Notes under the pieces: model-generated
Seen by the model: the letters and a program-made list of their open reading frames with translations, nothing else
Database searches by the model: none
Told to the model about the DNA's origin: nothing
Assembly (NCBI GenBank): GCA_040218145.1
Contig: JAVJQK010000075.1
Location: 1-64,000 of the forward strand
Reading direction: 5' to 3'
From: Sandaracinaceae bacterium
GTDB lineage: Bacteria > Myxococcota_A > Polyangia > Polyangiales > Sandaracinaceae
Length of the DNA stretch: 64,000 nt
In this document: positions 1-64,000 of the stretch, one piece after another
Numbering within the stretch: position 1 is the first letter of the stretch
How the letters are laid out: the number at the start of each line of letters is the position of its first letter
Position numbers and translations under genes: made by a program

Positions 1-149
1 TCCTCGTCTCTCGGGCGGGACGACCCGTCTCTCGGCCCGTGTCTCCTCGAAAATGCTGAAGCATTTCCTCGTCGCCCCGAACCGAGAACCGGGCCGTCGC
101 GCTCCGAGATCCTTCGGGCTCGGTACTTCAACGGCCTGTTAAACGACGA
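1..149. other. Gene-free left edge
   Basis: No convincing coding frame is seen on either strand before the terminator-like hairpin at 150-175 and the tssC stop at 198. The neighbouring gene on the left lies outside the window. Confidence 0.6.
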
Positions 150-175
150 GCGCCGGATCCCGAAGGACCCGGCGC
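150..175 (-). terminator. Hairpin with TTCG loop behind tssC
   Basis: Read on the minus strand, an 11-bp stem (GCGCCGG plus four further pairs, one G-T) closes on the loop C(TTCG)G, an exceptionally stable RNA tetraloop. It lies 23 bases past the tssC stop. The following tract is only weakly T-rich (GTTTAA), so it may stop transcription or simply protect the 3' end. Confidence 0.6.
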
Positions 176-197
176 CAGCGACGTGAACCGACCGAGA

Positions 198-1679
198 TCA
201 GTTCTTGTCGAGCTTGCCCACGAGCGAGAGCGTGAAGCTCGCGCCCATGTACTTGAAGTGGGGGCGAACCTTGAGGCCGCAGCGGTACCAGCCGGGCTGC
301 CCCTCGACGTCCTCGACCGTGATCTGCGCGGCGCGGAGCGGCTTGCGCGAGCGGACGGCGGGCGCCGGGTTCTCCATGTCCACGACGTACTGGCGGATCC
401 AGTTGTTGAGCTCGCGCTCGAGGTCCGAGCGCTCCTTCCACGTCCCGATCTGCTCGCGCTGCATCACCTTCAGGTAGTGAGACAGGCGGGTGACGATGAA
501 CATGTAGGGGAGCTGGGTGCCGAGGCGGTAGTTGGTCTCCGCCTCCTTGCCCTCGGGCGTGTTCGCGAAGATCTTCGGCTTCTGCGCGCTGTTCGCAGAG
601 AAGAAGGCCGCGTTGTCACTGTCCTTGCGGAACGTGAGCCCGATGAAGCCCTGCTCGCTCATCTCGTACTCGCGACGCTCGGTGAGCTGCACCTCGGTCG
701 GGCACTTGGTCTGGATCTCGCCCATCGCCTCGTACTGGTGGAGCGGCAGGTTCTCGACCGCGCCGCCCGCCTGGGGACCGATGATGTTCGGGCACCAGCG
801 GTACTTGGCGAAGGAGTCGGCCACGCGGGTCGCCATGGCGATCGCGGTCTGACCCCAGAGGTAGCTGTCGTGGTTCCCGATGACCTCCTCCTTGAAGTTG
901 AAGGACTTCACGGGGACGGTGTCGGGGCCGTAGGGCAGCCGGAGCAGGAACCGGGGAGCGCAGAGGCCGACGTAGCGGCTGTCCTCGCTCTCGCGGAAGC
1001 TGTGCCACCGGGCGTACTGCGGACCCTCGAAGAGGCTCTGCAGGTCCTTGAGCTTCGGGAGCTCCTGGTAGCTCTCGCAGCCGAACATCTCGGGCGCGAC
1101 GTTCGAGAGGAAGGGCGCGTGCGACATCGCCGAGATGCTGGCGATGTTCTGCATGAGCTGCATGTCCTGCGGGCCCGGACCGAACTCGTAGTTGCCCACG
1201 AGGCAGCCGAAGGGCTTGCCGCCGAACGTGCCGTACTCGTTCGAGTAGACGTGCTTGTAGAGACCCGACTTGACGATCTCGGGGCTGTCCTCGAAGTCCT
1301 CGAGCAGCTGATCCTTGCTGACGTTGAGGATCGAGACGCGGATGTTCTCGCGGAAGTTGACGTTGTCGATGAGGTGCTTGAGACCTCGCCACGTCGACTC
1401 CAGCTTCTGGAGCGCCGGGTGATGGAGGATGGTGTTGATCTGCGCGCTCATGCGCTGATCGATCTCGGAGATCATCGCGTCCACCACCGCCTTGTCGACG
1501 CGCTCACCCTTGCGGGAGGGCGCGAGCATCTCGGTGACGAACGCCTGGATGCCCCGGCGCGCGACGTCGTACGTCTCGTCCTCGGGCTTGATCTTCGCCT
1601 CGGCGAGCATGCTCTCGAGGAGGCTCGCGTCGTCGGCCAGCGCCTCGGCGCCTTCTTCTGCGGTCTGTTCTTCAGCCAT
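198..1679 (-). CDS. tssC: T6SS sheath large subunit TssC (VipB)
   Basis: A 493-aa protein of normal family length that pairs with TssB to build the cytoplasmic contractile sheath propelling the Hcp tube. Family features visible are the ESTWRGLKHL segment near residue 97, the SNVAPEMFG stretch, the SRYVGLCAPRFLLRLPYG core and the C-terminal GxxLPYMFIVTRLSHY block. The start is preceded by GGGGTAGAAGAA. It lies 26 bases after tssB and ends the tagF-A-B-C run. A diverged second copy of the sheath fold is encoded at 26457-28244. The assignment is firm. Confidence 0.97.
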   Translation of the reverse strand: MAEEQTAEEGAEALADDASLLESMLAEAKIKPEDETYDVARRGIQAFVTEMLAPSRKGERVDKAVVDAMISEIDQRMSAQINTILHHPALQKLESTWRGLKHLIDNVNFRENIRVSILNVSKDQLLEDFEDSPEIVKSGLYKHVYSNEYGTFGGKPFGCLVGNYEFGPGPQDMQLMQNIASISAMSHAPFLSNVAPEMFGCESYQELPKLKDLQSLFEGPQYARWHSFRESEDSRYVGLCAPRFLLRLPYGPDTVPVKSFNFKEEVIGNHDSYLWGQTAIAMATRVADSFAKYRWCPNIIGPQAGGAVENLPLHQYEAMGEIQTKCPTEVQLTERREYEMSEQGFIGLTFRKDSDNAAFFSANSAQKPKIFANTPEGKEAETNYRLGTQLPYMFIVTRLSHYLKVMQREQIGTWKERSDLERELNNWIRQYVVDMENPAPAVRSRKPLRAAQITVEDVEGQPGWYRCGLKVRPHFKYMGASFTLSLVGKLDKN

Positions 1680-1705
1680 GTTCTTCTACCCCAACTGGTG
1701 AAAGC

Positions 1706-2209
1706 CTATTCGTCGCCGCCCTCGTCGTCGCCCATCCCGAGCTCCTTCATCAGGCGCTCGCGGGCGTCGTCGTCCCCGAGGAGCCCCTGGATCTTCTTCC
1801 GGAACTTCGGGATGTTTCCGAGCGGTCCCTTGAGGGCCGTCAGGGCGTTGCGGAGCTGCATGAGCTGCCGGAGCTCGGGCACCTGCTCGGCGATCCCCTC
1901 CGGCGTGAAGTCCTTCAGGCCGTTGAACTTGAGGCCGACCGCCATCTCGGCGCCCTCTTCGCCCGACAGCTTGTCGTCGACGGTGAGGTCGAGCGACAGG
2001 TTGTGCTCGGCCATCACCTCGTTGAAGTTGTCCTTGTCGATGTTGATCGGCTTGCGCTCTTCGAGCGGGGTGTCATCCGGCTTGCCGGTGTAGTCCCCCA
2101 TCATCATGAAGCGGAGCGGAAGCTCGACCTCTTCTTGCTGATCGCCGGTGGCCGGCTTGTAGGTGATGTTGACGCGCTCCTTCGGAGCGACCGAGCCCTC
2201 TTTACCCAT
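1706..2209 (-). CDS. tssB: T6SS sheath small subunit TssB (VipA)
   Basis: A 167-aa TssB protein, the small sheath subunit that interlocks with TssC. The start is typical (basic segment, VNITYKPATG), followed by the LPLRFMMMGDYTG strand, the INIDKDNFNEVM helix and the PELRQLMQLRNALTALKGPL C-terminal helix. A clear AGGAGAAA ribosome site stands before the ATG. About 208 bases separate it from tssA, and these hold a 12-bp tandem repeat and a hairpin. tssB and tssC may therefore have some independent control, which is inference. Confidence 0.97.
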   Translation of the reverse strand: MGKEGSVAPKERVNITYKPATGDQQEEVELPLRFMMMGDYTGKPDDTPLEERKPINIDKDNFNEVMAEHNLSLDLTVDDKLSGEEGAEMAVGLKFNGLKDFTPEGIAEQVPELRQLMQLRNALTALKGPLGNIPKFRKKIQGLLGDDDARERLMKELGMGDDEGGDE

Positions 2210-2287
2210 CGCTTGTTTCTCCTGTCTCTGTTTTCCAGAGTGCCCTGCAGTTCAGAGCGAATGCACGAAGGGCCCACGAACGAACCG

Positions 2288-2305
2288 TGAGAGGCCCCCC
2301 TCTCA
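2288..2305 (-). other. Small stem-loop between tssA and tssB
   Basis: A 7-bp perfect stem (TGAGAGG/CCTCTCA) around a four-base C loop lies 78 bases upstream of the tssB start. A second short stem (CCCGA/TCGGG) follows near 2350-2361. They could be an attenuator or a processing site in the tssA-tssB message. There is no T-tract. Confidence 0.35.
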
Positions 2306-2368
2306 GCTGAGCCCGCAGTGTGCCCCATCTACCGGGCCTTCGTGAAGCCCCGAGTTTCGGGTGTTGGA

Positions 2369-2427
2369 TCTCACTTCGATCTCACGCTCGGTCACACCTT
2401 CGCTCTCACGTTCGGTCTCACAGTGGA
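2369..2427 (-). repeat. 12-bp tandem repeat at the tssA stop
   Basis: Five imperfect tandem units, the first of 11 bp and the rest of 12 bp, with consensus TCTCACGTTCGG on the plus strand (GTGAGANCGAAN on the coding strand). Units start at 2369, 2380, 2392, 2404 and 2416. The stop codon of tssA (2418-2420) falls inside the last unit, so the array runs from the gene end into the spacer. Confidence 0.8.
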
Positions 2428-4766
2428 GCCTTGGCCGCCCCCAGCGGATCCACCCGACACAACCTCCGGTACACGAGCGCGGTCTGCTGCGCGACGACCG
2501 GGTCGTTTGCCTTCTTCATCGACCTCAAGCAAGCCAGGTGGCCGCGGTAGCACTCCGCCGCGAGCTCCGGCTCCCACTGCTCGAGCCGCACCGCGTCGAT
2601 CTCGGCCAGGAGCGAGTCGTAGATCCCCTCGGCCGCCGAAGCGGTGTTCCCGGACGAGAGCGACTGCGCCATCGCGAGCCGCGCCTTGAACCGCGCCCGG
2701 CCGCTCCGCGCGGAGTGCGCGAGGCCTTCGAGCGCGCCGAGCGCCTCGTCGACCTTGCCGCCCGCGGCGAGGCTGCGCGCCTTCCCGAGCACTTCGGCGC
2801 CCTCCCCCGCTTCGCCGCCGCCGCCCCCACCGCCGCCGCCCCCGGCGACCTCGTTGGCGAGCCAGTCCTTGGTCAGGTCGCTCGCGAAGGGCAGGCCACC
2901 GGCGAAGCTCAGGTCGAGCAGCTCGGGGAAGAGCTTCACCCAGAGCGCCGCGCCGGCCAGGACCGCGTCGCGCGCGCCAGCGTACTCCTTGCCCATGTTC
3001 CCGAGCGCGAGCGCGGCGTAGCGGTGCATGTCGAGCCAGTAGCGCTTGCCGGCCAGGGTCAGCTCGGCCTTCTTGACCAGGCCCTCCCAGTCCCCGGCGG
3101 AGAGCTTCGCGTCGAAGTCCTTCACCACCATGTCCGGCGGCGCCGGCACCTTGGTCTGACCGCCCTCGGCTGGAGGCACGGTCGCGCCGAGCGCGAGACC
3201 GACCCGCACGAAGGTGAAGCTCATCGGCTCGGAGAGGGACGCCTCGCGGAGCGACTTGGCCGCGTCGACGAGCGACTTGCCGACGTTGGTCGCGAACTTC
3301 TTGACCTCCTTCGTGTCGGCGAGGTCCGCGGGCGCAGACGGCGCGGCGGGCGCGGCGGCGGGCGCGGCGGCGGGGCGTGGCGCCGCGGCGGCCGGCTTCG
3401 GCGCGGCCTGCGGCGGAGGCGCCGCCGGCTTGGGCGCGACGGGCTCCGGCACCGACATCTTGAGCCGCTGGATGTTGTCCTGGAGCGGTCGGACGGACGG
3501 CGCCGCGTCCTCGAACTTGTCGCGCACGACGGCGATGAAGCGCTTCGACGCCTCCTCGAGCAGCTCGACCGCGTGGCGATCCTTGGCCGTGAGCTTCTGG
3601 TCGGGCAGCGGCCCCTCGACCCGGTCGAGCAGCCACGAGAGCGCGTTGCTCCTGCCTCGGATGCGGCGCACCGGCGGGTAGCAGTCCTCCCAGTAGCGCT
3701 CGCAGATCTGCGTGATGACCTCGAGACCGGTCGCGAGGCCCTCGATGCGCTTCGTCTCCCAGAGACCGAAGGCGAGGTAGGTGGCGATCAACAGGTCCTT
3801 CGACGTGTCCGTCAGCAGCGCGCCGGCGCGCTTGACGCCATCCTCCCAGTCGAGGTTGCCCCCCGTGGGTGAATCGAGCGCGGTGACGTCGTTGCGCAGC
3901 TCCTCGTGCGTGAGCTCGTACTTCGCGTCGATGCCGACGGGGCTGTCGCCCGGGACCGGCTCGGTCCAGGGCTTGGCCATCTCGGCGAGCTCCCCCGCGA
4001 GGTCCTTCTCGGGAGGCTTCTCCTCCGCGGGCGCCGGCTCCTGCGCCACGTTGGCCGGCGGCGCGGGCTCGGCGGCCGGGGCCGCGGCCTCCGCCGCGAC
4101 GGGCGCCGGAGCCGGGCCGGGCGCCGGAGCCGCCGCGCCAGCGCCGTTGTCGGGCGCGTCCGGGGGCGGGGGAGGCTCCGTGTCCGAAGCCGGCGCGTTC
4201 GCCCGCTCCGGGAGCGAGAGCTTCAGGCGCTCGACCGCGTCCGCCATGGGTCGGACCGCCGGCGCCTGGTCCTCGAAGCGCTCACCGACCACCGCGCGGA
4301 GGCGCTTGACCGCCGCGTCGAGGGCCTCGACCGCGTCGTGGTCGTCGGGCCCCACCTGGGTCTCGGGCAACATCTGGTCGAGCTTCTCGGTCAGCCAGCT
4401 GATCGCGTTGACGCGGGCACGCAACCGGCGCGCGGGCGGGTGCATGGCGTCCCAGTACCGATCCATCGACTCGGACAGGAGAAACAGCCCGGCGGCGAGC
4501 CCCATCAGACCTTCGGTCTGGTAGAGCGCGTACGCCGCGTAGCTCTCGATGAGGAGGTCCTTGCTCTTCGAGGTCGTCAGCGCCTGGGCGCTCTTGACGA
4601 TCTGCTCCCAGTCCGGCATCCCCGTGGACGCCGACTCGAGCTTCGCCGCCTCGTTGCGGATCTCCTCGTGCAGAGGCTCGTAGCGCGCGTCCTCGCCGGC
4701 CGGATTCGCGTCCGACACCGGCGCGAGCCAGGGCTCGATGCGTGCCTTCGCCACCGCTTCGCTCAT
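2418..4766 (-). CDS. tssA: TssA with duplicated ImpA_N domain
   Basis: TssA caps and guides assembly of the T6SS tail at the baseplate. This 782-aa version has two ImpA_N-type domains, at about residues 10-140 (PWLAPVSDANPAGEDARYEP) and 260-385 (PWTEPVPGDSPVGIDAKYEL). They are joined by a Pro/Ala-rich linker, and a second such linker leads to an alpha-helical C-terminal region with a Gly run near residue 640. Normal TssA proteins carry one such domain in 350-550 aa. The ATG at 4766 is preferred over one 93 bases upstream because a GGGGGCGAGACG site precedes it and the upstream extension is low in complexity. tagF precedes it. Confidence 0.93.
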   Translation of the reverse strand: MSEAVAKARIEPWLAPVSDANPAGEDARYEPLHEEIRNEAAKLESASTGMPDWEQIVKSAQALTTSKSKDLLIESYAAYALYQTEGLMGLAAGLFLLSESMDRYWDAMHPPARRLRARVNAISWLTEKLDQMLPETQVGPDDHDAVEALDAAVKRLRAVVGERFEDQAPAVRPMADAVERLKLSLPERANAPASDTEPPPPPDAPDNGAGAAAPAPGPAPAPVAAEAAAPAAEPAPPANVAQEPAPAEEKPPEKDLAGELAEMAKPWTEPVPGDSPVGIDAKYELTHEELRNDVTALDSPTGGNLDWEDGVKRAGALLTDTSKDLLIATYLAFGLWETKRIEGLATGLEVITQICERYWEDCYPPVRRIRGRSNALSWLLDRVEGPLPDQKLTAKDRHAVELLEEASKRFIAVVRDKFEDAAPSVRPLQDNIQRLKMSVPEPVAPKPAAPPPQAAPKPAAAAPRPAAAPAAAPAAPSAPADLADTKEVKKFATNVGKSLVDAAKSLREASLSEPMSFTFVRVGLALGATVPPAEGGQTKVPAPPDMVVKDFDAKLSAGDWEGLVKKAELTLAGKRYWLDMHRYAALALGNMGKEYAGARDAVLAGAALWVKLFPELLDLSFAGGLPFASDLTKDWLANEVAGGGGGGGGGGEAGEGAEVLGKARSLAAGGKVDEALGALEGLAHSARSGRARFKARLAMAQSLSSGNTASAAEGIYDSLLAEIDAVRLEQWEPELAAECYRGHLACLRSMKKANDPVVAQQTALVYRRLCRVDPLGAAKAPL

Positions 4767-4795
4767 CGTCTCGCCCCCTCTGCGCCTGCTCTGGT

Positions 4796-4846
4796 CGGCG
4801 CTGTGTTCATGTCGGCGCTGTGTCCTCGACGGCGCTGTGTCCTCGA
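4796..4846. repeat. 17-bp tandem repeat between tagF and tssA
   Basis: Three adjacent 17-bp units (CGGCGCTGTGTCCTCGA), the second and third identical and the first differing near its end. They fill most of the 89-base gap upstream of tssA, ending 30 bases before its start codon. Confidence 0.85.
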
Positions 4847-4855
4847 CGGCTACGG

Positions 4856-5791
4856 TCAACGCAGCGTGCCGGAAGCGGCGCGCTGCGCGAGCGTGTCCAG
4901 CAACCCGCCGAGCGGGCTGCTCTCGTTCAGGCCCGAGAGCGTCGGGCCGAGCGTCTGCTGCGCCGCCTCGATGGCTTTGTCGCGCTCGGTCGTGAGCGGC
5001 CAGAGGCGCTGATGCGAAAGCTCGGGGTCACCGAGGAGCTGCAGCGTGTTCAGCGGCGCCGGCCCCAGCGACAGCAGCAGGCGCGGCTCGGGATCCTCGA
5101 TCCAGAAGTACGCCGGGTGCGACGGCGGGAAGCCGAAGACGCGCCGCGACAGCTCGAGCCACACGAAGAGATCCACGTCCACGTGGACGGGACAGTCGAG
5201 CAGGGTCGCGCCCTTGCCCGGATCTGTCTTCGACGCGTCCTGACACGCCGTCAGGAAGGTCTGGTACGCGTAGAGATGCGCGCCCTCGCGCGCGCCGAAG
5301 AGCCGCGCGTGGACCTCGGCCGTCAGCGGATGAGACAGGGTCTTCTGTGCGATCTCGCTCGCGCGCGACAGGTCCGCGGCCTGCGGGACCGGCAAGTGCT
5401 GCGCGGCGTTCCGGAGCGCGTCGAGATCCATCTCCTTCGCCTGCGCGCCGAGCGCGACCGCGGCGTCGAGGAAGGGGCTGAACGCGATGGGCAGCGTCGA
5501 GAACGACTCGGCCGCCTGACCGGCCGGCGCGAGCGCGAAGAAGACGATCGGGAACTTGCGCCCCACGCCGTCCTCGCTCGGGATCAGCGCCGCGACGACC
5601 GTCTTGGCCGACCCGGGCGGCGTGAACACGACGCGGATCGGGTGGTCGGGCATCTCGCCCCCCGCGCCCCGCACGGCGTCGTTCGACTCCTGCACCCACT
5701 GCTCGAAGCTCCGCGCGGCGTCGTCAGCGACGTTCTGCCGAACGAAGTCTCCCTTGGCAGGAATCTTTCCGAAGAACCCCAGCTCCGCCAT
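4856..5791 (-). CDS. tagF: T6SS regulator TagF (DUF2094)
   Basis: A 311-aa TagF-like protein. The N-terminus GFFGKIPAKGDFVRQNV is the family signature, followed by the GRKFPIVFF segment. In Pseudomonas TagF holds the T6SS off after translation and binds Fha; the same role here is inferred. Its presence together with the FHA protein at 22687 supports Thr-phosphorylation control. The start has a GGAG site (CTGGAGATTCG). It leads the tagF-A-B-C run and lies 54 bases after the TatA-like gene. Confidence 0.92.
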   Translation of the reverse strand: MAELGFFGKIPAKGDFVRQNVADDAARSFEQWVQESNDAVRGAGGEMPDHPIRVVFTPPGSAKTVVAALIPSEDGVGRKFPIVFFALAPAGQAAESFSTLPIAFSPFLDAAVALGAQAKEMDLDALRNAAQHLPVPQAADLSRASEIAQKTLSHPLTAEVHARLFGAREGAHLYAYQTFLTACQDASKTDPGKGATLLDCPVHVDVDLFVWLELSRRVFGFPPSHPAYFWIEDPEPRLLLSLGPAPLNTLQLLGDPELSHQRLWPLTTERDKAIEAAQQTLGPTLSGLNESSPLGGLLDTLAQRAASGTLR

Positions 5792-5845
5792 CGAATCTCC
5801 AGGACGTGGACCGGGGGGGATGAGACCTCATGAGAGGCCCTCAGG

Positions 5846-6073
5846 TCAATCGTCCCGAGGCCGATCTCGCGCCTCTTCTTCGCCGTCCTCGTCGAGGTCC
5901 GGGTCGTCGTCCGCGGCGAGCAGCCGGTCGAGCGCGCCGGGCCCGCTCAGATCGCGCCGCGTCTGGTCGAGCGCCCTCGCCGACGCGAGCAGCCGCTTCC
6001 CCACCGTGGGCCCGGCGATCAACATGATCGCGCCCCCGATGATCAGCAGCTCCACCCAGCCGAGTCCAAACAC
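5846..6073 (-). CDS. TatA/B-like small membrane protein
   Basis: A 75-aa protein starting at GTG. The first 40 residues (MFGLGWVELLIIGGAIMLIA, then GPTVGKRLLASARALDQTRRDL) match the TatA/TatB layout: short N-terminus, one membrane helix, a GP hinge and an amphipathic helix. The tail is acidic. TatA proteins form the pore of the twin-arginine export system. The usual FGP hinge is AGP here and no tatB or tatC lies nearby, so it may be a stray Tat subunit or an unrelated look-alike. It is co-directional with tagF, and its ribosome site is weak. Confidence 0.6.
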   Translation of the reverse strand: MFGLGWVELLIIGGAIMLIAGPTVGKRLLASARALDQTRRDLSGPGALDRLLAADDDPDLDEDGEEEARDRPRDD

Positions 6074-6131
6074 GCACGGAGCATAGCGCGACCCGAGGCG
6101 CTCGCCTCAACCCCGCTGCTACTCTGGACGC

Positions 6132-7457
6132 ATGGGTCTCCGGCTCCCCCTCGCGGGCCTCCTCCTCGTGGGCTGCTACTGCTCGCACGAGGTGGCCGTC
6201 GACGCGAGCGCGATCGACGCAGCCGACGCCGAGGTCGACGCGGCGTCCCCGGTCTTCGTCTCCGGCTGCGAAGATCCCCGGCTCTGGTCGACCGAGCTCC
6301 CGAGCGTGGAGCTGCAGGCGCTCCTGGGCGGTGGCCCCTGCTCGCCCCCGCAGTACCCGCTCCACGTCGTCTCGCTCGGCTGGCCGATTCATCGGGGCGC
6401 CCCCGGTCCGGCGCTCGAAGACGTCGCGACGAGCTGCTGGCGTGTGACCGCCGCCGCGGACGGCTCCGGCTGGCGTGTCGGGGACACCTTCGAAGGCGGT
6501 CCACACGGGCTGGGACTCGCCGCGATCATCGGCTTCGAGCGCCCTGTCCGCTTCGAGGGGCGCGTGATCACGAACGACGGTCGCGCCGCGCTCGCCGTGG
6601 CCGAAGGAGAGGTCCAGCTGGACCGGCTGCGCGCCGTATCGAGCGAGGCCCGCGGAGAGGTGGGCGGTGAGGTGCGCGCCATCGCCACGGAGTCTTTCTA
6701 CGCGACCTCCGAGGCGGTCCATCTCGAGGGCGAGGTGACCCCGGTAGCGCCCTTCGCCGACGCCGCCGCGCTGTCGACCTACTTCCTCGCCACCCTTCGC
6801 CGCGACCCCGCGGGCGTGTGGGTCCACGAGTCGTTCGGGCGGCTCGCCGCATCGAGCGAGACGCCGCTCGCGCCCGCCGCGCGCGCGCTCCTGGCTCGCG
6901 GCGGCGCCCACGTGGCGTTGGACGACGAGCTCTGGATCCTGGAGGTGGACGGCCCGCGCCGTGTCCCGCTGCCGGGCCCGCCGATCTCGCTGCTGTCGGG
7001 CTACGGCTACCTGTGCGGCCTGCTCGCGGGGGGCGAGCTGTTCTGCCACGACCAGGTCGAGCACGAGCTTCACTCCCGCCTCGTGGGCGAGGGCAGGCTG
7101 GTCACGGCGGCCCCGCTGGATCCTCCATACTTCTTCGACGGCGAGACCTTTCATGGCCTCTCGCGAGACGACCCGACCGCCTTCGACCCGGCGCGCTCGT
7201 TCCGCCCCGCCCCCAAGGATCTGAGCCTCATCGGCGAGCCCCTCGCGGTGCAGCACGGCGTCGTCATCGGCACCGAGGGCTTCCTCGACGCGCGCCCGCC
7301 CGACGGCCGCCCGGGACCCCGCGTGGCCCGACTCGACGACGTGATGGAGCCGGGCGCCATCACCGTCTGGGGCGCCGACCAGGCGAGCTACGCCGTGCGC
7401 CACGACGACGGGACGACCACGATCTACCGCGCGCCCTTCATCGACTTCTGCGACTGA
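6132..7457 (+). CDS. Predicted lipoprotein, function unknown
   Basis: A 441-aa protein with a lipoprotein signal (LAGLLLVGC, Cys at residue 15) and an Asp/Ala-rich linker (VDASAIDAADAEVDAA) typical of myxobacterial surface lipoproteins. The rest is probably beta-rich, with no known motif. It interrupts the T6SS locus on the opposite strand to tagF and tssM and has no sequence link to secretion, so it may be a bystander. Confidence 0.8.
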   Translation: MGLRLPLAGLLLVGCYCSHEVAVDASAIDAADAEVDAASPVFVSGCEDPRLWSTELPSVELQALLGGGPCSPPQYPLHVVSLGWPIHRGAPGPALEDVATSCWRVTAAADGSGWRVGDTFEGGPHGLGLAAIIGFERPVRFEGRVITNDGRAALAVAEGEVQLDRLRAVSSEARGEVGGEVRAIATESFYATSEAVHLEGEVTPVAPFADAAALSTYFLATLRRDPAGVWVHESFGRLAASSETPLAPAARALLARGGAHVALDDELWILEVDGPRRVPLPGPPISLLSGYGYLCGLLAGGELFCHDQVEHELHSRLVGEGRLVTAAPLDPPYFFDGETFHGLSRDDPTAFDPARSFRPAPKDLSLIGEPLAVQHGVVIGTEGFLDARPPDGRPGPRVARLDDVMEPGAITVWGADQASYAVRHDDGTTTIYRAPFIDFCD

Positions 7458-7460
7458 CCC

Positions 7461-7660
7461 TCACCACCGCGCACGAAACACGATGTGGGTGCGGGACGCC
7501 GGCGCCTTCGGCGACCCGAAGCCGACGTGCCGATCGCGCAGAAGCCCAGGGAGCGCCCGAAGCTCACCGCTGCGCGGTTGGTGCTGACCACGATGTCGAA
7601 CGGCATCGCGCCGTAGCCGAGCGCCTTTCGCCTCGACGAGCGACGCCTCCCCCCTTCGCG
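7461..7660 (-). pseudogene. Remnant of a GNAT acetyltransferase
   Basis: On the minus strand the segment ALGYGAMPFDIVVSTNRAAV, followed by SFGRSLGFCAIG, matches the C-terminal half of GNAT N-acetyltransferases (the V-S-T-N...A...SLGF region). The preceding piece (GEASLVEAK) and the following one (SPKAPASRTHIVFRARW) lie in another frame, so at least two frameshifts are needed to restore a reading. The N-terminal half is gone and G-rich repeats stand in its place. The right boundary is approximate. Confidence 0.65.
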
Positions 7661-8260
7661 TGACCGAGACCCAGCCGCGCCGGTCGTCCCGGAGGGACTC
7701 GGATTCGGATGCGGAACCGGTCGCAGAGAGCGGATGCCGACGCTGTCGCGGAGGCGGAGTCGGATGCGGTCGCGGAAGAGCGCATGCGGACTCGGACGCG
7801 GTGGCGGTCGCGGACGCGGACGCGGTCGCGGTTGCGGTTGCGGTTGCGGTTGCGGATGCGGGAGCGGCAGCGGCAGCGGCAGCGGGAACGGGAGCGAGAA
7901 CGGCAGCGGCAGCGGGAGCGGGAACGGGAACGGGGAGCGGGAACGGGGAGCGGGAACGGGGAGCGGGAACGGGGAGCGGGAACGGGGAGCGGGAACGGGG
8001 AGCGGGAACGGGGAGCGGGAACGGGGAGCGGGAACGGGAGCGGCAGTGGGAGCGGCAGTGGGAGCGGCAGTGGGAGCGGCAGTGGGAGCGGCAGTGGGAG
8101 CGGGAGCGGCGGCGGGGGCGGGAGCGGCAACGGCGGCGGGGGCGGGAACGGCAGCGGCGGCGGGGGCGGGGGCGGGAACGGCAGTGGGAGCGGCGGCGGT
8201 CGCGGTCGCGGACGCGGGAGCGGATGCGGACTCGGACGCATCCATGTTCACGGAGCACAC
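7661..8260. repeat. G-rich tandem array, 13-bp then 12-bp units
   Basis: Low-complexity DNA with strong strand asymmetry (G on plus, C on minus). Its core is eight perfect copies of a 13-bp unit (GGGGAGCGGGAAC) from 7932 to 8035, joined directly to five perfect copies of a 12-bp unit (GGGAGCGGCAGT) from 8036 to 8095. Looser relatives extend on both sides. Because 13 is not a multiple of three, every frame is open and gives the same repetitive peptide; none is a credible gene. G-runs spaced by three bases could form G-quadruplexes. Confidence 0.9.
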
Positions 8261-8396
8261 GGATGGCCGATCCCACCGCAGCCGGCGGCCTATTCTCGCG
8301 AAGCGAAGCGCGAGCCGCAGGGCCCGCACCGCCCCGCTGCTTGGGTCTCGCAACGAGCGAAGCGAGTCGCACTGAGCGGGCGACGAGCGCAGCCTC

Positions 8397-8619
8397 ACGA
8401 GAGTCCGATCCGCGGCAGCGGGCGGCCAGCTCGCGAGCCGCGGGGAGCGCAGCGGCACGAGAGTCCGATCCCGCGGCAGCGGGCGGCCAGCGAGCGCGGC
8501 AGCGGGCGAGCGCGGCAGCGGGCGGCCGCCAGCGCGACAGCGCGAGCCGCGGCGAGCGCGACAGCGCGCGGCGAGCGCAGCGGCACGAGAGTCCGATCCC
8601 GCGGCAGCGGGCGGCCAGC
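8397..8619. repeat. Three dispersed copies of a ~36-bp repeat
   Basis: The string beginning CACGAGAGTCCGATCCCGCG and ending GGGCGGCCAGC occurs at about 8397-8430, 8456-8491 and 8584-8619. The first copy is one base shorter. Short GCGAAGCGAAAGC-type inverted repeats lie around them. No coding frame is supported here. Confidence 0.8.
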
Positions 8620-8722
8620 TTTCGCGAAGCGAAAGCGCGAGCCGCAGGGGCCCCAGCGCCCCGCCGCTGGGGTCGGCGCCAAAGCGCGCGGAGCGCGCGA
8701 CGCGCCGTAGTCGGGAGGGGGG

Positions 8723-8772
8723 CCCCATGGGCGCTTCGCCCCATGGGGGGAGGGCCTGCGTTCAGGCCCTCC
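8723..8772 (-). terminator. Two stacked hairpins behind tssM
   Basis: Immediately past the tssM stop lies a perfect 10-bp stem with a 4-base loop (GGAGGGCCTG/CAGGCCCTCC, 8749-8772). A second stem (CCCCATGGG/CCCATGGGG, 8723-8748) follows. Neither has a T-tract. They probably mark the 3' end of the tssJKLM transcript. Confidence 0.5.
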
Positions 8773-8785
8773 AACAAGAACAGCT

Positions 8786-11700
8786 TCAGCTCCCGCGGCA
8801 GGTGCTGCGGCCGCTGACGATCTCACGCGGCGGGTCCGCCTGCGTCGCGCGGAGCGGCTGCAAGAAGACCGGGTTCCGCTCGCGACCGGCGATGCCGAAG
8901 AACGGCGCGTCGCCTCGGACGGGGCGGATCTCGATGTGGACGTCGACCTGGTGGTCGCGCAGGCGCCACGTCTGGGTGAAGACCCGGTTGCCGCGCGACT
9001 GCGAGGTGACCGTGCCCTGCTCGAGGAGCCGGAAGAGGCCCCACTCGCCCGTCTGCTCGAGGCGCTCGTGGATGCCATCGGCGCCGCGGATCTCGAGGCT
9101 CGCGCCCGCCTCCGGGCTCTCGCCCGGCCAGGTGAACCGGTGCCAGCGCTCCGGGCCGTTGTGGTACTCGACGCACTCGCCGCCCAGACAGACCTCCTGG
9201 GTGGCGACCCGCGGCGAGGGCAGGATGCGGGCGTCGAACTGGACCTGCGGGCCCTCCGCGCCAGGCGGGAAGAACACGTTGGTGATGTCGTTCGCGCGCT
9301 CCAGGTACTGCAGGAGCTGGCGACGGTAGGCGCGGCTCGAGTCCTGCCCGAGCGCGGTCGCGAAGACGAAGTTGTCGCCCTCCTTCGGGATGCGCCGGTC
9401 GAGCACCTCGTCGTAGAAGGCCCAGAGGGTGCCACCGTCGCGCATGTAGAAGGCGCCGAAGTCCGCCAGCGGGACGTCGTGACCGCTCGGGTTGAGCGGG
9501 TAGCCACCCTCGATGTTGCGGTGGTACGGCATGAAGACCTCGGTGCACCACGAGCGGCCCGCGCCGGACGCCTGGCTCATCGCCACGCTGTTCGCGGAGC
9601 CCTCGATCGGCGGCCAGAGCAGCGCCTCGAGGCGAGGACGCCAGCCGATCTCCTGGCTCTCGATCAGCGCGCGCGTGCTGGTCCGGGCCGTCTGGAGCGC
9701 CGTCGTCAGCGCCTCCTCGGTTCCGTCCGGCGTGTCGAGGTGCGCCTGGAGCGCGTCGCGCACGCTGTGAAGCTGCTCCTCGTAGGTGCCGATCGGCAGC
9801 TCCGGGGGCGGCGGGGGCGCCTGCCCCTCGGCCGGCGGCTCGGGAGGCGGCGCCGCGCCGAAGCGCGTGAAGCCCTCGAACGCCACGTACACGTGCTCCG
9901 GGGTCAGCTCGTCGTCGTCCTCACCCTCGGCGCCACCGCCGGTCTGCCCCTGCAGGATGCGCGCGATGGTCTGCCCACCGCGAACGCGGCGGACCCGTCG
10001 CCAGAAGGCGCTCCACGCCGTCTCCTCGACCACGTTCGAGTCGTCGCCGTCCGCGCTCTCCTGCCCGGGCACCGGGAGCGTCGTGTTGTAGAGGGTCTGC
10101 GCGAACAGGCGCCGGTAGGCCTCGGGGTCGCCGCGCGTCAGGTCGCGGAGAGACGCGAGCGTCTGCACGTTTCCTTGCGGCGGCACCACGCGGACCGAGC
10201 GGAGGAAGTTCTGCCACTCCTCGATGTACGCGGTGAAGTACTGGTTGCGCAGCTGGCGCAGGTCCTCTTCGCGCTGCTCGACGTCCTCGGCCGCGCGGAG
10301 CCCCTCCTGGCCGAGCACCCACGGCTCGCCGAACACGTTACCGTCCTCGCCGTCGAGCATCTCGCGCACCCGCGAGTCCCAGGCGCGTCGGGTGAAGGCG
10401 CCCCGGACGTTTCCGTCCGACTGCATGGGCCGCACCGTGTTCCCGACGAGCGCGTCGAGGTTCAGGTCGTACCCCATCGGCGCGATCTGCTGGATGATCC
10501 GCTCGAGGGCCATGTCGGTCATCGACACGCGGGTCAGCGCGCGGCGCGTCCGGTTCACGGCGTCGTCGTCGCGCGGGAAGCGGAGCGACGCGTCGGGCGG
10601 CACCGAGGTCGGATCGTCGGCCACGCGCTCGTCTTCGTCGGCCAGGAGGCTCGTGAAGAGCTCCGCCTGACGGCGCATCTCCTCCTCCTCGCTCTCGTCG
10701 ACCTCTTCTTCACCGCCCGCGGCGTTGAACCACTGGCGCGTGATGCGGTCGGTCAGCCACTCGGCCTGCTCGTCCTCCTCGGCGAGGCTCGGCTCGCCCT
10801 CGGCGGTGGGTCGAGTGACCAGCAGGTGCATCTTGAGCCGGTCGTACATGTCCGAGTGCTCGGCGCCGGTCGGCATCGCCTCGCGGAGGACCTCGTAGCG
10901 GCGCCCGAAGTCGTCCATCGCGGACTCGTCGGAGGCCACGATCGGCCCGACCACCTCGCTGCGCAGCAGGTGCGTGTAGTAGCCCCCGAGCGGCTCGAGC
11001 ACGTCGTCCTGGTACATGCCCATGCGCATCAAGATCGGGGCGCCGTTCGAGTCGTACCTACGCAGCTCCTCGAGGCGCTCGCGGAGCGGACGGAGCTCGC
11101 CCGGCTCGAGCGGTCCGCGCGCGGCGGCCGCCTCCGCCGTCCGATCGACGTCGTCCCGGATGTCGTTCAGGAAGCCGCGGCTGTTCGCCCACGCGATCGC
11201 GGGGAAGATCGTCAAGAGCAGCGCGGTGGCGAAGATGACGCCGGCCGCGATGAACTGGTTTCGCTTCTCCCGCGCGACCGCCGCGTCGCTCCGCGAGGCC
11301 ACGTCGGCGTCGGGGAAGATGACGTTCAGGAAGACGTCGCGCAGGAAGTAGCTCTTCGACTCCTTGACCGGCTCGCCGAGGTTGACCTCGCTGCGGATGC
11401 CGAAGGCCTCGGCCATCTTGTGCATCACGCGGTCGATCGGGCGCCCCTCCTGGGTGCCGCTCGAGAGGTAGGCGCCGCGGAACATGGGCGTCTCGCCGTA
11501 GACGCTCGACTCGAAGAGCTGCGAGACCAGCGCGGTGCAGTTGCGGCGGAGCGATCCGAGCTGCTGCGGGAACGAGTACACGAGCTCGCGCGTCTCGATC
11601 TTCCGCTCCTCGCTCATGCGCTTCATCGCGCGCTTCTCGACGATGGTCGCCAGCTCGTCGAAGCGCTCCTGGAAGTGCATCCCGGGATCGGGCGGCGCGT

Positions 11701-12538
11701 CCGCCAGCGGGACGGTGAAGCCCCAGACCTGCCCGCGCTCTTGCTTCGAGAGATCGCTGAACGTCTCGACGAAGCCCGGCACGAGGTCGGCCTTGGTGAA
11801 CATCACGTAGACCGGCAGCGACATCTGCAGGCGGCTCTGCACCTCGTCGATGCGCTCGCGCATGCGGCGGGCGAGGGCCGAGACCTCCTCGTCGTGCGCG
11901 CCGCCGAGCTGGTCGAGGGGGACCGCGGCGATGATGCCGTTCAGCGGCTTCTTGGGCCGGAACTTCTTGATGAGATCGAGGAAGCCGAGCCACTCGTCGC
12001 GGTCTTCTTCTTCGGTCGTCCAGCGCCCCGCGGTGTCGAGGAGCACCGCCTCGTTCGTCAGCCACCAGTCGCAGTTGCGCGTGCCGCCGACCCCGCGCAC
12101 GCCGCCGCCAGAGGTGGACATGTAGGGGAACTGCAGCCCCGAGTTGCGGAGCGCGGTGGTCTTGCCGGCGCCGGGCGGGCCGACGATGAGCTGCCACGGC
12201 AGCGCGTAGAGCGCGTTCTCACCGCCCCGCGCGAGCTTGCTCGTCTTGAGCGCGCCGATCGCCTTCTGGAACTCCTGCTGCATCTGCAGGATCTCGGCCT
12301 GCATGTCCGGCCGCGCGCTCCGCGCCTGCTCGGCCGCCTGGGCCGCGAGCGCCTTCTCGAGCTCACGAGCCGCGCGCCGGGCGCGGATCTTCCGGGCGAT
12401 GACGATCGCGGCAAGGACCGCGATCGCGAGGATGGTGACGCCTACCGGGACGAACCAGAACGGCTCCATTCCAGGAATGAAGAGCCAGGCCGCCCAGGCC
12501 AGAACCACCACGATGCCAGCTACGATGTACTTGAGCAT
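8786..12538 (-). CDS. tssM: T6SS inner-membrane protein TssM (IcmF)
   Basis: A 1250-aa IcmF-family protein. With TssL and TssJ it forms the envelope-spanning complex that anchors the secretion tail. Two membrane helices lie at about residues 4-20 and 31-48. A cytoplasmic P-loop domain follows with Walker A GPPGAGKT at 120-127 and the LLDTAGRW segment. A third helix near 430-452 (AAGVIFATALLLTIFPAIAW) leads to the large periplasmic part that contacts TssJ. Length is normal for the family, and the intact Walker A suggests nucleotide binding. It is the last gene of tssJKLM, 37 bases after tssL, with a GGGGACGAG site before the start. Confidence 0.97.
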   Translation of the reverse strand: MLKYIVAGIVVVLAWAAWLFIPGMEPFWFVPVGVTILAIAVLAAIVIARKIRARRAARELEKALAAQAAEQARSARPDMQAEILQMQQEFQKAIGALKTSKLARGGENALYALPWQLIVGPPGAGKTTALRNSGLQFPYMSTSGGGVRGVGGTRNCDWWLTNEAVLLDTAGRWTTEEEDRDEWLGFLDLIKKFRPKKPLNGIIAAVPLDQLGGAHDEEVSALARRMRERIDEVQSRLQMSLPVYVMFTKADLVPGFVETFSDLSKQERGQVWGFTVPLADAPPDPGMHFQERFDELATIVEKRAMKRMSEERKIETRELVYSFPQQLGSLRRNCTALVSQLFESSVYGETPMFRGAYLSSGTQEGRPIDRVMHKMAEAFGIRSEVNLGEPVKESKSYFLRDVFLNVIFPDADVASRSDAAVAREKRNQFIAAGVIFATALLLTIFPAIAWANSRGFLNDIRDDVDRTAEAAAARGPLEPGELRPLRERLEELRRYDSNGAPILMRMGMYQDDVLEPLGGYYTHLLRSEVVGPIVASDESAMDDFGRRYEVLREAMPTGAEHSDMYDRLKMHLLVTRPTAEGEPSLAEEDEQAEWLTDRITRQWFNAAGGEEEVDESEEEEMRRQAELFTSLLADEDERVADDPTSVPPDASLRFPRDDDAVNRTRRALTRVSMTDMALERIIQQIAPMGYDLNLDALVGNTVRPMQSDGNVRGAFTRRAWDSRVREMLDGEDGNVFGEPWVLGQEGLRAAEDVEQREEDLRQLRNQYFTAYIEEWQNFLRSVRVVPPQGNVQTLASLRDLTRGDPEAYRRLFAQTLYNTTLPVPGQESADGDDSNVVEETAWSAFWRRVRRVRGGQTIARILQGQTGGGAEGEDDDELTPEHVYVAFEGFTRFGAAPPPEPPAEGQAPPPPPELPIGTYEEQLHSVRDALQAHLDTPDGTEEALTTALQTARTSTRALIESQEIGWRPRLEALLWPPIEGSANSVAMSQASGAGRSWCTEVFMPYHRNIEGGYPLNPSGHDVPLADFGAFYMRDGGTLWAFYDEVLDRRIPKEGDNFVFATALGQDSSRAYRRQLLQYLERANDITNVFFPPGAEGPQVQFDARILPSPRVATQEVCLGGECVEYHNGPERWHRFTWPGESPEAGASLEIRGADGIHERLEQTGEWGLFRLLEQGTVTSQSRGNRVFTQTWRLRDHQVDVHIEIRPVRGDAPFFGIAGRERNPVFLQPLRATQADPPREIVSGRSTCRGS

Positions 12539-12575
12539 TGAACTCGTCCCCGTCGATCCCCCGCCACGTCCGCCG

Positions 12576-13262
12576 TCACTCGGCGGTGGACGCCTGGCTC
12601 GTCTCTTGGATGTGCTCGACGAGGTCGTCGGCCTGGTTGGACACGCTCCACTGGAGACCGAAGTAGATGCCGAGAGACACGACCACCGCCGCGACGCTGA
12701 TCCAGACCAGCGGCATGTGGCTACGTACGCCCCCGAGGTTCTCCTGCGGCCGCGCCGCGTGCGGCGCGAGGTTCGTGTCCCCGATCATGCCGGCGCGCTG
12801 CAGGGTCGATCCGACGTCTTCCACGATAGACGCCAGCTCGATCTCCCCGCCACGAACGCGGTACTGACCTTGAAATCCGAAGAGGAGTCCGAGGTAGTAG
12901 ACCTTGAGCACTTCCATGCGCGAAGGATCTTGCCTGAGGGTCTGCAGTTTCTGAAAGAAACCTTCACCCGCGACGTTGGTGTTGAAGAGTTGCAACTGAA
13001 GGGAGCGCGGGAGCCAGTAGTCGCGCAGCTCCCCTCCCTTGCTCATGACGAGCTCGTCGGTCAGCGCCACCAGCGCATATCCGATGTCCTGCACGTCCTG
13101 CTGGGAGAAGCCGAGCTCGCTCGCTCGCCGCATCGCGCGGTCCACGAAGGAGCGCATGCGCTGATACAGCATCTCCGGCATGGGCTGCGACCGCTCATCG
13201 GCGCGGCGGATCTGCGCGAGCGCGTTGAAGACTTCCTTCGTGACCTCGTTGACGCGGTCCAT
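12576..13262 (-). CDS. tssL: T6SS inner-membrane protein TssL (DotU)
   Basis: A 228-aa DotU-like protein with a cytoplasmic helical domain (ALVALTDELVMSKGGELRDY, a family hallmark, and YYLGLLFGFQGQYR) and one C-terminal membrane helix (MPLVWISVAAVVVSLGIYFG). It lacks the peptidoglycan-binding OmpA extension seen in some TssL, so wall anchoring would need another protein. It bridges TssM to the TssK/baseplate. It lies 14 bases after tssK with a GGAGAGG ribosome site. Confidence 0.96.
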   Translation of the reverse strand: MDRVNEVTKEVFNALAQIRRADERSQPMPEMLYQRMRSFVDRAMRRASELGFSQQDVQDIGYALVALTDELVMSKGGELRDYWLPRSLQLQLFNTNVAGEGFFQKLQTLRQDPSRMEVLKVYYLGLLFGFQGQYRVRGGEIELASIVEDVGSTLQRAGMIGDTNLAPHAARPQENLGGVRSHMPLVWISVAAVVVSLGIYFGLQWSVSNQADDLVEHIQETSQASTAE

Positions 13263-13276
13263 GGCTCAGCCTCTCC

Positions 13277-14635
13277 TCAACCCTTACGGGGGATGCCCAG
13301 GAGCTCGACCTTGGTCTGCTGCGGATCGAAAGGTCTGGGCAAATAAACGGCGATCTGGCGGTCGGTGACGACGTTTCGCCAGTAGTTGTTCTCCGTCGAC
13401 ACGACGAAGTAGACGACCCCCGCCTTGACCGGGATCTCCGGGGGCGGGCGATAGGTGACCTCCACCGCGGCGCCCGGCGTGGCGGCGCTGAGGATGGAGT
13501 TGATGTCGCCCCACGACGCCATCTTGCAGAGCATCGGGAGCTTCGACGCGATCTCCTGCTCGCCCACGGGGGCGCGCACGCCGATGAGGTACTTGCTGCA
13601 GCCGATGATCCGGTCGTCGGTCATCTGGCCGAGGTACATGCCGTCCTCGCGCCCATCGAGGAACATCGAGACGTAGTGCTCCTTGACCGTCGCCTGGAGC
13701 AGCTCGGTGATCCGCGCGAAGAGGGGCTCGAACGTGCTGCGCAGGTCGTTGTAGTTGAACTTCGGCAGCGCGGCCGGGTCGAAGTCCGAGCTGAACGTGG
13801 CGAGCTGCCCGCCGAGCGAGAGCATCCACATGTAGGCCGTGCGGGGCGGCACCTCGGGCATGTCCACGAGGTGGTTCAGCACCGGCATGAAGGTGTTGAT
13901 GGCGTTGAGCAGGAGGAAGCGCGTGACGTCGCCCGCGTTGTACTCGACCGTCGCGTCGCCCCGCTCGCGCGCGGCCTCGGCGAGCGCGCGGCGGCGCGTG
14001 CTCATCAGCCGGAGCAGCCGGCGCATGCCCGCGAGGATGAACGGCGACGCCTCGATGCGGAGGCAGGCCGGGATGAAGGGCTCGTTGACCGTCAGGTTCC
14101 CGGACGCGTCGCGCGTGACCTCGGCGATCTTCAGCGCCTCGTAGTCGTCCTTCGGCTCGGTGCCGAAGAGGATCTGCAGGTTGCGCTGCGCGAAGCTGAC
14201 CTCGAGGCTCTGGCCCTCGCCCGTCAGGTCGGGCACGGAGCGGTTGGCCACGCGGAAGCGCGAGCGGCCGGCGCCGTTCTGCGCGTAGTTCGCGACCCCG
14301 TCCCGCTCACGCGGCACCGCGGCGTAGATCTCGAGCACGGTCTGCGTGTGCGGGAAGTGGCCCTCGACCGGGCGCGAGGCGGGCAGCTCGGGGTCTCCCG
14401 AGTCGCAGTCGATCACGAGCCCGTCCGGCAGCACACAGGTCAGAGCCTCGATGCGCACCTGGCCGCTCTCGAGCGCGCGTCGGTCGACCTCGACGCGGAC
14501 CACGCCCCAGTTCAGCGGCTCGAGCGCGTCGAGGCGCGAGCTCGTGAAGACCTCGTGATAGAGGTCCTGCTGCTGCATGTGCTGGGGGCTCATCAGCAGC
14601 CCCTCGGACCACACTACTCTCAGCGGCGTTTTCAT
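13277..14635 (-). CDS. tssK: T6SS baseplate protein TssK
   Basis: A 452-aa TssK protein, which links the baseplate (TssEFG) to the membrane complex (TssL-TssM). The N-terminal shoulder begins VVWSEGLLMSPQHMQQQDLY, the strongest family signature, followed by the helical region around ASPFILAGMRRLL. The C-terminal head domain ends in a beta segment (GVVYFVVSTENNYWRNV). Length is typical. The start is preceded by GAGGGAAACGCG. It sits between tssJ (45-base gap) and tssL. Confidence 0.97.
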   Translation of the reverse strand: MKTPLRVVWSEGLLMSPQHMQQQDLYHEVFTSSRLDALEPLNWGVVRVEVDRRALESGQVRIEALTCVLPDGLVIDCDSGDPELPASRPVEGHFPHTQTVLEIYAAVPRERDGVANYAQNGAGRSRFRVANRSVPDLTGEGQSLEVSFAQRNLQILFGTEPKDDYEALKIAEVTRDASGNLTVNEPFIPACLRIEASPFILAGMRRLLRLMSTRRRALAEAARERGDATVEYNAGDVTRFLLLNAINTFMPVLNHLVDMPEVPPRTAYMWMLSLGGQLATFSSDFDPAALPKFNYNDLRSTFEPLFARITELLQATVKEHYVSMFLDGREDGMYLGQMTDDRIIGCSKYLIGVRAPVGEQEIASKLPMLCKMASWGDINSILSAATPGAAVEVTYRPPPEIPVKAGVVYFVVSTENNYWRNVVTDRQIAVYLPRPFDPQQTKVELLGIPRKG

Positions 14636-14680
14636 CGCGTTTCCCTCAACGGTTCGTCGTTCGGCCGGACGGTACCGCGA

Positions 14681-15412
14681 TCAGGGCGCCGGAGCCGAGG
14701 GCGTTTCCGCGCTCGGGACGTCGGGCTGGGGAGTCTCGGGGGTTTCGGGGGCTTCGGGCTGCTCGACGCCGGACGCCTGCTCCTCCGCCGCGCGCTCGGC
14801 GGCGCAGATCGGGTCGTCGTCCGCGCACGGCGGCGGCGGGTACTCGAGTCGGACCGCGCCCTCGATCTGATAGTCGTCCAGCTCGAACGCGAGGTAGACG
14901 TTGGGCGGCTCGGGCGGCGCCTGGTCCGGATCCTCCTGGAGCGCCGCGCACTGCGCCTCCGCCTGCGGCGGGGGAAGCTCGAGGATGCTGCGCCACGAGA
15001 CGCCCGTCGGCCGGCGCACGACCGCCATGCCGACGATGTAGTTCGCGTCCGGGTTCCGCTCGAACTGACGGTTCAGCGTGGTGTCCGGGTAGATGGTCAG
15101 CTCGTCCTTGCCGAGCATCGCGTCGCCCAGCGTGTCCTCGTCGCTGTTCCAGATCTCCTCGAACGTCGCCGTCTCCATCGCGCCGATGTTGGCGAGCTGG
15201 TAGATGCGCACGATCGTCGGGAGCGGACGCCCGTCGGTGTCGGGGTTGGCGCGGTCGCTCGCCGCGATGCGCAGGTTGGCGTTCTCCTGTGCATCACACG
15301 CCGGCCGGGCCTGGTTCCCGTTGCAGCCAAGGAAGACACTGCAGCCGAGGAAGAGCAGCGCCGAACGCGCGGCGGCTCGCTTGGAAGTGAGGATGTTCTC
15401 GCTCGCGGTCAT
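14681..15412 (-). CDS. tssJ: T6SS outer-membrane lipoprotein TssJ
   Basis: A 243-aa lipoprotein, first gene of tssJKLM. The signal holds two possible lipoboxes in tandem (LFLGC then VFLGC), so the mature Cys is near residue 24 or 30. The fold follows TssJ order: RPTIVRIYQL-type loop (PTIVRIYQLANI), then KDELTIYPDTTLN and NYIVGMAVVRRP. TssJ tethers TssM to the outer membrane. The C-terminus has an extra acidic, Pro-rich tail of about 50 residues not usual in the family. The ATG at 15412 was chosen because longer forms put unrelated residues ahead of the signal peptide. Confidence 0.92.
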   Translation of the reverse strand: MTASENILTSKRAAARSALLFLGCSVFLGCNGNQARPACDAQENANLRIAASDRANPDTDGRPLPTIVRIYQLANIGAMETATFEEIWNSDEDTLGDAMLGKDELTIYPDTTLNRQFERNPDANYIVGMAVVRRPTGVSWRSILELPPPQAEAQCAALQEDPDQAPPEPPNVYLAFELDDYQIEGAVRLEYPPPPCADDDPICAAERAAEEQASGVEQPEAPETPETPQPDVPSAETPSAPAP

Positions 15413-15619
15413 GTCGGCTTCGCCTCGCGCGGGAGCCCATCGCCCCCGTCCGGTCCTCGTTGCGTGAAAAGCGCGTCGAGGAATTCGTTTCGCGTCGAAG
15501 CGTGCCCGATGGGCCGCCGAACGGGCAACAGAGTGACGAAGAGAGGGACGAATCCGTCGACCAGGCCCTGGATCACGTCCCCAATCTTGGGCGTCGTGAA
15601 GAAAATCGGAAACCAGGGT

Positions 15620-15646
15620 TTGACACGGGCGAGAAATGGTTATCGT
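15620..15646 (+). promoter_or_regulatory. Possible hcp promoter
   Basis: A perfect TTGACA box (15620-15625) is followed after 15 bases by TATCGT (15641-15646), about 65 bases before the hcp start. The spacer is shorter than the usual 16-18, so recognition by the housekeeping sigma factor is uncertain. It lies in the 298-base spacer between divergent tssJ and hcp; no equally good box was seen for tssJ. Confidence 0.4.
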
Positions 15647-15710
15647 CTGTGCTCGGCGGGGGGGACACGGTGTTTCACCCGCCCAGAAACAGGGAAGAAG
15701 GAGAAACATC

Positions 15711-16211
15711 ATGGCACTCAACGCTTACGCCGCGCTCACCTGGAACGGTACTGCTCTCGACGGCGACTCCACCATGAGCGAAATCGGTGGTGTCGACGTC
15801 AGTGCGGATCATATCGAGGTCTACCAGCTCAACTGGGGCACGGTCATCGGTCATGAGCGGCAGGCGTCGCTCAGCGCCGCGCACCGCACCGCGGAGCCCC
15901 TCGTCTTCGAGCAGCGCCTCGACGGCACGGTCCCGCAGTGGCACCAGGCGCTGACCGAGAACGCGACCATCGCCGGCACGTTCAAGATCTTCGACACCAA
16001 CCCCGAGGATGGCGCGACCCGCGAGCGCTTCAACATCACCATCGAGGGTGGCCGCGTGGTCTCGGTCCAGGGTGAGAGCCCCGACGCGTTCGACGCGGAC
16101 CAGTCCAACAAGCCCTGCTACGTGCGCGTGAAGGTCACGTACCACACGATCACGTACGAGGACATGGTCCTCAGCAAGGTCTACACGGACAACTGGTCGC
16201 AGAGCCGCTGA
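15711..16211 (+). CDS. hcp: Hcp tube protein (TssD)
   Basis: A 166-aa Hcp-family protein. Hcp hexamers stack into the inner tube and are exported with effectors. Visible features are MALNAYAALTWNG at the N-terminus, the VDVSADHIEVYQLNWG segment, the HQALTENATIAGTFKIFDTN stretch and the YHTITYEDMVLSKVYTDNW C-terminus. An AAGGAGAAAC site sits just before the ATG at 15711, which decides it over an upstream in-frame start. The gene stands alone between a promoter region and a strong terminator, which fits the high expression Hcp needs. Sequence divergence from proteobacterial Hcp is considerable. Confidence 0.93.
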   Translation: MALNAYAALTWNGTALDGDSTMSEIGGVDVSADHIEVYQLNWGTVIGHERQASLSAAHRTAEPLVFEQRLDGTVPQWHQALTENATIAGTFKIFDTNPEDGATRERFNITIEGGRVVSVQGESPDAFDADQSNKPCYVRVKVTYHTITYEDMVLSKVYTDNWSQSR

Positions 16212-16252
16212 GGCTGAGCGCGCTCGCCTCTCGGGCGCGCACCAGACAGATG

Positions 16253-16290
16253 AGCGCCAGGCTTCTTCGGAGGCCTGGCGCTTTCTTTTT
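16253..16290 (+). terminator. Intrinsic terminator behind hcp
   Basis: A stem AGCGCCAGGC/GCCTGGCGCT extends by three further pairs to a C(TTCG)G tetraloop, giving about 13 bp in all, and is followed by TTTCTTTTT. This is the best intrinsic terminator in the window. It separates hcp from tssE. Confidence 0.92.
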
Positions 16291-16331
16291 CGCCGGTTCT
16301 ATTTCCGGCGGCGGGGGGGTAGTCTCCAGCC

Positions 16332-16709
16332 ATGTCCAGCCGAGGCCTGCTCTCCCGGCTCTCCACGGGATCTCGCCGCGCCGACGTGGTCTCGTCGGTG
16401 GTGGACCATCTGCGGGACATGCTGAATACGCGCATGGGCGAGTCGGTGACCGTGCCCGATTACGGGCTCGTGGACTTCTCCGACGTCTGCCACAACATGC
16501 CCGAAGCGATCGGCGCCATCCAGCAGTCGATCCGTGCGACCATCCTCAAGTACGAGCCGCGCCTCAAGAACGTGAGCGTGCGCTTCGTGCCGAGCGAAGA
16601 CCCCCTGACGGTGCGCTTCGAGGTCGTCGCGCGCCTGGCGGATGCCCGCCGGAGCGTCGTCCGATTGCGAACCGCGCTGTCGGCCGGCGGCCACATGGAC
16701 ATTGAATAG
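16332..16709 (+). CDS. tssE: T6SS baseplate protein TssE (gp25-like)
   Basis: A 125-aa protein with the gp25/lysozyme-like fold that seeds the sheath at the baseplate. Key stretches are VVDHLRDMLNTRMGESVTVP, DYGLVDFSD, and the basic IRATILKYEPRLKNVSVRFV segment containing the E-P-R-L motif near residue 75. Length is normal. It is the first gene of the plus-strand run tssE-F-G-H, 67 bases before tssF. Confidence 0.95.
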   Translation: MSSRGLLSRLSTGSRRADVVSSVVDHLRDMLNTRMGESVTVPDYGLVDFSDVCHNMPEAIGAIQQSIRATILKYEPRLKNVSVRFVPSEDPLTVRFEVVARLADARRSVVRLRTALSAGGHMDIE

Positions 16710-16775
16710 CGGTCGCGCTTTGCAGGGGGCGCGTGGCGGTTTACTCTCGGCGCTCCCGAGGGAGCGGGAGCGGGC

Positions 16776-18524
16776 TTGTTCAACAAGTACTACCAGAGTG
16801 AGCTGAGCTATCTCCGCGAGCTCGGCCGGGAATTCTCCGAGGCGAACCCGTCTCTCGCCGGCCTCTTCGCCGAGCAGGGCGGCGACCCCGACGTCGACCG
16901 GCTGCTCGAGGGCTTCGCGTTCCTGACCGCGCGCATCCGCGAGCGGATGGAGGACGCGGTCCCCGAGGTCGTCGACGCGCTGGCCGAGATGATCGTGCCG
17001 CAGTACACGCGCACGCTCCCGGCCTGCTCGGTGGTGGAGTTCACGCCCCAGCAGACGGCGCTGCGCGGCCGCCACCGCCTCTCGGCGGGGACGGAGGTCG
17101 GCGCGCGCCCGGTCGAAGGCACCACCTGCCTCTTCCGCACCACCGTCGACCTCGATCTGCTGCCGCTGAGCCTCAGCGACTTCGCGTTCGATCACTCGGT
17201 GGAGGCGCACCCGGAGATCCGGCTCGGCTTCCGCTGCGCGCAGTCGGCCGAGACCCTGCTCGGCGAGACCAAGAAGCTGCGGCTCTTCCTGCATGGCCCG
17301 CTCGGGCTCACCACCACGACCTACCTCTGGCTGCTCCGGCACCTCGCCGACGTGCAGTACAAGGGCTCGGACGGCTACACGCACTCGCTCGGCAAGAACG
17401 CGGTGAAGCCCGTCGGGGTCTCGCCCGAGCAGCCGATGCTCCCCTGGCCCGACCTCGCGCCGGACGGGCTGCGGGTGATGCAGGAGTACTTCACGCTGAC
17501 GCAGAAGCTGCTCTTCATCGACATCGAGGGCCTCGACAAGGTCCCGGCGGAGCACGCGACCGATCAGTTCGTGTTGACCTTCCGGTTCGATCGACCGCCC
17601 AAGCTGCCCGAGCGGCTCGACAAGGACAACTTCCGCCTGCACTGCGTCCCGGTCGTCAACCTCTTCGACATCACCGCGGACCCGGTCGCCCGCGACAATC
17701 GCGAGCACGAGTACCTCGTGCGCGCGAGCGGGGTGAACCCGCTGCACATGGAGGTCTACGAGGTCCAGCAGGTGACGGGGCTGCTCGCGAACCGGCGAGG
17801 GAGGCGAAACTACACGCCTTTCTACGGCTTCCAGCACGTGATGAAGAAGAAGGGCGAGCAAGCCTTCTTCATGACGCGGCGGGCGCGCTCGCCGATCGAC
17901 GACGGGCTCGACACCTACCTCACCGTGCTCACGCCGGCCGACGTGGAGCCGGACTTCGAGGAGGAGACGCTCAGCATCGACATCACCTGCACGAACCGCC
18001 TGCTCCCGGCGGAGCTGCGCGCGGGCGACATCTCGGTGCCGACGCCGCGCTCGCCGACCATCGCGCGGTTCAAGAACATCACGCAGGTGACCCGGCCGGT
18101 GCGGCCGCCCATCGGCGGCGAGCTGCACTGGCGTCTCGTCGCGCACCTGGCGCTCAACGTGCGCACGCTCGGCAACGTCGAGTCGCTGCAGTCCCTGCTG
18201 AGCCTCTACAACTTCCACGAAGACGCCGACCAGCAGCTCGGCCGCCAGAACCGCCTGCGGGTCGAGTCGATCCGCGACGTCGAGGTCCGCGCCGCGCGCC
18301 GGCTCATCGATCGCGTGCCCGTCCGCGGGCAGCACACGACGGTCGAGGTCGATCAGGCCGCCTTCGCGTCCGAGGGCGACGTGTTCGCGTTCGGGAGCGC
18401 GCTGGACTGGCTCTTCGCGAGCGAGACGCCGCTCAACTCCTTCCATCAGCTCTCGCTGCGCCTGCACCCGTCCGGCACCCAGATGGACTGGCGGCCGCGC
18501 ACGGGGACGCACCCGATCTTCTGA
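16776..18524 (+). CDS. tssF: T6SS baseplate protein TssF
   Basis: A 582-aa TssF, which forms the baseplate wedge with TssG and TssE. The N-terminus MFNKYYQSELSYLRELGREF and the following DPDVDRLLEGFAFLTARIRE are diagnostic. The segment PAELRAGDI and the C-terminal RLHPSGTQMDWRPRTGTHP complete the family pattern. The start is TTG with GGGAGC just upstream. It ends five bases before tssG, so the two are very likely co-translated. Confidence 0.96.
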   Translation: MFNKYYQSELSYLRELGREFSEANPSLAGLFAEQGGDPDVDRLLEGFAFLTARIRERMEDAVPEVVDALAEMIVPQYTRTLPACSVVEFTPQQTALRGRHRLSAGTEVGARPVEGTTCLFRTTVDLDLLPLSLSDFAFDHSVEAHPEIRLGFRCAQSAETLLGETKKLRLFLHGPLGLTTTTYLWLLRHLADVQYKGSDGYTHSLGKNAVKPVGVSPEQPMLPWPDLAPDGLRVMQEYFTLTQKLLFIDIEGLDKVPAEHATDQFVLTFRFDRPPKLPERLDKDNFRLHCVPVVNLFDITADPVARDNREHEYLVRASGVNPLHMEVYEVQQVTGLLANRRGRRNYTPFYGFQHVMKKKGEQAFFMTRRARSPIDDGLDTYLTVLTPADVEPDFEEETLSIDITCTNRLLPAELRAGDISVPTPRSPTIARFKNITQVTRPVRPPIGGELHWRLVAHLALNVRTLGNVESLQSLLSLYNFHEDADQQLGRQNRLRVESIRDVEVRAARRLIDRVPVRGQHTTVEVDQAAFASEGDVFAFGSALDWLFASETPLNSFHQLSLRLHPSGTQMDWRPRTGTHPIF

Positions 18525-18529
18525 CCGCG

Positions 18530-19696
18530 ATGTCCGACGCATCGACCGGCGAAGTGGCCACGGGGCAGACGGAGTCCGAGCTCCCTCCCGAGCCGATCGT
18601 GGCCCTCCAGGAGCTCGCGGCGCCCGTGCTGAAGGCGGCGCCGCACTCCACGTTCTTCCACATCGTGGCGCTCCTCGAGCGGCTCTCGACCGAGGCGACC
18701 CGGGTCGGTGGAGACGGCCCCCCGGGGGACGAGCAGATCCGCTTCCGCCACGACTACGACCTCGGCTTCAGCGCGGGCGACATCACCCGCGTCGTCGTCC
18801 GGCCGCTGCCGCGCGGCCCGGAGGGCTCGCTCGAGGCGCCCAAGCCGATGTTCGAGGTGACCACGACGTTCCTCGGGCTGACCGGGATCGTCTCGCCCCT
18901 GCCGCTCTACATCGCGGAAGAGGTCCTGTTCGAGGAGAGCGACAACCCGGTCCGCCGGGACTTCCTCGACATCTTCCACCACCGCCTGATCTCGCTCCTC
19001 TATCGCTCCGTCTCCAAGTACATGCCGGCGCGGGAGCACCTGACGCACCGCGCCGACTCTTGGATGAAGCGGGCCCTCTACCTGACGGGCCTCGATCCCG
19101 AGATCCAGACGCGCGGGATGCGCGTGCACCCCTCCAAGCTGGTCCGCCTCGCGCCGCTCCTGGCCGGCCGTGGACGCGGCCCGCGCGTGCTGACGTTGGC
19201 CCTGCGCGAGGTCCTCGCGGAGGCGCTCGAGCCCGATGGCACCGTGCACATCGAGGAGTTCGCGGGCGGCTGGATCGAGGTGGATCAGCAGCAGCGCATG
19301 GCGCTCGGCGAACGAAACGCCTACCTCGGCGTCGAGGCCATCCTCGGCAAGCGCGCCTACGATCAGAGCGGCCGCTTCTGCGTGAAGATCGGCCCGCTCC
19401 ACAGCCACAACTATCAACGCTTCTTGCGCGACGGAGACATGCTCCCGCTCGTCAAGGACGTGGTCGAGCTCTGCTCGCGCGAGTCGCTCGACTTCGACGT
19501 GGAGCTGCACCTCGCGGCGGACGCCGTGCCCTCGTTCACGCTCTCGGCCGCCGAGGGAGGCTCGTCGCTCGGCCGGGACACCCGCCTGCGCGGGGCGACG
19601 CGCGCGGCCGAGGTGATGACGATCTCCGACGTCGGCAACATGGCACTCGACGACGACGAAGAGTCGGACGAGCGAGAGCCCGCCGCCGCTGAATAG
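18530..19696 (+). CDS. tssG: T6SS baseplate protein TssG
   Basis: A 388-aa TssG with the family blocks FFHIVALLERLS, IRFRHDYDLGFSAGDI, FEVTTTFLGLTGIVSPLPLY and FLDIFHHRLISLLYR. It is longer than most TssG (about 330-350) because of an N-terminal lead and an acidic C-terminal tail (LDDDEESDEREPAAAE). It lies five bases after tssF and 91 bases before tssH. Confidence 0.95.
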   Translation: MSDASTGEVATGQTESELPPEPIVALQELAAPVLKAAPHSTFFHIVALLERLSTEATRVGGDGPPGDEQIRFRHDYDLGFSAGDITRVVVRPLPRGPEGSLEAPKPMFEVTTTFLGLTGIVSPLPLYIAEEVLFEESDNPVRRDFLDIFHHRLISLLYRSVSKYMPAREHLTHRADSWMKRALYLTGLDPEIQTRGMRVHPSKLVRLAPLLAGRGRGPRVLTLALREVLAEALEPDGTVHIEEFAGGWIEVDQQQRMALGERNAYLGVEAILGKRAYDQSGRFCVKIGPLHSHNYQRFLRDGDMLPLVKDVVELCSRESLDFDVELHLAADAVPSFTLSAAEGGSSLGRDTRLRGATRAAEVMTISDVGNMALDDDEESDEREPAAAE

Positions 19697-19787
19697 AGCG
19701 CGGTGAATCGGGGCGGTGATCGGGGTTCCCCTGCCCGCCCAGCCCGCGTATGCTCGCGCTCCTGTTTCCAGCGTGGAGGGGAGAGAC

Positions 19788-22511
19788 GTGTCCGTACAGC
19801 CGAAGACGCTCGTTAACCGGATGACGCCGACAGCTCGGCAGATGCTCGAGGCCGCCATCGGGCGCGCCGCGAGCTCCGGGCACTATGAGGTGACCATCGA
19901 GCATTTCCTCGCTCAGATGGTCGAGCCGGACGACGGCGACCTCGCGGCCATCTACCAGCACTTCGGCAAGAACCGAAAGCCGCTGCAGAACCGCGTGGAG
20001 AAGATCCTCCAGCACATGAAGACGGGCAACTCGTCTCGCCCCGTCTTCAGCGGCTCGCTCTGGAAGTGGATCCAGGACGGCTGGGTCTACGGATCGCTGG
20101 AGTACGGCGCCGGGCTCATCCGCACCGGGCACCTCTTCTACACCCTCATCCGTCACCCCGGCCGCTACATCGGCGAGGTGCTCCCCGAGCTCGAGGACTT
20201 CTCGCTCGAGGAGCTCGAGAAGGATCTCGACGAGGCGCTCAGCGTCACGCGCGAGGAGTTCGAGGCCGGCGCGGTCCAGACGAGCAGCGGCGGCGGCGCG
20301 GGCGGCGGCGAAGGCGGCCCGGCCCCCCGCAAGGGCGAGGGCGCGCTCGACCGCTTCTGCACCAACTTCACCGAAGAGGTCCGGCAGGGTCGGCTCGATC
20401 CCATCTTCGGCCGGCACCGCGAGATCCGGCAGTGCGTCGACATCCTGAGCCGGCGCCGCAAGAACAACCCCATCATCGTCGGTGAGCCCGGCGTCGGGAA
20501 GACCGCCCTCGTCGAGGGCCTCGCGCACGCCATCGTGGCCGGGGACGTGCCCAAGCACATCGCCCGCTGCGAGGTGATGGCGCTCGACCTCGGCGCGCTC
20601 CAGGCGGGCGCGGCGATGAAGGGCGAGTTCGAGAACCGCCTCAAGGCCGTGATCAACGAGGTGAAGGGCTCCGACAAGCCCATCATCCTCTTCATCGACG
20701 AGGCGCACACGCTGATCGGCGCGGGCGGGCAGAAGGGCGGCGGCGACGCGGCGAACCTGCTCAAGCCGGCGCTCGCGCGGGGTGAGCTGCGGACCGTCGC
20801 GGCTACGACGTGGGCCGAGTACAAGCAGTACTTCGAGAAGGACGCCGCGCTCGAGCGCCGCTTCCAGCCGGTCAAGGTCGACGAGCCGAGCGAAGAGAAC
20901 GCGATCGTCATGCTGCGCGGCCTCCGCGAGCTCTACGAGAAGAGCCACAAGGTCCGCATCAAGGACGAGGCGATCATCGCCGCCGTCGAGCTCTCCAACC
21001 GCTACATCGCGGGGCGTCTGCTGCCCGACAAGGCGGTCGACCTCCTCGACACCACCGCGGCGCGGGTCCGCGTCGGCCGGCAGACCAAGCCCGAGTCGCT
21101 CATCGAGATCGAGGCCGAGATCGCGGCCCTCGAGCGCGCCACCCAGGCCATCCAGCGGGACGTGGAGCACGGCGAGGAGAAGCGCCGCGAGGAGCTCGAA
21201 GAGAGCCTGCAGAGCCTCGAGAACAAGAAGATCCTCCGCCAGGAGCTCTTCGAGCGCTGGCAGGTGGAGCTGGCCCAGGTGGAGGCCATCCTCCGCGAGC
21301 GCGGTGAGCTCGACGAGGAGGAGGAGGGCGACGAGGCCGAGGCGGAGGGCGACGGCAAGCCGGCCGAGGACGCCGTGAGCGAGACGGCCAAGGACGAGCC
21401 GCCGCCCGTGGCGGAGGCGCAGGCCGAGGCGTCGGCGAGCGACGGCAGCAACGGCGCTGGCCAGGTCAGCGACGACGAGGACAAGCTCATCCACGTCGAC
21501 GTGGACGCGGACGCGGTCGCGCACACCGTCTCGGTCTGGACCGGCATCCCCCTCGGGAAGATGCAGCGGGACGCGGTCGGCAACGTGCTCGCGCTCGAGG
21601 AGAAGCTGCGCCAGCGGGTGAAGGGTCAGGAGCCCGCGGTCGAGGCCATCTCGCAGGCGTGCCGCATGGCCTTCGCGGGTGTGCGCAACCCGGACGCGCC
21701 GGTGGGCGTGTTCCTCTTCGTCGGCCCGTCCGGCGTCGGCAAGACGGAGACCGCGCTCGCGCTGGCGGACGAGCTCTACGGCGGCGAGCGCTTCGTCACT
21801 CAGATCAACATGAGCGAGTACCAGGACAAGAGCGCGATCTCGGGCCTCATCGGCTCGCGCGCCGGCCTGGTCGGCTACGGCGAGGGCGGCATCCTCACCA
21901 ACTCGGTGCGGCAGCGGCCCTACTCGGTCGTGCTGCTCGACGAGTGCGAGAAGGCCGACCCCGAGGTGCTCAACCTCTTCTATCAGGTCTTCGACAAGGG
22001 AGAAATGAACGACTCCGAGGGTCGGAACATCAACTTCCGCAACACGATCTGCATCCTGACCAGCAACCTGGCCACGGACGAGATCATGAAGGCCTACGAG
22101 GGCGACGAGACGCCCGAGGTCAGCGACGTGGTCGCGCAGATCCGGCCCATCCTGAGCAAGTGGTTCAAGCCCGCGCTCCTCGCGCGCATGACCATCGTGC
22201 CGTACCGCCCGATCGACCCCGAGACGATGAAGATGATCGCGGGCCTCAAGCTCAACCGGCTCGTCCGGCGCATCCGCGAGTCGCACGGGATCGAGACGAC
22301 GTTCGAGCCGGAGCTCGTCGAGGAGCTGGCCAAGCGCTGCACCGAGAGCGAGACCGGGGCGCGCAACGTCGACCACATCCTGCGCAGCACGCTCACGCCG
22401 ATGATCGCGCAGGGCTTGCTCGAGCGCATGGCCGACGGCGACGAGCCGTCCGGGATCGAGGTGTCCATCGCCCCGAGCGGCGAGTGGCGCGTCGACGTGG
22501 ACGTGGCCTGA
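19788..22511 (+). CDS. tssH: T6SS sheath-recycling ATPase ClpV (TssH)
   Basis: A 907-aa AAA+ unfoldase of the ClpB/ClpV type that takes apart contracted sheaths. An N-terminal ClpN domain is followed by Walker A GEPGVGKT (232-239) and Walker B ILFIDEAHTL in the first ring. A coiled middle segment leads to the second ring, with Walker A GPSGVGKT (646-653) and VVLLDECEKA. An unusual acidic, Ala-rich insert of about 70 residues (near 530-600) precedes the second ring. GTG at 19788 is chosen because GGAGGGGAGAGAC lies just before it; a longer in-frame form lacks such a site. Confidence 0.96.
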   Translation: MSVQPKTLVNRMTPTARQMLEAAIGRAASSGHYEVTIEHFLAQMVEPDDGDLAAIYQHFGKNRKPLQNRVEKILQHMKTGNSSRPVFSGSLWKWIQDGWVYGSLEYGAGLIRTGHLFYTLIRHPGRYIGEVLPELEDFSLEELEKDLDEALSVTREEFEAGAVQTSSGGGAGGGEGGPAPRKGEGALDRFCTNFTEEVRQGRLDPIFGRHREIRQCVDILSRRRKNNPIIVGEPGVGKTALVEGLAHAIVAGDVPKHIARCEVMALDLGALQAGAAMKGEFENRLKAVINEVKGSDKPIILFIDEAHTLIGAGGQKGGGDAANLLKPALARGELRTVAATTWAEYKQYFEKDAALERRFQPVKVDEPSEENAIVMLRGLRELYEKSHKVRIKDEAIIAAVELSNRYIAGRLLPDKAVDLLDTTAARVRVGRQTKPESLIEIEAEIAALERATQAIQRDVEHGEEKRREELEESLQSLENKKILRQELFERWQVELAQVEAILRERGELDEEEEGDEAEAEGDGKPAEDAVSETAKDEPPPVAEAQAEASASDGSNGAGQVSDDEDKLIHVDVDADAVAHTVSVWTGIPLGKMQRDAVGNVLALEEKLRQRVKGQEPAVEAISQACRMAFAGVRNPDAPVGVFLFVGPSGVGKTETALALADELYGGERFVTQINMSEYQDKSAISGLIGSRAGLVGYGEGGILTNSVRQRPYSVVLLDECEKADPEVLNLFYQVFDKGEMNDSEGRNINFRNTICILTSNLATDEIMKAYEGDETPEVSDVVAQIRPILSKWFKPALLARMTIVPYRPIDPETMKMIAGLKLNRLVRRIRESHGIETTFEPELVEELAKRCTESETGARNVDHILRSTLTPMIAQGLLERMADGDEPSGIEVSIAPSGEWRVDVDVA

Positions 22512-22601
22512 GCGGCTCCGGCCTCCGGGTTGCGAAGCACAGTCGAAAGTGAGACGATTTCGGCGCCTTACACCGTGACCATTTCATCGCCCCCCTCCCC
22601 T

Positions 22602-22653
22602 CCGTGCCCCGCGAGAACGCGGGCACGGGCAGGGGCAAGGGCCGGGGCAAGGG
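22602..22653 (+). other. Bulged hairpin and G-quadruplex motif behind tssH
   Basis: A stem of about 10 bp with one bulged base (22602-22627, loop AGAA) is followed by five G-runs of 3-4 separated by 2-3 bases (22621-22653). Both lie in the 175-base gap between tssH and the FHA gene, on the sense strand of the latter. They could limit read-through or shape the 5' end of the FHA message. Confidence 0.5.
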
Positions 22654-22686
22654 AGCGGCGCTCGCTTCGCGGGCTCCGCTAGCACG

Positions 22687-24093
22687 ATGCTTCCGCTGCT
22701 CGTACGCATCACGAACACGCAAACCGGCGAGACCGAGCACTCCGCGTTTCCGAGCTCACCGGTCCGGATCGGCCGGAACCAGCTGAACGAGCTGGTGCTC
22801 AACGAGGGGTTCGTCTCCCAGTGGCACGCGGTCGTCCGGTTCGACGAGCACAAGGTGCGTTACGTCGACCTCGGCTCGACCAACGGCACCATGCTCAACG
22901 GCCGTCGGCTCGCGCGGCACATGCAGGTGGAGGTCGACCCGCAGTCCGATCTGCGCATCGGCCCGATCCAGCTCGCGTTCGCGCGCGCGCAGGTGACGCC
23001 CGACATGTACGCGGCGCCGCGGACGACGATCTTCAACCTGAACACGCTCGGGACCAGCGGGGACAGCGGGATCATGAACGCCACGATGGCGTTCAACCCG
23101 AACGACCCCGCCACCGAGCAGCAGAACACGATGTTCATGCCGCAGGGGGTGCCGCCCGGCGCCGCCCCGCAGGCGCCGGCGAGTCCGTCGGTGGACATGC
23201 AGCGGCTGCTGGCCATCACGGAGGCGACCAAGCCCTTCTACCAGCAGTACCGCAGCGCCTGGACGCAGGTCCTCTCCGCGCTCCGGCGGCAGCTCGAGGC
23301 GGCCCCGGGCCCGCAGCGCGCGGGGCTCGTGCTCTCGCTCTGCCAGCAGTTCCCGCAGCTGACCAAGGAGCCCGAGTTCCGGCAGCTCGCCAGCACCCTG
23401 GGCGTGGACCCCGCGGCGCTCGGCGAGGTGGACGCGAGCGCGTGGATCGACCGACTCGGCGGCTCGGCGGCGCCAGCGGGACAGCAGATCAACACCGCGG
23501 TCGCGATGGAGCGCGTCGGCGCGATCCTGGAGAGCTACAGCCAGGCCTTCGTCGAGCTTCGAAAGGGCTACGAGCAGTTCGGCGAGGAGATGGCGCTGCA
23601 GCTCGTCCAGGAGCGCACGCCGCTGCGCGACGCCCAGAGCGGCCAGGAGGTGCTCGACTATCTCCTCGACTGGGGCACCGACGGCGGAGAGCGCGTGCGG
23701 GAGCTGACGCGCGCGTTCGCGGACCTCGCGCTCCACCAGGTGGCCCTGCTGAGCGGGGTGATGGAGGGCGTGCGCAGCCTCCTCGGGACGCTCTCGCCGC
23801 AGCAGCTGAGCGGGCAGAAGAACTACCCGCTGGCCAAGAGCGGCGGCGGCGGACTGCTCGAGGGGATCTTCAACTCCAAGAAGGCCAGCCTCTGGCGCAC
23901 CTTCGCGGACACGCACCAGCGCCTCGCCGAGGAGGACCGCTTCAGCCGTGAGGTGTTCGGCCGCAACTTCGCGCGCGCCTACTTCATGGTCACGGGCGGC
24001 CACATGCAGGGCAACGACGGAAGCGGCGGCGGCCCCGACCGCACGGCGCAGCACGGCTACCACGGCTCGCAGACCTCGCCGTACAACCAGTAG
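22687..24093 (+). CDS. tagH: T6SS FHA-domain protein (Fha/TagH type)
   Basis: A 468-aa protein with an N-terminal FHA domain (about 5-95) and the helical C-terminal domain of T6SS FHA proteins (about 275-445: AILESYSQAFVELRKGYEQF, GGGLLEGIF, SLWRTFADTHQRLAEEDRFS, VFGRNFARAY). The FHA domain keeps the phosphothreonine-binding residues (RIGRNQ, SQWH, STNGT). In Pseudomonas, Fha is phosphorylated by a Ser/Thr kinase and switches on secretion, while TagF opposes it. A TagF is present here and kinases lie nearby. A Met-rich, Pro-rich linker joins the domains. No clear ribosome site is seen. Confidence 0.92.
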   Translation: MLPLLVRITNTQTGETEHSAFPSSPVRIGRNQLNELVLNEGFVSQWHAVVRFDEHKVRYVDLGSTNGTMLNGRRLARHMQVEVDPQSDLRIGPIQLAFARAQVTPDMYAAPRTTIFNLNTLGTSGDSGIMNATMAFNPNDPATEQQNTMFMPQGVPPGAAPQAPASPSVDMQRLLAITEATKPFYQQYRSAWTQVLSALRRQLEAAPGPQRAGLVLSLCQQFPQLTKEPEFRQLASTLGVDPAALGEVDASAWIDRLGGSAAPAGQQINTAVAMERVGAILESYSQAFVELRKGYEQFGEEMALQLVQERTPLRDAQSGQEVLDYLLDWGTDGGERVRELTRAFADLALHQVALLSGVMEGVRSLLGTLSPQQLSGQKNYPLAKSGGGGLLEGIFNSKKASLWRTFADTHQRLAEEDRFSREVFGRNFARAYFMVTGGHMQGNDGSGGGPDRTAQHGYHGSQTSPYNQ

Positions 24094-24110
24094 CGGAGCG
24101 GCCGAGGGCC

Positions 24111-25244
24111 ATGAGACGCGGCGCGTGGTTGGCGGGGATGCTGCTCGGAGCTTGCTCCGCCGGGGGCGGCACGTCGGTGGACGCGGGGCGAAGCGCGTCG
24201 GACGGGGCCGTCGCGGACGCGGGCCGCGACGCTCGGGCGCGCGAGATCCCCGACTCCGGCTTCCTCGCGTGCGAGACCACCACCGCCTTCGCCGATCCGC
24301 TCCCGGCCACGCTGCTGTTCACGGTGGACACGAGCGGGTCGATGAACTGTCCCGCGAACGATCGGAGCTGCGCGAACGCGGAGCCGAGCCCCGCGCCGGA
24401 CGACTCGCGGCTCGACGTCTTCCGCGGCGTGCTCGACGAGGCGCTCCGCGGCCTGCCCGACGCCACGCGCGCGGGGCTGTTGACCTACCCGGTCACGTTC
24501 AGCTGCGCGCGCGACGAGCCGCGGGTGCCCATCGCGGAGCTGCGCACGGCGCGCGCGGACATCGACGCGGCCCTGTCCGCCCTGCGGCCGGAGGGCATCA
24601 CGCCGACCCACGACGCGGTGGCGATCGGGCTGTCCCGGCTGGCCGCCCGCTCCGCCGAGGAGGCGCGGTTCTTGGTGCTCGCCACGGACGGCGCGGCCAC
24701 CGTGTGCATGGGGTGTGACGCCGCGTGCTCGTTCGACGCGCTCGACCGCGACAACGAGGCGCTCATCGAGACGGTGCGCCGCGCGGCGAGCGGGGGCGTG
24801 GCGACCTACGTCATCGGCGTGCCCGGCTCGCAGGGCTATCGCGGCATCCTCTCTCGCATGGCGAACGCGGCCGGCACCGCGCGCGCTGGGTGCAGCGACG
24901 CCGGGCCGACCTATTGCCACTACGACTTGACCGACGCGGGGCTCGACTTCGCGACCGCGCTCCGCGAGGCGCTCGGGGCCATCGGGGAGTCGGTGCTGCG
25001 CTGCGAGTACGACATCCCGCCCAACCCGGACGGCAGCTTCGACCCGACGCGCGTCAATGTCCGTCTCACGGACGAGTCGGGGACGGAGACGAGCCTCCCG
25101 CGGGATCCAGGCCGCGCGGCGGGCTGGGACTACTCGGACGACGGCGCCCGCATCGAGCTCCACGGGAGCGCATGCGAGCGCGCTCGGGCGGCGACGGGCG
25201 GCCGGATCGACGTCCTGTTCGGCTGCCCGACCGAGCTCATCTGA
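24111..25244 (+). CDS. vWA-domain lipoprotein
   Basis: A 377-aa lipoprotein (GMLLGAC, Cys at 15) with an Asp/Ala linker and a von Willebrand factor A domain. The metal-site motif DTSGSM starts at residue 73, with the supporting T and D positions (GITPTHDA, LATDGAAT). vWA domains bind partners through Mg2+. Eight Cys in the second half suggest disulfides. It starts 18 bases after the FHA gene with GAGGGCC ahead, so it is probably co-transcribed. A role in the T6SS or in surface contact is only a guess. Confidence 0.85.
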   Translation: MRRGAWLAGMLLGACSAGGGTSVDAGRSASDGAVADAGRDARAREIPDSGFLACETTTAFADPLPATLLFTVDTSGSMNCPANDRSCANAEPSPAPDDSRLDVFRGVLDEALRGLPDATRAGLLTYPVTFSCARDEPRVPIAELRTARADIDAALSALRPEGITPTHDAVAIGLSRLAARSAEEARFLVLATDGAATVCMGCDAACSFDALDRDNEALIETVRRAASGGVATYVIGVPGSQGYRGILSRMANAAGTARAGCSDAGPTYCHYDLTDAGLDFATALREALGAIGESVLRCEYDIPPNPDGSFDPTRVNVRLTDESGTETSLPRDPGRAAGWDYSDDGARIELHGSACERARAATGGRIDVLFGCPTELI

Positions 25245-25334
25245 TGGCCACCCTCCGTCCTCGTCTGGCGACAGGCGGCGCGGCGTCACGCACTTTCTTC
25301 CTCCGGCGCGCGGCGGGTGGGTAGACTGCGCACC

Positions 25335-26381
25335 ATGTCTCGCGTCCGTCTCGACCACCTCCTCGCGCCCGGGCTCATCGCCGCCGCGGCGGTCTTCGTC
25401 GTGCTCGCCTGCGGCGGGAGCGACACGCCCGAAGAGCCTCCCCCCGTCTGCTACCTGTCCCACCCGGTCCCGGACGGCGGGATGGTGCGCAACCTCGACT
25501 CCAACGAGTGGGCGGACCTGGTGGTGCGCGGCTACCGCGAAGGCGCGTCGAGCAACCAGAATTGCGTCGGTGATCCCATCCAGTGGCGACCGACGGATCG
25601 CGCGTGCGAGGTGCACGAGCCCGACGACGAGCGCCCCCCGCAGGCCGTGGAGCTCACCGAGGAGTCGGTCGTGATCGGCCGGAGCGACACCGTCGCCATC
25701 AAGCCCGTCTGGGTGATCACGCATCGCTTCGAGGACGGCGACGGATTTGGCCCCGTGGCGCTCACCGAGCGCACCGCGGAGGGCGTGGCGGTCCGCGCGA
25801 TCGGCTCGCTGCGCATGCCGACGGACCGGGCGCGGCTCCGGCTGCGCGAGACGGGCGGCCAGCAGATCGTCGTCGCGGATGGAGAGCGCTGCCCGCCCGA
25901 GGACGACGGCGCGGACGACGCCCCCACCAACGTGGAGCCCGAGGAGGGCGCGGCGGAGGAAGAGGAGCCGACCTGCATCCGCTACGCGCGCATCCTGCCC
26001 GTCGTCGGCGACCAGCTGATGAGCCCCGAGCTCCGCACGCGTGAAGGCCAGTGCCTCGGGCCGGCGCAGATCTACCTCTCGCGCGAGCAGACGGTGGCCC
26101 TCGAGACCGGCTGGGAGCGCACCTTCAAGCTCGCCGCCTCCCTCGAGTACCGGGGCGGCGCCGTCATCGTGCACGAACAGGTGGTGGCCGAGGACCGCGA
26201 TCCGCGCGATCCCGGTCGACCGGCGCGCCTCTTCCGCACCACGGACGCCGACCGCGTCGTCCACCTGCGGCGCGGCGGGATGCGGAGCGAAGGCATCCCG
26301 CTCTTCGAGCGCGCGGTGCGCGCCGACGGCTCGACGCAGCTCCCCGTCGGCGAGAGCGACCGCGAGCGCGCCAGCAATTGA
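25335..26381 (+). CDS. Predicted lipoprotein, function unknown
   Basis: A 348-aa protein with a lipoprotein signal (VFVVLACGG, lipobox VLAC). The mature part has alternating hydrophobic and charged segments, an acidic, Glu-rich stretch in the middle and six or so Cys. It is not recognised. It sits between the vWA lipoprotein (91-base gap) and the fused sheath-like gene (76-base gap), all co-directional, so it may belong to the T6SS operon. Confidence 0.75.
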   Translation: MSRVRLDHLLAPGLIAAAAVFVVLACGGSDTPEEPPPVCYLSHPVPDGGMVRNLDSNEWADLVVRGYREGASSNQNCVGDPIQWRPTDRACEVHEPDDERPPQAVELTEESVVIGRSDTVAIKPVWVITHRFEDGDGFGPVALTERTAEGVAVRAIGSLRMPTDRARLRLRETGGQQIVVADGERCPPEDDGADDAPTNVEPEEGAAEEEEPTCIRYARILPVVGDQLMSPELRTREGQCLGPAQIYLSREQTVALETGWERTFKLAASLEYRGGAVIVHEQVVAEDRDPRDPGRPARLFRTTDADRVVHLRRGGMRSEGIPLFERAVRADGSTQLPVGESDRERASN

Positions 26382-26456
26382 TGAGCTCCTGATTGCGATC
26401 CGCCCCGGGATCGGGGAACAATCCGGCCACCTTTCTCAGATGCAGGGGAGCACGGC

Positions 26457-28244
26457 GTGGCGGGCGAAATCGAAGATCGGGGCGGAGCGCAGGTTCATTG
26501 GCTGGTCGCGGGCAAGTTCGGGCTCGGCGAGCGCAAGAAGACGCTCGCGTTGACGCGGGCGGACTTCGACGACGCGCTGAAGAATCGGGGCATCGAGATC
26601 GTCGCGAGGGTGCCGGACGCGGTCGGGAGCGACGAGACGCGCACCTACACGCTGAAAGTCGAGTCGCTGAAGCACCTCACGCTGAAGCACGTGGTGGGCG
26701 CCATCCCCGAGCTGACCGAGCTCGCCGCGAAGGCCGACCAGGTCGCGAAGCTGAAGGACCCCAGCGTCGACTCGCTGAGGGAGGTCGTCGGCGAGGGCAA
26801 GCTGCTCGACGCCATGAAGCAGCTGGTGGCGCCGGACGAGGCGAAGCCTGCCGGCGGCGGTGACGGCGCGAGCGGCGACACGGACGCGATCTTCGAGAAG
26901 GCCGAGGTCCAGAAGAAGACCGCCAAGAGCGCGATCAGCATGTTCGTGAAGGCGACGTCGAGCGCCAAGCCGAAGGCCAAGCCGGTCTCGCGACAGCTCC
27001 GCGATCTCGTCGAAGAGGTCGTCTGGGGCATCGCGGCCGACGTGCTGCGCTCGGACGAGGTCCGCGAGGTCGAGGGCTCGTGGCGGGGGCTGCGCTTCCT
27101 GCTCACCGAGTGCCCCAAGGACTCGCAGATGGAGGTCATCCTCCTCGAGACCGACCCGGAGCACGTGGTGGAGGATCTCTCCACGCGCGAGCGCGGCGAC
27201 GACATCGACGAGCCGGACTGCATCTTCGTCCCGCATGACTTCCGCACGACGGAAGGGCTGCGCGAGGTGGCCGACCTCGCCGAGCAGGAGCTGATCCCGA
27301 TCGTGGTCGGCGCCGCCCCGCAGCTCTTCGGGAGCGACGACCTGCAGGCGATCCCGGACGCCTTCGAGGCGCTCGAGCGCGCGCGCAACGAGGATCTCCC
27401 GGAGTGGGCGACGGAGTGGGACGCGCTGCGCATGGCGGAGTCCACCCGCTGGCTCGCGGTCGCGCTCAACCGCGTGGCGCTACACGCCGAGGGCGCGGGC
27501 GTCGCGCAGCGCACGGTCTTCGGGTCGGGCGTCTGGGCCGTCGCGGCCATGCTCGCGGCGAGCTTCCGCGCCACGGGCGGCTTCGCGCGCATCTTCGGCA
27601 AGGCGGGCTCCCTGCGCGCCCCGGCCAGCCACACCATGGGCGCCGGCCGCTACGCGGACACCGCGGCGCCGACCGAGGCCTTCTACGCCATCCAGCCGTG
27701 CGAGCTGCTGGCCAAGAACGGCATCTTCGGCATCGGCAGCGCGCGCAACTCGGACCAGCTCGCGCTCATCAAGGCTTCTTGCGTGCGTGGCGCGGCCGAC
27801 GCGGTGCCGCTGCCTGCGCAGATCCTCACCGGGCGCGTCGTGCGCTTCGCGAGCTGGGTGAAGGCCCAGCTCCCGGAGGGGTGCGACAGCAAGACGGCGA
27901 ACGACATCTTCGTGAGCGCGGCGAGCGTCTTCCTGTTCCCCGGTCAGGAGGCGGCTGCGCACGTGCGCGCGGCCACGACGAACATCGACGGCGAGGCGCA
28001 CGTGATGGTGCGCGCGGCGGCCAACCCGGCCATCGCGTCCATCCCCTTCGAGATCGCCTTCCCGCTCCCCCTCGGCTGGAGCGTGCCTGCGCCCGAGCAG
28101 AGCGCGGAGGAGAGCGCGGCGCCCAAGCCGGACGCGGGCGACGCGGCCACCGTCGAGGGCGAGACCACGGCCGACAAGAAGGACGGCGTCGGCCTGTCCG
28201 GCGGGAGCGTGGGATTCGACGCGAGCCTCGGCAAAGACGACTGA
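26457..28244 (+). CDS. Fused TssB-TssC-like sheath protein
   Basis: A 595-aa protein. Residues about 12-110 follow TssB in order (VHWLVAGKFGLGERKKTLAL, TRADFDDAL, VESLKHLTLKHVVGAIPELT). Residues about 190-545 follow TssC, with EVEGSWRGLRFLL for its ESTWRGLKHL, IPIVVGAAPQLFGSDDLQAI for its APEMFG region, and ESTRWLAVALNRV for its core strand. PTEAFYAIQPCELLAKNGIF and ARNSDQLALIKAS also line up with TssC. An Ala/Gly linker joins the halves, and the tail is acidic. The start GTG has GGGGAG ahead. Separate, complete tssB and tssC exist at 1706 and 198, so this is a second sheath-fold protein. It could cap or modify the sheath, or belong to a different contractile device. Homology was judged by eye. 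Confidence 0.8.
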   Translation: MAGEIEDRGGAQVHWLVAGKFGLGERKKTLALTRADFDDALKNRGIEIVARVPDAVGSDETRTYTLKVESLKHLTLKHVVGAIPELTELAAKADQVAKLKDPSVDSLREVVGEGKLLDAMKQLVAPDEAKPAGGGDGASGDTDAIFEKAEVQKKTAKSAISMFVKATSSAKPKAKPVSRQLRDLVEEVVWGIAADVLRSDEVREVEGSWRGLRFLLTECPKDSQMEVILLETDPEHVVEDLSTRERGDDIDEPDCIFVPHDFRTTEGLREVADLAEQELIPIVVGAAPQLFGSDDLQAIPDAFEALERARNEDLPEWATEWDALRMAESTRWLAVALNRVALHAEGAGVAQRTVFGSGVWAVAAMLAASFRATGGFARIFGKAGSLRAPASHTMGAGRYADTAAPTEAFYAIQPCELLAKNGIFGIGSARNSDQLALIKASCVRGAADAVPLPAQILTGRVVRFASWVKAQLPEGCDSKTANDIFVSAASVFLFPGQEAAAHVRAATTNIDGEAHVMVRAAANPAIASIPFEIAFPLPLGWSVPAPEQSAEESAAPKPDAGDAATVEGETTADKKDGVGLSGGSVGFDASLGKDD

Positions 28245-28279
28245 GCCCCGACGCGGACGCCTCACGCGGCGGTCGACGC

Positions 28280-28307
28280 GGCCCATCCACGCTTACGCGG
28301 GTGGGCC
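28280..28307 (+). terminator. Hairpin behind the fused sheath gene
   Basis: A 9-bp stem with one G-T pair (GGCCCATCC/GGGTGGGCC) closes a 10-base loop 36 bases after the stop. There is no T-tract. It probably marks the end of the plus-strand T6SS run. Confidence 0.45.
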
Positions 28308-28332
28308 GCTCGGCGTTCCGGAGCCCTTACTA

Positions 28333-28364
28333 GCCGGAGGAGGGGCTGGCCGGAGGAGGGGCTG
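28333..28364. repeat. 16-bp direct repeat, two copies
   Basis: GCCGGAGGAGGGGCTG occurs twice in tandem in the 232-base gap between the convergent fused-sheath and sigma-kinase genes. Confidence 0.85.
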
Positions 28365-28476
28365 GCCGACATCCAGGCTGCGCTCCAGACGATTGCGCGC
28401 GACGAGGATGTGCATACCGAGCTGACGTTCGATCATGCGCCGCGTGGAGCAGCGCGTCGCGCTGAGTGGATCGAGG

Positions 28477-30636
28477 TCAATCGTCGAGGCGGAGCTGGCG
28501 GCGACGCAGCGTGGTGAGCTCGTCCTCGAGCGCCTGGGCGCGCGCCTCTTCGGTCGAGAGGCGCTCGCGGAGCAGCCGCTCACGCTCGCTCGCCTCCATC
28601 GGCTCCGCGGCGGCCACCGATCCCTGGGTGACCACGAGCGTGCGCGGCGGGGCGTCGGTGAGCATGGCGCAGCCCGCGAAGAGCCCCGCGAGCGTGGCGC
28701 CGACGAGCAGGCCGCGGAGCTTCTTGGGGGCGACGCCAGCGCTGCCGCTCACCCGCGAAGAGCGCAGCTCCGCGATCTCGTCCGCGAACGCGCCCGCGCT
28801 CGGGCGGTCGTTCGGGTCCGGAGACAGCCAGCGGGCGAAGTGCGGCTTCAGGAACTCGAGCTCGCTCGACCGCGGCCCCGACGGCGCGACCTTGCTGCGC
28901 TTGCGCAGGAAGCCGTCGACGTCGGTCGACTGCAGGTCCGACAGGTCGGCCTCCTCGATGGTGTGGAGGAGGGAGAGCGCGAGCGCGAAGACGTCGGCCT
29001 TGTTGGAGAGCGGCACCTCGGCGTGCTCGTCGAAGATGCGGGCCGCGACCTCGGGCGAGAAGTACATGGGCGTGCCCGCGAGGGCCATCTCGCCGTTGGG
29101 CGCCGCCACGCCGAGGTCGAGGAGGATGGGCAGCGTCTCGGGCTCCTCGTCGCTCGCCCCGGTGCGGAGCTGCACGAGGAAGAGGTTCTCGGGCTTGATG
29201 TCCTGGTGACGGATCCCCGCCGCGTGCAGCGCGGCGAGCGCGCGCGCGAGGCGCTCGAAGTGCGCGAGCGCTTCATCGAGCGGGAGCGGTCCGCGGCGGA
29301 TGCAGTCGAGGAGCAGCTCGCCCTGGTAGAAGGGCATCACGAACCAGAGGCGCTCCTCGTACCAGCCGTGGTCCTTGAACTGGACCAGGGACGGGTGGAA
29401 CGCGCTGGCGATCAGCGACAGCTCCCGGATGGCCCCCTCGCGGGCCGCGGGGGTGCGCGCGCCCCGGTGGAGCAGCTTCAGGGCCACGACGTGGCCCGGC
29501 ACGCGCACGTCGCGCGCGCGGTAGACGTAGGCGAACTCGCCGCCGCCGAGCTTCGACTCGATCTCGTAGCGGTCGCCGATGACGGTGCCCGTCGGGAGCG
29601 GCACCACCTTGGGGCGCGCGGCGGCGAGCTGCTCGGCCGTCGGCGGCGCGATGAGGAACGCGTCCGGCAGCAGCTCCTCGAGCGGCGGCACGTCCTCGAA
29701 GATGTCCTCGAGGAGGAGCTTGGCGTAGCCGACGGCCGCCTCCACCTTCCGCGAGATGGCGTCGCGGGGCACGCCGAGCACGTAGGACAACTCCTCGACG
29801 TTCAACCCCGCGCAGACATGGAGCTGCAACACTTCTTGCTCATCTGCGCCGAGCCCGAAGCGGACCTCGTCGAGCCCTCGGCCCCAGTTGTCGGGCCGAC
29901 CGGGAGGGGTCGGCTCCCAGGGCACGGCGCTCATCGGGGCGTCGAGGCCCGCGCCGAAGAGCCGCTCGTACTCCACGAGGTTCTTCGCGGAGAGGAACAG
30001 GCCGGCCTTCTTGGTGGGCGCGCGCTCGATCTCCTCGGTGATGCCCTGCTCGCAGTCGTCCTCGATCGCGGCGATGGCCTTCTGCGCCGCCTCGCCGTCC
30101 CGCATCTGGACCGTGAGGTAGGCGCGCAGCGCCGCGGCGTGCTCCTTGATGAGCCGCTGGCCCACGACGCCGGCCGCGGTCTTGTAGAGACCGCTCGCCA
30201 TGACGACCTTCACGGAGGCGCCAGCGGTCTTCTTCTCGGCTGCGTCGGCGGCGCTCGGCGGGGCCTCCGTGGCGGGCGCCTCGTCGGGCGCGGCGGTCCG
30301 GACGACCGGCTCGCTCCGGGTGGCGAGCTTGAGGCCGAGGCCGCGCTGCGTCGCCGCGAGCAGGCGCGCGAGCGGGCCGGGCTCGGGGCTCGGCGGCGGC
30401 TCGGCGGGCGTCTCGACGCGGATGGGCGGCGGCGCGGTGGGCGCGGCCTTGGTGGCGATGCGCACGCCCAGGCCCTTCTGCGTGCCGGAGAGGATGCGCT
30501 CGACGCTCGACGGCTCGGGCTTCTCGGCGACGCGCTGCACGCCGGACTCCGGCCGTCCCTCGGCCTTGCTCGCGGCCTTCTTCGCGTCGGGCCCCAACCC
30601 CTGATGGGTTGCGCCGACCATGCCCTGCGTCTTCAT
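28477..30636 (-). CDS. Sigma-factor-like / Ser-Thr kinase fusion
   Basis: A 719-aa protein. Residues 1-145 are disordered and carry three copies of a short motif (ATHQGLG, GTQKGLG, ATQRGLG). Residues about 155-225 look like a divergent sigma region 2. Residues 262-312 are a good sigma region 4 helix-turn-helix (DEQEVLQLHVCAGLNVEELS, then YVLGVPRDAISRKV). A protein kinase domain spans 356-626, with Gly loop LGGGEFAYVY, ALK lysine, HQDIKPEN (non-RD) and DLG for DFG. One membrane helix near 641-658 and a C-terminal coiled coil follow. Catalytic Lys, Asp and Asn are all present. It lies beside the T6SS genes and could phosphorylate the FHA system or couple signals to transcription; both are inference. 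GTG at 30642 is an alternative start. Confidence 0.8.
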   Translation of the reverse strand: MKTQGMVGATHQGLGPDAKKAASKAEGRPESGVQRVAEKPEPSSVERILSGTQKGLGVRIATKAAPTAPPPIRVETPAEPPPSPEPGPLARLLAATQRGLGLKLATRSEPVVRTAAPDEAPATEAPPSAADAAEKKTAGASVKVVMASGLYKTAAGVVGQRLIKEHAAALRAYLTVQMRDGEAAQKAIAAIEDDCEQGITEEIERAPTKKAGLFLSAKNLVEYERLFGAGLDAPMSAVPWEPTPPGRPDNWGRGLDEVRFGLGADEQEVLQLHVCAGLNVEELSYVLGVPRDAISRKVEAAVGYAKLLLEDIFEDVPPLEELLPDAFLIAPPTAEQLAAARPKVVPLPTGTVIGDRYEIESKLGGGEFAYVYRARDVRVPGHVVALKLLHRGARTPAAREGAIRELSLIASAFHPSLVQFKDHGWYEERLWFVMPFYQGELLLDCIRRGPLPLDEALAHFERLARALAALHAAGIRHQDIKPENLFLVQLRTGASDEEPETLPILLDLGVAAPNGEMALAGTPMYFSPEVAARIFDEHAEVPLSNKADVFALALSLLHTIEEADLSDLQSTDVDGFLRKRSKVAPSGPRSSELEFLKPHFARWLSPDPNDRPSAGAFADEIAELRSSRVSGSAGVAPKKLRGLLVGATLAGLFAGCAMLTDAPPRTLVVTQGSVAAAEPMEASERERLLRERLSTEEARAQALEDELTTLRRRQLRLDD

Positions 30637-30694
30637 CGCCACGACCCCCGCACGAACCTACGCCCTTCGGGTCCACGATCGCAAGAAAGGCCCC

Positions 30695-32062
30695 TCACGG
30701 TGCGGCCTCCGGAGCGCTGGCCGCCGCGCCAGGACCCACCCGCACCAGCCGAGTGACCATCGGGTAGCGCAGCCGATCGGACTGGGTGGCCGCGCCGCGG
30801 GACCAGAACACGGTCCGGGTGCGCTCGAGCACGGAGCCGTCTTCCCCCTCGTCGACGACCTCCTCGGCCCCGCTCGGGAGCCGCGGGTCCACCTCGCGCT
30901 CGACCACGGCGTGGGCTCGATGCAACACGCGGGTGTTCCACTCCACCCGCGGCGCGCGGCGCGCTCCCATCAGCTCCACCCGCATCGTCCCGCGGTAGGC
31001 GCTCGCGCGGACGCGCACGTGGAACGGGTACGGGTTGCGGATCCGGACGTCCTTGTTCGGCCAGCTCACCGCGGCGTCGAGGCCGGCCGGGATGTAGCTC
31101 GAGTTGCGGGTGTGGGGATGGTGCTCGGTGATGTCGAAGCCCGCGAAGAAGGCCGCGGCGTGCAGCGTCGCCGCCGCCTGGCAGACCCCACCGCCGATGC
31201 CCTCGGTCCGCCGGCCGCCGCGGGCCAGCTCGATCGCGGGCGCGAAGCCGCGCTCGAAGGTGCGCTCGCCCACCACCTCGTTGAAGGACAGCTCCCCCCC
31301 GGGGTCGATCACGGCCCCGTCGAGGAAGCGGGTCGCCAGCTCGATGTTGCGCGCGCGACCGGCCGCCTCTCCGTAGAACGCGTAGCGGGTCTCGTGCGCG
31401 GCCACGACCTCGGTGAAGCGCGCCTCGTGCGCGTCCCGCACCGGGTACGCGGCCGGCGCGATGGGCCGCACGGGGAGGCGCAGGAAGACGCGATCGGTCT
31501 CGAGCGCCTCGGCCACGGCCGCGGTGGCCGGCGTCAGGTTCAACGACACGCCCGGGCGGCCGCCGCGTCCGTCGACGTCGGTCGGCTCCGGGTCCACGCT
31601 GGCCCGGCGGCGGAGGTCCGCGAGGAACGCGTGCGTGATCTCTTCGTTCACCTCGCGGTCCCAGTCGAGGGCCCGGCTCTCGTCCGTCCAGGCGTTGAAG
31701 ACGCGCGCGTGGAGCGGCGCGTCTCCGCGCGCCTCTCGCAGCGCCGCGAGCGCGCCGTCCGCGTCGACCGCTCCGCCGAGCTCCCGCCGGGTGGCCCGCA
31801 CCACCTGCGAGCCGGCGTCCAGGCTCAGCTCGGTCTCGTGCCACTGCGCGGCGAGCCGGCGGACGAAGGTCTCCGGATCCCCCGCGGGGAGCCGGACGCC
31901 CGCGAGCGTCACGGGGCGCGACTCATAGGCGCGCAGCTCGCCCACGGCCCAGGCGAGCCCGAGCCCCGCCGCGACCACCGCGGCCCCCATGAGCCATCGG
32001 CGCAGCCCCACGCGGGCGGGCCATCCCAGAGCGGGCGGCGAGGTTTCGACGACGGAGGACAT
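30695..32062 (-). CDS. VanW-family membrane-anchored protein
   Basis: A 455-aa protein with one N-terminal membrane helix (WLMGAAVVAAGLGLAWAVG) and a C-terminal VanW domain. The diagnostic stretch is GIGGGVCQAAATLHAAAFF, then HHPHTRNSSYIPAGLDAAVS and FRNPYPF-like IRNPYPFHVRV. An N-terminal half resembling peptidoglycan-binding YoaR-type modules precedes it. VanW occurs in some glycopeptide-resistance clusters but its biochemical role is unknown. The start has no strong ribosome site; ATG at 32062 puts the membrane helix about 20 residues in. It is divergent from the gene at 32166. Confidence 0.85.
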   Translation of the reverse strand: MSSVVETSPPALGWPARVGLRRWLMGAAVVAAGLGLAWAVGELRAYESRPVTLAGVRLPAGDPETFVRRLAAQWHETELSLDAGSQVVRATRRELGGAVDADGALAALREARGDAPLHARVFNAWTDESRALDWDREVNEEITHAFLADLRRRASVDPEPTDVDGRGGRPGVSLNLTPATAAVAEALETDRVFLRLPVRPIAPAAYPVRDAHEARFTEVVAAHETRYAFYGEAAGRARNIELATRFLDGAVIDPGGELSFNEVVGERTFERGFAPAIELARGGRRTEGIGGGVCQAAATLHAAAFFAGFDITEHHPHTRNSSYIPAGLDAAVSWPNKDVRIRNPYPFHVRVRASAYRGTMRVELMGARRAPRVEWNTRVLHRAHAVVEREVDPRLPSGAEEVVDEGEDGSVLERTRTVFWSRGAATQSDRLRYPMVTRLVRVGPGAAASAPEAAP

Positions 32063-32165
32063 GGCGAGCGGCGCTTCGAAGCTACCGGCTCTCCCCTTCG
32101 GCGCCAAGATTCCCGGGACGAAGACGGTTTTGACACGCTCGCGTGATGCCGTGATCATCGGCTCG

Positions 32166-32519
32166 ATGGCGGTGGAAGCAGCGGAGGAGACCGCGAGCGA
32201 GCCGGACGTCGAGGCGGAGCAGTTCGTCGCGGTGAGCGTCTTCGTCGTCGCCAACGACAAGGCCGAGGACGTGCACGGCGCCTTTCTCGCGCGGCCACAT
32301 CTGGTGGACGAGGCGCCGGGGTTCGTTCGGATGGAGGTGCTCAGAGGGCTCGACGACCCGAAGGAATTCTGGCTCGTCACGCACTGGCGAGACGAGGCCA
32401 GCTACGCGGCGTGGCACCACGGCCACACCTATCACGCGTCGCACGCGGGGATCCCGCGCGGCCTGAAGCTGGTCCGGGGGAGCGCCCAGGTGCGCCGGAT
32501 GCGGAGCATCGCCCGGTGA
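32166..32519 (+). CDS. ABM-fold (antibiotic biosynthesis monooxygenase-like) protein
   Basis: A 117-aa protein with one ABM-type ferredoxin-like domain: FVAVSVFVVANDKAEDVHGAF, then EAPGFVRMEVLRGLDDPKEF, and WLVTHWRDEASYAAWHHG. Relatives include small heme-degrading monooxygenases (HmoB/IsdG type) and quinone monooxygenases, which act as dimers. Several His residues follow (HHGHTYHASHAG). Its stop overlaps the GTG start of the cobalamin-binding gene by four bases, so the two are translationally coupled. This may reflect tetrapyrrole chemistry shared by the unit. The start is uncertain; no clear ribosome site is seen. Confidence 0.7.
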   Translation: MAVEAAEETASEPDVEAEQFVAVSVFVVANDKAEDVHGAFLARPHLVDEAPGFVRMEVLRGLDDPKEFWLVTHWRDEASYAAWHHGHTYHASHAGIPRGLKLVRGSAQVRRMRSIAR

Positions 32520-33595
32520 CCACGGTGACGACGGCCCGGAGGCGCGCGGTCGAGTGGCTCGAGCGGGAGGCGGACGGCCTCGCGCGCGCGGTGACGGATC
32601 TGCAGTACACGCGCGTGCCCGCGCTCGCCGCCCGCTTCGGCGAGGCCGGCCGCGTCAAGTGCGAGCAGGACGCCCGGCACCACCTCGACTACCTGACCAG
32701 CGCCATCCGTGGCGACAGCGACGTCCTCTTCGTCCGGTACGTGGAGTGGGCCAAGGTGCTCCTCGCCGCGTACGGCGTCGGCGTGGAGGATCTTCGGCTC
32801 AACCTGGAGACGCTGCGGGAGGTGCTCCTGGCGCAGGTCGCGGCCGAAGACGCGGCGCTCGTGACGCGGCCCATCGACGCGGCGCTCGAGCAGCTCGACG
32901 AGATGCCCTCGAGCCTCCCCAGCATGATCCGCCCCGGCGCGCCGCACGCCGGGCTCGCGCGACGCTACCTGGACGCGATGCTGGCGGGGGAGCGTCGACG
33001 CGCGATGAAGATCGTGACGGGCGCGGTGGAAGACGGCGTGCCGGTTCGAGACGTCTACCTGCACGTGTTCGAGCCCGTGCAGCACGAGATCGGCCGGCTG
33101 TGGCAGGAGAACGAGATCTCGGTGGCCACCGAGCACTACTGCACGGCGATCACGCAGCTGGTGATCTCGCAGCTCTACCCCTACGTCTTCTCCGCCGAGC
33201 GGCGCGGCCTGACCTTGATCGCGACCTGCATCGAGGGCGACCTGCACGAGCTGGGCGTGCGCATCGTGGCGGACTTCTTCGAGATGGAGGGCTGGGACAC
33301 CATCTACCTCGGGGCCAACGTGCCGCTCGCCGGCATCGTCGAGACGGTGGCCGAGCGGCGGGCCGATCTCGTCGCGGTCTCGGCGACGATCTCCAAGCAC
33401 ACGCGCGCCGTGGAGGCGCTGGTGAAAGCGCTGCGGGGGAGCGACACGACGCGAGCCGTGCCCGTGATGGTCGGCGGCTATCCCTTCAACCTCGAGCCCG
33501 AGCTCTGGCGGCGGCTCGGGGCGAGCGGCCACGCGCCCAACGCGAGCCGCGCGGTGGAGGTCGGGCTCCGCCTGGTCCGAGGAGCCGACGCGTGA
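32516..33595 (+). CDS. Cobalamin-binding sensor, CarH-like ligand motifs
   Basis: A 359-aa soluble protein. An N-terminal helical domain (1-130) of unknown type is followed by a B12 cap domain and a B12-binding domain. The cap carries W196 and E206-H207 in the spacing W-x9-E-H used by CarH/LitR photoreceptors to hold adenosylcobalamin. The B12 domain carries D-x-H-x-x-G at 242-247 (DLHELG), whose His is the lower cobalt ligand, and the GG segment (MVGGYPF). No MerR DNA-binding domain is present, so signal output would pass to another protein. The histidine kinase that follows overlaps it by four bases (GTGA). A light or B12 sensor role is inferred. Confidence 0.88.
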   Translation: MTTVTTARRRAVEWLEREADGLARAVTDLQYTRVPALAARFGEAGRVKCEQDARHHLDYLTSAIRGDSDVLFVRYVEWAKVLLAAYGVGVEDLRLNLETLREVLLAQVAAEDAALVTRPIDAALEQLDEMPSSLPSMIRPGAPHAGLARRYLDAMLAGERRRAMKIVTGAVEDGVPVRDVYLHVFEPVQHEIGRLWQENEISVATEHYCTAITQLVISQLYPYVFSAERRGLTLIATCIEGDLHELGVRIVADFFEMEGWDTIYLGANVPLAGIVETVAERRADLVAVSATISKHTRAVEALVKALRGSDTTRAVPVMVGGYPFNLEPELWRRLGASGHAPNASRAVEVGLRLVRGADA

Positions 33596-34785
33596 CGAAA
33601 TCGCTACGCCTGGGCGTCGCGCTCCGCCTCGACGAGGCCGGCGACATCGAGGAGGTGCTCGTCGACGGCTTCGCGCTGACGGAGGGCTCGCCCCGGGGCT
33701 TCGTCGAGATCCTGACCCCGGCCAGCGCGGAGAAGGCGAGGCTCTTCCTCGCGCGCATCCGATCCGAGCGGGCCGCCTTCGACTGGGAGCTGACCGTCTC
33801 CTACGCCGGGCGGCTCACGGTGCTCACCTTCTCCGGACGGCTGCAGGACGACGGCACGATCGTGGTGGTCGGGGGCCGGAGCGCGCGCGACATCGAGCGC
33901 ATGTACGACGACCTGCTCCGCATCAACAACGAGCAGGCCAACCTGCTCCGGAGCACCGTGCTCGAGCTGTCGAGCATCAAGCGCCGGCCGACCGAGACGA
34001 TCGACGAGATGATGGAGCTCAACAACGAGCTCGCGTCGCTCCAGCGAGAGCTCGCTCGCCAGAACGTGACCCTGGAGCGGCTCAACCAGCAGAAGAACCA
34101 GCTCCTCGGGATGGTGGCGCACGATCTGAGAAACCCGCTCGGCGTGGTGGCGGGCTACGCGCGCACCATGATGGAGGGACTCGCCGGGCCGACCACCGAG
34201 CGGCAGCAGCGCTTCCTGGAGCGCATCGCGCGCACGAGCGAGCACATGCTCCGCATGGTCGACGATCTGGTGGATCTCTCGTCCATCGAGTCGGGCCGCG
34301 TGGAGCTCGAGCGCAGGGAGCTCGATCTGGCCGCCATGCTCGCGGACGCGGTGGCGCTCAACCGGGTCCTGGCCGAGCGCAAGGGCATCGCGATCGAGCT
34401 CGACGTGACCGGCACGCTCACGGTCGCGGCGGACGGCGGCAAGCTCCGTCAGGTCGTCGACAACCTGCTCAGCAACGCGGTGAAGTACTCGCACGAAGAC
34501 ACCACGGTGCGGATCGAGGCGCGCGTCACCGACCCCGTCGTGCAGGTCTCGGTCGAGGATCAGGGACAGGGGATCCCGGAGGCGGAGCTCGCGCGGCTGT
34601 TCGAGCCCTTCGGCCGGACGAGCGTGAAGGGGACCGCGGGAGAGAAGAGCACCGGGCTGGGCCTCGCGATCGTCAAGCGCATCCTCGAGGCGCACGACGG
34701 GACGATCGAGGTGCAGAGCGAGGTCGGGGTCGGCTCGACCTTCCGCTTCACGCTCCCGCTGGCGCCGGACGTAGAGGCGCCCTGA
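33592..34785 (+). CDS. Soluble sensor histidine kinase
   Basis: A 397-aa kinase without membrane helices. An N-terminal PAS-like region (about 10-105) and a coiled coil (130-175) lead to the H-box AHDLRNPL with His177. The ATP-binding domain has N-box DNLLSNAVKYS, G1 DQGQGIP, F-box FEPFG and G2 TGLGLAIVK, all intact. Its GTG start overlaps the stop of the cobalamin-binding gene, so it is the natural output partner of that sensor. No response regulator lies nearby; the receiver is elsewhere in the genome. Confidence 0.93.
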   Translation: MTKSLRLGVALRLDEAGDIEEVLVDGFALTEGSPRGFVEILTPASAEKARLFLARIRSERAAFDWELTVSYAGRLTVLTFSGRLQDDGTIVVVGGRSARDIERMYDDLLRINNEQANLLRSTVLELSSIKRRPTETIDEMMELNNELASLQRELARQNVTLERLNQQKNQLLGMVAHDLRNPLGVVAGYARTMMEGLAGPTTERQQRFLERIARTSEHMLRMVDDLVDLSSIESGRVELERRELDLAAMLADAVALNRVLAERKGIAIELDVTGTLTVAADGGKLRQVVDNLLSNAVKYSHEDTTVRIEARVTDPVVQVSVEDQGQGIPEAELARLFEPFGRTSVKGTAGEKSTGLGLAIVKRILEAHDGTIEVQSEVGVGSTFRFTLPLAPDVEAP

Positions 34786-34794
34786 ATTGAAAGA

Positions 34795-34819
34795 AGCCGC
34801 CGCGGTGTCCGCGACGGCT
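34795..34819 (-). terminator. Terminator between convergent genes
   Basis: An 11-pair stem with one mismatch (AGCCGCCGCGG/CCGCGACGGCT, loop TGT) sits between the kinase stop at 34785 and the OmpA-like stop at 34843. On the minus strand it is followed by TCTTTCAATT, which makes it a fair terminator for the OmpA-like gene; it may act both ways. Confidence 0.7.
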
Positions 34820-34842
34820 CCCTTCGAGCAACGAGCGTCGGC

Positions 34843-35409
34843 TCACATGCCGCCGGCGGTGCCCTCGCGGCAGACCAGGATGCTGAACTCGACGCGACGG
34901 TTCGTCTGACGGCTCAGCTCGGTGGCGGAGCGCGCCTGACGCGACTCGCAGGCCTCGTTCGCGCGGGGCTGCGTCGAGCCGTAGCCCACGGTCTCCATCA
35001 TCTCGCGCGGCACGCCCATCTCGACGAGCGCGAGCGCGACCGCCTCCGAGCGCTGCTGCGAGAGCGACATGTTGTTGTTCTCGTCGCCGCAGGTGTCGGT
35101 GTGACCCTCGACCCGCACGCGGCGGATGTCCTCACGGCTCTGCGCGGTGCGGACGACCTCCTGGAGGATCGCGCGGTTCTGCGCGTCGAGCACGGCGCCG
35201 CCGGTCGGGAAGTTGATGAGGACGGGCATGTGGACCCACTCCTCGGTGCAGGGACCCGTGTTCGCGATGGGCTGCGGCTGGGCCGGCTGCGCCGCGACCT
35301 GCGGGCAGACGGGGCAGTTGCACTCGGGGCACTCACCGCCGCCACAGGCGCTCGCGATCAGCAAGGCCACCGTCGCGACCACGACGTTCAAAGTCATCCG
35401 GATCGTCAT
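34843..35409 (-). CDS. OmpA/Pal-like peptidoglycan-binding lipoprotein
   Basis: A 188-aa lipoprotein (signal ending LLIASAC) with a Cys-rich linker (CPECNCPVCP) and a C-terminal OmpA-like domain. The wall-binding pattern is visible as RRVRVEGHTDTCGDENNN, LSQQRSEAVALALVEMGV, GYGSTQPRAN and TNRRVEFSI. It should tether the outer membrane to peptidoglycan. The ATG at 35409 follows GGGGGAGAAGAGAG. It could supply wall anchoring, though nothing ties it to the OmpA-less TssL of this locus. Confidence 0.92.
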   Translation of the reverse strand: MTIRMTLNVVVATVALLIASACGGGECPECNCPVCPQVAAQPAQPQPIANTGPCTEEWVHMPVLINFPTGGAVLDAQNRAILQEVVRTAQSREDIRRVRVEGHTDTCGDENNNMSLSQQRSEAVALALVEMGVPREMMETVGYGSTQPRANEACESRQARSATELSRQTNRRVEFSILVCREGTAGGM

Positions 35410-35535
35410 CTCTCTCTCTTCTCCCCCAGAGGCCGTGCCTCCGCTGAAATCGGGCGCGAGTATCACCGGCCGGGGGCGCGCTTGGCAATAGAGCACACCT
35501 CGAAAGCCCGGGACCGAGCTCCCGGGGCCGAGCGC

Positions 35536-37338
35536 TCAGAGAGAGCGGAGGTACGCGACCAGGTCCGCGCGCGCGTCGGCGTCGAGCGCGTGGGCCTCGC
35601 CGTGGCCGGCGATGAAGGTGTCCGCGAGCCGCGCGGCCCGCCCGTCATGGAAGAAGGGCGCGCGATGCGAGACCGCGACCAGACTCGGCGACTGGAAGGG
35701 CTCTCCCGTGCCGACGAGGTGGTTCGTGTTGTCCGTCATCGCGTCCCCGGAGTGGCAGTCGACGCAGCCCGCGGAGCCGAAGTGGCCCCGCCCACGCTCG
35801 ATCGCCGCGGCGTCGCGGGTGTCGCCGCGCGGCGCCGGCAGGGAGTCGACCCAGGCCGAGATCGCGTCGACGTCGTCTGCGTCGAACGAGGTCTGCATCC
35901 GCTCGAGCAGGGTCCCCCGCATGATGTCGTGCATGCCCGGCTGATCGCCCGACCAGTGGAAGGGCGCGGTGTCCATGATGCCCCCCGTCAGGGTCTGCGT
36001 CCGGCGCGGCCCGGCGGGCTGGAAGTTCCAGACGAAGCCGTCTTCGGCTCCCTCCGGGTGGCACGACGCGCAGGCCAGGAAGGCGGGGGTCTGCATGTGG
36101 AAGAGACGGTAGCCGCGGGGGTGGCCGATGGGCGCGGCGACACGAACGGTCCGGACGTCACCACCCCGATCACCGAGGAGGTGCAGCTCGTCCCCGTCCG
36201 CCGAGAGCGAGAGCAGCGTTCCGTCCGGCGCCATCTCGACCGCGCCGGTGGGACCGTCCACGACGGGCGGCGATTCGATGCAGGGCCTCGACGAGGCGGA
36301 CGCCTCCACGGCGAGCAGCGAGCCGGCGATGCCCGCGAAGGGGACGCTCGTGTCGGAGCTGGCCGCGCCCGCGGCGCTCGCGACGTAGAAGCGGCTGCCG
36401 TCGGGGCGCACCGCGAAGTCCACCGCGAGGGCGACGAACGCGAGCGGGCCCGAGTCGCGCGCCTCGCCGTCGGCCGGGAACACCGTCAGCGCGGCGTGCA
36501 CGACCCCGTTCGGGCACTCGTCACCGCCGCCGGAGTAACCCTCGGCGGCGACGTCGATCGGGTCCGAGACCGAGCGCTGGTGCAGCATGGCCACGCCCCC
36601 GCCCGGCATCGCGCGGATGCGGTAGGCCACGTTGGGCACCAGGGTCAGCTCGGTCGGCTCGCGCCGCATCGAGGCCAGGGTCACCCGGCTGCGGGGGACA
36701 CGCCGGTCCACCACGACGCCGTCCGCGTCGAGCGTGAGCAGCTCCGCCGAGCGGAAGCGGCTCACGTAGAGGCGACCGTCCGCGACCACCACGTCGCGGA
36801 GGTCGTCGTCGAGCCGGACCCGCCGCGTGGGAGGCCCGCCCGCCGCGGGCAACGTCACCAGCTCACCGCCCGCGCAGGCCACGTGCAGCGCGTCGCCGTC
36901 GACCGCGAGCCCGCGAGGCTCCGCGCACACCGCGCGGCGCGCGACGATCTCCTGCGTGTCCGGGTCGAGCGTGACCAGCTCGCCGCGATTGCGGACGACC
37001 ACGTGCAGCCGACCCGCGCCGTCCGAGGTGAGCCGACCGGGGACGCCGCCCTCGGGCAGCGAGACGAAGCCGGTCGGCGCGCCGTCCTCGAAGAAGGACA
37101 GCGCCGCGTGGTGGGGGTGGCCGATCACGAGCCGGCCGTCGGCGAGGGCGTGCAGGGTCCCGCCTGCGATGGGGACGCGAGCCGATCCCGGGGCGGGGAG
37201 CTCGTCGGCCGGGGCGGCGCCCCCATCGGAGCTCTCCGCGACGCCTCCGTCCGCGACGAGAGGCGGCACGGCCTCCACGCGATGGCAGCCCGCCGCCGCG
37301 ACGAACGAGACCAAGGCTACGAACGTTCCTCTGCGCAT
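35536..37338 (-). CDS. c-type cytochrome lipoprotein with beta-propeller-like domain
   Basis: A 600-aa lipoprotein (VAAAGC) with repeated beta segments (about 60-390, GRLHVVVRNRGELVTLDPDT, DGRLYVSRFRSAELLTLDAD) suggesting a propeller. Two heme c sites follow: CASCH and CVDCH. Between and after them come segments of the di-heme peroxidase/MauG group (RTQTLTGGIMDTAPFHWSGD, FQSPSLVAVSHRAPFFHDGR). It is probably a periplasmic or surface electron-transfer enzyme; the substrate is unknown. GGGAGGACGGCAG precedes the start. Confidence 0.87.
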   Translation of the reverse strand: MRRGTFVALVSFVAAAGCHRVEAVPPLVADGGVAESSDGGAAPADELPAPGSARVPIAGGTLHALADGRLVIGHPHHAALSFFEDGAPTGFVSLPEGGVPGRLTSDGAGRLHVVVRNRGELVTLDPDTQEIVARRAVCAEPRGLAVDGDALHVACAGGELVTLPAAGGPPTRRVRLDDDLRDVVVADGRLYVSRFRSAELLTLDADGVVVDRRVPRSRVTLASMRREPTELTLVPNVAYRIRAMPGGGVAMLHQRSVSDPIDVAAEGYSGGGDECPNGVVHAALTVFPADGEARDSGPLAFVALAVDFAVRPDGSRFYVASAAGAASSDTSVPFAGIAGSLLAVEASASSRPCIESPPVVDGPTGAVEMAPDGTLLSLSADGDELHLLGDRGGDVRTVRVAAPIGHPRGYRLFHMQTPAFLACASCHPEGAEDGFVWNFQPAGPRRTQTLTGGIMDTAPFHWSGDQPGMHDIMRGTLLERMQTSFDADDVDAISAWVDSLPAPRGDTRDAAAIERGRGHFGSAGCVDCHSGDAMTDNTNHLVGTGEPFQSPSLVAVSHRAPFFHDGRAARLADTFIAGHGEAHALDADARADLVAYLRSL

Positions 37339-37494
37339 CTGCCGTCCTCCCCTGCGATCAGCCTGAGGGAGATCGACTCCCCCGACAAGCCCGGTGTCCG
37401 TGGTGTGGAGCGCCAACGACGCCCGCTACTCACGACAGTGGGTGGTCGAGGGGCGCGCGTTTTTCCAAGCGACGCGCGATCGACGAAAAAAGGC

Positions 37495-39108
<1,614 letters not shown>

Positions 39109-39247
39109 ATGGCTCTTCTCGGGGAAGCGTTGCGCCGTACCGACCGCCCCGTCCCCCTCTACCTTGGGCAGCTCACTGTGACGCACAACGCGCCGGTCGT
39201 CCCGCCGAAATCTCTCGAGCTTCGTCCGTGTCCAACCCTGGGGACCA

Positions 39248-42200
39248 TCACCCGTCGCGGAGCACGGCGGCGGGCGGCGCGGGCGTCTCGGTCTGATAGT
39301 CGGGCTCGCCGCGCAGCTCGGAGGCGATCGGGAACCGGGCCGCGTCGAGCGCGTTCAGCGCCTCCTCGCAGCGGCGTGACCGGGCGTCGAACCAGCGCGC
39401 GCGGGTCGCGGTGACCATGCAGAACTCGTAGCGGTCGATCGCGGCGAGCTCGATCGGGCGCGCCACCTCGATGAGCCTGGTCTCGTAGACGGCGAGCAGC
39501 TCGTCGTCCCGCAGGATCACGTCCGGGATCGGGCTCTCGAGGATCTGGCGCGCGAGGCGCACGCGCATGTCCCCGAGGCGGGAGGCGGCGGCGATCTGCC
39601 AGCGCGGGATCGCGAGCGGCGCGACCTGCCCGTACGCCTCCTCGGCCTCCGCGAGGAGCGCGCGCTTGCGCTCGAGCCACGGGGCGAGCTCTCGCTGCGA
39701 CCATCGCTCCACCCGCGCCAGGCTCGCCGCGCCACGGAAGCGCGGGAAACGCAGCGCCTCGAACGCGAGGCGGCGCCCCTCGGCGAGCTGATAGAGCGCC
39801 TCGCTGGCCGCGTCTCGGAGCAGGGCCCGCTGGAGCTCGCGCTCCTCCGGCGGGAGCGGGAGCGCGTCGATCGCGGCGTCGGCGCCGCGCGCGTGGATCT
39901 GGATCGCGGCCCGCCAGCCCGGCTCGGCCCGGTCTCGGCGCTCCTGCGCGAGCCACCCCCGCGCCTGCATCACGTGCGCGCGGGCCAGCTGGGTCGGCGT
40001 CGCGTGGCGCGCGTAGCGGCGGACGAAGTCGCGGTAGTGCGCCGCCTGTCGCTCCGGCTCTTCGGCGAACACGGCGCCGATCGCGAAGACGACCTGGGCC
40101 GCGAGGGCGGGGCGGCGCCGCCCGTAGAGACGCTCGAACAGCGCCGCGTCCTCGAGGGCGCGCTCGGTCTCCCCGAGCCCCATGCGGAACAGCACCGCGT
40201 CTTGCAGACCCTCCGCGGGATCGGGGCAGGCCTCCCCCTCGAGCGGCGCGCAGGTCGCGTGCTCCCGGGCGTAGCGCTCGTACCAGTCGGCGGCCTGCCC
40301 GTAGATGGCGAGCGCGTGGTAGTTGGCGCCGACCTGGTGCACGGCCCGGACGGCGAGCTCCGGGCGATCCGCGAAGGCGTTCACGAGCGTGACCCGCACC
40401 CGGATGGCCCGGCCGAGGAGGCGCGCGGACTCGTAGTGGATGGCCGCGTTGTAGAGGTAGCGCGGCGCCTCCTCGCAGCGCGGGGTGCGACGGGCCAGCG
40501 CGACGAAGCCCTCCGCGGCCTCGCGGTGGCGGCCCGCCTCCCCCATCGCGCGCGCCTCCTCCGCCCCGAGCCGGCAGGTGAGCGGCGTGAGCGCCTCGCA
40601 GACCTCGGCCTGCTGTGGACAGTACGAGGCCTCGATGCGGGGGATCGCGGCGCGCATCGCGTCGAAGCAGGCGACGCGCCCGCGCCGCTCGGCCAGCACG
40701 CCGAGGCTGTCGAGCCAGAGGTTGGCGGCGTAGGGCCCGACCTCCGAGTCGGGGTGCTCGAGCGCGATCCGCGAGAAGAGCGCGGACGCCTCCTCGAAGC
40801 GGTTGGCCTCGTAGAAGAGGCGCGCCCAGCGGTAGAGCACGATCGGCCGCTCGGGGTGCTCGGGCGCGGCGCAGGCGAAGCGGCGGAAGGTCCGGCCCAT
40901 GCGCTCCTCGTCGTCGGTGAGCGGGCGCGCGCTGAGCGCCTCGTCGGCGGGCGCGCGCGGCGGCTCACGGGATCCCAGGTGACGGTCGTAGCAGAGCACC
41001 GCGCCGTAGGCGGCGTCCGCGGCGAGCTGCGCGTCCGGCTCCGCGTCGAGGGTCGCCTCGAACGAGGCCGCGCACTCGCTCCAGCGCTGCTGCTCGAAGA
41101 GCAGGTCGGCCCGGAAGAACGAGACGCGCGCGCGGGACGGCCGGTCGCGGTGATCGAGGCGCGGCAGCTCCAGCGCGTCGAGGCGCGGGAAGGCGTCGAG
41201 GAGCACTCCGTAGAGCGCGGCCGCGTGACGCATCGTCTCCGCGTCGCGCGTGCCCGGCTGATCGTCGGTGCCGATCGCCTCGCGGTGCCAGGCCGTGGCG
41301 AGCAGGAGCAGCGCGGTCGCGGTCTCCTCCTGGCAGGGCGTCTCGCCGAGCGCGGCGAGCCGCTCCGCCTCCTCGCGCTGCGCCGCCTTCGGCCGTGACG
41401 CGATGGTCGCGTCGAGCACGCGGTGCTGCCAGCGACAGAGCGACGCGTCCGCCTGCCGCTCCGCCATCAGCTGGTGGTGCAGCGCGACGCTCTCGGGCCA
41501 CTGCCCCGTGTCGTGGTAGAGGCTCGCGAGCGCCTCGAGCATCAGGAACGCCTCCTCGTCGTCCGCCGCCACGCGCCGGAAGAACGCGAGCGCTTGCGCC
41601 GGCCGCCCCACGCGCGCGTAGGGCATGACGAGCTCGCGCCGGGCCTGGCGCGCGAGGGTCGCCGCGTCGCGCGCGTCGGGGTGCTGGCGGGTGTGCTCCA
41701 GCAGCCGCACGAATTCGTCGAGCGCGCCGCGGAAGTCGTCCTGGTTGAAGCGGACCCACGCGAGCTTGTAGCGCGCGTACCCGAAGACGGAGTTGCGCTC
41801 CGGGGGGATGGCGAGCACGCGCTCGTAGAACTGCCTCGCCGGGTCGAGCTCTCCCTCGGCGAAGTAGTGCTCGGCGAACGCGAGGTAGGCGTGCGGCACG
41901 AAGCGGCTCTCCGGGAAAGCGCGGAGCAGGCGGTGGTAGACCTGCCGCGCGCGGGTGTGCTGCTCGATGGCGCCGACGTGCAGCGCGAGGGTGAAGAGCG
42001 ACTCGTCGAGCCCGCGCCGGTCGGGGTGGTCGGCGACGAGCTGCGCGAGGGTGCGGATGGCGGCCTCGCGGTGCTGGCGCGCGGACTCCTCGGCCTCGCG
42101 CTGCTGCCGGGTGAGGCGGCCGAGGACGGGCGCGTCGCCGCGCGCTTCATGGATGGGCGCGTCGAGGGCGCGCGCGCGCACGGTGGCCTGCTGCCGCAGC

Positions 42201-42604
42201 TCGTCGTGCGTCATCGCGAGGCGCTCCAGGACGTCGCCGTGCCGCGGGTCACGGGCGTCGGTGCGGCGCAGGATCCGCTCGAGCACCTGCACCTCGCGCT
42301 CGAGCAGGCGCCGCTCGCGCCGCGCGTGATCGGGCGTGCGGAGCTCCACGCCCGGATCGAGCTCGAAGCCGGGCGCGGTGGTTGCGTCGGTCGCGGGCGC
42401 CTCCGCGGCCGGCAGCGCGGCGGGAGGAGCGCGGCGGCGTGAGACGGCGACCACGTCGACGCCCTCGCAGCGCGTGACGGACGCCTCGACGGAAGGGTCC
42501 ACGCACGCCGCCTGCGCGAAGGCCGACGCGGGCAGGCCCAGCGTCAGGGTCACGGCGAGCGCGCGGATCGGTGCGCTCCGCCGAGCGAATGGCTCGAAGG
42601 TCAT
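39248..42604 (-). CDS. Large periplasmic TPR-repeat protein
   Basis: An 1118-aa protein with a cleavable signal (ALAVTLTLGLPASAFAQA) and helical TPR-type repeats through most of its length (RARQVYHRLLRAFPESRFVP, YLAFAEHYFAEGELDPARQF, RWARLFYEANRFEEASALFS). Such proteins scaffold envelope complexes; some myxobacterial motility and secretion complexes contain them, but no specific partner can be named. The ATG at 42604 follows AGGAGGAGAGAG; the reading frame stays open far upstream, but that part lies over the histidine kinase and is rejected. It lies between two signalling genes, all co-directional. Confidence 0.85.
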   Translation of the reverse strand: MTFEPFARRSAPIRALAVTLTLGLPASAFAQAACVDPSVEASVTRCEGVDVVAVSRRRAPPAALPAAEAPATDATTAPGFELDPGVELRTPDHARRERRLLEREVQVLERILRRTDARDPRHGDVLERLAMTHDELRQQATVRARALDAPIHEARGDAPVLGRLTRQQREAEESARQHREAAIRTLAQLVADHPDRRGLDESLFTLALHVGAIEQHTRARQVYHRLLRAFPESRFVPHAYLAFAEHYFAEGELDPARQFYERVLAIPPERNSVFGYARYKLAWVRFNQDDFRGALDEFVRLLEHTRQHPDARDAATLARQARRELVMPYARVGRPAQALAFFRRVAADDEEAFLMLEALASLYHDTGQWPESVALHHQLMAERQADASLCRWQHRVLDATIASRPKAAQREEAERLAALGETPCQEETATALLLLATAWHREAIGTDDQPGTRDAETMRHAAALYGVLLDAFPRLDALELPRLDHRDRPSRARVSFFRADLLFEQQRWSECAASFEATLDAEPDAQLAADAAYGAVLCYDRHLGSREPPRAPADEALSARPLTDDEERMGRTFRRFACAAPEHPERPIVLYRWARLFYEANRFEEASALFSRIALEHPDSEVGPYAANLWLDSLGVLAERRGRVACFDAMRAAIPRIEASYCPQQAEVCEALTPLTCRLGAEEARAMGEAGRHREAAEGFVALARRTPRCEEAPRYLYNAAIHYESARLLGRAIRVRVTLVNAFADRPELAVRAVHQVGANYHALAIYGQAADWYERYAREHATCAPLEGEACPDPAEGLQDAVLFRMGLGETERALEDAALFERLYGRRRPALAAQVVFAIGAVFAEEPERQAAHYRDFVRRYARHATPTQLARAHVMQARGWLAQERRDRAEPGWRAAIQIHARGADAAIDALPLPPEERELQRALLRDAASEALYQLAEGRRLAFEALRFPRFRGAASLARVERWSQRELAPWLERKRALLAEAEEAYGQVAPLAIPRWQIAAASRLGDMRVRLARQILESPIPDVILRDDELLAVYETRLIEVARPIELAAIDRYEFCMVTATRARWFDARSRRCEEALNALDAARFPIASELRGEPDYQTETPAPPAAVLRDG

Positions 42605-42750
42605 GGCTCTCTCCTCCTGCGGGCGCAGCTCGCCCTCGGCGTCGCTCGGCGCGCTCGCGTCTCTCTCGGGTTCTCCGCGCCGCTCGGGGGTCAGCGTTCG
42701 TGGCGCGGTCGAGGACTTGGAGGCCGGACGCCGAGCGCCCTTGGGTCGAA

Positions 42751-45156
42751 TTATTCCTCGAGCGCCTGATCGACCGCGCGCGCGAGCCCCTCGACGTCGA
42801 ACGGCTTGGGCAAGAAGCCCTTCGCGCCGTCGGCGATGAGCGGGGTGACCTCGGCCTCGGTGTAGCCGCTCATGATCAGCACGCGCTGCTCGGGCAGCCG
42901 CGCGCGGATCGCCGCGAAGGTCCGCGGGCCGTCCATCTTGGGCATCACCATGTCGAGCATCACGAGGTCGTAGCGCTCTCCCTGCTCGAGCTTCGCGAGG
43001 GCCTCGACCCCGCCGTGCACGCACTCCGGCTCGAACCCGAGGCGCTTGAGGAGGCGCTTGGTGGCGCGCGCGAGCGGCTTCTCGTCGTCGACCACGAGCA
43101 CCCGCCCCGCGCGCGCGCGCTCGACCGGGACCGCGCTCGGTCGCTCGACCGGCGCCGCTTCGCTCAGCGGCAGCGAGATGATCGCCGTCGTGCCCGCGCC
43201 GACCACGCTCTCGAGGGTGATGGTCCCCTCGTGGCTCTCGATGCAGCCGTAGACCATCGAGAGCCCGAGCCCCGTCCCCTCCCCCTTGGGGCGCTTCGTG
43301 AAGAAGGGCTCGAAGGCGCGGATCATCGTCTCGTCGCTCATGCCGCAGCCGCGATCCCGGATCTCGAGCACGAGGCGTCCGGCGTCGACGCGCGAGGCGA
43401 TGGTCAGCTCGCCCTCCCCGCCCATCGCGTCCACCCCGTTGAGGCACACATTCGTGATGGCGTGGGCCAGCTGATGCGGGTCGCCCTCGACGATGTCGCG
43501 CGGCGCGTCGAGGTGCAGGGCGACCTCGACCCGCTCGCGGAACGTGCCGCGCAGCACGGTCAGCGCGTCGGCGACCACCGTGTGCAGCGAGACCTGCGTG
43601 CGGATGCGCTTGCCGCGCCGCGCGAACCCGAGGAGGTTGGCCGTCAGGTCCCTGCCGCGCACGGCGGAGCGCACGATGGCGGCGGCGTCGTCGTGCTGGC
43701 GGCTGCCGTCGGGCAGCTCCTGCTCGAGCAGGGTCGCGAAGCCCACGATCGACCCGAGCACGTTGTTCATGTCGTGCGCGACGCCGCCCGCCAGCCGCCC
43801 GAGCGCCTCGAGCTGCTGACGGTGCCGCATCTCTTCGGTGAGCTGGGCGTGCTCGGCCTCTCGCTCCGCGCGCGCCGCGATCTCCGCCCGGAGGCTCGTG
43901 TTCGCGCGTGAGAGCGCCTCCGTCCGCTCCGCGACCTCCTCCTCGAGGAGCCGGCGGTGCCTCTCCAGCGCGCGACGGTAGCGCTGCACGCGGTCGCCCA
44001 GCGCGAGCGAGAGGAGCAGCCCCTCGACCGCGAAGGCGATCTGAAACGCCTCCGCGGAGACCCAGACGGGCGGGAGCACGTCGAGCGCGTTGAGGATCGA
44101 GATCGCGACCCCGAGGCTCATCGCGCCATACGCGAGCAGGAACCAGCGCGCGGACGAGAAGCCGGCGCGCCACCGCAGGACGCCGAGCGTGCAGGCGAAC
44201 GCGAGGATCCCCAGCACCAGGAGCGCACCCAGCACCTGCCACAGCGCGCCGAACACGAAGGGCGTCAGGACGATGTGCGCGAGAGCGACGGCGGCGACGA
44301 CCTGCATCGCCTGGTCCGCGCGCGGCATCCGAAGACCGAGGCTGAGGAAGCTCCGCGTGAACCCCGCCATGAAGAAGATGCTCGCCCCGATCAGGACGAC
44401 GATCCCCACCGAGTTCCACCACGTCGCGTCCGGCCAGAGCATCTGGAAGCCCAGGCCGGCGTGGGTCGCGCTGAGCCCGCTGACGCTCGCGATGTAGAGG
44501 ACGTACCAGAGGTAGCTCCGGTCGCGGAGCGACACGAAGAGGAAGAGGTTGTAGAGCGCGAGGCCGAGAAGGAGGCCCAGCAGCCCCCAGTGCCACGCGG
44601 CGTCGAAGCGAGCCGCGCGGGCGTGCGCCTCCTCGCTGGACCAGCGCAGAGGGACCTCCACCGGGCTCGTGGACTGCACGCGCATCAGGTAGGCGTGCCG
44701 CCCGGCGGGGAGCTCGAACGTCGGCACGCGGTGATCACGCGGCCAGGCCCCGTGGGGCACCGCGTCCCCGGCGCGCTGCACGTCGAAGCCGTCGCCGGCG
44801 AGCCGGTAGAGGTCGACGTGGTCGAGCGGCGCGTAGTCCACCTCGAGCAGGCCCGCCCGTGGCGCGTCCACCGTGAAGCGCAGCCAGTGGGCGTTCTCGT
44901 TCAGACCGAACGAGAGGTGGTGCCGCGCGGTCGCTCGATAGCCCTCCTGCGCGGCGGCCTCGCGGGCGGTCCACGCCTGGCCCGGCTCGACGAGCACCTC
45001 CACGTGTCCGGCCAGGGAGACCTGCTGCGCCGCCTGCGCCGACGACAGCGCGAGCGGCGACACGCGCTCCGGCGCCTCGGCGCAGCCCAGCAGGCTCGAC
45101 GCGAGGACGAGCCACGCGCAGATGCGCGGCTGGGAAGGAGGGGACACGTGGCGCAC
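42751..45156 (-). CDS. Hybrid histidine kinase with 7TMR-DISM sensor
   Basis: An 801-aa protein. A periplasmic DISMED2-like beta domain (about 45-175) is followed by seven membrane helices (about 185-390), a coiled coil and H-box GGVAHDMNNVLG. The ATP-binding domain (RDRGCGM, FEPFFTK, GTGLGLSMVYG) and a C-terminal receiver with phospho-acceptor LVMLDMVMPKMDG complete the chain. It should sense a small ligand outside and pass phosphate to its own receiver. The N-terminus carries a lipobox-like SLLGC, which is odd for a sensor kinase. The GTG start and an alternative nine bases later are equally likely. Confidence 0.93.
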   Translation of the reverse strand: MRHVSPPSQPRICAWLVLASSLLGCAEAPERVSPLALSSAQAAQQVSLAGHVEVLVEPGQAWTAREAAAQEGYRATARHHLSFGLNENAHWLRFTVDAPRAGLLEVDYAPLDHVDLYRLAGDGFDVQRAGDAVPHGAWPRDHRVPTFELPAGRHAYLMRVQSTSPVEVPLRWSSEEAHARAARFDAAWHWGLLGLLLGLALYNLFLFVSLRDRSYLWYVLYIASVSGLSATHAGLGFQMLWPDATWWNSVGIVVLIGASIFFMAGFTRSFLSLGLRMPRADQAMQVVAAVALAHIVLTPFVFGALWQVLGALLVLGILAFACTLGVLRWRAGFSSARWFLLAYGAMSLGVAISILNALDVLPPVWVSAEAFQIAFAVEGLLLSLALGDRVQRYRRALERHRRLLEEEVAERTEALSRANTSLRAEIAARAEREAEHAQLTEEMRHRQQLEALGRLAGGVAHDMNNVLGSIVGFATLLEQELPDGSRQHDDAAAIVRSAVRGRDLTANLLGFARRGKRIRTQVSLHTVVADALTVLRGTFRERVEVALHLDAPRDIVEGDPHQLAHAITNVCLNGVDAMGGEGELTIASRVDAGRLVLEIRDRGCGMSDETMIRAFEPFFTKRPKGEGTGLGLSMVYGCIESHEGTITLESVVGAGTTAIISLPLSEAAPVERPSAVPVERARAGRVLVVDDEKPLARATKRLLKRLGFEPECVHGGVEALAKLEQGERYDLVMLDMVMPKMDGPRTFAAIRARLPEQRVLIMSGYTEAEVTPLIADGAKGFLPKPFDVEGLARAVDQALEE

Positions 45157-45189
45157 GAACGGCGGATCCGCCCGCCCGTCGAAGGGGCC

Positions 45190-46809
45190 TCAACCCGGCG
45201 CGGCGGGTTCCGGCTCCTCTTCGGCCGCTTCGGTGCCGTGCGCGTGCAGGGCGATCAGCCGCGCGTCGATGTCTTCGAGCAGCGTCTTCGCCACGCGCTC
45301 GTCGATGACGCCGCTCCGCTCGGCGTCCTCGACCGACCTCCGCTCCGCCTCGAGCAGGCGCTCCGCCGTGCGCTCGATCTCCTTCTCGAGCGCGCCGGTC
45401 GCCTCCACGGCCACGTTCTCCAGGGCGAGCTCGAGCTCGGCCTGACGGCCGCTGAGCTGCGCGCGCAGTCGATCGTAGGTCTCCTGGCGGATCTCACCGC
45501 GGGAGAGGGCCTCGTCGAGGGTGTGCAGCGCCTCGCGCGTGGCGCCGAGCGCGCCGCGCAGCCGCATGTACTCGCCGTGCCCCTCGCCCCCCTCCACCGC
45601 GCCCGCCCACGAGAGCACGCTGCTCATCGACAGGCCCTGCACGAGGATCGAGACGAGCACCACGCCGAAGGTCAGGTCTATCAGCAGGTCGCGCTGCGCG
45701 AAGTCCTCGGGGAGGCTCAGGGCCAGCACCATGCTGAGGCTGCCCCGGAGGCCGCCCCAGATCAGCACCACCGGCCAGCGCTTCGGGAGCCGCTCGGCGC
45801 TCTTCTTCAGGACCGCGTCGACGATGAAGATCACCACCGCGCGGGCCGCCATCAGCGCCGACCACGCGATGAGGATGCCGTCCCAGTGGGAGAACATGCG
45901 CGCGAGGTCGATCTCCTTGCCCAGCAGGAGGAAGACGAAGCTGTTCGCGGCGAACACCGCGTACTCCCAGAAGGACTCGACCGCGATCTTGTTGGTGGGC
46001 GTCAGCCCGAAGCGGGCGCCGACGTTCCCCGTGGCCATTCCCGCCGCGACGACCGCGAGCACCGGCGAGGCGTGCGTGACGTCGGCGAGCAGGTAGCTGC
46101 CGAACGCGGCGATCGTGGTGAGCATGATCTCGACCAGGTGGTCGGTGACCAGGGTGGTGACGTAGCTGACGAGCAGCCCCACGCCGACGCCGATCGCGAG
46201 GCCCACGAAGATCTCCCACAGGAGGAAGCGCGCCGCCCACCACGCGGTCACCGGCTCGCCGTGCTGGCCGATGCCGAGCACCGCGCCGAGCACGATGAAC
46301 GCGACCACGGCCACGCCGTCGTTGAGGAGCGACTCGCCCTCCATCAGGACGGCCAGGCGCTTGGGCACGCCCAGCTCCTTGAAGAGCGCCACCACGCTCA
46401 CCGGATCGGTGGCCGCGCACATGGCCACGAAGAGGAACGCCACCATCAGCGGCAGCGGCGCCTGCGCGAGCGGCTCGAGATAGAAGGCGAGGCCTCCCGC
46501 GATCGCGATCGCGGCCGCCACCCCCGGCACCGCGAGGAGCAAGACCGCGCGCAGGTTCTTCTTGAACTTCGGCCAGCTCAGATGGAAGGCGGCCTCGAAG
46601 AGGAGCGCGGGCAAGAAGAGGTCGAAGAGCAGCTCCGGAGTCAGGCGCACCGCGTCGAGGGCGACGAAGTCGGAGCGCTCGTCGACCACGCCGAGCGCGA
46701 GGCCCGCCATCACGAGCGCGACGGTGTACGGCAGCCGCAGCCGCCGCGCGACCATGGCGACCGCGCTCGCGACGATCAGCAGGAGGAAGAGGGTGGTGGC
46801 GACGCTCAT
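45190..46809 (-). CDS. CPA1-type Na+/H+ antiporter
   Basis: A 539-aa antiporter with about 11-12 membrane helices and a cytoplasmic helical tail (about 415-539). Family marks are FDLFLPALLFEAAFHLSW, MCAATDPVSVVALFKELGVP, LMEGESLLNDGVAVVAF (the ion-site segment with E and ND) and IWGGLRGSLSMVLALSLP. It should exchange Na+ or K+ for H+ across the inner membrane. ATG at 46809 follows GGGGGGCCCAC. The C-rich tract at 46896-46916 lies in its 5' region. Confidence 0.94.
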   Translation of the reverse strand: MSVATTLFLLLIVASAVAMVARRLRLPYTVALVMAGLALGVVDERSDFVALDAVRLTPELLFDLFLPALLFEAAFHLSWPKFKKNLRAVLLLAVPGVAAAIAIAGGLAFYLEPLAQAPLPLMVAFLFVAMCAATDPVSVVALFKELGVPKRLAVLMEGESLLNDGVAVVAFIVLGAVLGIGQHGEPVTAWWAARFLLWEIFVGLAIGVGVGLLVSYVTTLVTDHLVEIMLTTIAAFGSYLLADVTHASPVLAVVAAGMATGNVGARFGLTPTNKIAVESFWEYAVFAANSFVFLLLGKEIDLARMFSHWDGILIAWSALMAARAVVIFIVDAVLKKSAERLPKRWPVVLIWGGLRGSLSMVLALSLPEDFAQRDLLIDLTFGVVLVSILVQGLSMSSVLSWAGAVEGGEGHGEYMRLRGALGATREALHTLDEALSRGEIRQETYDRLRAQLSGRQAELELALENVAVEATGALEKEIERTAERLLEAERRSVEDAERSGVIDERVAKTLLEDIDARLIALHAHGTEAAEEEPEPAAPG

Positions 46810-47018
46810 GTGGGCCCCCCGCTCATAACACGGGGGGACGCTCGCCATCGCTTCCCCGCCCGCGCCCGGGCGAGGCTGCAGCCACCTCCCACCTGCCCCT
46901 GCCCCTGCCCCTGCCCGCGAGTCGGCTAGAAGACGGCACACTGGCCGCTCGAGCAAGTCGTCTCGATGCCCGTCGCGCACATCGAGAGCCGGGCATGGGC
47001 ACGGTCGAGGGCAAGGGG
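46810..47018. other. Upstream spacer of the antiporter, with G-quadruplex motif
   Basis: No gene. Four C-runs at 46896-46916 separated by TG mean four G-runs with two-base loops on the antiporter sense strand, about 87 bases before its start: a tight G-quadruplex motif. A looser G-rich stretch lies on the plus strand at 46991-47021. Confidence 0.6.
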
Positions 47019-47060
47019 CAGGCAGGCTGAAGAACGCTCGCGCTCTCTTCAGCCTGCCTG
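47019..47060. repeat. Perfect 15-bp inverted repeat
   Basis: CAGGCAGGCTGAAGA (47019-47033) and its exact complement (47046-47060) enclose a 12-base loop. It ends on the base where the larger palindrome begins. There is no T-tract on either strand, so it is not a typical intrinsic terminator. Confidence 0.85.
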
Positions 47061-47225
47061 CTAGTGCGGAGATCTGACCGGTAGAAGGGGAGATGGCGCT
47101 GGACCGGCGCTTCAGGGCAAGGCGCGACGACGAGTCGATGCACCGCATCGGCGAGGAGGAGCAACGCCGCCCTGGAGCGTCGGGTCAAGCCAGCTCCCTT
47201 CTACCGGGATGGATCTCGCACTAGC
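47060..47225. repeat. 166-bp near-palindrome, MITE-like or structured RNA
   Basis: The ends are GCTAGTGCG and CGCACTAGC, exact complements. Inward, GGTAGAAGGGGAG (left) faces CTCCCTTCTACC (right) and CTTCAGGGC faces GCCCTGGAG. The centre is GATGC-ACC-GCATC at 47137-47149, so the arms match, with mismatches, over the whole length and the centre is at the middle. It has no coding content. It ends nine bases before the start of the gene at 47234. It could be a miniature inverted-repeat element or a folded 5' leader. Confidence 0.75.
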
Positions 47226-47233
47226 GTGGACGA

Positions 47234-47809
47234 ATGATCGACGACGTCCGCCGCGCGCTCTCCGAGGAAGGCATGCTGCTCGTCCAGGACGCGACGCTGC
47301 CGAGCCTGGTGAGCCTCGTCGCAGGCGAGCCGGTGGCGGGCTCCTGGTGGGGGCACCCGAAGAGCGAGGCCATCTTCGCGACCCTCACCGCGATCGAGGA
47401 CGACCCGGACGTCGCGCGCTTCAAGCTGCTCGATGGCAAGGTGTGTCTCGTGCGCCGCCCCCTGTGGTCCGCGCTCGCGTGTATCGGCCGCGCGAAGGAG
47501 CCCTGGCAGATGGACGGGCTCAGCGCGTTCGCGGCCGCGCTCCTGGCGCGCGTGGACGCGGGCGAGCGGGTGCAGGAGACCGGGCCGCACGTGAAGGAGC
47601 TCGAGCGGCGGCTCCTCTGCGTCGGGGACCAGAAGCACGTCGAGACGGGCGAGCACCGGACCGAGCTGCTCGGCTGGAAGACCTTCGCCAAGGAGCACGA
47701 CGTGTCGCTGCGGCGCCGCTCGACGGCCAAGGCCAAGTCCGAGCTCGAGGCGATCCGCGATCGCTGGGCCGACGCGCGCGGCCGACGCGCCAAGCTGCCC
47801 TGGGGCTGA
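47234..47809 (+). CDS. Hypothetical protein
   Basis: A 191-aa soluble protein with good codon use for this genome. It has a central LVAGEPVAGSWWGHPKSEAI segment, a DDPDVARFKLLDGKVCLVRR strand pair and a basic, helical C-terminus. No family is recognised. The ATG lies nine bases after the 166-bp palindrome, so the palindrome must form its leader or hold its promoter; no clear ribosome site is seen. It ends six bases from the convergent regulator gene. Confidence 0.75.
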   Translation: MIDDVRRALSEEGMLLVQDATLPSLVSLVAGEPVAGSWWGHPKSEAIFATLTAIEDDPDVARFKLLDGKVCLVRRPLWSALACIGRAKEPWQMDGLSAFAAALLARVDAGERVQETGPHVKELERRLLCVGDQKHVETGEHRTELLGWKTFAKEHDVSLRRRSTAKAKSELEAIRDRWADARGRRAKLPWG

Positions 47810-47815
47810 GACCCC

Positions 47816-48772
47816 TCAGGACAGCTCGAAGAGCTGCACGTTGGCGACCGCGACCACCTCGCTCGGCTCGCTCGCGTCGACCAGCTGCCGCAGCGCCTGC
47901 ATGTACCGGACGTGCAGCGCGCGCAGCTTCTCGTAGTCCGCGCGAGAGAGCGCCACGACGGCCCACGAGAAGAGCCCGTCGTCGCCCTGCGCGAGCCGCG
48001 CGCGGCCGGCGTCGACCCAGTGGAGCTTCAGCCGGCGCCGCATCTCCTCGCTCGCCATCGAGGTGTCCACCGCCACCGGCTCGGTCGCCCAGCGCTCGCC
48101 CTGCCAGCGCACGAGCCCCGCGGCCGCGAGCGCCGCGACCGACGCCTCCTCCTCGGCGCGCGAGATGCGCAGCCGCCGCGCGAGCCAGCCCACGCGGTGA
48201 CGCCGGAGCCGGCGATAGTCGCGCGTCTCGAGCTGTCGCAGGATGGCCTGTGACCATGGATGCACGAACGCGACGTTGCGGCGGGTGGTCAGCTCCTTCC
48301 AGGCGCCCTCGATCTCGGGCAGCTCCGCGGGCGGCGCGAGCGCGACCGCGAAGTCGACGACGCGGAAGGTGAGCGCCTCGATGAGCTCGAGCAGCTCCGA
48401 CGCGCGCGGCTCGCTCTGCCCACGCAGCCAGCGAGAGGCCGTGTAGCGGCTGACCCCGCAGCGCTCCGCGACGTCGACGATGCGCGTCTCGCCGCGGAGC
48501 TGCGCGAGCAGCGCGGCGACGCCCTCGGGGCGGCAGAGGTCCACGTCCTCGAGGCGCACCGGGAAGCTCGACAGCGCCGCCTCCGGCTCGCCGCCCGTGC
48601 GCGCGACGATGCGGAAGAGCTCGGACGCGGAGGGCTCTCGGCGCCCGCTCTCCCACGTGTAGAGCACGTTGGAGCGGTACCCGAGGCGGCGGCTCAGGGC
48701 GGTCTGGGAGCGATGGGCGCGCCGGGCCCGGACGAGCTCGCGCACCAGCTGGCCGGCATCGAAGGGCAACAT
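47816..48772 (-). CDS. HTH regulator, TIGR02147/DUF4423-like
   Basis: A 318-aa protein. An N-terminal Xre-type helix-turn-helix (about 8-60: ARRAHRSQTALSRRLGYRSN, VLYTWESGRREPSASEL) is followed by a second HTH-like segment (VDVAERCGVSRYTASRWLRG). A C-terminal region has the pattern of TIGR02147 proteins (FVHPWSQAILRQLETRDYR, RRLRISRAEEEASVAALAAA, GLVRWQGERW). Such regulators are common in myxobacteria and Bdellovibrio. CAGATACG repeats upstream may be its operator. TATAT lies only about 11 bases before the ATG, so the message may be nearly leaderless. Confidence 0.82.
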   Translation of the reverse strand: MLPFDAGQLVRELVRARRAHRSQTALSRRLGYRSNVLYTWESGRREPSASELFRIVARTGGEPEAALSSFPVRLEDVDLCRPEGVAALLAQLRGETRIVDVAERCGVSRYTASRWLRGQSEPRASELLELIEALTFRVVDFAVALAPPAELPEIEGAWKELTTRRNVAFVHPWSQAILRQLETRDYRRLRRHRVGWLARRLRISRAEEEASVAALAAAGLVRWQGERWATEPVAVDTSMASEEMRRRLKLHWVDAGRARLAQGDDGLFSWAVVALSRADYEKLRALHVRYMQALRQLVDASEPSEVVAVANVQLFELS

Positions 48773-48790
48773 GACGCCTGGGATATATGT

Positions 48791-48840
48791 CAGATACGCA
48801 CATCGATGCCCATCTACGGCAGACGAAAAGTGCAGATACG
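48791..48840. promoter_or_regulatory. Paired CAGATACG sites between divergent genes
   Basis: CAGATACG occurs at 48791-48798 and 48833-48840, 42 bases apart, which is four DNA turns, so both would face the same side. A related CAGACGAAAAG lies between them. They are in the 123-base spacer between the regulator and the lipoprotein gene at 48896, a likely operator region. Confidence 0.45.
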
Positions 48841-48895
48841 AAAGAGCGCGCCCTGGTCGGGGTGACGGCGGTTGGCTAGGTTGGGCACGAACGAG

Positions 48896-49471
48896 ATGCT
48901 GCGCCTGCTGTTCCAGATCGGACTCTCCGCCTCGCTGCTCGCCGGATGTGCGGGCGGACAGACGGGCGAGATCACGGAGCTGGGGGCGTGCCGCGTCGCG
49001 ATCGGCGAGGTGGCGATCGACGCCGCGTCCGAGGCGGGATCGTCGGCGGAGGCGCAGCTGAGCGCGCTCACGAGCGAGCTCTCGGGCACGCTCGCGTGGA
49101 CCGACGCCGGCCGGGCGCCCGCCGCCGTCACGGTCAGCGTCGCGCTCTCGGGTCAGCCGGCCACGCTCGTCGGCGGCGACGGCTGCGCGCGCCCCTTCCT
49201 CGACGCCCCGGTGCAGATCACCGTGCGGACCGACGACGGCGCGCTCGACGAGGTCCTGGATGGCGTGCTCGTGCTGCAGGACGCGGGCGCCGCCGCGGCC
49301 CGGGCGCGGCTCCCGCTCTCCGCGCTGCGCGGCAGCCTCGCGCTCGAGGGCGTCGACCCGACGCGCGCCACCGTGCTGCTCGAGCTGAACCTGATGGCCG
49401 AGACCCTCTCCGGCCAGCTCTTCGTGCGCCCGAGCGACGAAGAGGACGAGCGCCGCCTGGGCGCTCTCTGA
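48896..49471 (+). CDS. Predicted lipoprotein, function unknown
   Basis: A 191-aa lipoprotein (SASLLAGCAGG) with a beta-rich mature part (GTLAWTDAGRAPAAVTVSVA, PVQITVRTDDGALDEVLDGV) that may be an Ig-like or CHRD-like sandwich. No family is recognised. A TTG eight codons upstream is an alternative start. It is divergent from the regulator at 47816. Confidence 0.75.
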   Translation: MLRLLFQIGLSASLLAGCAGGQTGEITELGACRVAIGEVAIDAASEAGSSAEAQLSALTSELSGTLAWTDAGRAPAAVTVSVALSGQPATLVGGDGCARPFLDAPVQITVRTDDGALDEVLDGVLVLQDAGAAAARARLPLSALRGSLALEGVDPTRATVLLELNLMAETLSGQLFVRPSDEEDERRLGAL

Positions 49472-49522
49472 TCACCTTACCTTTCTCCGGCGCCAGCCGC
49501 GCCCCCGACGAGGTCCACGAAC

Positions 49523-50623
49523 GTGTCCAGAATCATCTCGATCCTCCTGGCTTCCCTGCTGCTGCTCGCCTGCGGAGACAGCGTCGACGAGCCGAGCGAC
49601 GCCGGCGGCGACGCGGGCACCGACCCGATGGACGCGCGCGTGCCTCCGGACGACGACGCGGGCCGAGACGCGGGCGACCCCGACGGCTGCGTCGACGTGA
49701 CGGTCGAGAACTGGCGGCTCGACAACATGGACGACGTGTCCATCCGCTACCGCGCGCGCATCTCCCCCGAGCTGGGCGGCGAGCCGTGGGACCTCTACCT
49801 CGACTTCCAGCGCTACGACACGGAGTACGTCGGCACCTTCCCGCTCGGCGAAGGCCAGGACGACAACTTCGGCGGGTGCGCGCGCTGCGTGGTCGCGTTC
49901 TTCGGCACCATGCTCGGCCGCGGCTACTTCGCCTCGGAGGGCACGCTCGAGCTGCGCGAGGATCCGTTCACGCAGAAGCTCGACGCCACGCTGACCGACG
50001 CGCGCCTCATCGAGGTGACCATCGAGGCCGACGCGACCGGCGCGCTCATCTCCACCCCGGTGCCCGGGGGCGCGTGCCTCGACCTCGAGGTCACCACCGT
50101 GGACCAGAACTTCCCGAGCCCCGGCTGGACCTGCCCCAACGAGCAGTTCAACGACGACGCCGTCTGCCACTGCGGCTGCGGCGCCTGGGACCCCGACTGC
50201 GGCGAGCAGTGCCCCTTCCCGCCCGACCCGAGCTGCGACCCGACCCCGCTCCCGGTCGAGGGCTGCGGCGATGGCGAGATCTGCACGCCCGAAGGCATGT
50301 GCTCGGTCACCTGCGACCACCCCACCCGCGTGCCCTGCGAGAGCGGCGTCTGCGGCTTCTCCGCGGACGGAGACCGGTGCCTGACCCCGAGCCGCGATCG
50401 CATCGACTCCGCGGCGCTCGGCGAGCTCTGCACGCCCGGGAACTTCATGTGTGGGGTCGACTCCGAGAGCTTCGCGATGGGGATCTGCGACGACCTCGAC
50501 GAGTGGCTGTGCCGCCCGATCTGCTTCTCGGACGCCGACTGCCCGATCGCCGGGGAGTCCTGCTACACGCTCTTCACCAGCGATCGCGGCTTCTGCCGCC
50601 CGCCGCCTCCCTCCGAAGGCTGA
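49523..50623 (+). CDS. Cys-rich surface lipoprotein
   Basis: A 366-aa lipoprotein (SLLLLACGD) with an Asp/Ala/Gly linker, a central beta domain (about 55-190) and a Cys-rich C-terminus (CHCGCGAWDPDCGEQC and further pairs) like the disulfide-rich modules often seen on myxobacterial surface proteins. Function unknown. It starts at GTG, 51 bases after the preceding lipoprotein gene. Confidence 0.8.
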   Translation: MSRIISILLASLLLLACGDSVDEPSDAGGDAGTDPMDARVPPDDDAGRDAGDPDGCVDVTVENWRLDNMDDVSIRYRARISPELGGEPWDLYLDFQRYDTEYVGTFPLGEGQDDNFGGCARCVVAFFGTMLGRGYFASEGTLELREDPFTQKLDATLTDARLIEVTIEADATGALISTPVPGGACLDLEVTTVDQNFPSPGWTCPNEQFNDDAVCHCGCGAWDPDCGEQCPFPPDPSCDPTPLPVEGCGDGEICTPEGMCSVTCDHPTRVPCESGVCGFSADGDRCLTPSRDRIDSAALGELCTPGNFMCGVDSESFAMGICDDLDEWLCRPICFSDADCPIAGESCYTLFTSDRGFCRPPPPSEG

Positions 50624-50729
50624 GGCCGGACGCCGCGAAATCTCGGCGCTTCGCGTGGGGATGCTATGCTGACCGCGTCTGAGGGCCCGCTGGCGGGACC
50701 CGGGCGCGGACGCTAAACGACGATCGGCA

Positions 50730-52352
50730 TTGGTGGCAGCTCCCCACGGACAATCGTCAACCTCGACCGCGTGGGCCCGCGCGAAGCTCACGCGTGGCAC
50801 CTCGGGTGGTCAGGTGTGGGAGATCGACGCCAACTACCCCGAGGCACGGCTCTCGCTGGGCAGCGCGAACGACGCGGGCTGGCCCATCGAGGCCCCCGGG
50901 GTGCACGCGCTCCACTGTGAGCTCTTCTGGGACGGCCAGACCCTCTGGGTGGCGGACAGCCACCGCGCGGGGGGCGTCTTTTTGGACGGGAGCCGCGTGC
51001 ACGACTGGGTGCAGGTGCAGGGCCCGTCCGAGCTGCGCTTCGGGCAGGCCTCGCTCGACATCGAGACCTCGGCGCCCATCGGCATGCAGATGGTCTCGAG
51101 CCCGTCCGAGGCGCGCCCGGTGACGGTGACCGACATGGTCGCGCCGCCGGAGGACGCACGCCCGAGCCGGCCGCTCTTCGGGGGCGCGGCGGGGGACGAG
51201 TCGGTGCCCGACCTCGACGCGGAGAAGACGCGCGTCGCGGTGGGCAAGGCCCCCATCGCCCCGGACCACACGCAGATCGCCGCCCCCGGCACGTCGCCCG
51301 CGCCGGCCATGGGCAGCGACCTGCGGCCCCGCCTCGGAGGGGGACCCGCCGCGGCCGCGCACGCGCCCGAGGCGACGCGCATGGTGGCCAACCCCGTCTC
51401 GGCGCCAGCCGCCGGCCTCGGCGCCGCGCCGCCCACCGCCCCGAGCCCCGCCTATCCGCCGCAGCCGCCCGGGTACGGGGCGCCGCCGAACGCGGGATAC
51501 GGCCAACCGCTGCAGGGCTCGCCCGCCCCCGTCGTCGCGCCCCCGCCCGCGCCGCCGCAGTCGATGCCTCCGAGCGCGCCGCCGCCGCCCATGCCCCCGA
51601 TGGCGCAGGCCCCGATGGCGCAGCCCGGGATGGCGCAGGGCGGGATCGCGCCCCCCCAGGCCCCGCACCCGATGACGCCGCCCGGCGCGTCGCCCGGAGG
51701 CTTCGTGGCCCCGCCGGCGGCGCCCCCCGCGGAGCCGAAGAAGCCGCTGCTCGAGCGGCTCTTCAAGAAGAAGGATCCCGCCGCGGCGCCCACCGAAGGC
51801 GACCCCAAGCAGGCGATGCCGCTCCGGACCTGGATCCTGCTCAGCGTCACCGTGCTCGTGACGGTGGGCTGGCTGCTCTGGGACGACACGCCGGAGCCCG
51901 TCGCGCAGCCCCAGGGCGCGCAGCAGACCGCGACGCCGGAGGCGGGCGGCGAGGAGAGCGGCAGCGAGACCGAGGACGGCGCAGAGACGGGGACCGAGGC
52001 GGGCACAGACCCCGAGGCGGGCACAGGGGGCGAGACGAGCGCGGAGGCGGGCAGCACAGGGGCGGGCAGCGACACCGAGCCCGCCGTCGCGCAAGGCGAC
52101 CCAAGCTCGGGCACGCCCGCCGCGTCGGAGGTCTCCGACGTGGACGAGGACGGGACGACCATCGCGCGGCGCGCGGCCGACGCGTACATCGGGGGGCGCC
52201 ATGGCGAGGCCCTCGACCTCTACCGCCGTCTGCTCGCCGCGCACCCGCAGGACGAGACCTACCGCGCGATGGTGCGCATCCTCGTCCGGAACCTGCAAAC
52301 CCGCTGCGTCGACGGAGTGGGCCCCGGAGGAGAGCCATGCGCTTCGCCCTGA
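50730..52352 (+). CDS. FHA-like membrane protein with long Pro/Ala-rich linker
   Basis: A 540-aa protein with an N-terminal FHA-like fold (about 18-115: EARLSLGSANDAGWPIEAPG, VHALHCELFWDGQTLWVADS, FLDGSRV). The phosphothreonine-binding Arg is Ser (LGS for IGR), so binding is doubtful. A Pro/Gln/Met-rich stretch (about 190-330) leads to a basic patch and one membrane helix (WILLSVTVLVTVGWLLW). An acidic outer segment and a short TPR-like tail with two Cys follow. The start is TTG 50730 or GTG 50733; neither has a clear ribosome site. It overlaps the next gene by 16 bases. Confidence 0.8.
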   Translation: MVAAPHGQSSTSTAWARAKLTRGTSGGQVWEIDANYPEARLSLGSANDAGWPIEAPGVHALHCELFWDGQTLWVADSHRAGGVFLDGSRVHDWVQVQGPSELRFGQASLDIETSAPIGMQMVSSPSEARPVTVTDMVAPPEDARPSRPLFGGAAGDESVPDLDAEKTRVAVGKAPIAPDHTQIAAPGTSPAPAMGSDLRPRLGGGPAAAAHAPEATRMVANPVSAPAAGLGAAPPTAPSPAYPPQPPGYGAPPNAGYGQPLQGSPAPVVAPPPAPPQSMPPSAPPPPMPPMAQAPMAQPGMAQGGIAPPQAPHPMTPPGASPGGFVAPPAAPPAEPKKPLLERLFKKKDPAAAPTEGDPKQAMPLRTWILLSVTVLVTVGWLLWDDTPEPVAQPQGAQQTATPEAGGEESGSETEDGAETGTEAGTDPEAGTGGETSAEAGSTGAGSDTEPAVAQGDPSSGTPAASEVSDVDEDGTTIARRAADAYIGGRHGEALDLYRRLLAAHPQDETYRAMVRILVRNLQTRCVDGVGPGGEPCASP

Positions 52353-53026
52353 CCCTCGTCGCCTGCGCCCTCGCGCTCAGCGCGTGTGAAGAGGAGCCGC
52401 CGCCCCCGCCGCGCTACCCCTTCACCTTCACCGCCACCACCGACGGGCAGCCGCTCGAAGGCGTGACCATCCGGGTCAACGAGGCTCCGGCCGGCGAGAC
52501 CAACGGCGAGGGCCTGTTCCGCCAGGATCTCACCGGGCCCGAGGGCGCGCCGGTCAGCGTCGGCGCGAGCTGCCCCGAGGGCTATCACCTCGTCGGCGGC
52601 TCGCAGAGCCACACCCTGCGCCGCGTGGCCAGCCTCGACCCGGCGGTGTCGAACCGCGGCCTCCAGGTCTCGTTCGAGTGCGCGCCCGACTACCGGGAGG
52701 CGGTGGTGGTGGTGCGCACCCACGATCAGACCGACCTGCCCGTGTATCTCGACGGCACCGAGGTCACCCGCACCGACGAGAGCGGCGCCGCCCACCTCCA
52801 CGTGCGCATGCAGCCGAACACCAGCTTCGAGGTCCGCATCGCCACCGCGTCGAACGAGCGGCTGCGCCCGCAGGCGCCGAGCCGGAGCTTCACCATCCCG
52901 AACCACGACGCGATCTTCCAGTTCGACCAGGAGTTCGAGGAGGAGGCGCCGCCGCGCCGCCGTCGCATCCGGCGTCCGCGCCCCGAGCCGGCCGTGCGCC
53001 TGCCGATCCGCATCGGCGGCCGGTAG
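52337..53026 (+). CDS. Predicted lipoprotein, paired with the FHA-like protein
   Basis: A 229-aa lipoprotein (ALALSACEEE) with two beta-sandwich-like repeats (TFTATTDGQPLEGVTIRVNE; VVVRTHDQTDLPVYLDGTEV), resembling carboxypeptidase-regulatory or PEGA folds. The tail is strongly basic (PPRRRRIRRPRPEPAVRLPI). GGAGGAGAG lies before the ATG. It overlaps the 3' end of the FHA-like gene, so the two should be co-translated and may interact in the envelope. Confidence 0.8.
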   Translation: MRFALTLVACALALSACEEEPPPPPRYPFTFTATTDGQPLEGVTIRVNEAPAGETNGEGLFRQDLTGPEGAPVSVGASCPEGYHLVGGSQSHTLRRVASLDPAVSNRGLQVSFECAPDYREAVVVVRTHDQTDLPVYLDGTEVTRTDESGAAHLHVRMQPNTSFEVRIATASNERLRPQAPSRSFTIPNHDAIFQFDQEFEEEAPPRRRRIRRPRPEPAVRLPIRIGGR

Positions 53027-53040
53027 CGGACGACGCCGCC

Positions 53041-53871
53041 TTGCCCAGGCGCTGGATCGACAGGCGCTGGATCAGAGAGCCGGCGCTCCACTTCGCCGCG
53101 CTCGGGGCCGCCCTCTTCCTGCTCCACGGCGCGCTCGCCCCGCCCGAGCCGGCGGACGACGGGGTCACGCCCATCGTCGTCTCGGACGCCTTCCTCGAGG
53201 GGCTGCGTGAGCGCCACCGGCAGCGCGCCGGCAGCGACGCCGAAGACGAGGCGCTGATCGCGGAGTACGCGCGCGACGAGGCCCTGCACCGCGAGGCGCT
53301 CCGGCTGGGGCTCGACCGGGGCGACACGATTGTGCGGCGTCGGCTCATCCAGAAGATGGAGCTGCTCCTGCGCGCCATGGCGGAGCCCGGGCCAGAGACG
53401 CTCGAGCGCGACGCGCTGGCCGCCTACCTCGCCGCGCACCCCGAGCGCTACCGGGCGCCCGACCGCGCCAGCTTCGAGCTCGTGTGGTTCAGCCGCGATC
53501 GGCGGCCGGACGCGGAGGCGGACGCGCGCCAGGCGCTCGCGCGCGCCGAGCTCACGCCTCCCGAGGGCGATCCCTTCTTGCTGGGCTCGCGCTTCGACGA
53601 CCAGACCCGCGAGCAGACGCGCACGCGCCTCGGCCCCGCGCTCGCGGACGCCGCCTTCACGGCGCCGGTCGGCCGTTGGAGCGGCCCCTTCACGACGACG
53701 CGCGGGGTGTTCGCGCTCCACGTCGAGCGGCGCGAGCCAGGCGCGCTGCCCGCCCTCGACGAGGTGCGCGCGGCGGTCTCGCGCGACGCCCGGCGGGAGG
53801 CGACCGAGGAGGCCACGCGCCGCGCGGTGTCGGCCCTGGTCGAGCGCTACGGCGTGGAGCGCGCGCCGTGA
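53041..53871 (+). CDS. Membrane-anchored parvulin-type prolyl isomerase
   Basis: A 276-aa protein with one N-terminal membrane helix (ALHFAALGAALFLLHGAL) and a SurA/PpiC-like layout: helical chaperone part (LIAEYARDEALHREALRLGL) then a rotamase-like domain (RASFELVWFSRDRR, GSRFDDQTREQ, ALADAAFTAPVGRWSGPFTT, GVFALHVERR). It should help proteins fold outside the inner membrane. The start TTG at 53041 is inferred from the helix position. Its stop overlaps the GTG of the HupE/UreJ gene. Confidence 0.82.
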   Translation: MPRRWIDRRWIREPALHFAALGAALFLLHGALAPPEPADDGVTPIVVSDAFLEGLRERHRQRAGSDAEDEALIAEYARDEALHREALRLGLDRGDTIVRRRLIQKMELLLRAMAEPGPETLERDALAAYLAAHPERYRAPDRASFELVWFSRDRRPDAEADARQALARAELTPPEGDPFLLGSRFDDQTREQTRTRLGPALADAAFTAPVGRWSGPFTTTRGVFALHVERREPGALPALDEVRAAVSRDARREATEEATRRAVSALVERYGVERAP

Positions 53872-54848
53872 GAGCCGTCGGGCTGGCGCTCGCGCTCGGG
53901 ATCGCGCTGACCCCCGCCTTCGCGGCCGCGCACCCGCTCTCCTTCGGGGTCCTGCACGTCACCGAGCGGGCCGACCGCGTCGCGCTCTCGTTCCGCTACT
54001 CGGGCACCGAGGGCTCGCCCCGCGCGGCGACGCCCCGGCTCCCCGCCCGCTGTCGCTACCTGTCTCCGCCGCGGCCCGAGCCGATCGAAGGTGGCGTGTC
54101 CCTGCGGGCCTGGCTGCGCTGCGAGGGCGGCGTGCGGGGCGCGGCGTTCGGGGCGGACGGGCTCGACGGCGCGCAGCTCATGGTGCGGATCGAGGCCGCG
54201 GACGGGGAGATCGCCACCGGGCTGATCGATCATGACGGCGACGCGGTGCGGCTGGAGACCGTCACCGAGGCCCCCGCAGAGATCGTCGGCACCTACCTCG
54301 CGCTCGGCGTCGAGCACATCGCGCTCGGCTTCGATCACCTGCTCTTCCTCCTCGGCCTCCTGCTGCTGCTCGACCGGTGGCGGACCCGCCTCGCGGCCAC
54401 GCTCGCCTTCACCGTCGGGCACGGCGTGACGCTCGCGCTCGTGACCCTGAGCGCGGTCGAGGTCCCGAGCGGCCCGGTGGAGGCCGTCATCGCGTTGTCG
54501 ATCGTGCTCGTGGCCGTGGAGCTCGCGCGGAACAGGCGCTGGCGCCCGGGCCACGCGTGGGCGGTGGCGGGCGGCTTCGGGCTCCTCCACGGGCTCGGCT
54601 TCGCGGGCGCCCTGGCCGAGGTCGGCGTCCCGCGGGGCGCGGTGGCCCCGGCGCTGCTCGGGTTCAACCTCGGGGTCGAGCTCGGGCAGCTCGCGATCGT
54701 GGGGCTGTTCGGGCTGGCCCTGCTCGCGCTCGCGCGCCTCCCCCGCTGGGCCCCCTCCGCCGCCCGCGCGCGCCTCGGCCTCGCCTACGTGATAGGCCCC
54801 CTGGCCGCCGCCCTCGTGTTCGCCCGCGTCGCGAGCTGGTGGCCCTGA
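53868..54848 (+). CDS. HupE/UreJ-family membrane protein
   Basis: A 326-aa protein with a cleavable signal (LALALGIALTPAFAAAHPLS), an extracytoplasmic beta domain (about 25-140) and a C-terminal HupE/UreJ-type membrane region of six or seven helices. It holds the His-rich marks LGVEHIALGFDHLLFLLGLL, FTVGHGVTLAL and GLLHGLGFAGAL. Family members are linked to nickel or other metal uptake. The GTGA overlap with the prolyl isomerase gene implies coupled translation, a pairing I believe recurs in other genomes. Confidence 0.9.
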   Translation: MRAVGLALALGIALTPAFAAAHPLSFGVLHVTERADRVALSFRYSGTEGSPRAATPRLPARCRYLSPPRPEPIEGGVSLRAWLRCEGGVRGAAFGADGLDGAQLMVRIEAADGEIATGLIDHDGDAVRLETVTEAPAEIVGTYLALGVEHIALGFDHLLFLLGLLLLLDRWRTRLAATLAFTVGHGVTLALVTLSAVEVPSGPVEAVIALSIVLVAVELARNRRWRPGHAWAVAGGFGLLHGLGFAGALAEVGVPRGAVAPALLGFNLGVELGQLAIVGLFGLALLALARLPRWAPSAARARLGLAYVIGPLAAALVFARVASWWP

Positions 54849-54915
54849 TCGGCGTCGATCACGCGCATCGCGACTCGACGCCTACCCTCCATTCGCGGTA
54901 CCCATTCCTCTCCTC

Positions 54916-57900
54916 GTGCCGTCCCCGCATCAGCCCGAGACGCTCGGCCCCTTCCGCCTCGGCGGGATCCTCGGATCCGGCGGTTTCGGCACGGTCTATC
55001 GCGCCGAAGGCCCCGACGGCCGGGTCGTCGCGCTGAAGGTCCTCGCCCCCCACGTGGACAGCCAGGAGACCCTGCGCCGCTTCGAGCGCGAGGGGAACAT
55101 CCGCATCGAGCACCCGAACGTCGTCACGGTGATCGACGCGGGCGAAGACCAGGGCCAGAGCTACATCGCGTTCGAGCTGCTCGAGGGCATGCCGCTCAAC
55201 AAGCGCCTCGAGTCGGCGCCGCTGCCCGTGGCCGAGGTGGTCGACCTGGCAGCGCAGATCTGCGCCGGGCTGGACGCGGCTCACAGCCGCGGGATCGTGC
55301 ACCGCGACCTCAAGCCGGGGAACGTCTTCTGCTGCGAGGACGGCCGGGTGAAGATCCTCGACTTCGGGATCGCCCGGCCCATGAGCCAGGCGAGCGCGCA
55401 GCTCACCATGGCCGGCGCGGTGATCGGCACCCCGGGCTACCTCTCGCCCGAGCAGGCCAAGGGCGAGGCCGCGATCACGCCGGCCGCGGATCTGTGGTCG
55501 CTCGGCGTGATCCTCTACCAGGCGCTGACGGGCAAGAACCCGTTCATGCGGCACACCGCGGTCGCCACGATCCTCGCGGTCGTGCTCGAGGAGGCGCCCT
55601 CCGTCGCCGAGCAGGGCACGGAGATGCCGCCCGACTTCGTCGAGCTCGTGCACGGCCTGCTCCACAAGGATCCAGCGCAGCGCCCCGAGAGCGCGACCGC
55701 GGTCACGGCGCAGGTGGCGGCGCTGGACCTCGACGCGGGCCCCGCGGAGCCCGACCGGCCCTCGCTCCCGATGGACGAGCAGCGCGTGGTCGCGGTCCTG
55801 CTCGCCACCGATCTTCACGACCTGCCGAAGCTCGAGCGCGCGGTGCGCGAGTGGGGCGGCGAGACGATCCCCGTCATGGGCGGCGCGATCGGCGTCTTCG
55901 GCGGCCGCACCTACGAGGGCGACGAGGCGGTGCGCGCCATCGAGGCGGCGCTCGCGGCGCGCGACGCGGCGGGCACGGTGGCCGTCGCGACCGGGCGGGC
56001 CACGGGCGCCAACGGCACGGTGAGCGGGGACGCGGTCGAGGCGGTCGAGCGGGCCGCGCGGGCCAAGCTCTCGGGCGTGGCCGTCGACGCGCGCGCGGCG
56101 CGGAGCGCGCGGACCCTCTTCGAGCTGCGCAAGGTCGACGACGACGTCTTCGAGATCCCGCGCAAGCTCTCGCACCGCGAGACCGGGTCGTTCCCGATGC
56201 TGCGCGAGGACCTGCCGCTCCTCGGCCGGCGCGCGGAGCTCGCCCAGATCGACGCCGCGCTCGCGATGGCCATCGACGACGGCCGGGCGACGACCATCTG
56301 GGTGTCGGGCCCGCCCGGGATCGGCAAGAGCCGGCTGCGCGCGGAGCTCGAGAAGAAGCTGCGCGACGAGGACATCGCGATCTGGTCGGGCCGCGGCGAG
56401 TCGCACCGGCGCGAGGCCGCGCACCACCTCTTCGCCACCGTGCTGCGGAGCGCGCCCAGCCTCGAGCCGTTCTTCCTGAACCCGGGCATCCCGGCCGCGC
56501 GCCGGCGCGAGGCCCTGCTCTCGTTCCTGAACGAGATCCTCGAGGACTCCATCTGGGCCAAGCAGTGCCTCGAGCCCATCGCGCGGCTGCTCGGGCTGCC
56601 CGACGAGGACGGGCCCGCGACCCTGAGCCGCCGGAGCGACCCGCAGCTGATGGCCGACCGCCTGCGCGTGTCGCTCAGCGACGTGCTCGGGCAGCGCATC
56701 GCGCGCTCGCCCCTCGCGCTGGTCCTGGACGACGTGCAGTGGGCGGACGAGGCGTCGCTCGGCCTGCTCGACGCGCTGGTCGAGCGCGCCGTGGATCGCC
56801 CCTTGCTCGTCTTCATCGCGGCGCGCTCCGAGCTCGAGGAGCGGCGCCCCGAGCTGTTCGGCGGTGGCTCGACGGTGCGCATCGTGCCGCGCGGGCTGCG
56901 CGAGAAGGAGGTCGCGACGGCGGCGGAGGCGATCGCCAAGCGCGAGGTGCCGGCCGCGGTCAGCGCGCTCATCGCCTCGCGCACGGGGGGCAACCCGTTC
57001 TTCATCGAGCAGATCGTGCGGGAGCTCGTCGAGCAGGACCTCCTGGACGGAGAGCTGTCGAGCCTCCCGATCCCGCTGGACGTCGAGGGCGCGGTGCAGT
57101 CGCGCCTCGATCACCTCCCGCTCGAGGAGAAGCAGCTCTGCAAGCGCGCGGCCGTGTTCGCGGGGCCCTTCACCGATCGCGCCCTGCGCGCCCTCGAGCA
57201 GCCGGACCCGGGCACGCACCTGCGCTCGCTGGTGGAGCGCGGCCTGGTCACCGTGCGCAAGCGCGGCGACGAGGGGCAGCGCGAGTACCGCTTCAAGAAC
57301 GCGCTCTTCTCGGACGTGGCCTACCGGATGAACCCGGAGGACGCGCGCCGTCAGCTCCACCGGCTCGCGGCGGAGTTCCTCTCCGCGCTGCCCGGGCAGG
57401 ACCGCGAGGAGCTGGCCCATCACTGGGAGGTCGCGGGCGACGCCGAGCGCGCGGCCCGGGCCTACGCAGACGCCGCCATGCGGGCGAGCAAGCGCGGCGA
57501 CAGCCAGAGCGTGCTCCGCTGCGGCCAGCGCGCGCTGAGCCTCGGGCTCGAGGGAGACGCCGCCTTCGATCTCCAGCTCGTGCAGGCCGACGCGTTGAGC
57601 TTCCTCGGCGACCGCGACGCGCAGGGCGAGGCCATCGAGGCCGCGATCGCGCTCGCGAGCACGGATCTCCAGCGCGCCCGGGCACTGACCGAGAAGGCGG
57701 GCATGCTCGCGTCGCTCGGCGAGCACGAGGCGGGGCTCGAGGTGGCGGAGGAGGCGGTCCGCGTGGCGCGCCCCACGGGCGACCCGGACGCGATCGCGGG
57801 CGCGCTGGCGCGTCAAGGCTGGCTGCTGCTCTATCACGGCAGCGTGACCGAGGCGTCGATGGCCATCGGCGAGGCGGCCGCGCAGCCCGGCCTCGCCCCC

Positions 57901-58704
57901 GAGACCGAGGCCGTGGTGCAGGCGTGGCGCGGGCAGCTCTTCAGCGCGATGGGCGACCTGGGCAAGCGCAAGGACGCGCTCGCCGCGGCCGAGGAGCGCT
58001 TCAAGGCCATCGGAGACCTCCGACGCGCGGCGACCGCGGAGTGCAACCTGGCCGACACCTTCAACCGCGTCGGCGCCTACGAGGAGGCGGAGGCGGCGCT
58101 GCGGGAGGCGGTCAGCTCGTGCCGGCGCGTGGGCAACCGGGTCGTCGAGGGCTACGCGCTCGCGAACCTGGGCTACGCGCTCGCCGGCCAGGGGCGCCTC
58201 GAGGAGGCGTTCGCGACCTTCGAGGCGGCGCTCACCATCGCGAAGGAGCTGCACCGGCCGCGCCTCGCGCTCGCGACCCGCCTCTATCGCCTCCGCGCCT
58301 GGCGCGCCGAGAAGGAGCCCAGCGTGGTGCGCGCCGAGGCGGAGGCGCTGGCCGAGGACAGCGCGGAGGCGGCGCTCCCGACCCTGCGCGCGTCCGCGCT
58401 CGCGGTGGCGTCACGCGCGGCGCTCGAGGCGGGCGACGCCAAGCTCGCGCTCGAGCGCGCCGAGGCGGCGATGGCCCAGCGCGACGAGGTGGGCACGATG
58501 GAGGAGGACGAGGCGGAGATCTTCCTCGCCCTCGCCGAGGCCCTCGACGCCGACGGACAGAAGGAGCGCGCGCGGGAGATCGTCGCCCGCGGCGCGAGCC
58601 GCCTCGAGTTCCTCGCGGGGCGCATCGCCGACACGAGCTGGCGCGCCCGCTTCCTGTCCGAGGTCCCGGTCAACCGTCGGCTGATCGAGCTCGACGGGGC
58701 CTGA
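54916..58704 (+). CDS. Ser/Thr kinase - cyclase-like - ATPase - TPR protein
   Basis: A 1262-aa signalling protein. An intact kinase domain (about 10-270: GSGGFGTVYRA, ALKVL, HRDLKPGN, DFGIARP) is followed by a shortened class III cyclase-like domain (about 288-415). In it the metal Asp pattern and the GDA motif are lost (TDLHDL, GGAIGVFGG), so it is probably non-catalytic. An AAA/NACHT-like ATPase has Walker A GPPGIGKS and Walker B LALVLDDVQWAD (about 435-720). TPR repeats run from about 830 to the end. The layout resembles PknK-type myxobacterial kinases. The GTG start has no clear ribosome site. Confidence 0.9.
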   Translation: MPSPHQPETLGPFRLGGILGSGGFGTVYRAEGPDGRVVALKVLAPHVDSQETLRRFEREGNIRIEHPNVVTVIDAGEDQGQSYIAFELLEGMPLNKRLESAPLPVAEVVDLAAQICAGLDAAHSRGIVHRDLKPGNVFCCEDGRVKILDFGIARPMSQASAQLTMAGAVIGTPGYLSPEQAKGEAAITPAADLWSLGVILYQALTGKNPFMRHTAVATILAVVLEEAPSVAEQGTEMPPDFVELVHGLLHKDPAQRPESATAVTAQVAALDLDAGPAEPDRPSLPMDEQRVVAVLLATDLHDLPKLERAVREWGGETIPVMGGAIGVFGGRTYEGDEAVRAIEAALAARDAAGTVAVATGRATGANGTVSGDAVEAVERAARAKLSGVAVDARAARSARTLFELRKVDDDVFEIPRKLSHRETGSFPMLREDLPLLGRRAELAQIDAALAMAIDDGRATTIWVSGPPGIGKSRLRAELEKKLRDEDIAIWSGRGESHRREAAHHLFATVLRSAPSLEPFFLNPGIPAARRREALLSFLNEILEDSIWAKQCLEPIARLLGLPDEDGPATLSRRSDPQLMADRLRVSLSDVLGQRIARSPLALVLDDVQWADEASLGLLDALVERAVDRPLLVFIAARSELEERRPELFGGGSTVRIVPRGLREKEVATAAEAIAKREVPAAVSALIASRTGGNPFFIEQIVRELVEQDLLDGELSSLPIPLDVEGAVQSRLDHLPLEEKQLCKRAAVFAGPFTDRALRALEQPDPGTHLRSLVERGLVTVRKRGDEGQREYRFKNALFSDVAYRMNPEDARRQLHRLAAEFLSALPGQDREELAHHWEVAGDAERAARAYADAAMRASKRGDSQSVLRCGQRALSLGLEGDAAFDLQLVQADALSFLGDRDAQGEAIEAAIALASTDLQRARALTEKAGMLASLGEHEAGLEVAEEAVRVARPTGDPDAIAGALARQGWLLLYHGSVTEASMAIGEAAAQPGLAPETEAVVQAWRGQLFSAMGDLGKRKDALAAAEERFKAIGDLRRAATAECNLADTFNRVGAYEEAEAALREAVSSCRRVGNRVVEGYALANLGYALAGQGRLEEAFATFEAALTIAKELHRPRLALATRLYRLRAWRAEKEPSVVRAEAEALAEDSAEAALPTLRASALAVASRAALEAGDAKLALERAEAAMAQRDEVGTMEEDEAEIFLALAEALDADGQKERAREIVARGASRLEFLAGRIADTSWRARFLSEVPVNRRLIELDGA

Positions 58705-58773
58705 CCTCGCGTCGGGACGATGCCCGGCGCCCGTGCGCAAGATCGCCGAGCGCACCCTGACGAGGCCTGGCCC

Positions 58774-59706
58774 TCAGTCGGTCATCGTGCGCGTCGTCGT
58801 TCGCGCGAGGCTCGGCTGGGGATCGTGGTCACGGACCCAGCGCGCGAGATCGAGGGACGAGGCCGCCTCGCGCCTGCGCCGCGCCGAGCTGAGCGCGCGC
58901 TGGAGCGCCTCGGCCGTCTCGAAGCGCTCCTCGGGATCCCGGGCGAGGCAGGTGCCGACGATGGCGCCGAGGTCCGCCTCGAGCGCGGACAGATCGACCG
59001 GCGCCGCCTCCTTGATGCGGTCCATGGTCTCGAGCGGCGACGCGCCGTCGTAGGGGCGCCGGCCGAGCAGGAGCTCGTGCAGCATCACGCCGAAGCCGAA
59101 CTGGTCGCTCCGTGACGAGAGCGGCGCGCCCGCGATCTGCTCCGGCGACATGTAGGCGTACTTGCCGCGACGGATCTGCGCCTGCGTGTTCGTCACGAGC
59201 TTGGTCGCCTTGGCGATGCCGAAGTCCGCGAGCAGCACGTTGCCGTCCTTGGAGAGGAGCACGTTCGACGGGCTGACGTCGCGGTGCACCAGGCCGAGCG
59301 GCCGCCCCTCCGGATCCGCGAGCGAGTGCACGTACATGAGGGCGAGGGCGACCTCCTCCGCGATGAGGAGCGCGAGCGGGACGTCGGGCACGCCCGGCCG
59401 GCAGAGCGCGTCGAGATCGCCTCCATCGACCAGATCCATGCGGACGAAGTAGACGCCGTCGTCGACCCCGAGGTCCTGCACCGACAGCAGGTTCCGGTGG
59501 CTCAGCTGCGCGCCGAGCTTCGCCTCCTCGATCAAGAGCCGCTCGAGCTCCGCGTCTCCGCGGTGCTGCTCCTGGAGCATCTTGATCGCGATCCGCTTCT
59601 CGAAGCCGCTCGCTCCGACCGCGCGGGCCAGGAAGACCTCTGCCATGCCGCCGTGCCCGAGGCGCTCGAGCAGGAGATACGATCCGACGCGGCGAGGGAG
59701 CGTCAT
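58774..59706 (-). CDS. Soluble Ser/Thr kinase
   Basis: A 310-aa kinase that is almost wholly catalytic domain: GHGGMAEVFLAR, IAIKML, HRDVSPSN (a variant common in myxobacteria) and ADFGIAKA, with KYAYMSPEQ at the end of the activation loop. No membrane helix. It is transcribed divergently from the FHA-sigma54 activator only 20 bases away, so the two share a control region and may form a kinase-reader pair. A GTG five codons upstream is an alternative start. Confidence 0.92.
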   Translation of the reverse strand: MTLPRRVGSYLLLERLGHGGMAEVFLARAVGASGFEKRIAIKMLQEQHRGDAELERLLIEEAKLGAQLSHRNLLSVQDLGVDDGVYFVRMDLVDGGDLDALCRPGVPDVPLALLIAEEVALALMYVHSLADPEGRPLGLVHRDVSPSNVLLSKDGNVLLADFGIAKATKLVTNTQAQIRRGKYAYMSPEQIAGAPLSSRSDQFGFGVMLHELLLGRRPYDGASPLETMDRIKEAAPVDLSALEADLGAIVGTCLARDPEERFETAEALQRALSSARRRREAASSLDLARWVRDHDPQPSLARTTTRTMTD

Positions 59707-59726
59707 GCGGATAGACTGCACGCAGA

Positions 59727-61064
59727 GTGACCACCGTCGCCACCCTCCACAGCCACAGCCTCGACGGGGACGGCTCGGGTAGCCCTCGCGGGACGATGCA
59801 GCTCGTCGTGGTGGACGGCCCCGACGTCGGGCGCGCGGTGCGCCTCGACGCGTCTCGCAAGGTGGGCACCGACGCGGGCTGCGATCTCTCGCTGACGGAC
59901 GACCGCGTCTCGCGCGAGCACCTCTCGATCGCGCCCGACGGCGCGGGCTTCGCCGTGCGCGACCTCGGCAGCCGGAACGGGACGCACCTCGAGGGCGCGC
60001 GCATCACCGAGGCGCGCGTCGGCAGCGGCGCCTCGCTGAAGGTCGGCAAGAGCGTGCTCCGGGTCGCGCCGCTCGCGGAGCCGCTCGAGGTCACGCCCAG
60101 CCGGTCGCGACGCTTCGGTGAGATGGTCGGCGAGAGCCTCGTCATTCGCGAGGTCTTCGCCGTGCTCGAGCTCGCCGCGCGGAGCGACGTGACGGTGCTG
60201 CTCGAGGGCGAGACCGGCACGGGCAAGGAGCTCGCCGCCCGCGCCCTCCACGAGGCCAGCGCCCGACGCGCGGGCCCCTTCGTCGCGCTGAGCTGCGCGG
60301 CGATCCCGGAGGGGCTCGTGGAGAGCGAGCTGTTCGGGCACGTCAAGGGGGCGTTCACGGGCGCGAGCGCGGCGCGGGACGGCGCCTTCGTCCGGGCGAG
60401 CGGGGGCACCCTCATGCTGGACGAGCTGGACTCGATGCCGCTCGCGCTCCAGGCCCGCCTGCTCCGGGTCATCGAGGAGGCGCGCGTCTCGCCGGTGGGA
60501 GGAGACGAAGAGCGTGAGACCGACGTGCGGCTCGTCGCGGCGTCGCGGCGCGACGTCTCCACCCTGGTCGCCGACGGCGCCTTCCGCGCCGATCTCTACT
60601 ACCGGCTCAGCGTGCTCCGCGTGCGCATCCCGCCGCTCCGCGAGCGGCGTGAGGACATCGCTCCGACCGCGCGCGCCATCCTCGAGCGGCGCGGCGTGCT
60701 CGAGCCGGGCCCGATCGCGGGGGCCAACCTGGACCAGCTCTTCGCGCACGACTGGCCGGGCAACGCGCGCGAGCTGCGCAACGTGATCGACCGCGCGCTC
60801 GTGCTCCAGCCCGACGCCCGGCGCTTCGACGCGCTCCGATTGCGGGTGCGCGGGAGCGGCGCCGAGGACGCCCTCGCGGTGCGCACGGATCTCCCCTTCC
60901 ACGAGGCCAAGCAGGCCGTCGTGGACACCTTCGAGCGCCGCTACCTCGCCGACCTGCTCGCCGCGCACGAGGGAAACCTCAGCGCGGCCGCGCGCGCCGC
61001 GGGGCTGGACCGAAAGCACCTGCGCCGGCTCGCGGTGCGCCACGGGCTCATCGGAAGCGAATGA
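59727..61064 (+). CDS. FHA-domain sigma54 activator
   Basis: A 445-aa enhancer-binding protein. An N-terminal FHA domain (about 25-115) keeps SREH and SRNGT but has Thr in place of the phosphate-binding Arg (KVGTDAG). The AAA+ domain (about 130-360) has Walker A GETGTGKE, the sigma54-contact loop GAFTGA and Walker [12 protein letters not shown] Fis-type HTH closes the protein (LSAARAA-like [18 protein letters not shown]). It should switch on sigma54 promoters in response to phosphorylation. It overlaps the convergent PP2C gene by 17 bases. Confidence 0.94.
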
Positions 61065-61830
61065 CGAGCGCGGTGATGTTGTCGGTCCCGCCGGCCGCGT
61101 AGGCCGCGCGCACCAGCCCCTCGGCCGCCTGCTCCACGTCGGCGTGCGCGAGCAGCTCCCGCAGGCGTGCGTCGTCGAGCGGATCGCTCAGCCCGTCGCT
61201 GCACAACAGCAAGGTGTCTCCCGGCGCGAGGGACTCGACCCGCAGGTCCGGCTCCTCCTCGTCGCCCATCCCGATGGCGCGCGTGATGACGTGCGAGATC
61301 CCCTCGGGGATCTCCTGCGCGCCGAGCGCGCGCAGCTGCTCCCGGAGCGAGTGGTCCCGGGTGAGCGGCTCGAGCGTCCCGCCCCGCAGGCGATAGACAC
61401 GGCTGTCGCCCACGTGCGCGACGATCACGCGCGCGCCGTCGACCGCCGCCGCCACCGCCGTCGCGCCCATCGAGGCCAGCCGCCCGCGGCGCCGCGCCCG
61501 CACCTCGCGGTTGGCCAGCCGGAGCGCGACGGTCAGGAGGTTCGTCACGAAGCTCCGCCCCGGCTCGAACCCCCAAGGCCAGGTCAGCTCTGCGTCGCCG
61601 GCGTTGTCGGCGAAGAAGCGGCGCACGGTCTCGACCACGACCTGGCTCGCGACCTCGCCGCCCTCGTAGCCGCCCATGCCATCGGCGACGACGAAGACCC
61701 CGAGCTCCTCGTCGAGCAGCATCGCGTCTTCGTTGTGGGCGCGGCGCCCGACGTGCGTGCGCCCCGCCGCCTCGACGCGGTACCGACAAGAAGGCCCCCA
61801 CGCTTCGCTCCTGACTGGCTGTGTGCTCAT
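61048..61830 (-). CDS. PP2C-type Ser/Thr phosphatase
   Basis: A 260-aa phosphatase with the metal-binding motifs intact: [39 protein letters not shown] and [11 protein letters not shown]. It removes phosphate from Ser/Thr and probably opposes one of the nearby kinases. In Pseudomonas the T6SS Fha is reset by a PP2C (PppA); this gene lies 33 kb from the T6SS genes, so such a role is only a possibility. It shares its 3' end with the FHA-sigma54 activator. Confidence 0.95.
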
Positions 61831-61952
61831 GAGCGCGCTGCTCAGCGATCGCCGTGCCAGCGCGTGGTCCGGCGCCGCGCGTCAGCGCGCTGGGGCGTCG
61901 ACGCCGCGGTCTCCTCGCCAGCGCGCCCGAAGCTGGGGCGCCGACGCCCCGA

Positions 61953-63065
61953 TCAGGAGCGGAACGGGCCCTGGTCCGGCGACGCGCTCGGCGGGCTGAG
62001 CGCCTCGGCCGCGGCGAAGCAGAGCTTCAGGACCTGGTCGAGCTCCCGCGGATCGTCGAGCGCCTTCTCGAGCACCACGAGCCGTCCGTCCTCGAGCTTC
62101 ATGCCGGGGAAGCGGTCGAGCACCTCCAGGAGGACGGCGCGCGCCTCGGGGCGGAGGAGCGCGCGCACCGCATCTTCGGGCTCGCCCTGCACGATGAAGC
62201 GCGCGTCGAAGGCCGGGTCGCCGACCACGATGTCCTGGAAGCCGAAGACCTGATGGATGAGCCCGTCCCCGAAGGGCTTGTCCTCGGGCGCCTGTCGTCG
62301 CAGGCGGAGCTCGCACGGCGGAGGCGTCTGCAGGCGCACCGCGATCTCCATGCCCCAGCCGTCGGGGCTGAGCCGCACGTCGAGCGCCGTCCCTCGCACC
62401 GCCCCCTGCATGCGCGCTCCGTCCCCCGACAGCTCGAGGCCCCAGCCGCTCGCCACCTGCGCCCACGCCGTCCGCTGCGCCTCCTCGGCCGGGGTGCGGA
62501 TCGCGGCGCGCGCGCGGAGCACCGCCTCGCCGATCGCGCCCACCGCCGCGAGCGCGGGCTTCACGTAGCGCAGGCGGCGCTCGTAGCTCGGCAGCTCGAT
62601 CGTCACGTAGCGGTCGGAGACCCAGAGCTTGGCCCAGGTCTTCGCGTGCTCCAGCAGCAGCGCCCGCACCGTCGGGTCGGTCAACACCGCGCGGGCGATC
62701 TCGCGCTGGCTCGCCTCGCCCTGGTAGCAACGATCCAGCTCCGCGTCGCCCAGCGAGAACGCGTCCTCCTGGCGGGGCGCGTCGGGGGCGAGCTTCCACG
62801 AGTCGACGCGCAGCCCGCAGCGCAGGGGTGGCTCGAGGATCGCGTAGAGCTCCGTGTAATGCCGGTAGTCGTACGCTTCGCTGCCGTCCTCCTCCTCGTA
62901 TCCGAGCCAGACGGTCTCGTGCGCGTGGTAGCCGCGGATCTCCACCGCATCGTTCCAGAGGCCGCGCAGCTGGCCGCCCTTCGTGACCTCCATGCCGAGC
63001 GCCCGCGGGGCGTCTCCCCAGTCGTCGGTGCGCCCGAGGAAGAACTGTCGAAGGCCGTGCGCCAT
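61953..63065 (-). CDS. Hypothetical protein
   Basis: A 370-aa soluble protein without recognised domain. Features are an N-terminal Trp/Tyr-rich part (HETVWLGYEEEDGSEAYDYR), a KTWAKLWVSDRYVTIELPSY core and a C-terminal segment (IVVGDPAFDARFIVQGEPED, AVRALL) reminiscent of proteins that read membrane or calibration values; the family cannot be named. It lies 15 bases after the DUF2288-like gene and 122 bases before PP2C, all co-directional. The spacer to PP2C holds short palindromes such as GGCGTCGACGCC (61894-61905). Confidence 0.75.
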   Translation of the reverse strand: MAHGLRQFFLGRTDDWGDAPRALGMEVTKGGQLRGLWNDAVEIRGYHAHETVWLGYEEEDGSEAYDYRHYTELYAILEPPLRCGLRVDSWKLAPDAPRQEDAFSLGDAELDRCYQGEASQREIARAVLTDPTVRALLLEHAKTWAKLWVSDRYVTIELPSYERRLRYVKPALAAVGAIGEAVLRARAAIRTPAEEAQRTAWAQVASGWGLELSGDGARMQGAVRGTALDVRLSPDGWGMEIAVRLQTPPPCELRLRRQAPEDKPFGDGLIHQVFGFQDIVVGDPAFDARFIVQGEPEDAVRALLRPEARAVLLEVLDRFPGMKLEDGRLVVLEKALDDPRELDQVLKLCFAAAEALSPPSASPDQGPFRS

Positions 63066-63080
63066 GAGCACGACTCTAGC

Positions 63081-63425
63081 TCAGGCGTCGACGGGCTTGC
63101 AGAGCACGAACGGCGCGACGATCACGGCGTAGAAGGTGATGGGCGACGTCTTCCACGCCTCCAGCTCCTCGAGCGTGGGGCGGCGGAGGCTGCCGCCGGC
63201 GACCCAGCCCTCGACCGCGGCGGAGTCGTCCCGAGCGAGCGCGACGGCGACGTCGGCCAGCGGCGTCTCTCCGGTGACGAGGAAGAGCGCGTTCCGCTCC
63301 GCGTGCGGCGTGAGCGTGGCCCACGAGGCGGGCAGGATCTCCGCCTCGAGCTTCTGTCTCAGATCGTCGATGGGCGCGACATAGCCCGAGACGGCGGGCC
63401 ACGCACGGGACCCGCTCTCCCACAC
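63081..63425 (-). CDS. DUF2288-family protein
   Basis: A 114-aa protein matching DUF2288: DDLRQKLEAEILPASWATLT, VAVALARDDSAAVEGWVAGG, LEAWKTSPITFYAVIVAPFV. Function unknown. GTG at 63425 is chosen because GGGAGAGATCA precedes it and the conserved part starts soon after; the frame stays open far upstream. Confidence 0.8.
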   Translation of the reverse strand: MWESGSRAWPAVSGYVAPIDDLRQKLEAEILPASWATLTPHAERNALFLVTGETPLADVAVALARDDSAAVEGWVAGGSLRRPTLEELEAWKTSPITFYAVIVAPFVLCKPVDA

Positions 63426-63522
63426 TGATCTCTCCCACGCGCGCCCCGCGCGGCGACTTTGCACACAGCGCAAGGCGAAGACGCAACGGTTCATGATACG
63501 GTCGAGCTCCGGAGGAGCTTCG

Positions 63523-64000
63523 ATGGTCGGCCGTCTCATCATGTGTTTCGCGTTCGGGGCTTGCGGTCTGTTCGCCCCCGGTTGTGATGGCGGGCGCCCC
63601 ATGTCGCCCGTCGCGCCCGACGACGAGGTCCTGACCTTCGACGCCGCGATGCTCGCGCGGGACGCGGGTCCAGCCAGCCCCGACGCGACCAGGCCCGGGC
63701 CCCGGGACTCCGGCGTCGCCCCCGTGGATCCCGACTCGGGGGTGCAGCGGCCCTTCCATCCCGACGTGCCCGCCGTGAACGTGGGCCACCCCAGCTGGGA
63801 CGTCATGGAGCTGGAGGCGTTCAACATCGTCGCCGACGACATCGGGCGCATCACGGAGATCTTCATGGTGGTCCGCAACCGCGATCCCATCCTGACGATC
63901 TGCAGCATCTCGCTCGACATCGACGTGCTGGACGGGTCCGGGACGCGCATGGCCTTCATCGGACTCACCTTCGACGGTCAGCCGATGGAGACGTCGCTCG
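63523..64000 (+). CDS. Lipoprotein, cut by the window edge
   Basis: The first 159 codons of a lipoprotein gene. GGAGGAGC precedes the ATG. The signal (MCFAFGACGLFAPGC) ends in a lipobox and is followed by an Asp/Ala/Pro linker and a possible beta domain (AFNIVADDIGRITEIFMVVR, ICSISLDIDVLDG). The frame stays open to position 64000, so the 3' end is missing. Function unknown. Confidence 0.75.
   Translation, partial: MVGRLIMCFAFGACGLFAPGCDGGRPMSPVAPDDEVLTFDAAMLARDAGPASPDATRPGPRDSGVAPVDPDSGVQRPFHPDVPAVNVGHPSWDVMELEAFNIVADDIGRITEIFMVVRNRDPILTICSISLDIDVLDGSGTRMAFIGLTFDGQPMETSL

What the first reader, a model, noticed from the sequence alone, without database searches (positions are those of the whole stretch)
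26457..28244. Natural fusion of TssB-like and TssC-like sheath halves next to a complete T6SS
Seen: one 595-aa frame aligns by eye with TssB in its first 110 residues and with TssC from about 190 to 545, including the SWRGLRFLL, APQLFG and SARNSDQLALIKAS blocks. Separate intact tssB and tssC exist 24 kb away in the same locus. Known: T6SS sheaths are built from separate TssB and TssC. Inference: a fused protein could be a sheath end-cap, a length or handedness modifier, or the sheath of a second, smaller contractile device. I know of no described role for such a fusion.
Basis: partly seen in the sequence, partly recalled or inferred. Interest (0 to 1): 0.9.

Follow-up and report, generated by a model that had tools for sequence, protein, structure and literature searches.

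The report
One-chain sheath paralogue in T6SS
This gene joins degenerate copies of the two proteins that build the contractile sheath of a bacterial stabbing weapon (the type VI secretion system) into one chain; it belongs to a conserved, apparently undescribed family found beside the normal sheath genes in many predatory soil and marine bacteria, and its missing linking strands suggest that it caps or regulates the sheath rather than building it.

Summary
The 595-aa gene at 26457-28244 has a TssB-like first fifth (Pfam VipA 5e-5, residues 27-102) and a TssC-like body (Pfam VipB 2.9e-17), 24 kb from intact tssB and tssC in a complete T6SS locus. It is not a recent or accidental fusion. It belongs to a fast-evolving paralogue family found in 55 of 184 Polyangiales genomes, elsewhere in Myxococcota, and in Rhodobacterales and Burkholderiales plasmids, where it is annotated simply as a sheath large subunit. 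Every fusion starts at TssB profile position 20 or later (45 canonical TssB start at 2-9), and none matches the TssC C-terminal handshake domain. Canonical TssC sits in the same genome in 54 of 60 cases. The TssB-TssC interface helix is kept, and most members keep an LLDxxV motif like the ClpV-binding helix. On a tree all fusions lie on one side of a branch (88-93% bootstrap), apart from TssC and Rhizobium ImpD. Best reading: a non-polymerising sheath-like protomer that binds the canonical sheath, probably at an end, and is recycled by ClpV. That function is inferred; the structure model was too poor to use. A second contractile device is unlikely.

The parts
26457..28244 (+). Gene for the one-chain TssB-like/TssC-like protein (595 aa), here called FUS
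26493..26831 (+). TssB-like part (residues ~13-125; Pfam VipA match 27-102); starts at TssB beta2, no beta1 donor strand upstream even when read back to the preceding stop
26832..26909 (+). Linker with TDAIFEKAEV, in the place of the TssC N-terminal ClpV-binding helix (LLDxxV-type in 16 of 25 non-redundant relatives; degenerate here)
26898..27782 (+). TssC-like sheath core (residues 148-442; Pfam VipB, TIGR03355)
27783..28091 (+). C-terminal ~103 residues in the place of the TssC handshake domain; not recognisable as VipB_2
28092..28241 (+). Low-complexity tail ending in GVGLSGGSVGFDASLGKDD; a tail of this kind is shared with G417 and G421 of the same family
198..1679 (-). Canonical tssC (493 aa, VipB plus VipB_2)
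1706..2209 (-). Canonical tssB (167 aa)
2418..4859 (-). tssA (ImpA_N, two stretches, plus VasJ C-terminal domain)
4856..5791 (-). tagF (TagF_N)
8786..12538 (-). tssM
12576..13262 (-). tssL
13277..14635 (-). tssK
14681..15721 (-). tssJ (start probably further in)
15636..16211 (+). hcp (tssD)
16332..16709 (+). tssE
16776..18524 (+). tssF
18530..19696 (+). tssG
19716..22511 (+). tssH/clpV
22687..24093 (+). FHA-domain tagH
24111..25244 (+). VWA-domain putative lipoprotein
25317..26381 (+). Putative lipoprotein of no Pfam family (U354); family linked to T6SS loci

Best explanation
It is a single-chain, sheath-like protomer descended from a TssB-TssC pair, kept as an accessory subunit of the same T6SS that has its own normal sheath. 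Shown: it has the TssB beta2/helix part and the TssC core in one chain; it lacks the TssB N-terminal donor strand (window clade, G163 and the short clade); its C-terminal domain is no longer recognisable as the TssC handshake domain; it is one conserved family. Inferred: the two halves dock on each other inside the chain to make one sheath-shaped protomer. Because the strand-swap parts that knit sheath rings together are lost or changed, it cannot grow into a sheath. It docks onto canonical TssB/TssC instead, most likely as a ring at one end (a terminator or cap, or a modified first ring), and so controls where the sheath stops, how stable the end is, or when it contracts. ClpV may remove it through the TssC-type helix kept in the linker.
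For: Always in or beside T6SS genes wherever neighbours could be read, in the window last in the hcp-tssE-F-G-clpV-fha strand. Canonical TssC found in 54 of 60 fusion-bearing genomes. TssB profile match starts at position 20-53 in 14 fusions against 2-9 in 45 canonical TssB, the same with a local profile. No fusion frame gives a VipB_2 match in 60 genomes. In published sheath structures TssB beta1 and the TssC C-terminal strand are the donors that join neighbouring protomers (PMC5807055), and each subunit's two linkers go to the ring nearer the baseplate (PMC5813253), so a subunit without them should not propagate the lattice. The TssB helix that binds TssC (PMC3840085) is kept: L86 invariant, L89 at least 90%. 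LLDxxV-type motif in 16 of 25 linkers against 9% of shuffled linkers; canonical TssC of the same genomes carries LLDEIL and V. cholerae VipB binds ClpV by LLDEII (PMC4239648). Purifying selection.
Against: No interaction, localisation or mutant data. The structure prediction failed (mean pLDDT 36), so fold and docking are not shown. The larger Polyangiaceae clade carries a Gly-rich N-terminal segment at about the right distance that could be a changed beta1, so loss of the donor is not universal. The C-terminal domain is placed where VipB_2 lies and may still be a divergent version of it. The ClpV-type motif is degenerate in the window's own protein. TssA, the known distal-end protein, is already present in this locus.
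Confidence: 0.42

Rival explanations
1. Off-sheath regulator or adaptor: a sheath mimic that binds ClpV, TssA or the FHA protein TagH and sets how much sheath is made or recycled, without being part of the sheath.
For: Gene close to the FHA gene in several clades (window, L017, L018, L028, L030, L031, L034). Rhodobacterales members add 500-670 aa of acidic sequence with repeated LDDLLGGL-type motifs (11, 5 and 6 matches against shuffled means 2.7, 0.8 and 1.9), like many weak docking helices. Short members lack the whole C-terminal handshake domain.
Against: The sheath core is kept at length, including the TssB-TssC interface, more than a docking peptide would need. No contact with FHA is shown, and adjacency is not universal (L019, L021, L024, L033).
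Confidence: 0.22
2. Mixed-in sheath subunit: FUS replaces some TssB/TssC protomers along the sheath and changes contraction, stiffness or handedness.
For: A 3-residue insertion in the VipA N-terminal linker gives an assembled but non-contractile sheath (PMC5813253), so an altered linker is a known way to change contraction. Many FUS have altered N-termini.
Against: FUS is far more divergent than co-resident TssC (WIN_FUS to nearest FUS 1.59 changes per column, WIN_TssC to nearest TssC 0.32), and handshake parts are missing or unrecognisable, which would break the lattice wherever it is inserted.
Confidence: 0.13
3. Sheath of a second, smaller contractile device encoded in the same locus.
For: One chain resembles the one-chain sheaths of phages and other contractile injection systems. 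A different full-length TssB-TssC chain is the only sheath gene found in G155, next to TssK-, TssF- and TssL-type genes.
Against: No second tube, baseplate or spike set in the window. Canonical sheath genes nearly always co-occur. Handshake parts not recognisable. No phage-type sheath match in Pfam.
Confidence: 0.05
4. Decaying duplicate with no function.
For: Long branches and lost domains.
Against: Open in 55 Polyangiales genomes and other classes, dN well below dS, conserved family-specific residues.
Confidence: 0.03

Closest known systems
TssB/VipA and TssC/VipB sheath subunits
   Same: Homologous over the TssB beta2-to-helix part and the TssC core (VipB domain); interface helix kept
   Different: One chain, 20-25% identity, no TssB beta1 in the window clade, no recognisable VipB_2 handshake domain; present in addition to the true pair
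Agrobacterium TssC40/ImpD (second TssC; essential and not redundant, PMC3702570)
   Same: A second TssC-type gene in the same T6SS, divergent from the main TssC
   Different: Rhizobium ImpD has no TssB part and keeps VipB_2; on the tree it falls with canonical TssC
Rhodobacterales plasmid proteins annotated 'T6SS contractile sheath large subunit' (e.g. WP_311202233.1) and Eleftheria terrae WP_301260645.1
   Same: Same architecture (TssB part from position ~27, VipB, no VipB_2); full-length family-profile matches E 9e-51 to 2e-57; a second tssC-type match lies in the same records
   Different: Long acidic repeat tails; C-terminal DMDAELxALL motif; no function known
TssA/TagA sheath-end proteins
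   Same: The proposed position at a sheath end
   Different: Unrelated domains (ImpA_N, VasJ); the window has its own TssA at 2418-4859
G155 929-aa TssB-TssC chain (L037:8258-11047)
   Same: Natural fusion of TssB and TssC
   Different: Keeps beta1 and VipB_2, lies with canonical TssC on the tree, and is the only sheath gene found in its genome: a true fused sheath, a separate event

Membership tests
TssB (TIGR03358 / PF05591) | Curated equivalog score | tested here: not met
   17.5 of 97.25 bits; PF05591 23.6 of 24, 26.3 in the genome search
TssB (TIGR03358 / PF05591) | N-terminal beta1 donor strand | tested here: not met
   Profile match starts at 50; no strand-like sequence upstream to the stop
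TssB (TIGR03358 / PF05591) | Helix that binds TssC | tested here: met
   Aligned and conserved, L86 invariant and L89 at least 90%
TssC (TIGR03355 / PF05943 / PF18945) | VipB core domain | tested here: met
   PF05943 63.1 bits, cut-off 27
TssC (TIGR03355 / PF05943 / PF18945) | VipB_2 gp25-like handshake domain | tested here: not met
   No match in the window protein or in any fusion frame of 60 genomes; profile-profile score no better than column shuffles
TssC (TIGR03355 / PF05943 / PF18945) | N-terminal ClpV-binding helix | tested here: inconclusive
   Family 16 of 25 against 9% of shuffles; window protein degenerate
TssC (TIGR03355 / PF05943 / PF18945) | Forms sheath with TssB | not testable with these tools
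   needs purification or microscopy
FUS family (defined here) | TssB part from beta2, TssC core and no VipB_2 in one chain, apart from TssC on the tree | tested here: met
ImpD/TssC40 | TssC paralogue with VipB_2 and no TssB part | tested here: not met
TssA/TagA | ImpA_N domain | tested here: not met
Phage/pyocin/eCIS one-chain sheath | Phage-type sheath profile match | tested here: not met
   No such Pfam match; phage records give two weak TssC-type hits only

The most novel reading that the evidence does not exclude
A widespread, previously unrecognised T6SS subunit: a sheath terminator (or first-ring adaptor) made by fusing TssB to TssC and disabling the strand swaps, so that sheath length or end stability is set by a sheath mimic.
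Probability: 0.25. Interest if true: 0.82.

Novelty: new variant of a known kind. Interest (0 to 1): 0.62.

Why it matters
How the T6SS sheath is started, stopped and protected at its ends is an open question; the composition of the distal-end cap was left unclear in PMC5813253. A conserved one-chain sheath paralogue with altered strand-swap parts, encoded beside the normal sheath in many predatory Myxococcota and on marine and soil proteobacterial plasmids, is a concrete candidate for such a role and has been hidden under the annotation 'sheath large subunit'. It can be tested by one gene deletion and one tagged copy.

Tried and rejected
Structure prediction from the only alignment rows allowed (window FUS, L016 FUS, window TssB and TssC) gave pLDDT 36 and was not used for fold searches. 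Viral-contig scans gave no relatives. Idea that the U354 lipoprotein is a FUS-specific partner: rejected, it also occurs in T6SS genomes without FUS (G037, G090, G126, G213, G269). Idea that FUS is ImpD/TssC40: rejected. Idea that every FUS lacks beta1: withdrawn, since Polyangiaceae members have a Gly-rich N-terminal segment at a matching distance. Idea that the window's C-terminal Gly motif is that same segment moved to the other end: supported for G421 (0 of 5000 shuffles), weakly for G417 (22 of 5000), not for the window itself (1248 of 5000). Homology of the C-terminal domain to VipB_2 could not be shown.

Full report
What is there. The frame at 26457-28244 is a real gene of 595 codons with third-position GC 0.95. 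Pfam gives VipB (PF05943) at E 2.9e-17 and VipA (PF05591) at E 5e-5 on residues 27-102; the NCBIfam sheath equivalogs match far under their cut-offs. A five-member profile of its relatives finds the solved VipA/VipB and TssB/TssC chains by sequence. The rest of the locus is a complete T6SS: tssC, tssB, tssA, tagF, tssM, tssL, tssK, tssJ on the minus strand and hcp, tssE, tssF, tssG, clpV, FHA tagH, two putative lipoproteins and this gene (FUS) on the plus strand. The genome has only one other TssC and one other TssB and 14 VgrG-type matches elsewhere. The nearest named record (99.7% identical protein) is a MAG called Sandaracinaceae bacterium MED-G138.

It is a family. A protein search found full-length relatives at 37-39% identity in other Myxococcota, and profiles found more. 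In all 184 genomes of the order held here, 92 have some TssC-type match and, by my count of the table, 55 have a FUS. FUS differs from canonical TssC by score and by starting inside a TssB part. Neighbourhoods are T6SS loci wherever they could be read, often close to the FHA gene. FUS-type proteins with the same architecture are also annotated as 'sheath large subunit' on plasmids of Leisingera, Qingshengfaniella and Parasedimentitalea, where the chain is 1063-1244 aa with long acidic LDDLL-rich tails, and in the betaproteobacterium Eleftheria terrae (592 aa). On trees of the TssC part, all FUS lie on one side of a branch from canonical TssC and ImpD (support 93/97 and 88/85). One origin is therefore compatible with the data but not proven. 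FUS branches are several times longer than those of TssC in the same genomes.

What it has lost and kept. In the phylum-wide sample, 45 canonical TssB match PF05591 from profile position 2-9, while 14 fusions match only from position 20 or later. A local TssB profile gives the same picture for all 16 fusions tested (position 35 or later). In the window clade, G163 and the short clade there is no room or no strand-like sequence for TssB beta1. The larger Polyangiaceae clade carries a Gly-rich stretch (such as GVLGDEFRFHVGEDGG) at about the distance of beta1, which may be a changed donor strand; this is inference from spacing only. No FUS frame in 60 genomes matches VipB_2, while canonical TssC in 54 of them does. 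The six exceptions are G422 (same species as the window, 84% complete), G338 (86%), G291 (64%), G370 (its TssC frame is short), G140 and G417; for the last two I have no explanation. The short clade simply ends before that domain. For the window clade, a domain of about 100 residues in that place is conserved with the Polyangiaceae clade (E 3e-9) but scores no better than column shuffles against VipB_2. Kept are the TssB helix that binds TssC (PMC3840085; L86 invariant), the VipB core and, in 16 of 25 non-redundant members, a D-x-LL-x-x-V motif in the linker (9% in shuffled linkers). Canonical TssC of the same genomes carries LLDEIL at its N-terminus, and V. cholerae VipB binds ClpV through LLDEII (PMC4239648).

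What it probably does. In known sheaths, TssB beta1 and the TssC C-terminal strand are the donors that stitch protomers together (PMC5807055), and each subunit's two linkers reach the ring nearer the baseplate (PMC5813253). A protomer in which those parts are missing or changed should bind an existing sheath surface but not extend it. Together with co-occurrence with the normal sheath, this favours a minor subunit at a sheath end, possibly recycled by ClpV. The alternatives are an off-sheath regulator of ClpV, TssA or FHA, a mixed-in subunit that changes contraction, or (unlikely) a second device.

What is known. The held literature has no TssB-TssC natural fusion. The closest precedent for a second sheath-type gene is Agrobacterium TssC40/ImpD, essential and not redundant (PMC3702570). 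Its Rhizobium counterpart has no TssB part and keeps VipB_2, so FUS is not ImpD. A separate full-length TssB-TssC chain with beta1 and VipB_2 was met in G155; related long frames occur in G292, G414, G374 and G406. That is a different event and probably a true fused sheath.

Noticed in passing
L037:8258-11047 (G155), with similar long frames L079:2549-5251, L080:2289-5069, L082:2010-5480, L083:4411-7740: A second kind of natural TssB-TssC chain, 900-1157 aa, with VipB_2 kept (TssB part detected in L037, L079 and L083). In G155 it is the only sheath gene found and lies with TssK-, TssF- and TssL-type genes: perhaps a T6SS with a one-chain sheath.
   Followed up: partly
L101:6973-10707, L102:7459-10650, L103:4414-7662, L104:8944-10722: Rhodobacterales and Eleftheria members of the FUS family with long acidic tails of LDDLL repeats and a shared C-terminal DMDAELxALL motif.
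   Followed up: partly
window 28185-28241: C-terminal tail GVGLSGGSVGFDASLGKDD; in two relatives of the same family (G417, G421) the tail resembles an N-terminal Gly-rich motif of the Polyangiaceae FUS, as if a terminal motif had changed ends.
   Followed up: partly
window 25317-26381: Putative lipoprotein without Pfam family, recurrent in Myxococcota T6SS loci and next to FUS in three other loci (L017, L018, L034).
   Followed up: partly
window 24111-25244: VWA-domain putative lipoprotein with weak similarity to gliding protein CglB, inside the T6SS operon.
   Followed up: no
window 28477-30642, minus strand: Ser/Thr protein kinase gene convergent with FUS; with the FHA gene it could be the T6SS phosphorylation switch.
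   Followed up: no
window 2418-4859, minus strand: TssA with two ImpA_N stretches, an internally repeated N-terminal part.
   Followed up: no
G000 (window's genome), contigs C9 to C143: 14 VgrG-type genes (PF05954) scattered over the genome for apparently one T6SS.
   Followed up: no
L025 (G090): A divergent T6SS locus with two TssK-type genes around a short TssC.
   Followed up: no

Follow-up and report, generated by a model that had tools for sequence, protein, structure and literature searches.

The closest published motif is MRSC-65-2, which the outline in its source describes as one long covarying stem with over 20,000 representatives in diverse phyla and dozens of copies per genome, and which was judged a mobile or repeat candidate, possibly acting as RNA or DNA (PMC11109978, 2024). 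The elements described here are of the same general sort, with a long covarying stem, a presence in many phyla and mobility. The UYCCGG repeat stated for MRSC-65-2, compared by description only, is found as the hexamer or its complement in 25 of our 97 elements, at scattered positions. Our motif set may be partly identical to MRSC-65-2.

RUP of Streptococcus pneumoniae is an IS630-Spn1-type miniature inverted-repeat element (MITE) and, like the present elements, is small, palindromic and non-autonomous, has IS630-like terminal repeats and would form a stem-loop if transcribed (PMC3049150). Unlike them, RUP belongs to one species group, and no tip module across families with different ends is reported for it. 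The BOX elements of S. pneumoniae are also mobile repeats with a folded, expressed and modular structure (PMC3049150), but their boxA, boxB and boxC modules have other sequences and do not form a tip shared across phyla. ERIC and Correia elements are likewise small and mobile, have inverted repeats and influence host transcripts, with RNase III processing in the Correia case (reviewed in PMC10969869); going by their descriptions, they differ in that no shared tip module is reported. The GTAG and CGTC REP families share with our elements multicopy palindromes and a conserved unpaired feature across phyla (PMC3733652). They are, however, 20-40 bp long with the tag at the stem foot and a RAYT link (GTAG), whereas the conserved feature here is the tip of 100-170 bp hairpins. 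REP/BIME repeats, which are hairpins of 20-40 bp carrying GTAG or CGTC at their base, were rejected for an element of 162 bp that has TA-flanked terminal inverted repeats and conservation at its tip; CGTC-REPs and intrastrand triplex motifs were considered and do not fit. A literature search returned no published mention of the motif sequence or its G.A mismatches. The feature is an IS630-type MITE like RUP, with a conserved, cross-phylum structured tip added.

The element and its copies

The window is the whole stretch of 64,000 nucleotides that was analysed, and the positions of its features are collected in Table 1. The first-pass annotation had described a near-palindrome at 47060-47225 with matching termini, matching inner blocks and a central GATGC-ACC-GCATC. 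All of these were found: the ends are GCTAGTGCG/CGCACTAGC, the inner blocks include the perfect pair CCGGTAGAAGGG/CCCTTCTACCGG at 47078-47089/47196-47207, and the centre is located at 47137-47149. The adjoining perfect inverted repeat, given as 15 bp within 47019-47060, is present, with arms of 16 bp at 47018-47033 and 47046-47061. Minimum-energy folding as RNA gave -116 kcal/mol (z -11.3) for the plus strand and -96.9 kcal/mol (z -7.3) for the minus strand. Both folds far exceed those of shuffled sequence and the plus strand is the stronger. The near-palindrome is real and above chance.

Table 1. Positions of the element, its parts and the adjoining repeat in the window
Feature	Position	Strand	Evidence
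Whole miniature inverted-repeat element, from TA to TA, each within CTAG	47062..47223 (162 bp including both TA)	+ (GA strand)	11 copies with sharp TA ends
Left TA (target duplication), within CTAG 47061-47064	47062..47063		TA in 11/11 copies
Right TA (target duplication), within CTAG 47221-47224	47222..47223		TA in 9/11 copies, CA in 2
Left terminal inverted repeat GTGC(A/G)GAGATC(C/T)GACCGGT	47064..47082	+	Sequence and copy alignment
Right terminal inverted repeat, reverse complement GTGCGAGATCCATCCCGG	47204..47221	-	Sequence and copy alignment
Conserved tip motif C-AA-GGCGC-GA-C-GA-C-GA-(tip)-GA-G-GA-G-GA-GC-AAC-GCC	47118..47169	+	Covariance model, 97-sequence alignment
Tip hairpin, variable, GTCGATGC-ACC-GCATCGGC, within the motif	47134..47152	+	Covarying stem
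Tandem G.A region, 5' side, GA-C-GA-C-GA	47126..47133	+	Near-invariant GA steps
Tandem G.A region, 3' side, GA-G-GA-G-GA	47153..47160	+	Near-invariant GA steps; S:S pairs swap C:G/G:C
Separate repeat family: GGGCAN hexamers, then 16-bp perfect hairpin ending GCTA(G)	47018..47061		17 further copies aligned

A nucleotide search of this genome (11.06 Mb, 148 contigs) found ten more near-full copies, 93-95% identical to the query, and pairwise identity across the eleven copies is 90-99%. Their TA boundaries commonly lie within CTAG, and the flanking sequences are unrelated from copy to copy. The element is thus short, multicopy and mobile, and it contains no internal transposase gene. The eleven copies and their boundaries bear out the earlier suggestion of a miniature inverted-repeat element that targets CTAG.

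The window copy is inserted in the terminal CTAG of the neighbouring GGGCAN/hairpin repeat, which is why the two abut. Other copies of that repeat in the same genome end in GCTA(G) without the element and represent the empty target site. The second repeat family, including its run of GGGCAN hexamers, spans 46990-47062 of the window and recurs at least 17 times elsewhere in the genome. On another contig (L337, G000:C134:13910-13929), about 40 bp of the window family's left arm survive as a truncated remnant beside a gene.

The window gave no Rfam match above the gathering threshold, and nine motif loci compared with Rfam at a permissive E <= 5 gave nothing relevant. Retron repeats of the reverse-transcribed, msDNA-like kind are reportedly present in Nannocystis exedens. 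A myxobacterial host and a long, multicopy hairpin would suit such an origin, but TA duplications and IS630-like terminal repeats are unexpected of retron products and no Rfam match of any kind was found, so that we regard a retron as hardly credible here.

Neighboring genes

Ten bases separate the element from the ATG of the gene at 47234-47809, and it makes up the rest of the immediate upstream region. The gene encodes a 191-aa protein with no Pfam or NCBIfam match, whose ortholog in genome G004 is 47% identical. This ortholog aligns from residue 3, supporting the ATG. The first-pass annotation had offered, as its other reading, a folded leader RNA controlling this gene in cis. The element would indeed lie in the leader if the gene were transcribed from upstream, and the ortholog supports the start codon. 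However, the other ten copies and many relatives adjoin unrelated genes, at 5' and 3' ends and in either orientation, and the G004 ortholog has no such element within 300 bases upstream of its start. A cis-acting leader is therefore highly unlikely, and gene 47234 may be affected incidentally by the element. A promoter and terminator scan detected no promoter-like or terminator-like sites near the element.

At gene 3' ends, as called with a heuristic gene finder, the two orientations of the elements are about equal (43 versus 39), and the TAG of CTAG is often the stop codon of the neighboring gene. Regulation of host genes in cis would predict an orientation bias. None is seen, which points to the element's own life cycle.

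Distribution of the tip motif

When the whole element was used for the proposed search of related genomes, distant matches were obtained, mainly to its centre. A covariance model was built from that centre and used to search the genome and its relatives. The consensus on the GA strand is C-AA-GG(C/A)GC-GA-S-GA-S-GA-(tip hairpin)-GA-S-GA-S-GA-GC-RAC-GC. At E <= 0.001 the model locates 42 instances of the motif in this genome, and relaxing the threshold to 0.1 raises this to 58; eleven of them are the window family. Several others are families with other ends, for example CTAGTCACCCGG and TAGAGAGTTGAACCG. The motif is present in 24 of the 56 relatives. A strict pattern matched 24 of 377 Myxococcota genomes, a count that includes some coding-repeat matches without a hairpin, versus a handful of matches to a reversed-pattern control in all.

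The same tip is shared far beyond this group. A scan of one genome per species yielded at least 114 motif stretches, with about ten phyla or more among the matches listed, although some records are metagenome bins that may be misassigned taxonomically. The matches listed include Acidobacteria, Proteobacteria, Nitrospirae, Eisenbacteria, Elusimicrobia, Omnitrophica, Binatia, Gemmatimonadetes, Planctomycetes and Actinobacteria, among others, and cultured carriers include Lysobacter, Dokdonella (D. immobilis), Pseudoxanthomonas wuyuanensis and Paucibacter. Most motif elements with readable boundaries are flanked by CTAG/TA, even in families whose motif hairpin is off-centre. The motif was absent from viral contigs, and a search of plasmids with the Dokdonella element gave no copy.

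Covariation and selection on one strand

In the 97-sequence alignment the GA positions are nearly invariant, partly due to the search pattern, and the GA steps are separated by single pairs, C:G or G:C, that switch together. Covariation scores 0.537, whereas shuffles reach 0.161 and slid controls stay under 0.1. Fitting the alignment to the model favors the structure, but the two controls fall far short of the observed value. The S:S pairs can be followed in 74 pattern-derived loci, in which these bases were left free. The first pair is CG in 51 loci, GC in 22 and TG in one, and the second is CG in 48, GC in 24 and unpaired in two, so that only 3 of 148 cells depart from C:G or G:C. The tip stem and the outer arms, which lie outside the search pattern, also covary.

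The arms of 55 non-redundant families were inspected for mismatches on the GA strand. G.U-type mismatches number 217 and A.C-type 77, with 46 families leaning to G.U and three to A.C, and G.A mismatches number 231 versus 58 for C.T. If selection acted on double-stranded DNA only, G.T and A.C mismatches should be equal, since a G.T on one strand appears as an A.C on its complement. The asymmetry therefore indicates that one strand, the GA strand, is selected to fold. Base composition cannot produce the transition asymmetry (G.U versus A.C). Replication-linked mutation bias, given the motif orientation in the Binatia chromosome G409 discussed below, would be expected to push the opposite way. 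Selection on the single GA strand, in the arms as well as the tip, is a property of the element itself.

The strand-specific pairing also bears on common descent. The elements could be ordinary IS630-type MITEs that keep the tip from one ancestral MITE, without present function; stable hairpins are common in MITEs, and RUP is one of the IS630 type (PMC3049150). Yet the ends and arms of our families differ completely while the unpaired tip bases are nearly invariant and the pairs swap in concert, and the arms keep pairing on one strand only. Neutral descent predicts neither a constant tip with swapping pairs nor one-strand pairing, and we consider this explanation improbable.

With RNA energy parameters, the GA strand folds into the consensus for 90% of the inner pairs, versus 0.5-1.6% for the other strand or with DNA parameters. 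Because RNA parameters reproduce the fold and DNA parameters fail, RNA is favored over single-stranded DNA, although the DNA parameters may credit tandem G.A pairs with too little stability. An alternative modelled on REP/RAYT or integron attC hairpins has the element working as single-stranded DNA: its GA strand would fold during replication or transfer, and a DNA-binding protein or a single-strand transposase would read the tip. Strand-specific selection would be equally expected of such a molecule. In G409, where the motif strand is regionally biased, the GA strand is opposite the G-rich strand in 28 of 39 cases (p 0.009), which is suggestive of an orientation relative to replication. There is also a large regional strand bias in the Longimicrobiales chromosome G408, where the skew is too weak to judge such an orientation. 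On the other side, DNA energy parameters recover 1.3% of the inner pairs for the GA strand against the 90% with RNA parameters, and the ends and TA duplication are typical of a double-strand DDE transposon. The direction of the bias in G409 means that the lagging-strand template is spared the stable hairpin, which may be mere survivorship. We consider a single-stranded DNA function to be unlikely, though it deserves serious attention.

Probable transposase partner

One IS630 partner with the same ends as a motif MITE was found, in another genome. This Chiayiivirga IS630 element is 1189 bp long (NCBIfam IS630, E 1e-80) and ends in CTA-GTGTGGTGTTCCGCAA, compared with CTA-GTGTGGTGTCCCGCAA in the motif MITE; the ends and the TA target match almost exactly. 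Its interior is unrelated to the MITE and has no tip motif, indicating that IS630 transposition in itself can do without the motif. The left end of another IS630 element (L256) shows two mismatches in twenty positions against a motif MITE of a different genome. In the genome of the window, no autonomous element with the ends of the window family was found, the left-end search giving only the C134 remnant, and the one IS630 that it carries (C35) shows only partial similarity to the family at its ends. That an IS630-type transposase moves the class of motif MITEs is well supported by these end sequences, and such a transposase would presumably mobilize the window family.

Proposed mechanism and implications

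The explanation that we prefer, and hold to be probable, is a non-autonomous IS630-type MITE with a selected, folded GA strand and a conserved tip module, most likely acting as RNA. Such a MITE, of the IS630 (Tc1/mariner-like) type, inserts at TA, preferably inside CTAG, duplicating the TA, and would be moved by an IS630-family transposase acting in trans. Its two arms form one long hairpin whose tip is a structured module common to MITEs with different ends. At a stage that matters for its function the element would exist as a folded single strand, most likely transcribed RNA, and a widely conserved protein may bind the hairpin RNA at the tip. This binding would serve the persistence or mobility of the element rather than regulation of the neighboring gene, since element orientation is indifferent to neighboring genes.

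A more specific proposal, which we put forward tentatively, is that unrelated CTAG-targeting MITEs across many bacterial phyla have adopted an RNA module of tandem G.A steps and single swapping pairs, and that a conserved protein, from the host or the transposon, recognizes it. MITEs are usually regarded as passive products of deletion that require nothing beyond transposase ends. If true, an adopted RNA module read by a protein would mean that very small DNA transposons depend on RNA in their life cycle. The ends vary freely while the folded tip and the one-strand pairing are kept across phyla, which suggests a function in single-stranded form. The tip motif also provides a handle for locating such elements in many genomes.

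Other arrangements of motif elements

The Longimicrobiales chromosome G408 carries head-to-tail tandem arrays of motif elements at three loci (L332, L333, L334), with units of 171, 249 and 174 bp in 3-5 copies that are near identical within an array. Long open frames enclose motif elements at four loci (L133, L088, L091, L054); composition is coding-like on either side of the element, and the frame in the GA sense continues through it. A second motif hairpin occurs nearby at L153, L154, L176, L182 and L184 and at the Acidobacteria loci L137, L142 and L198. Some of these second hairpins are degenerate and in opposite orientation, as if the elements were paired.
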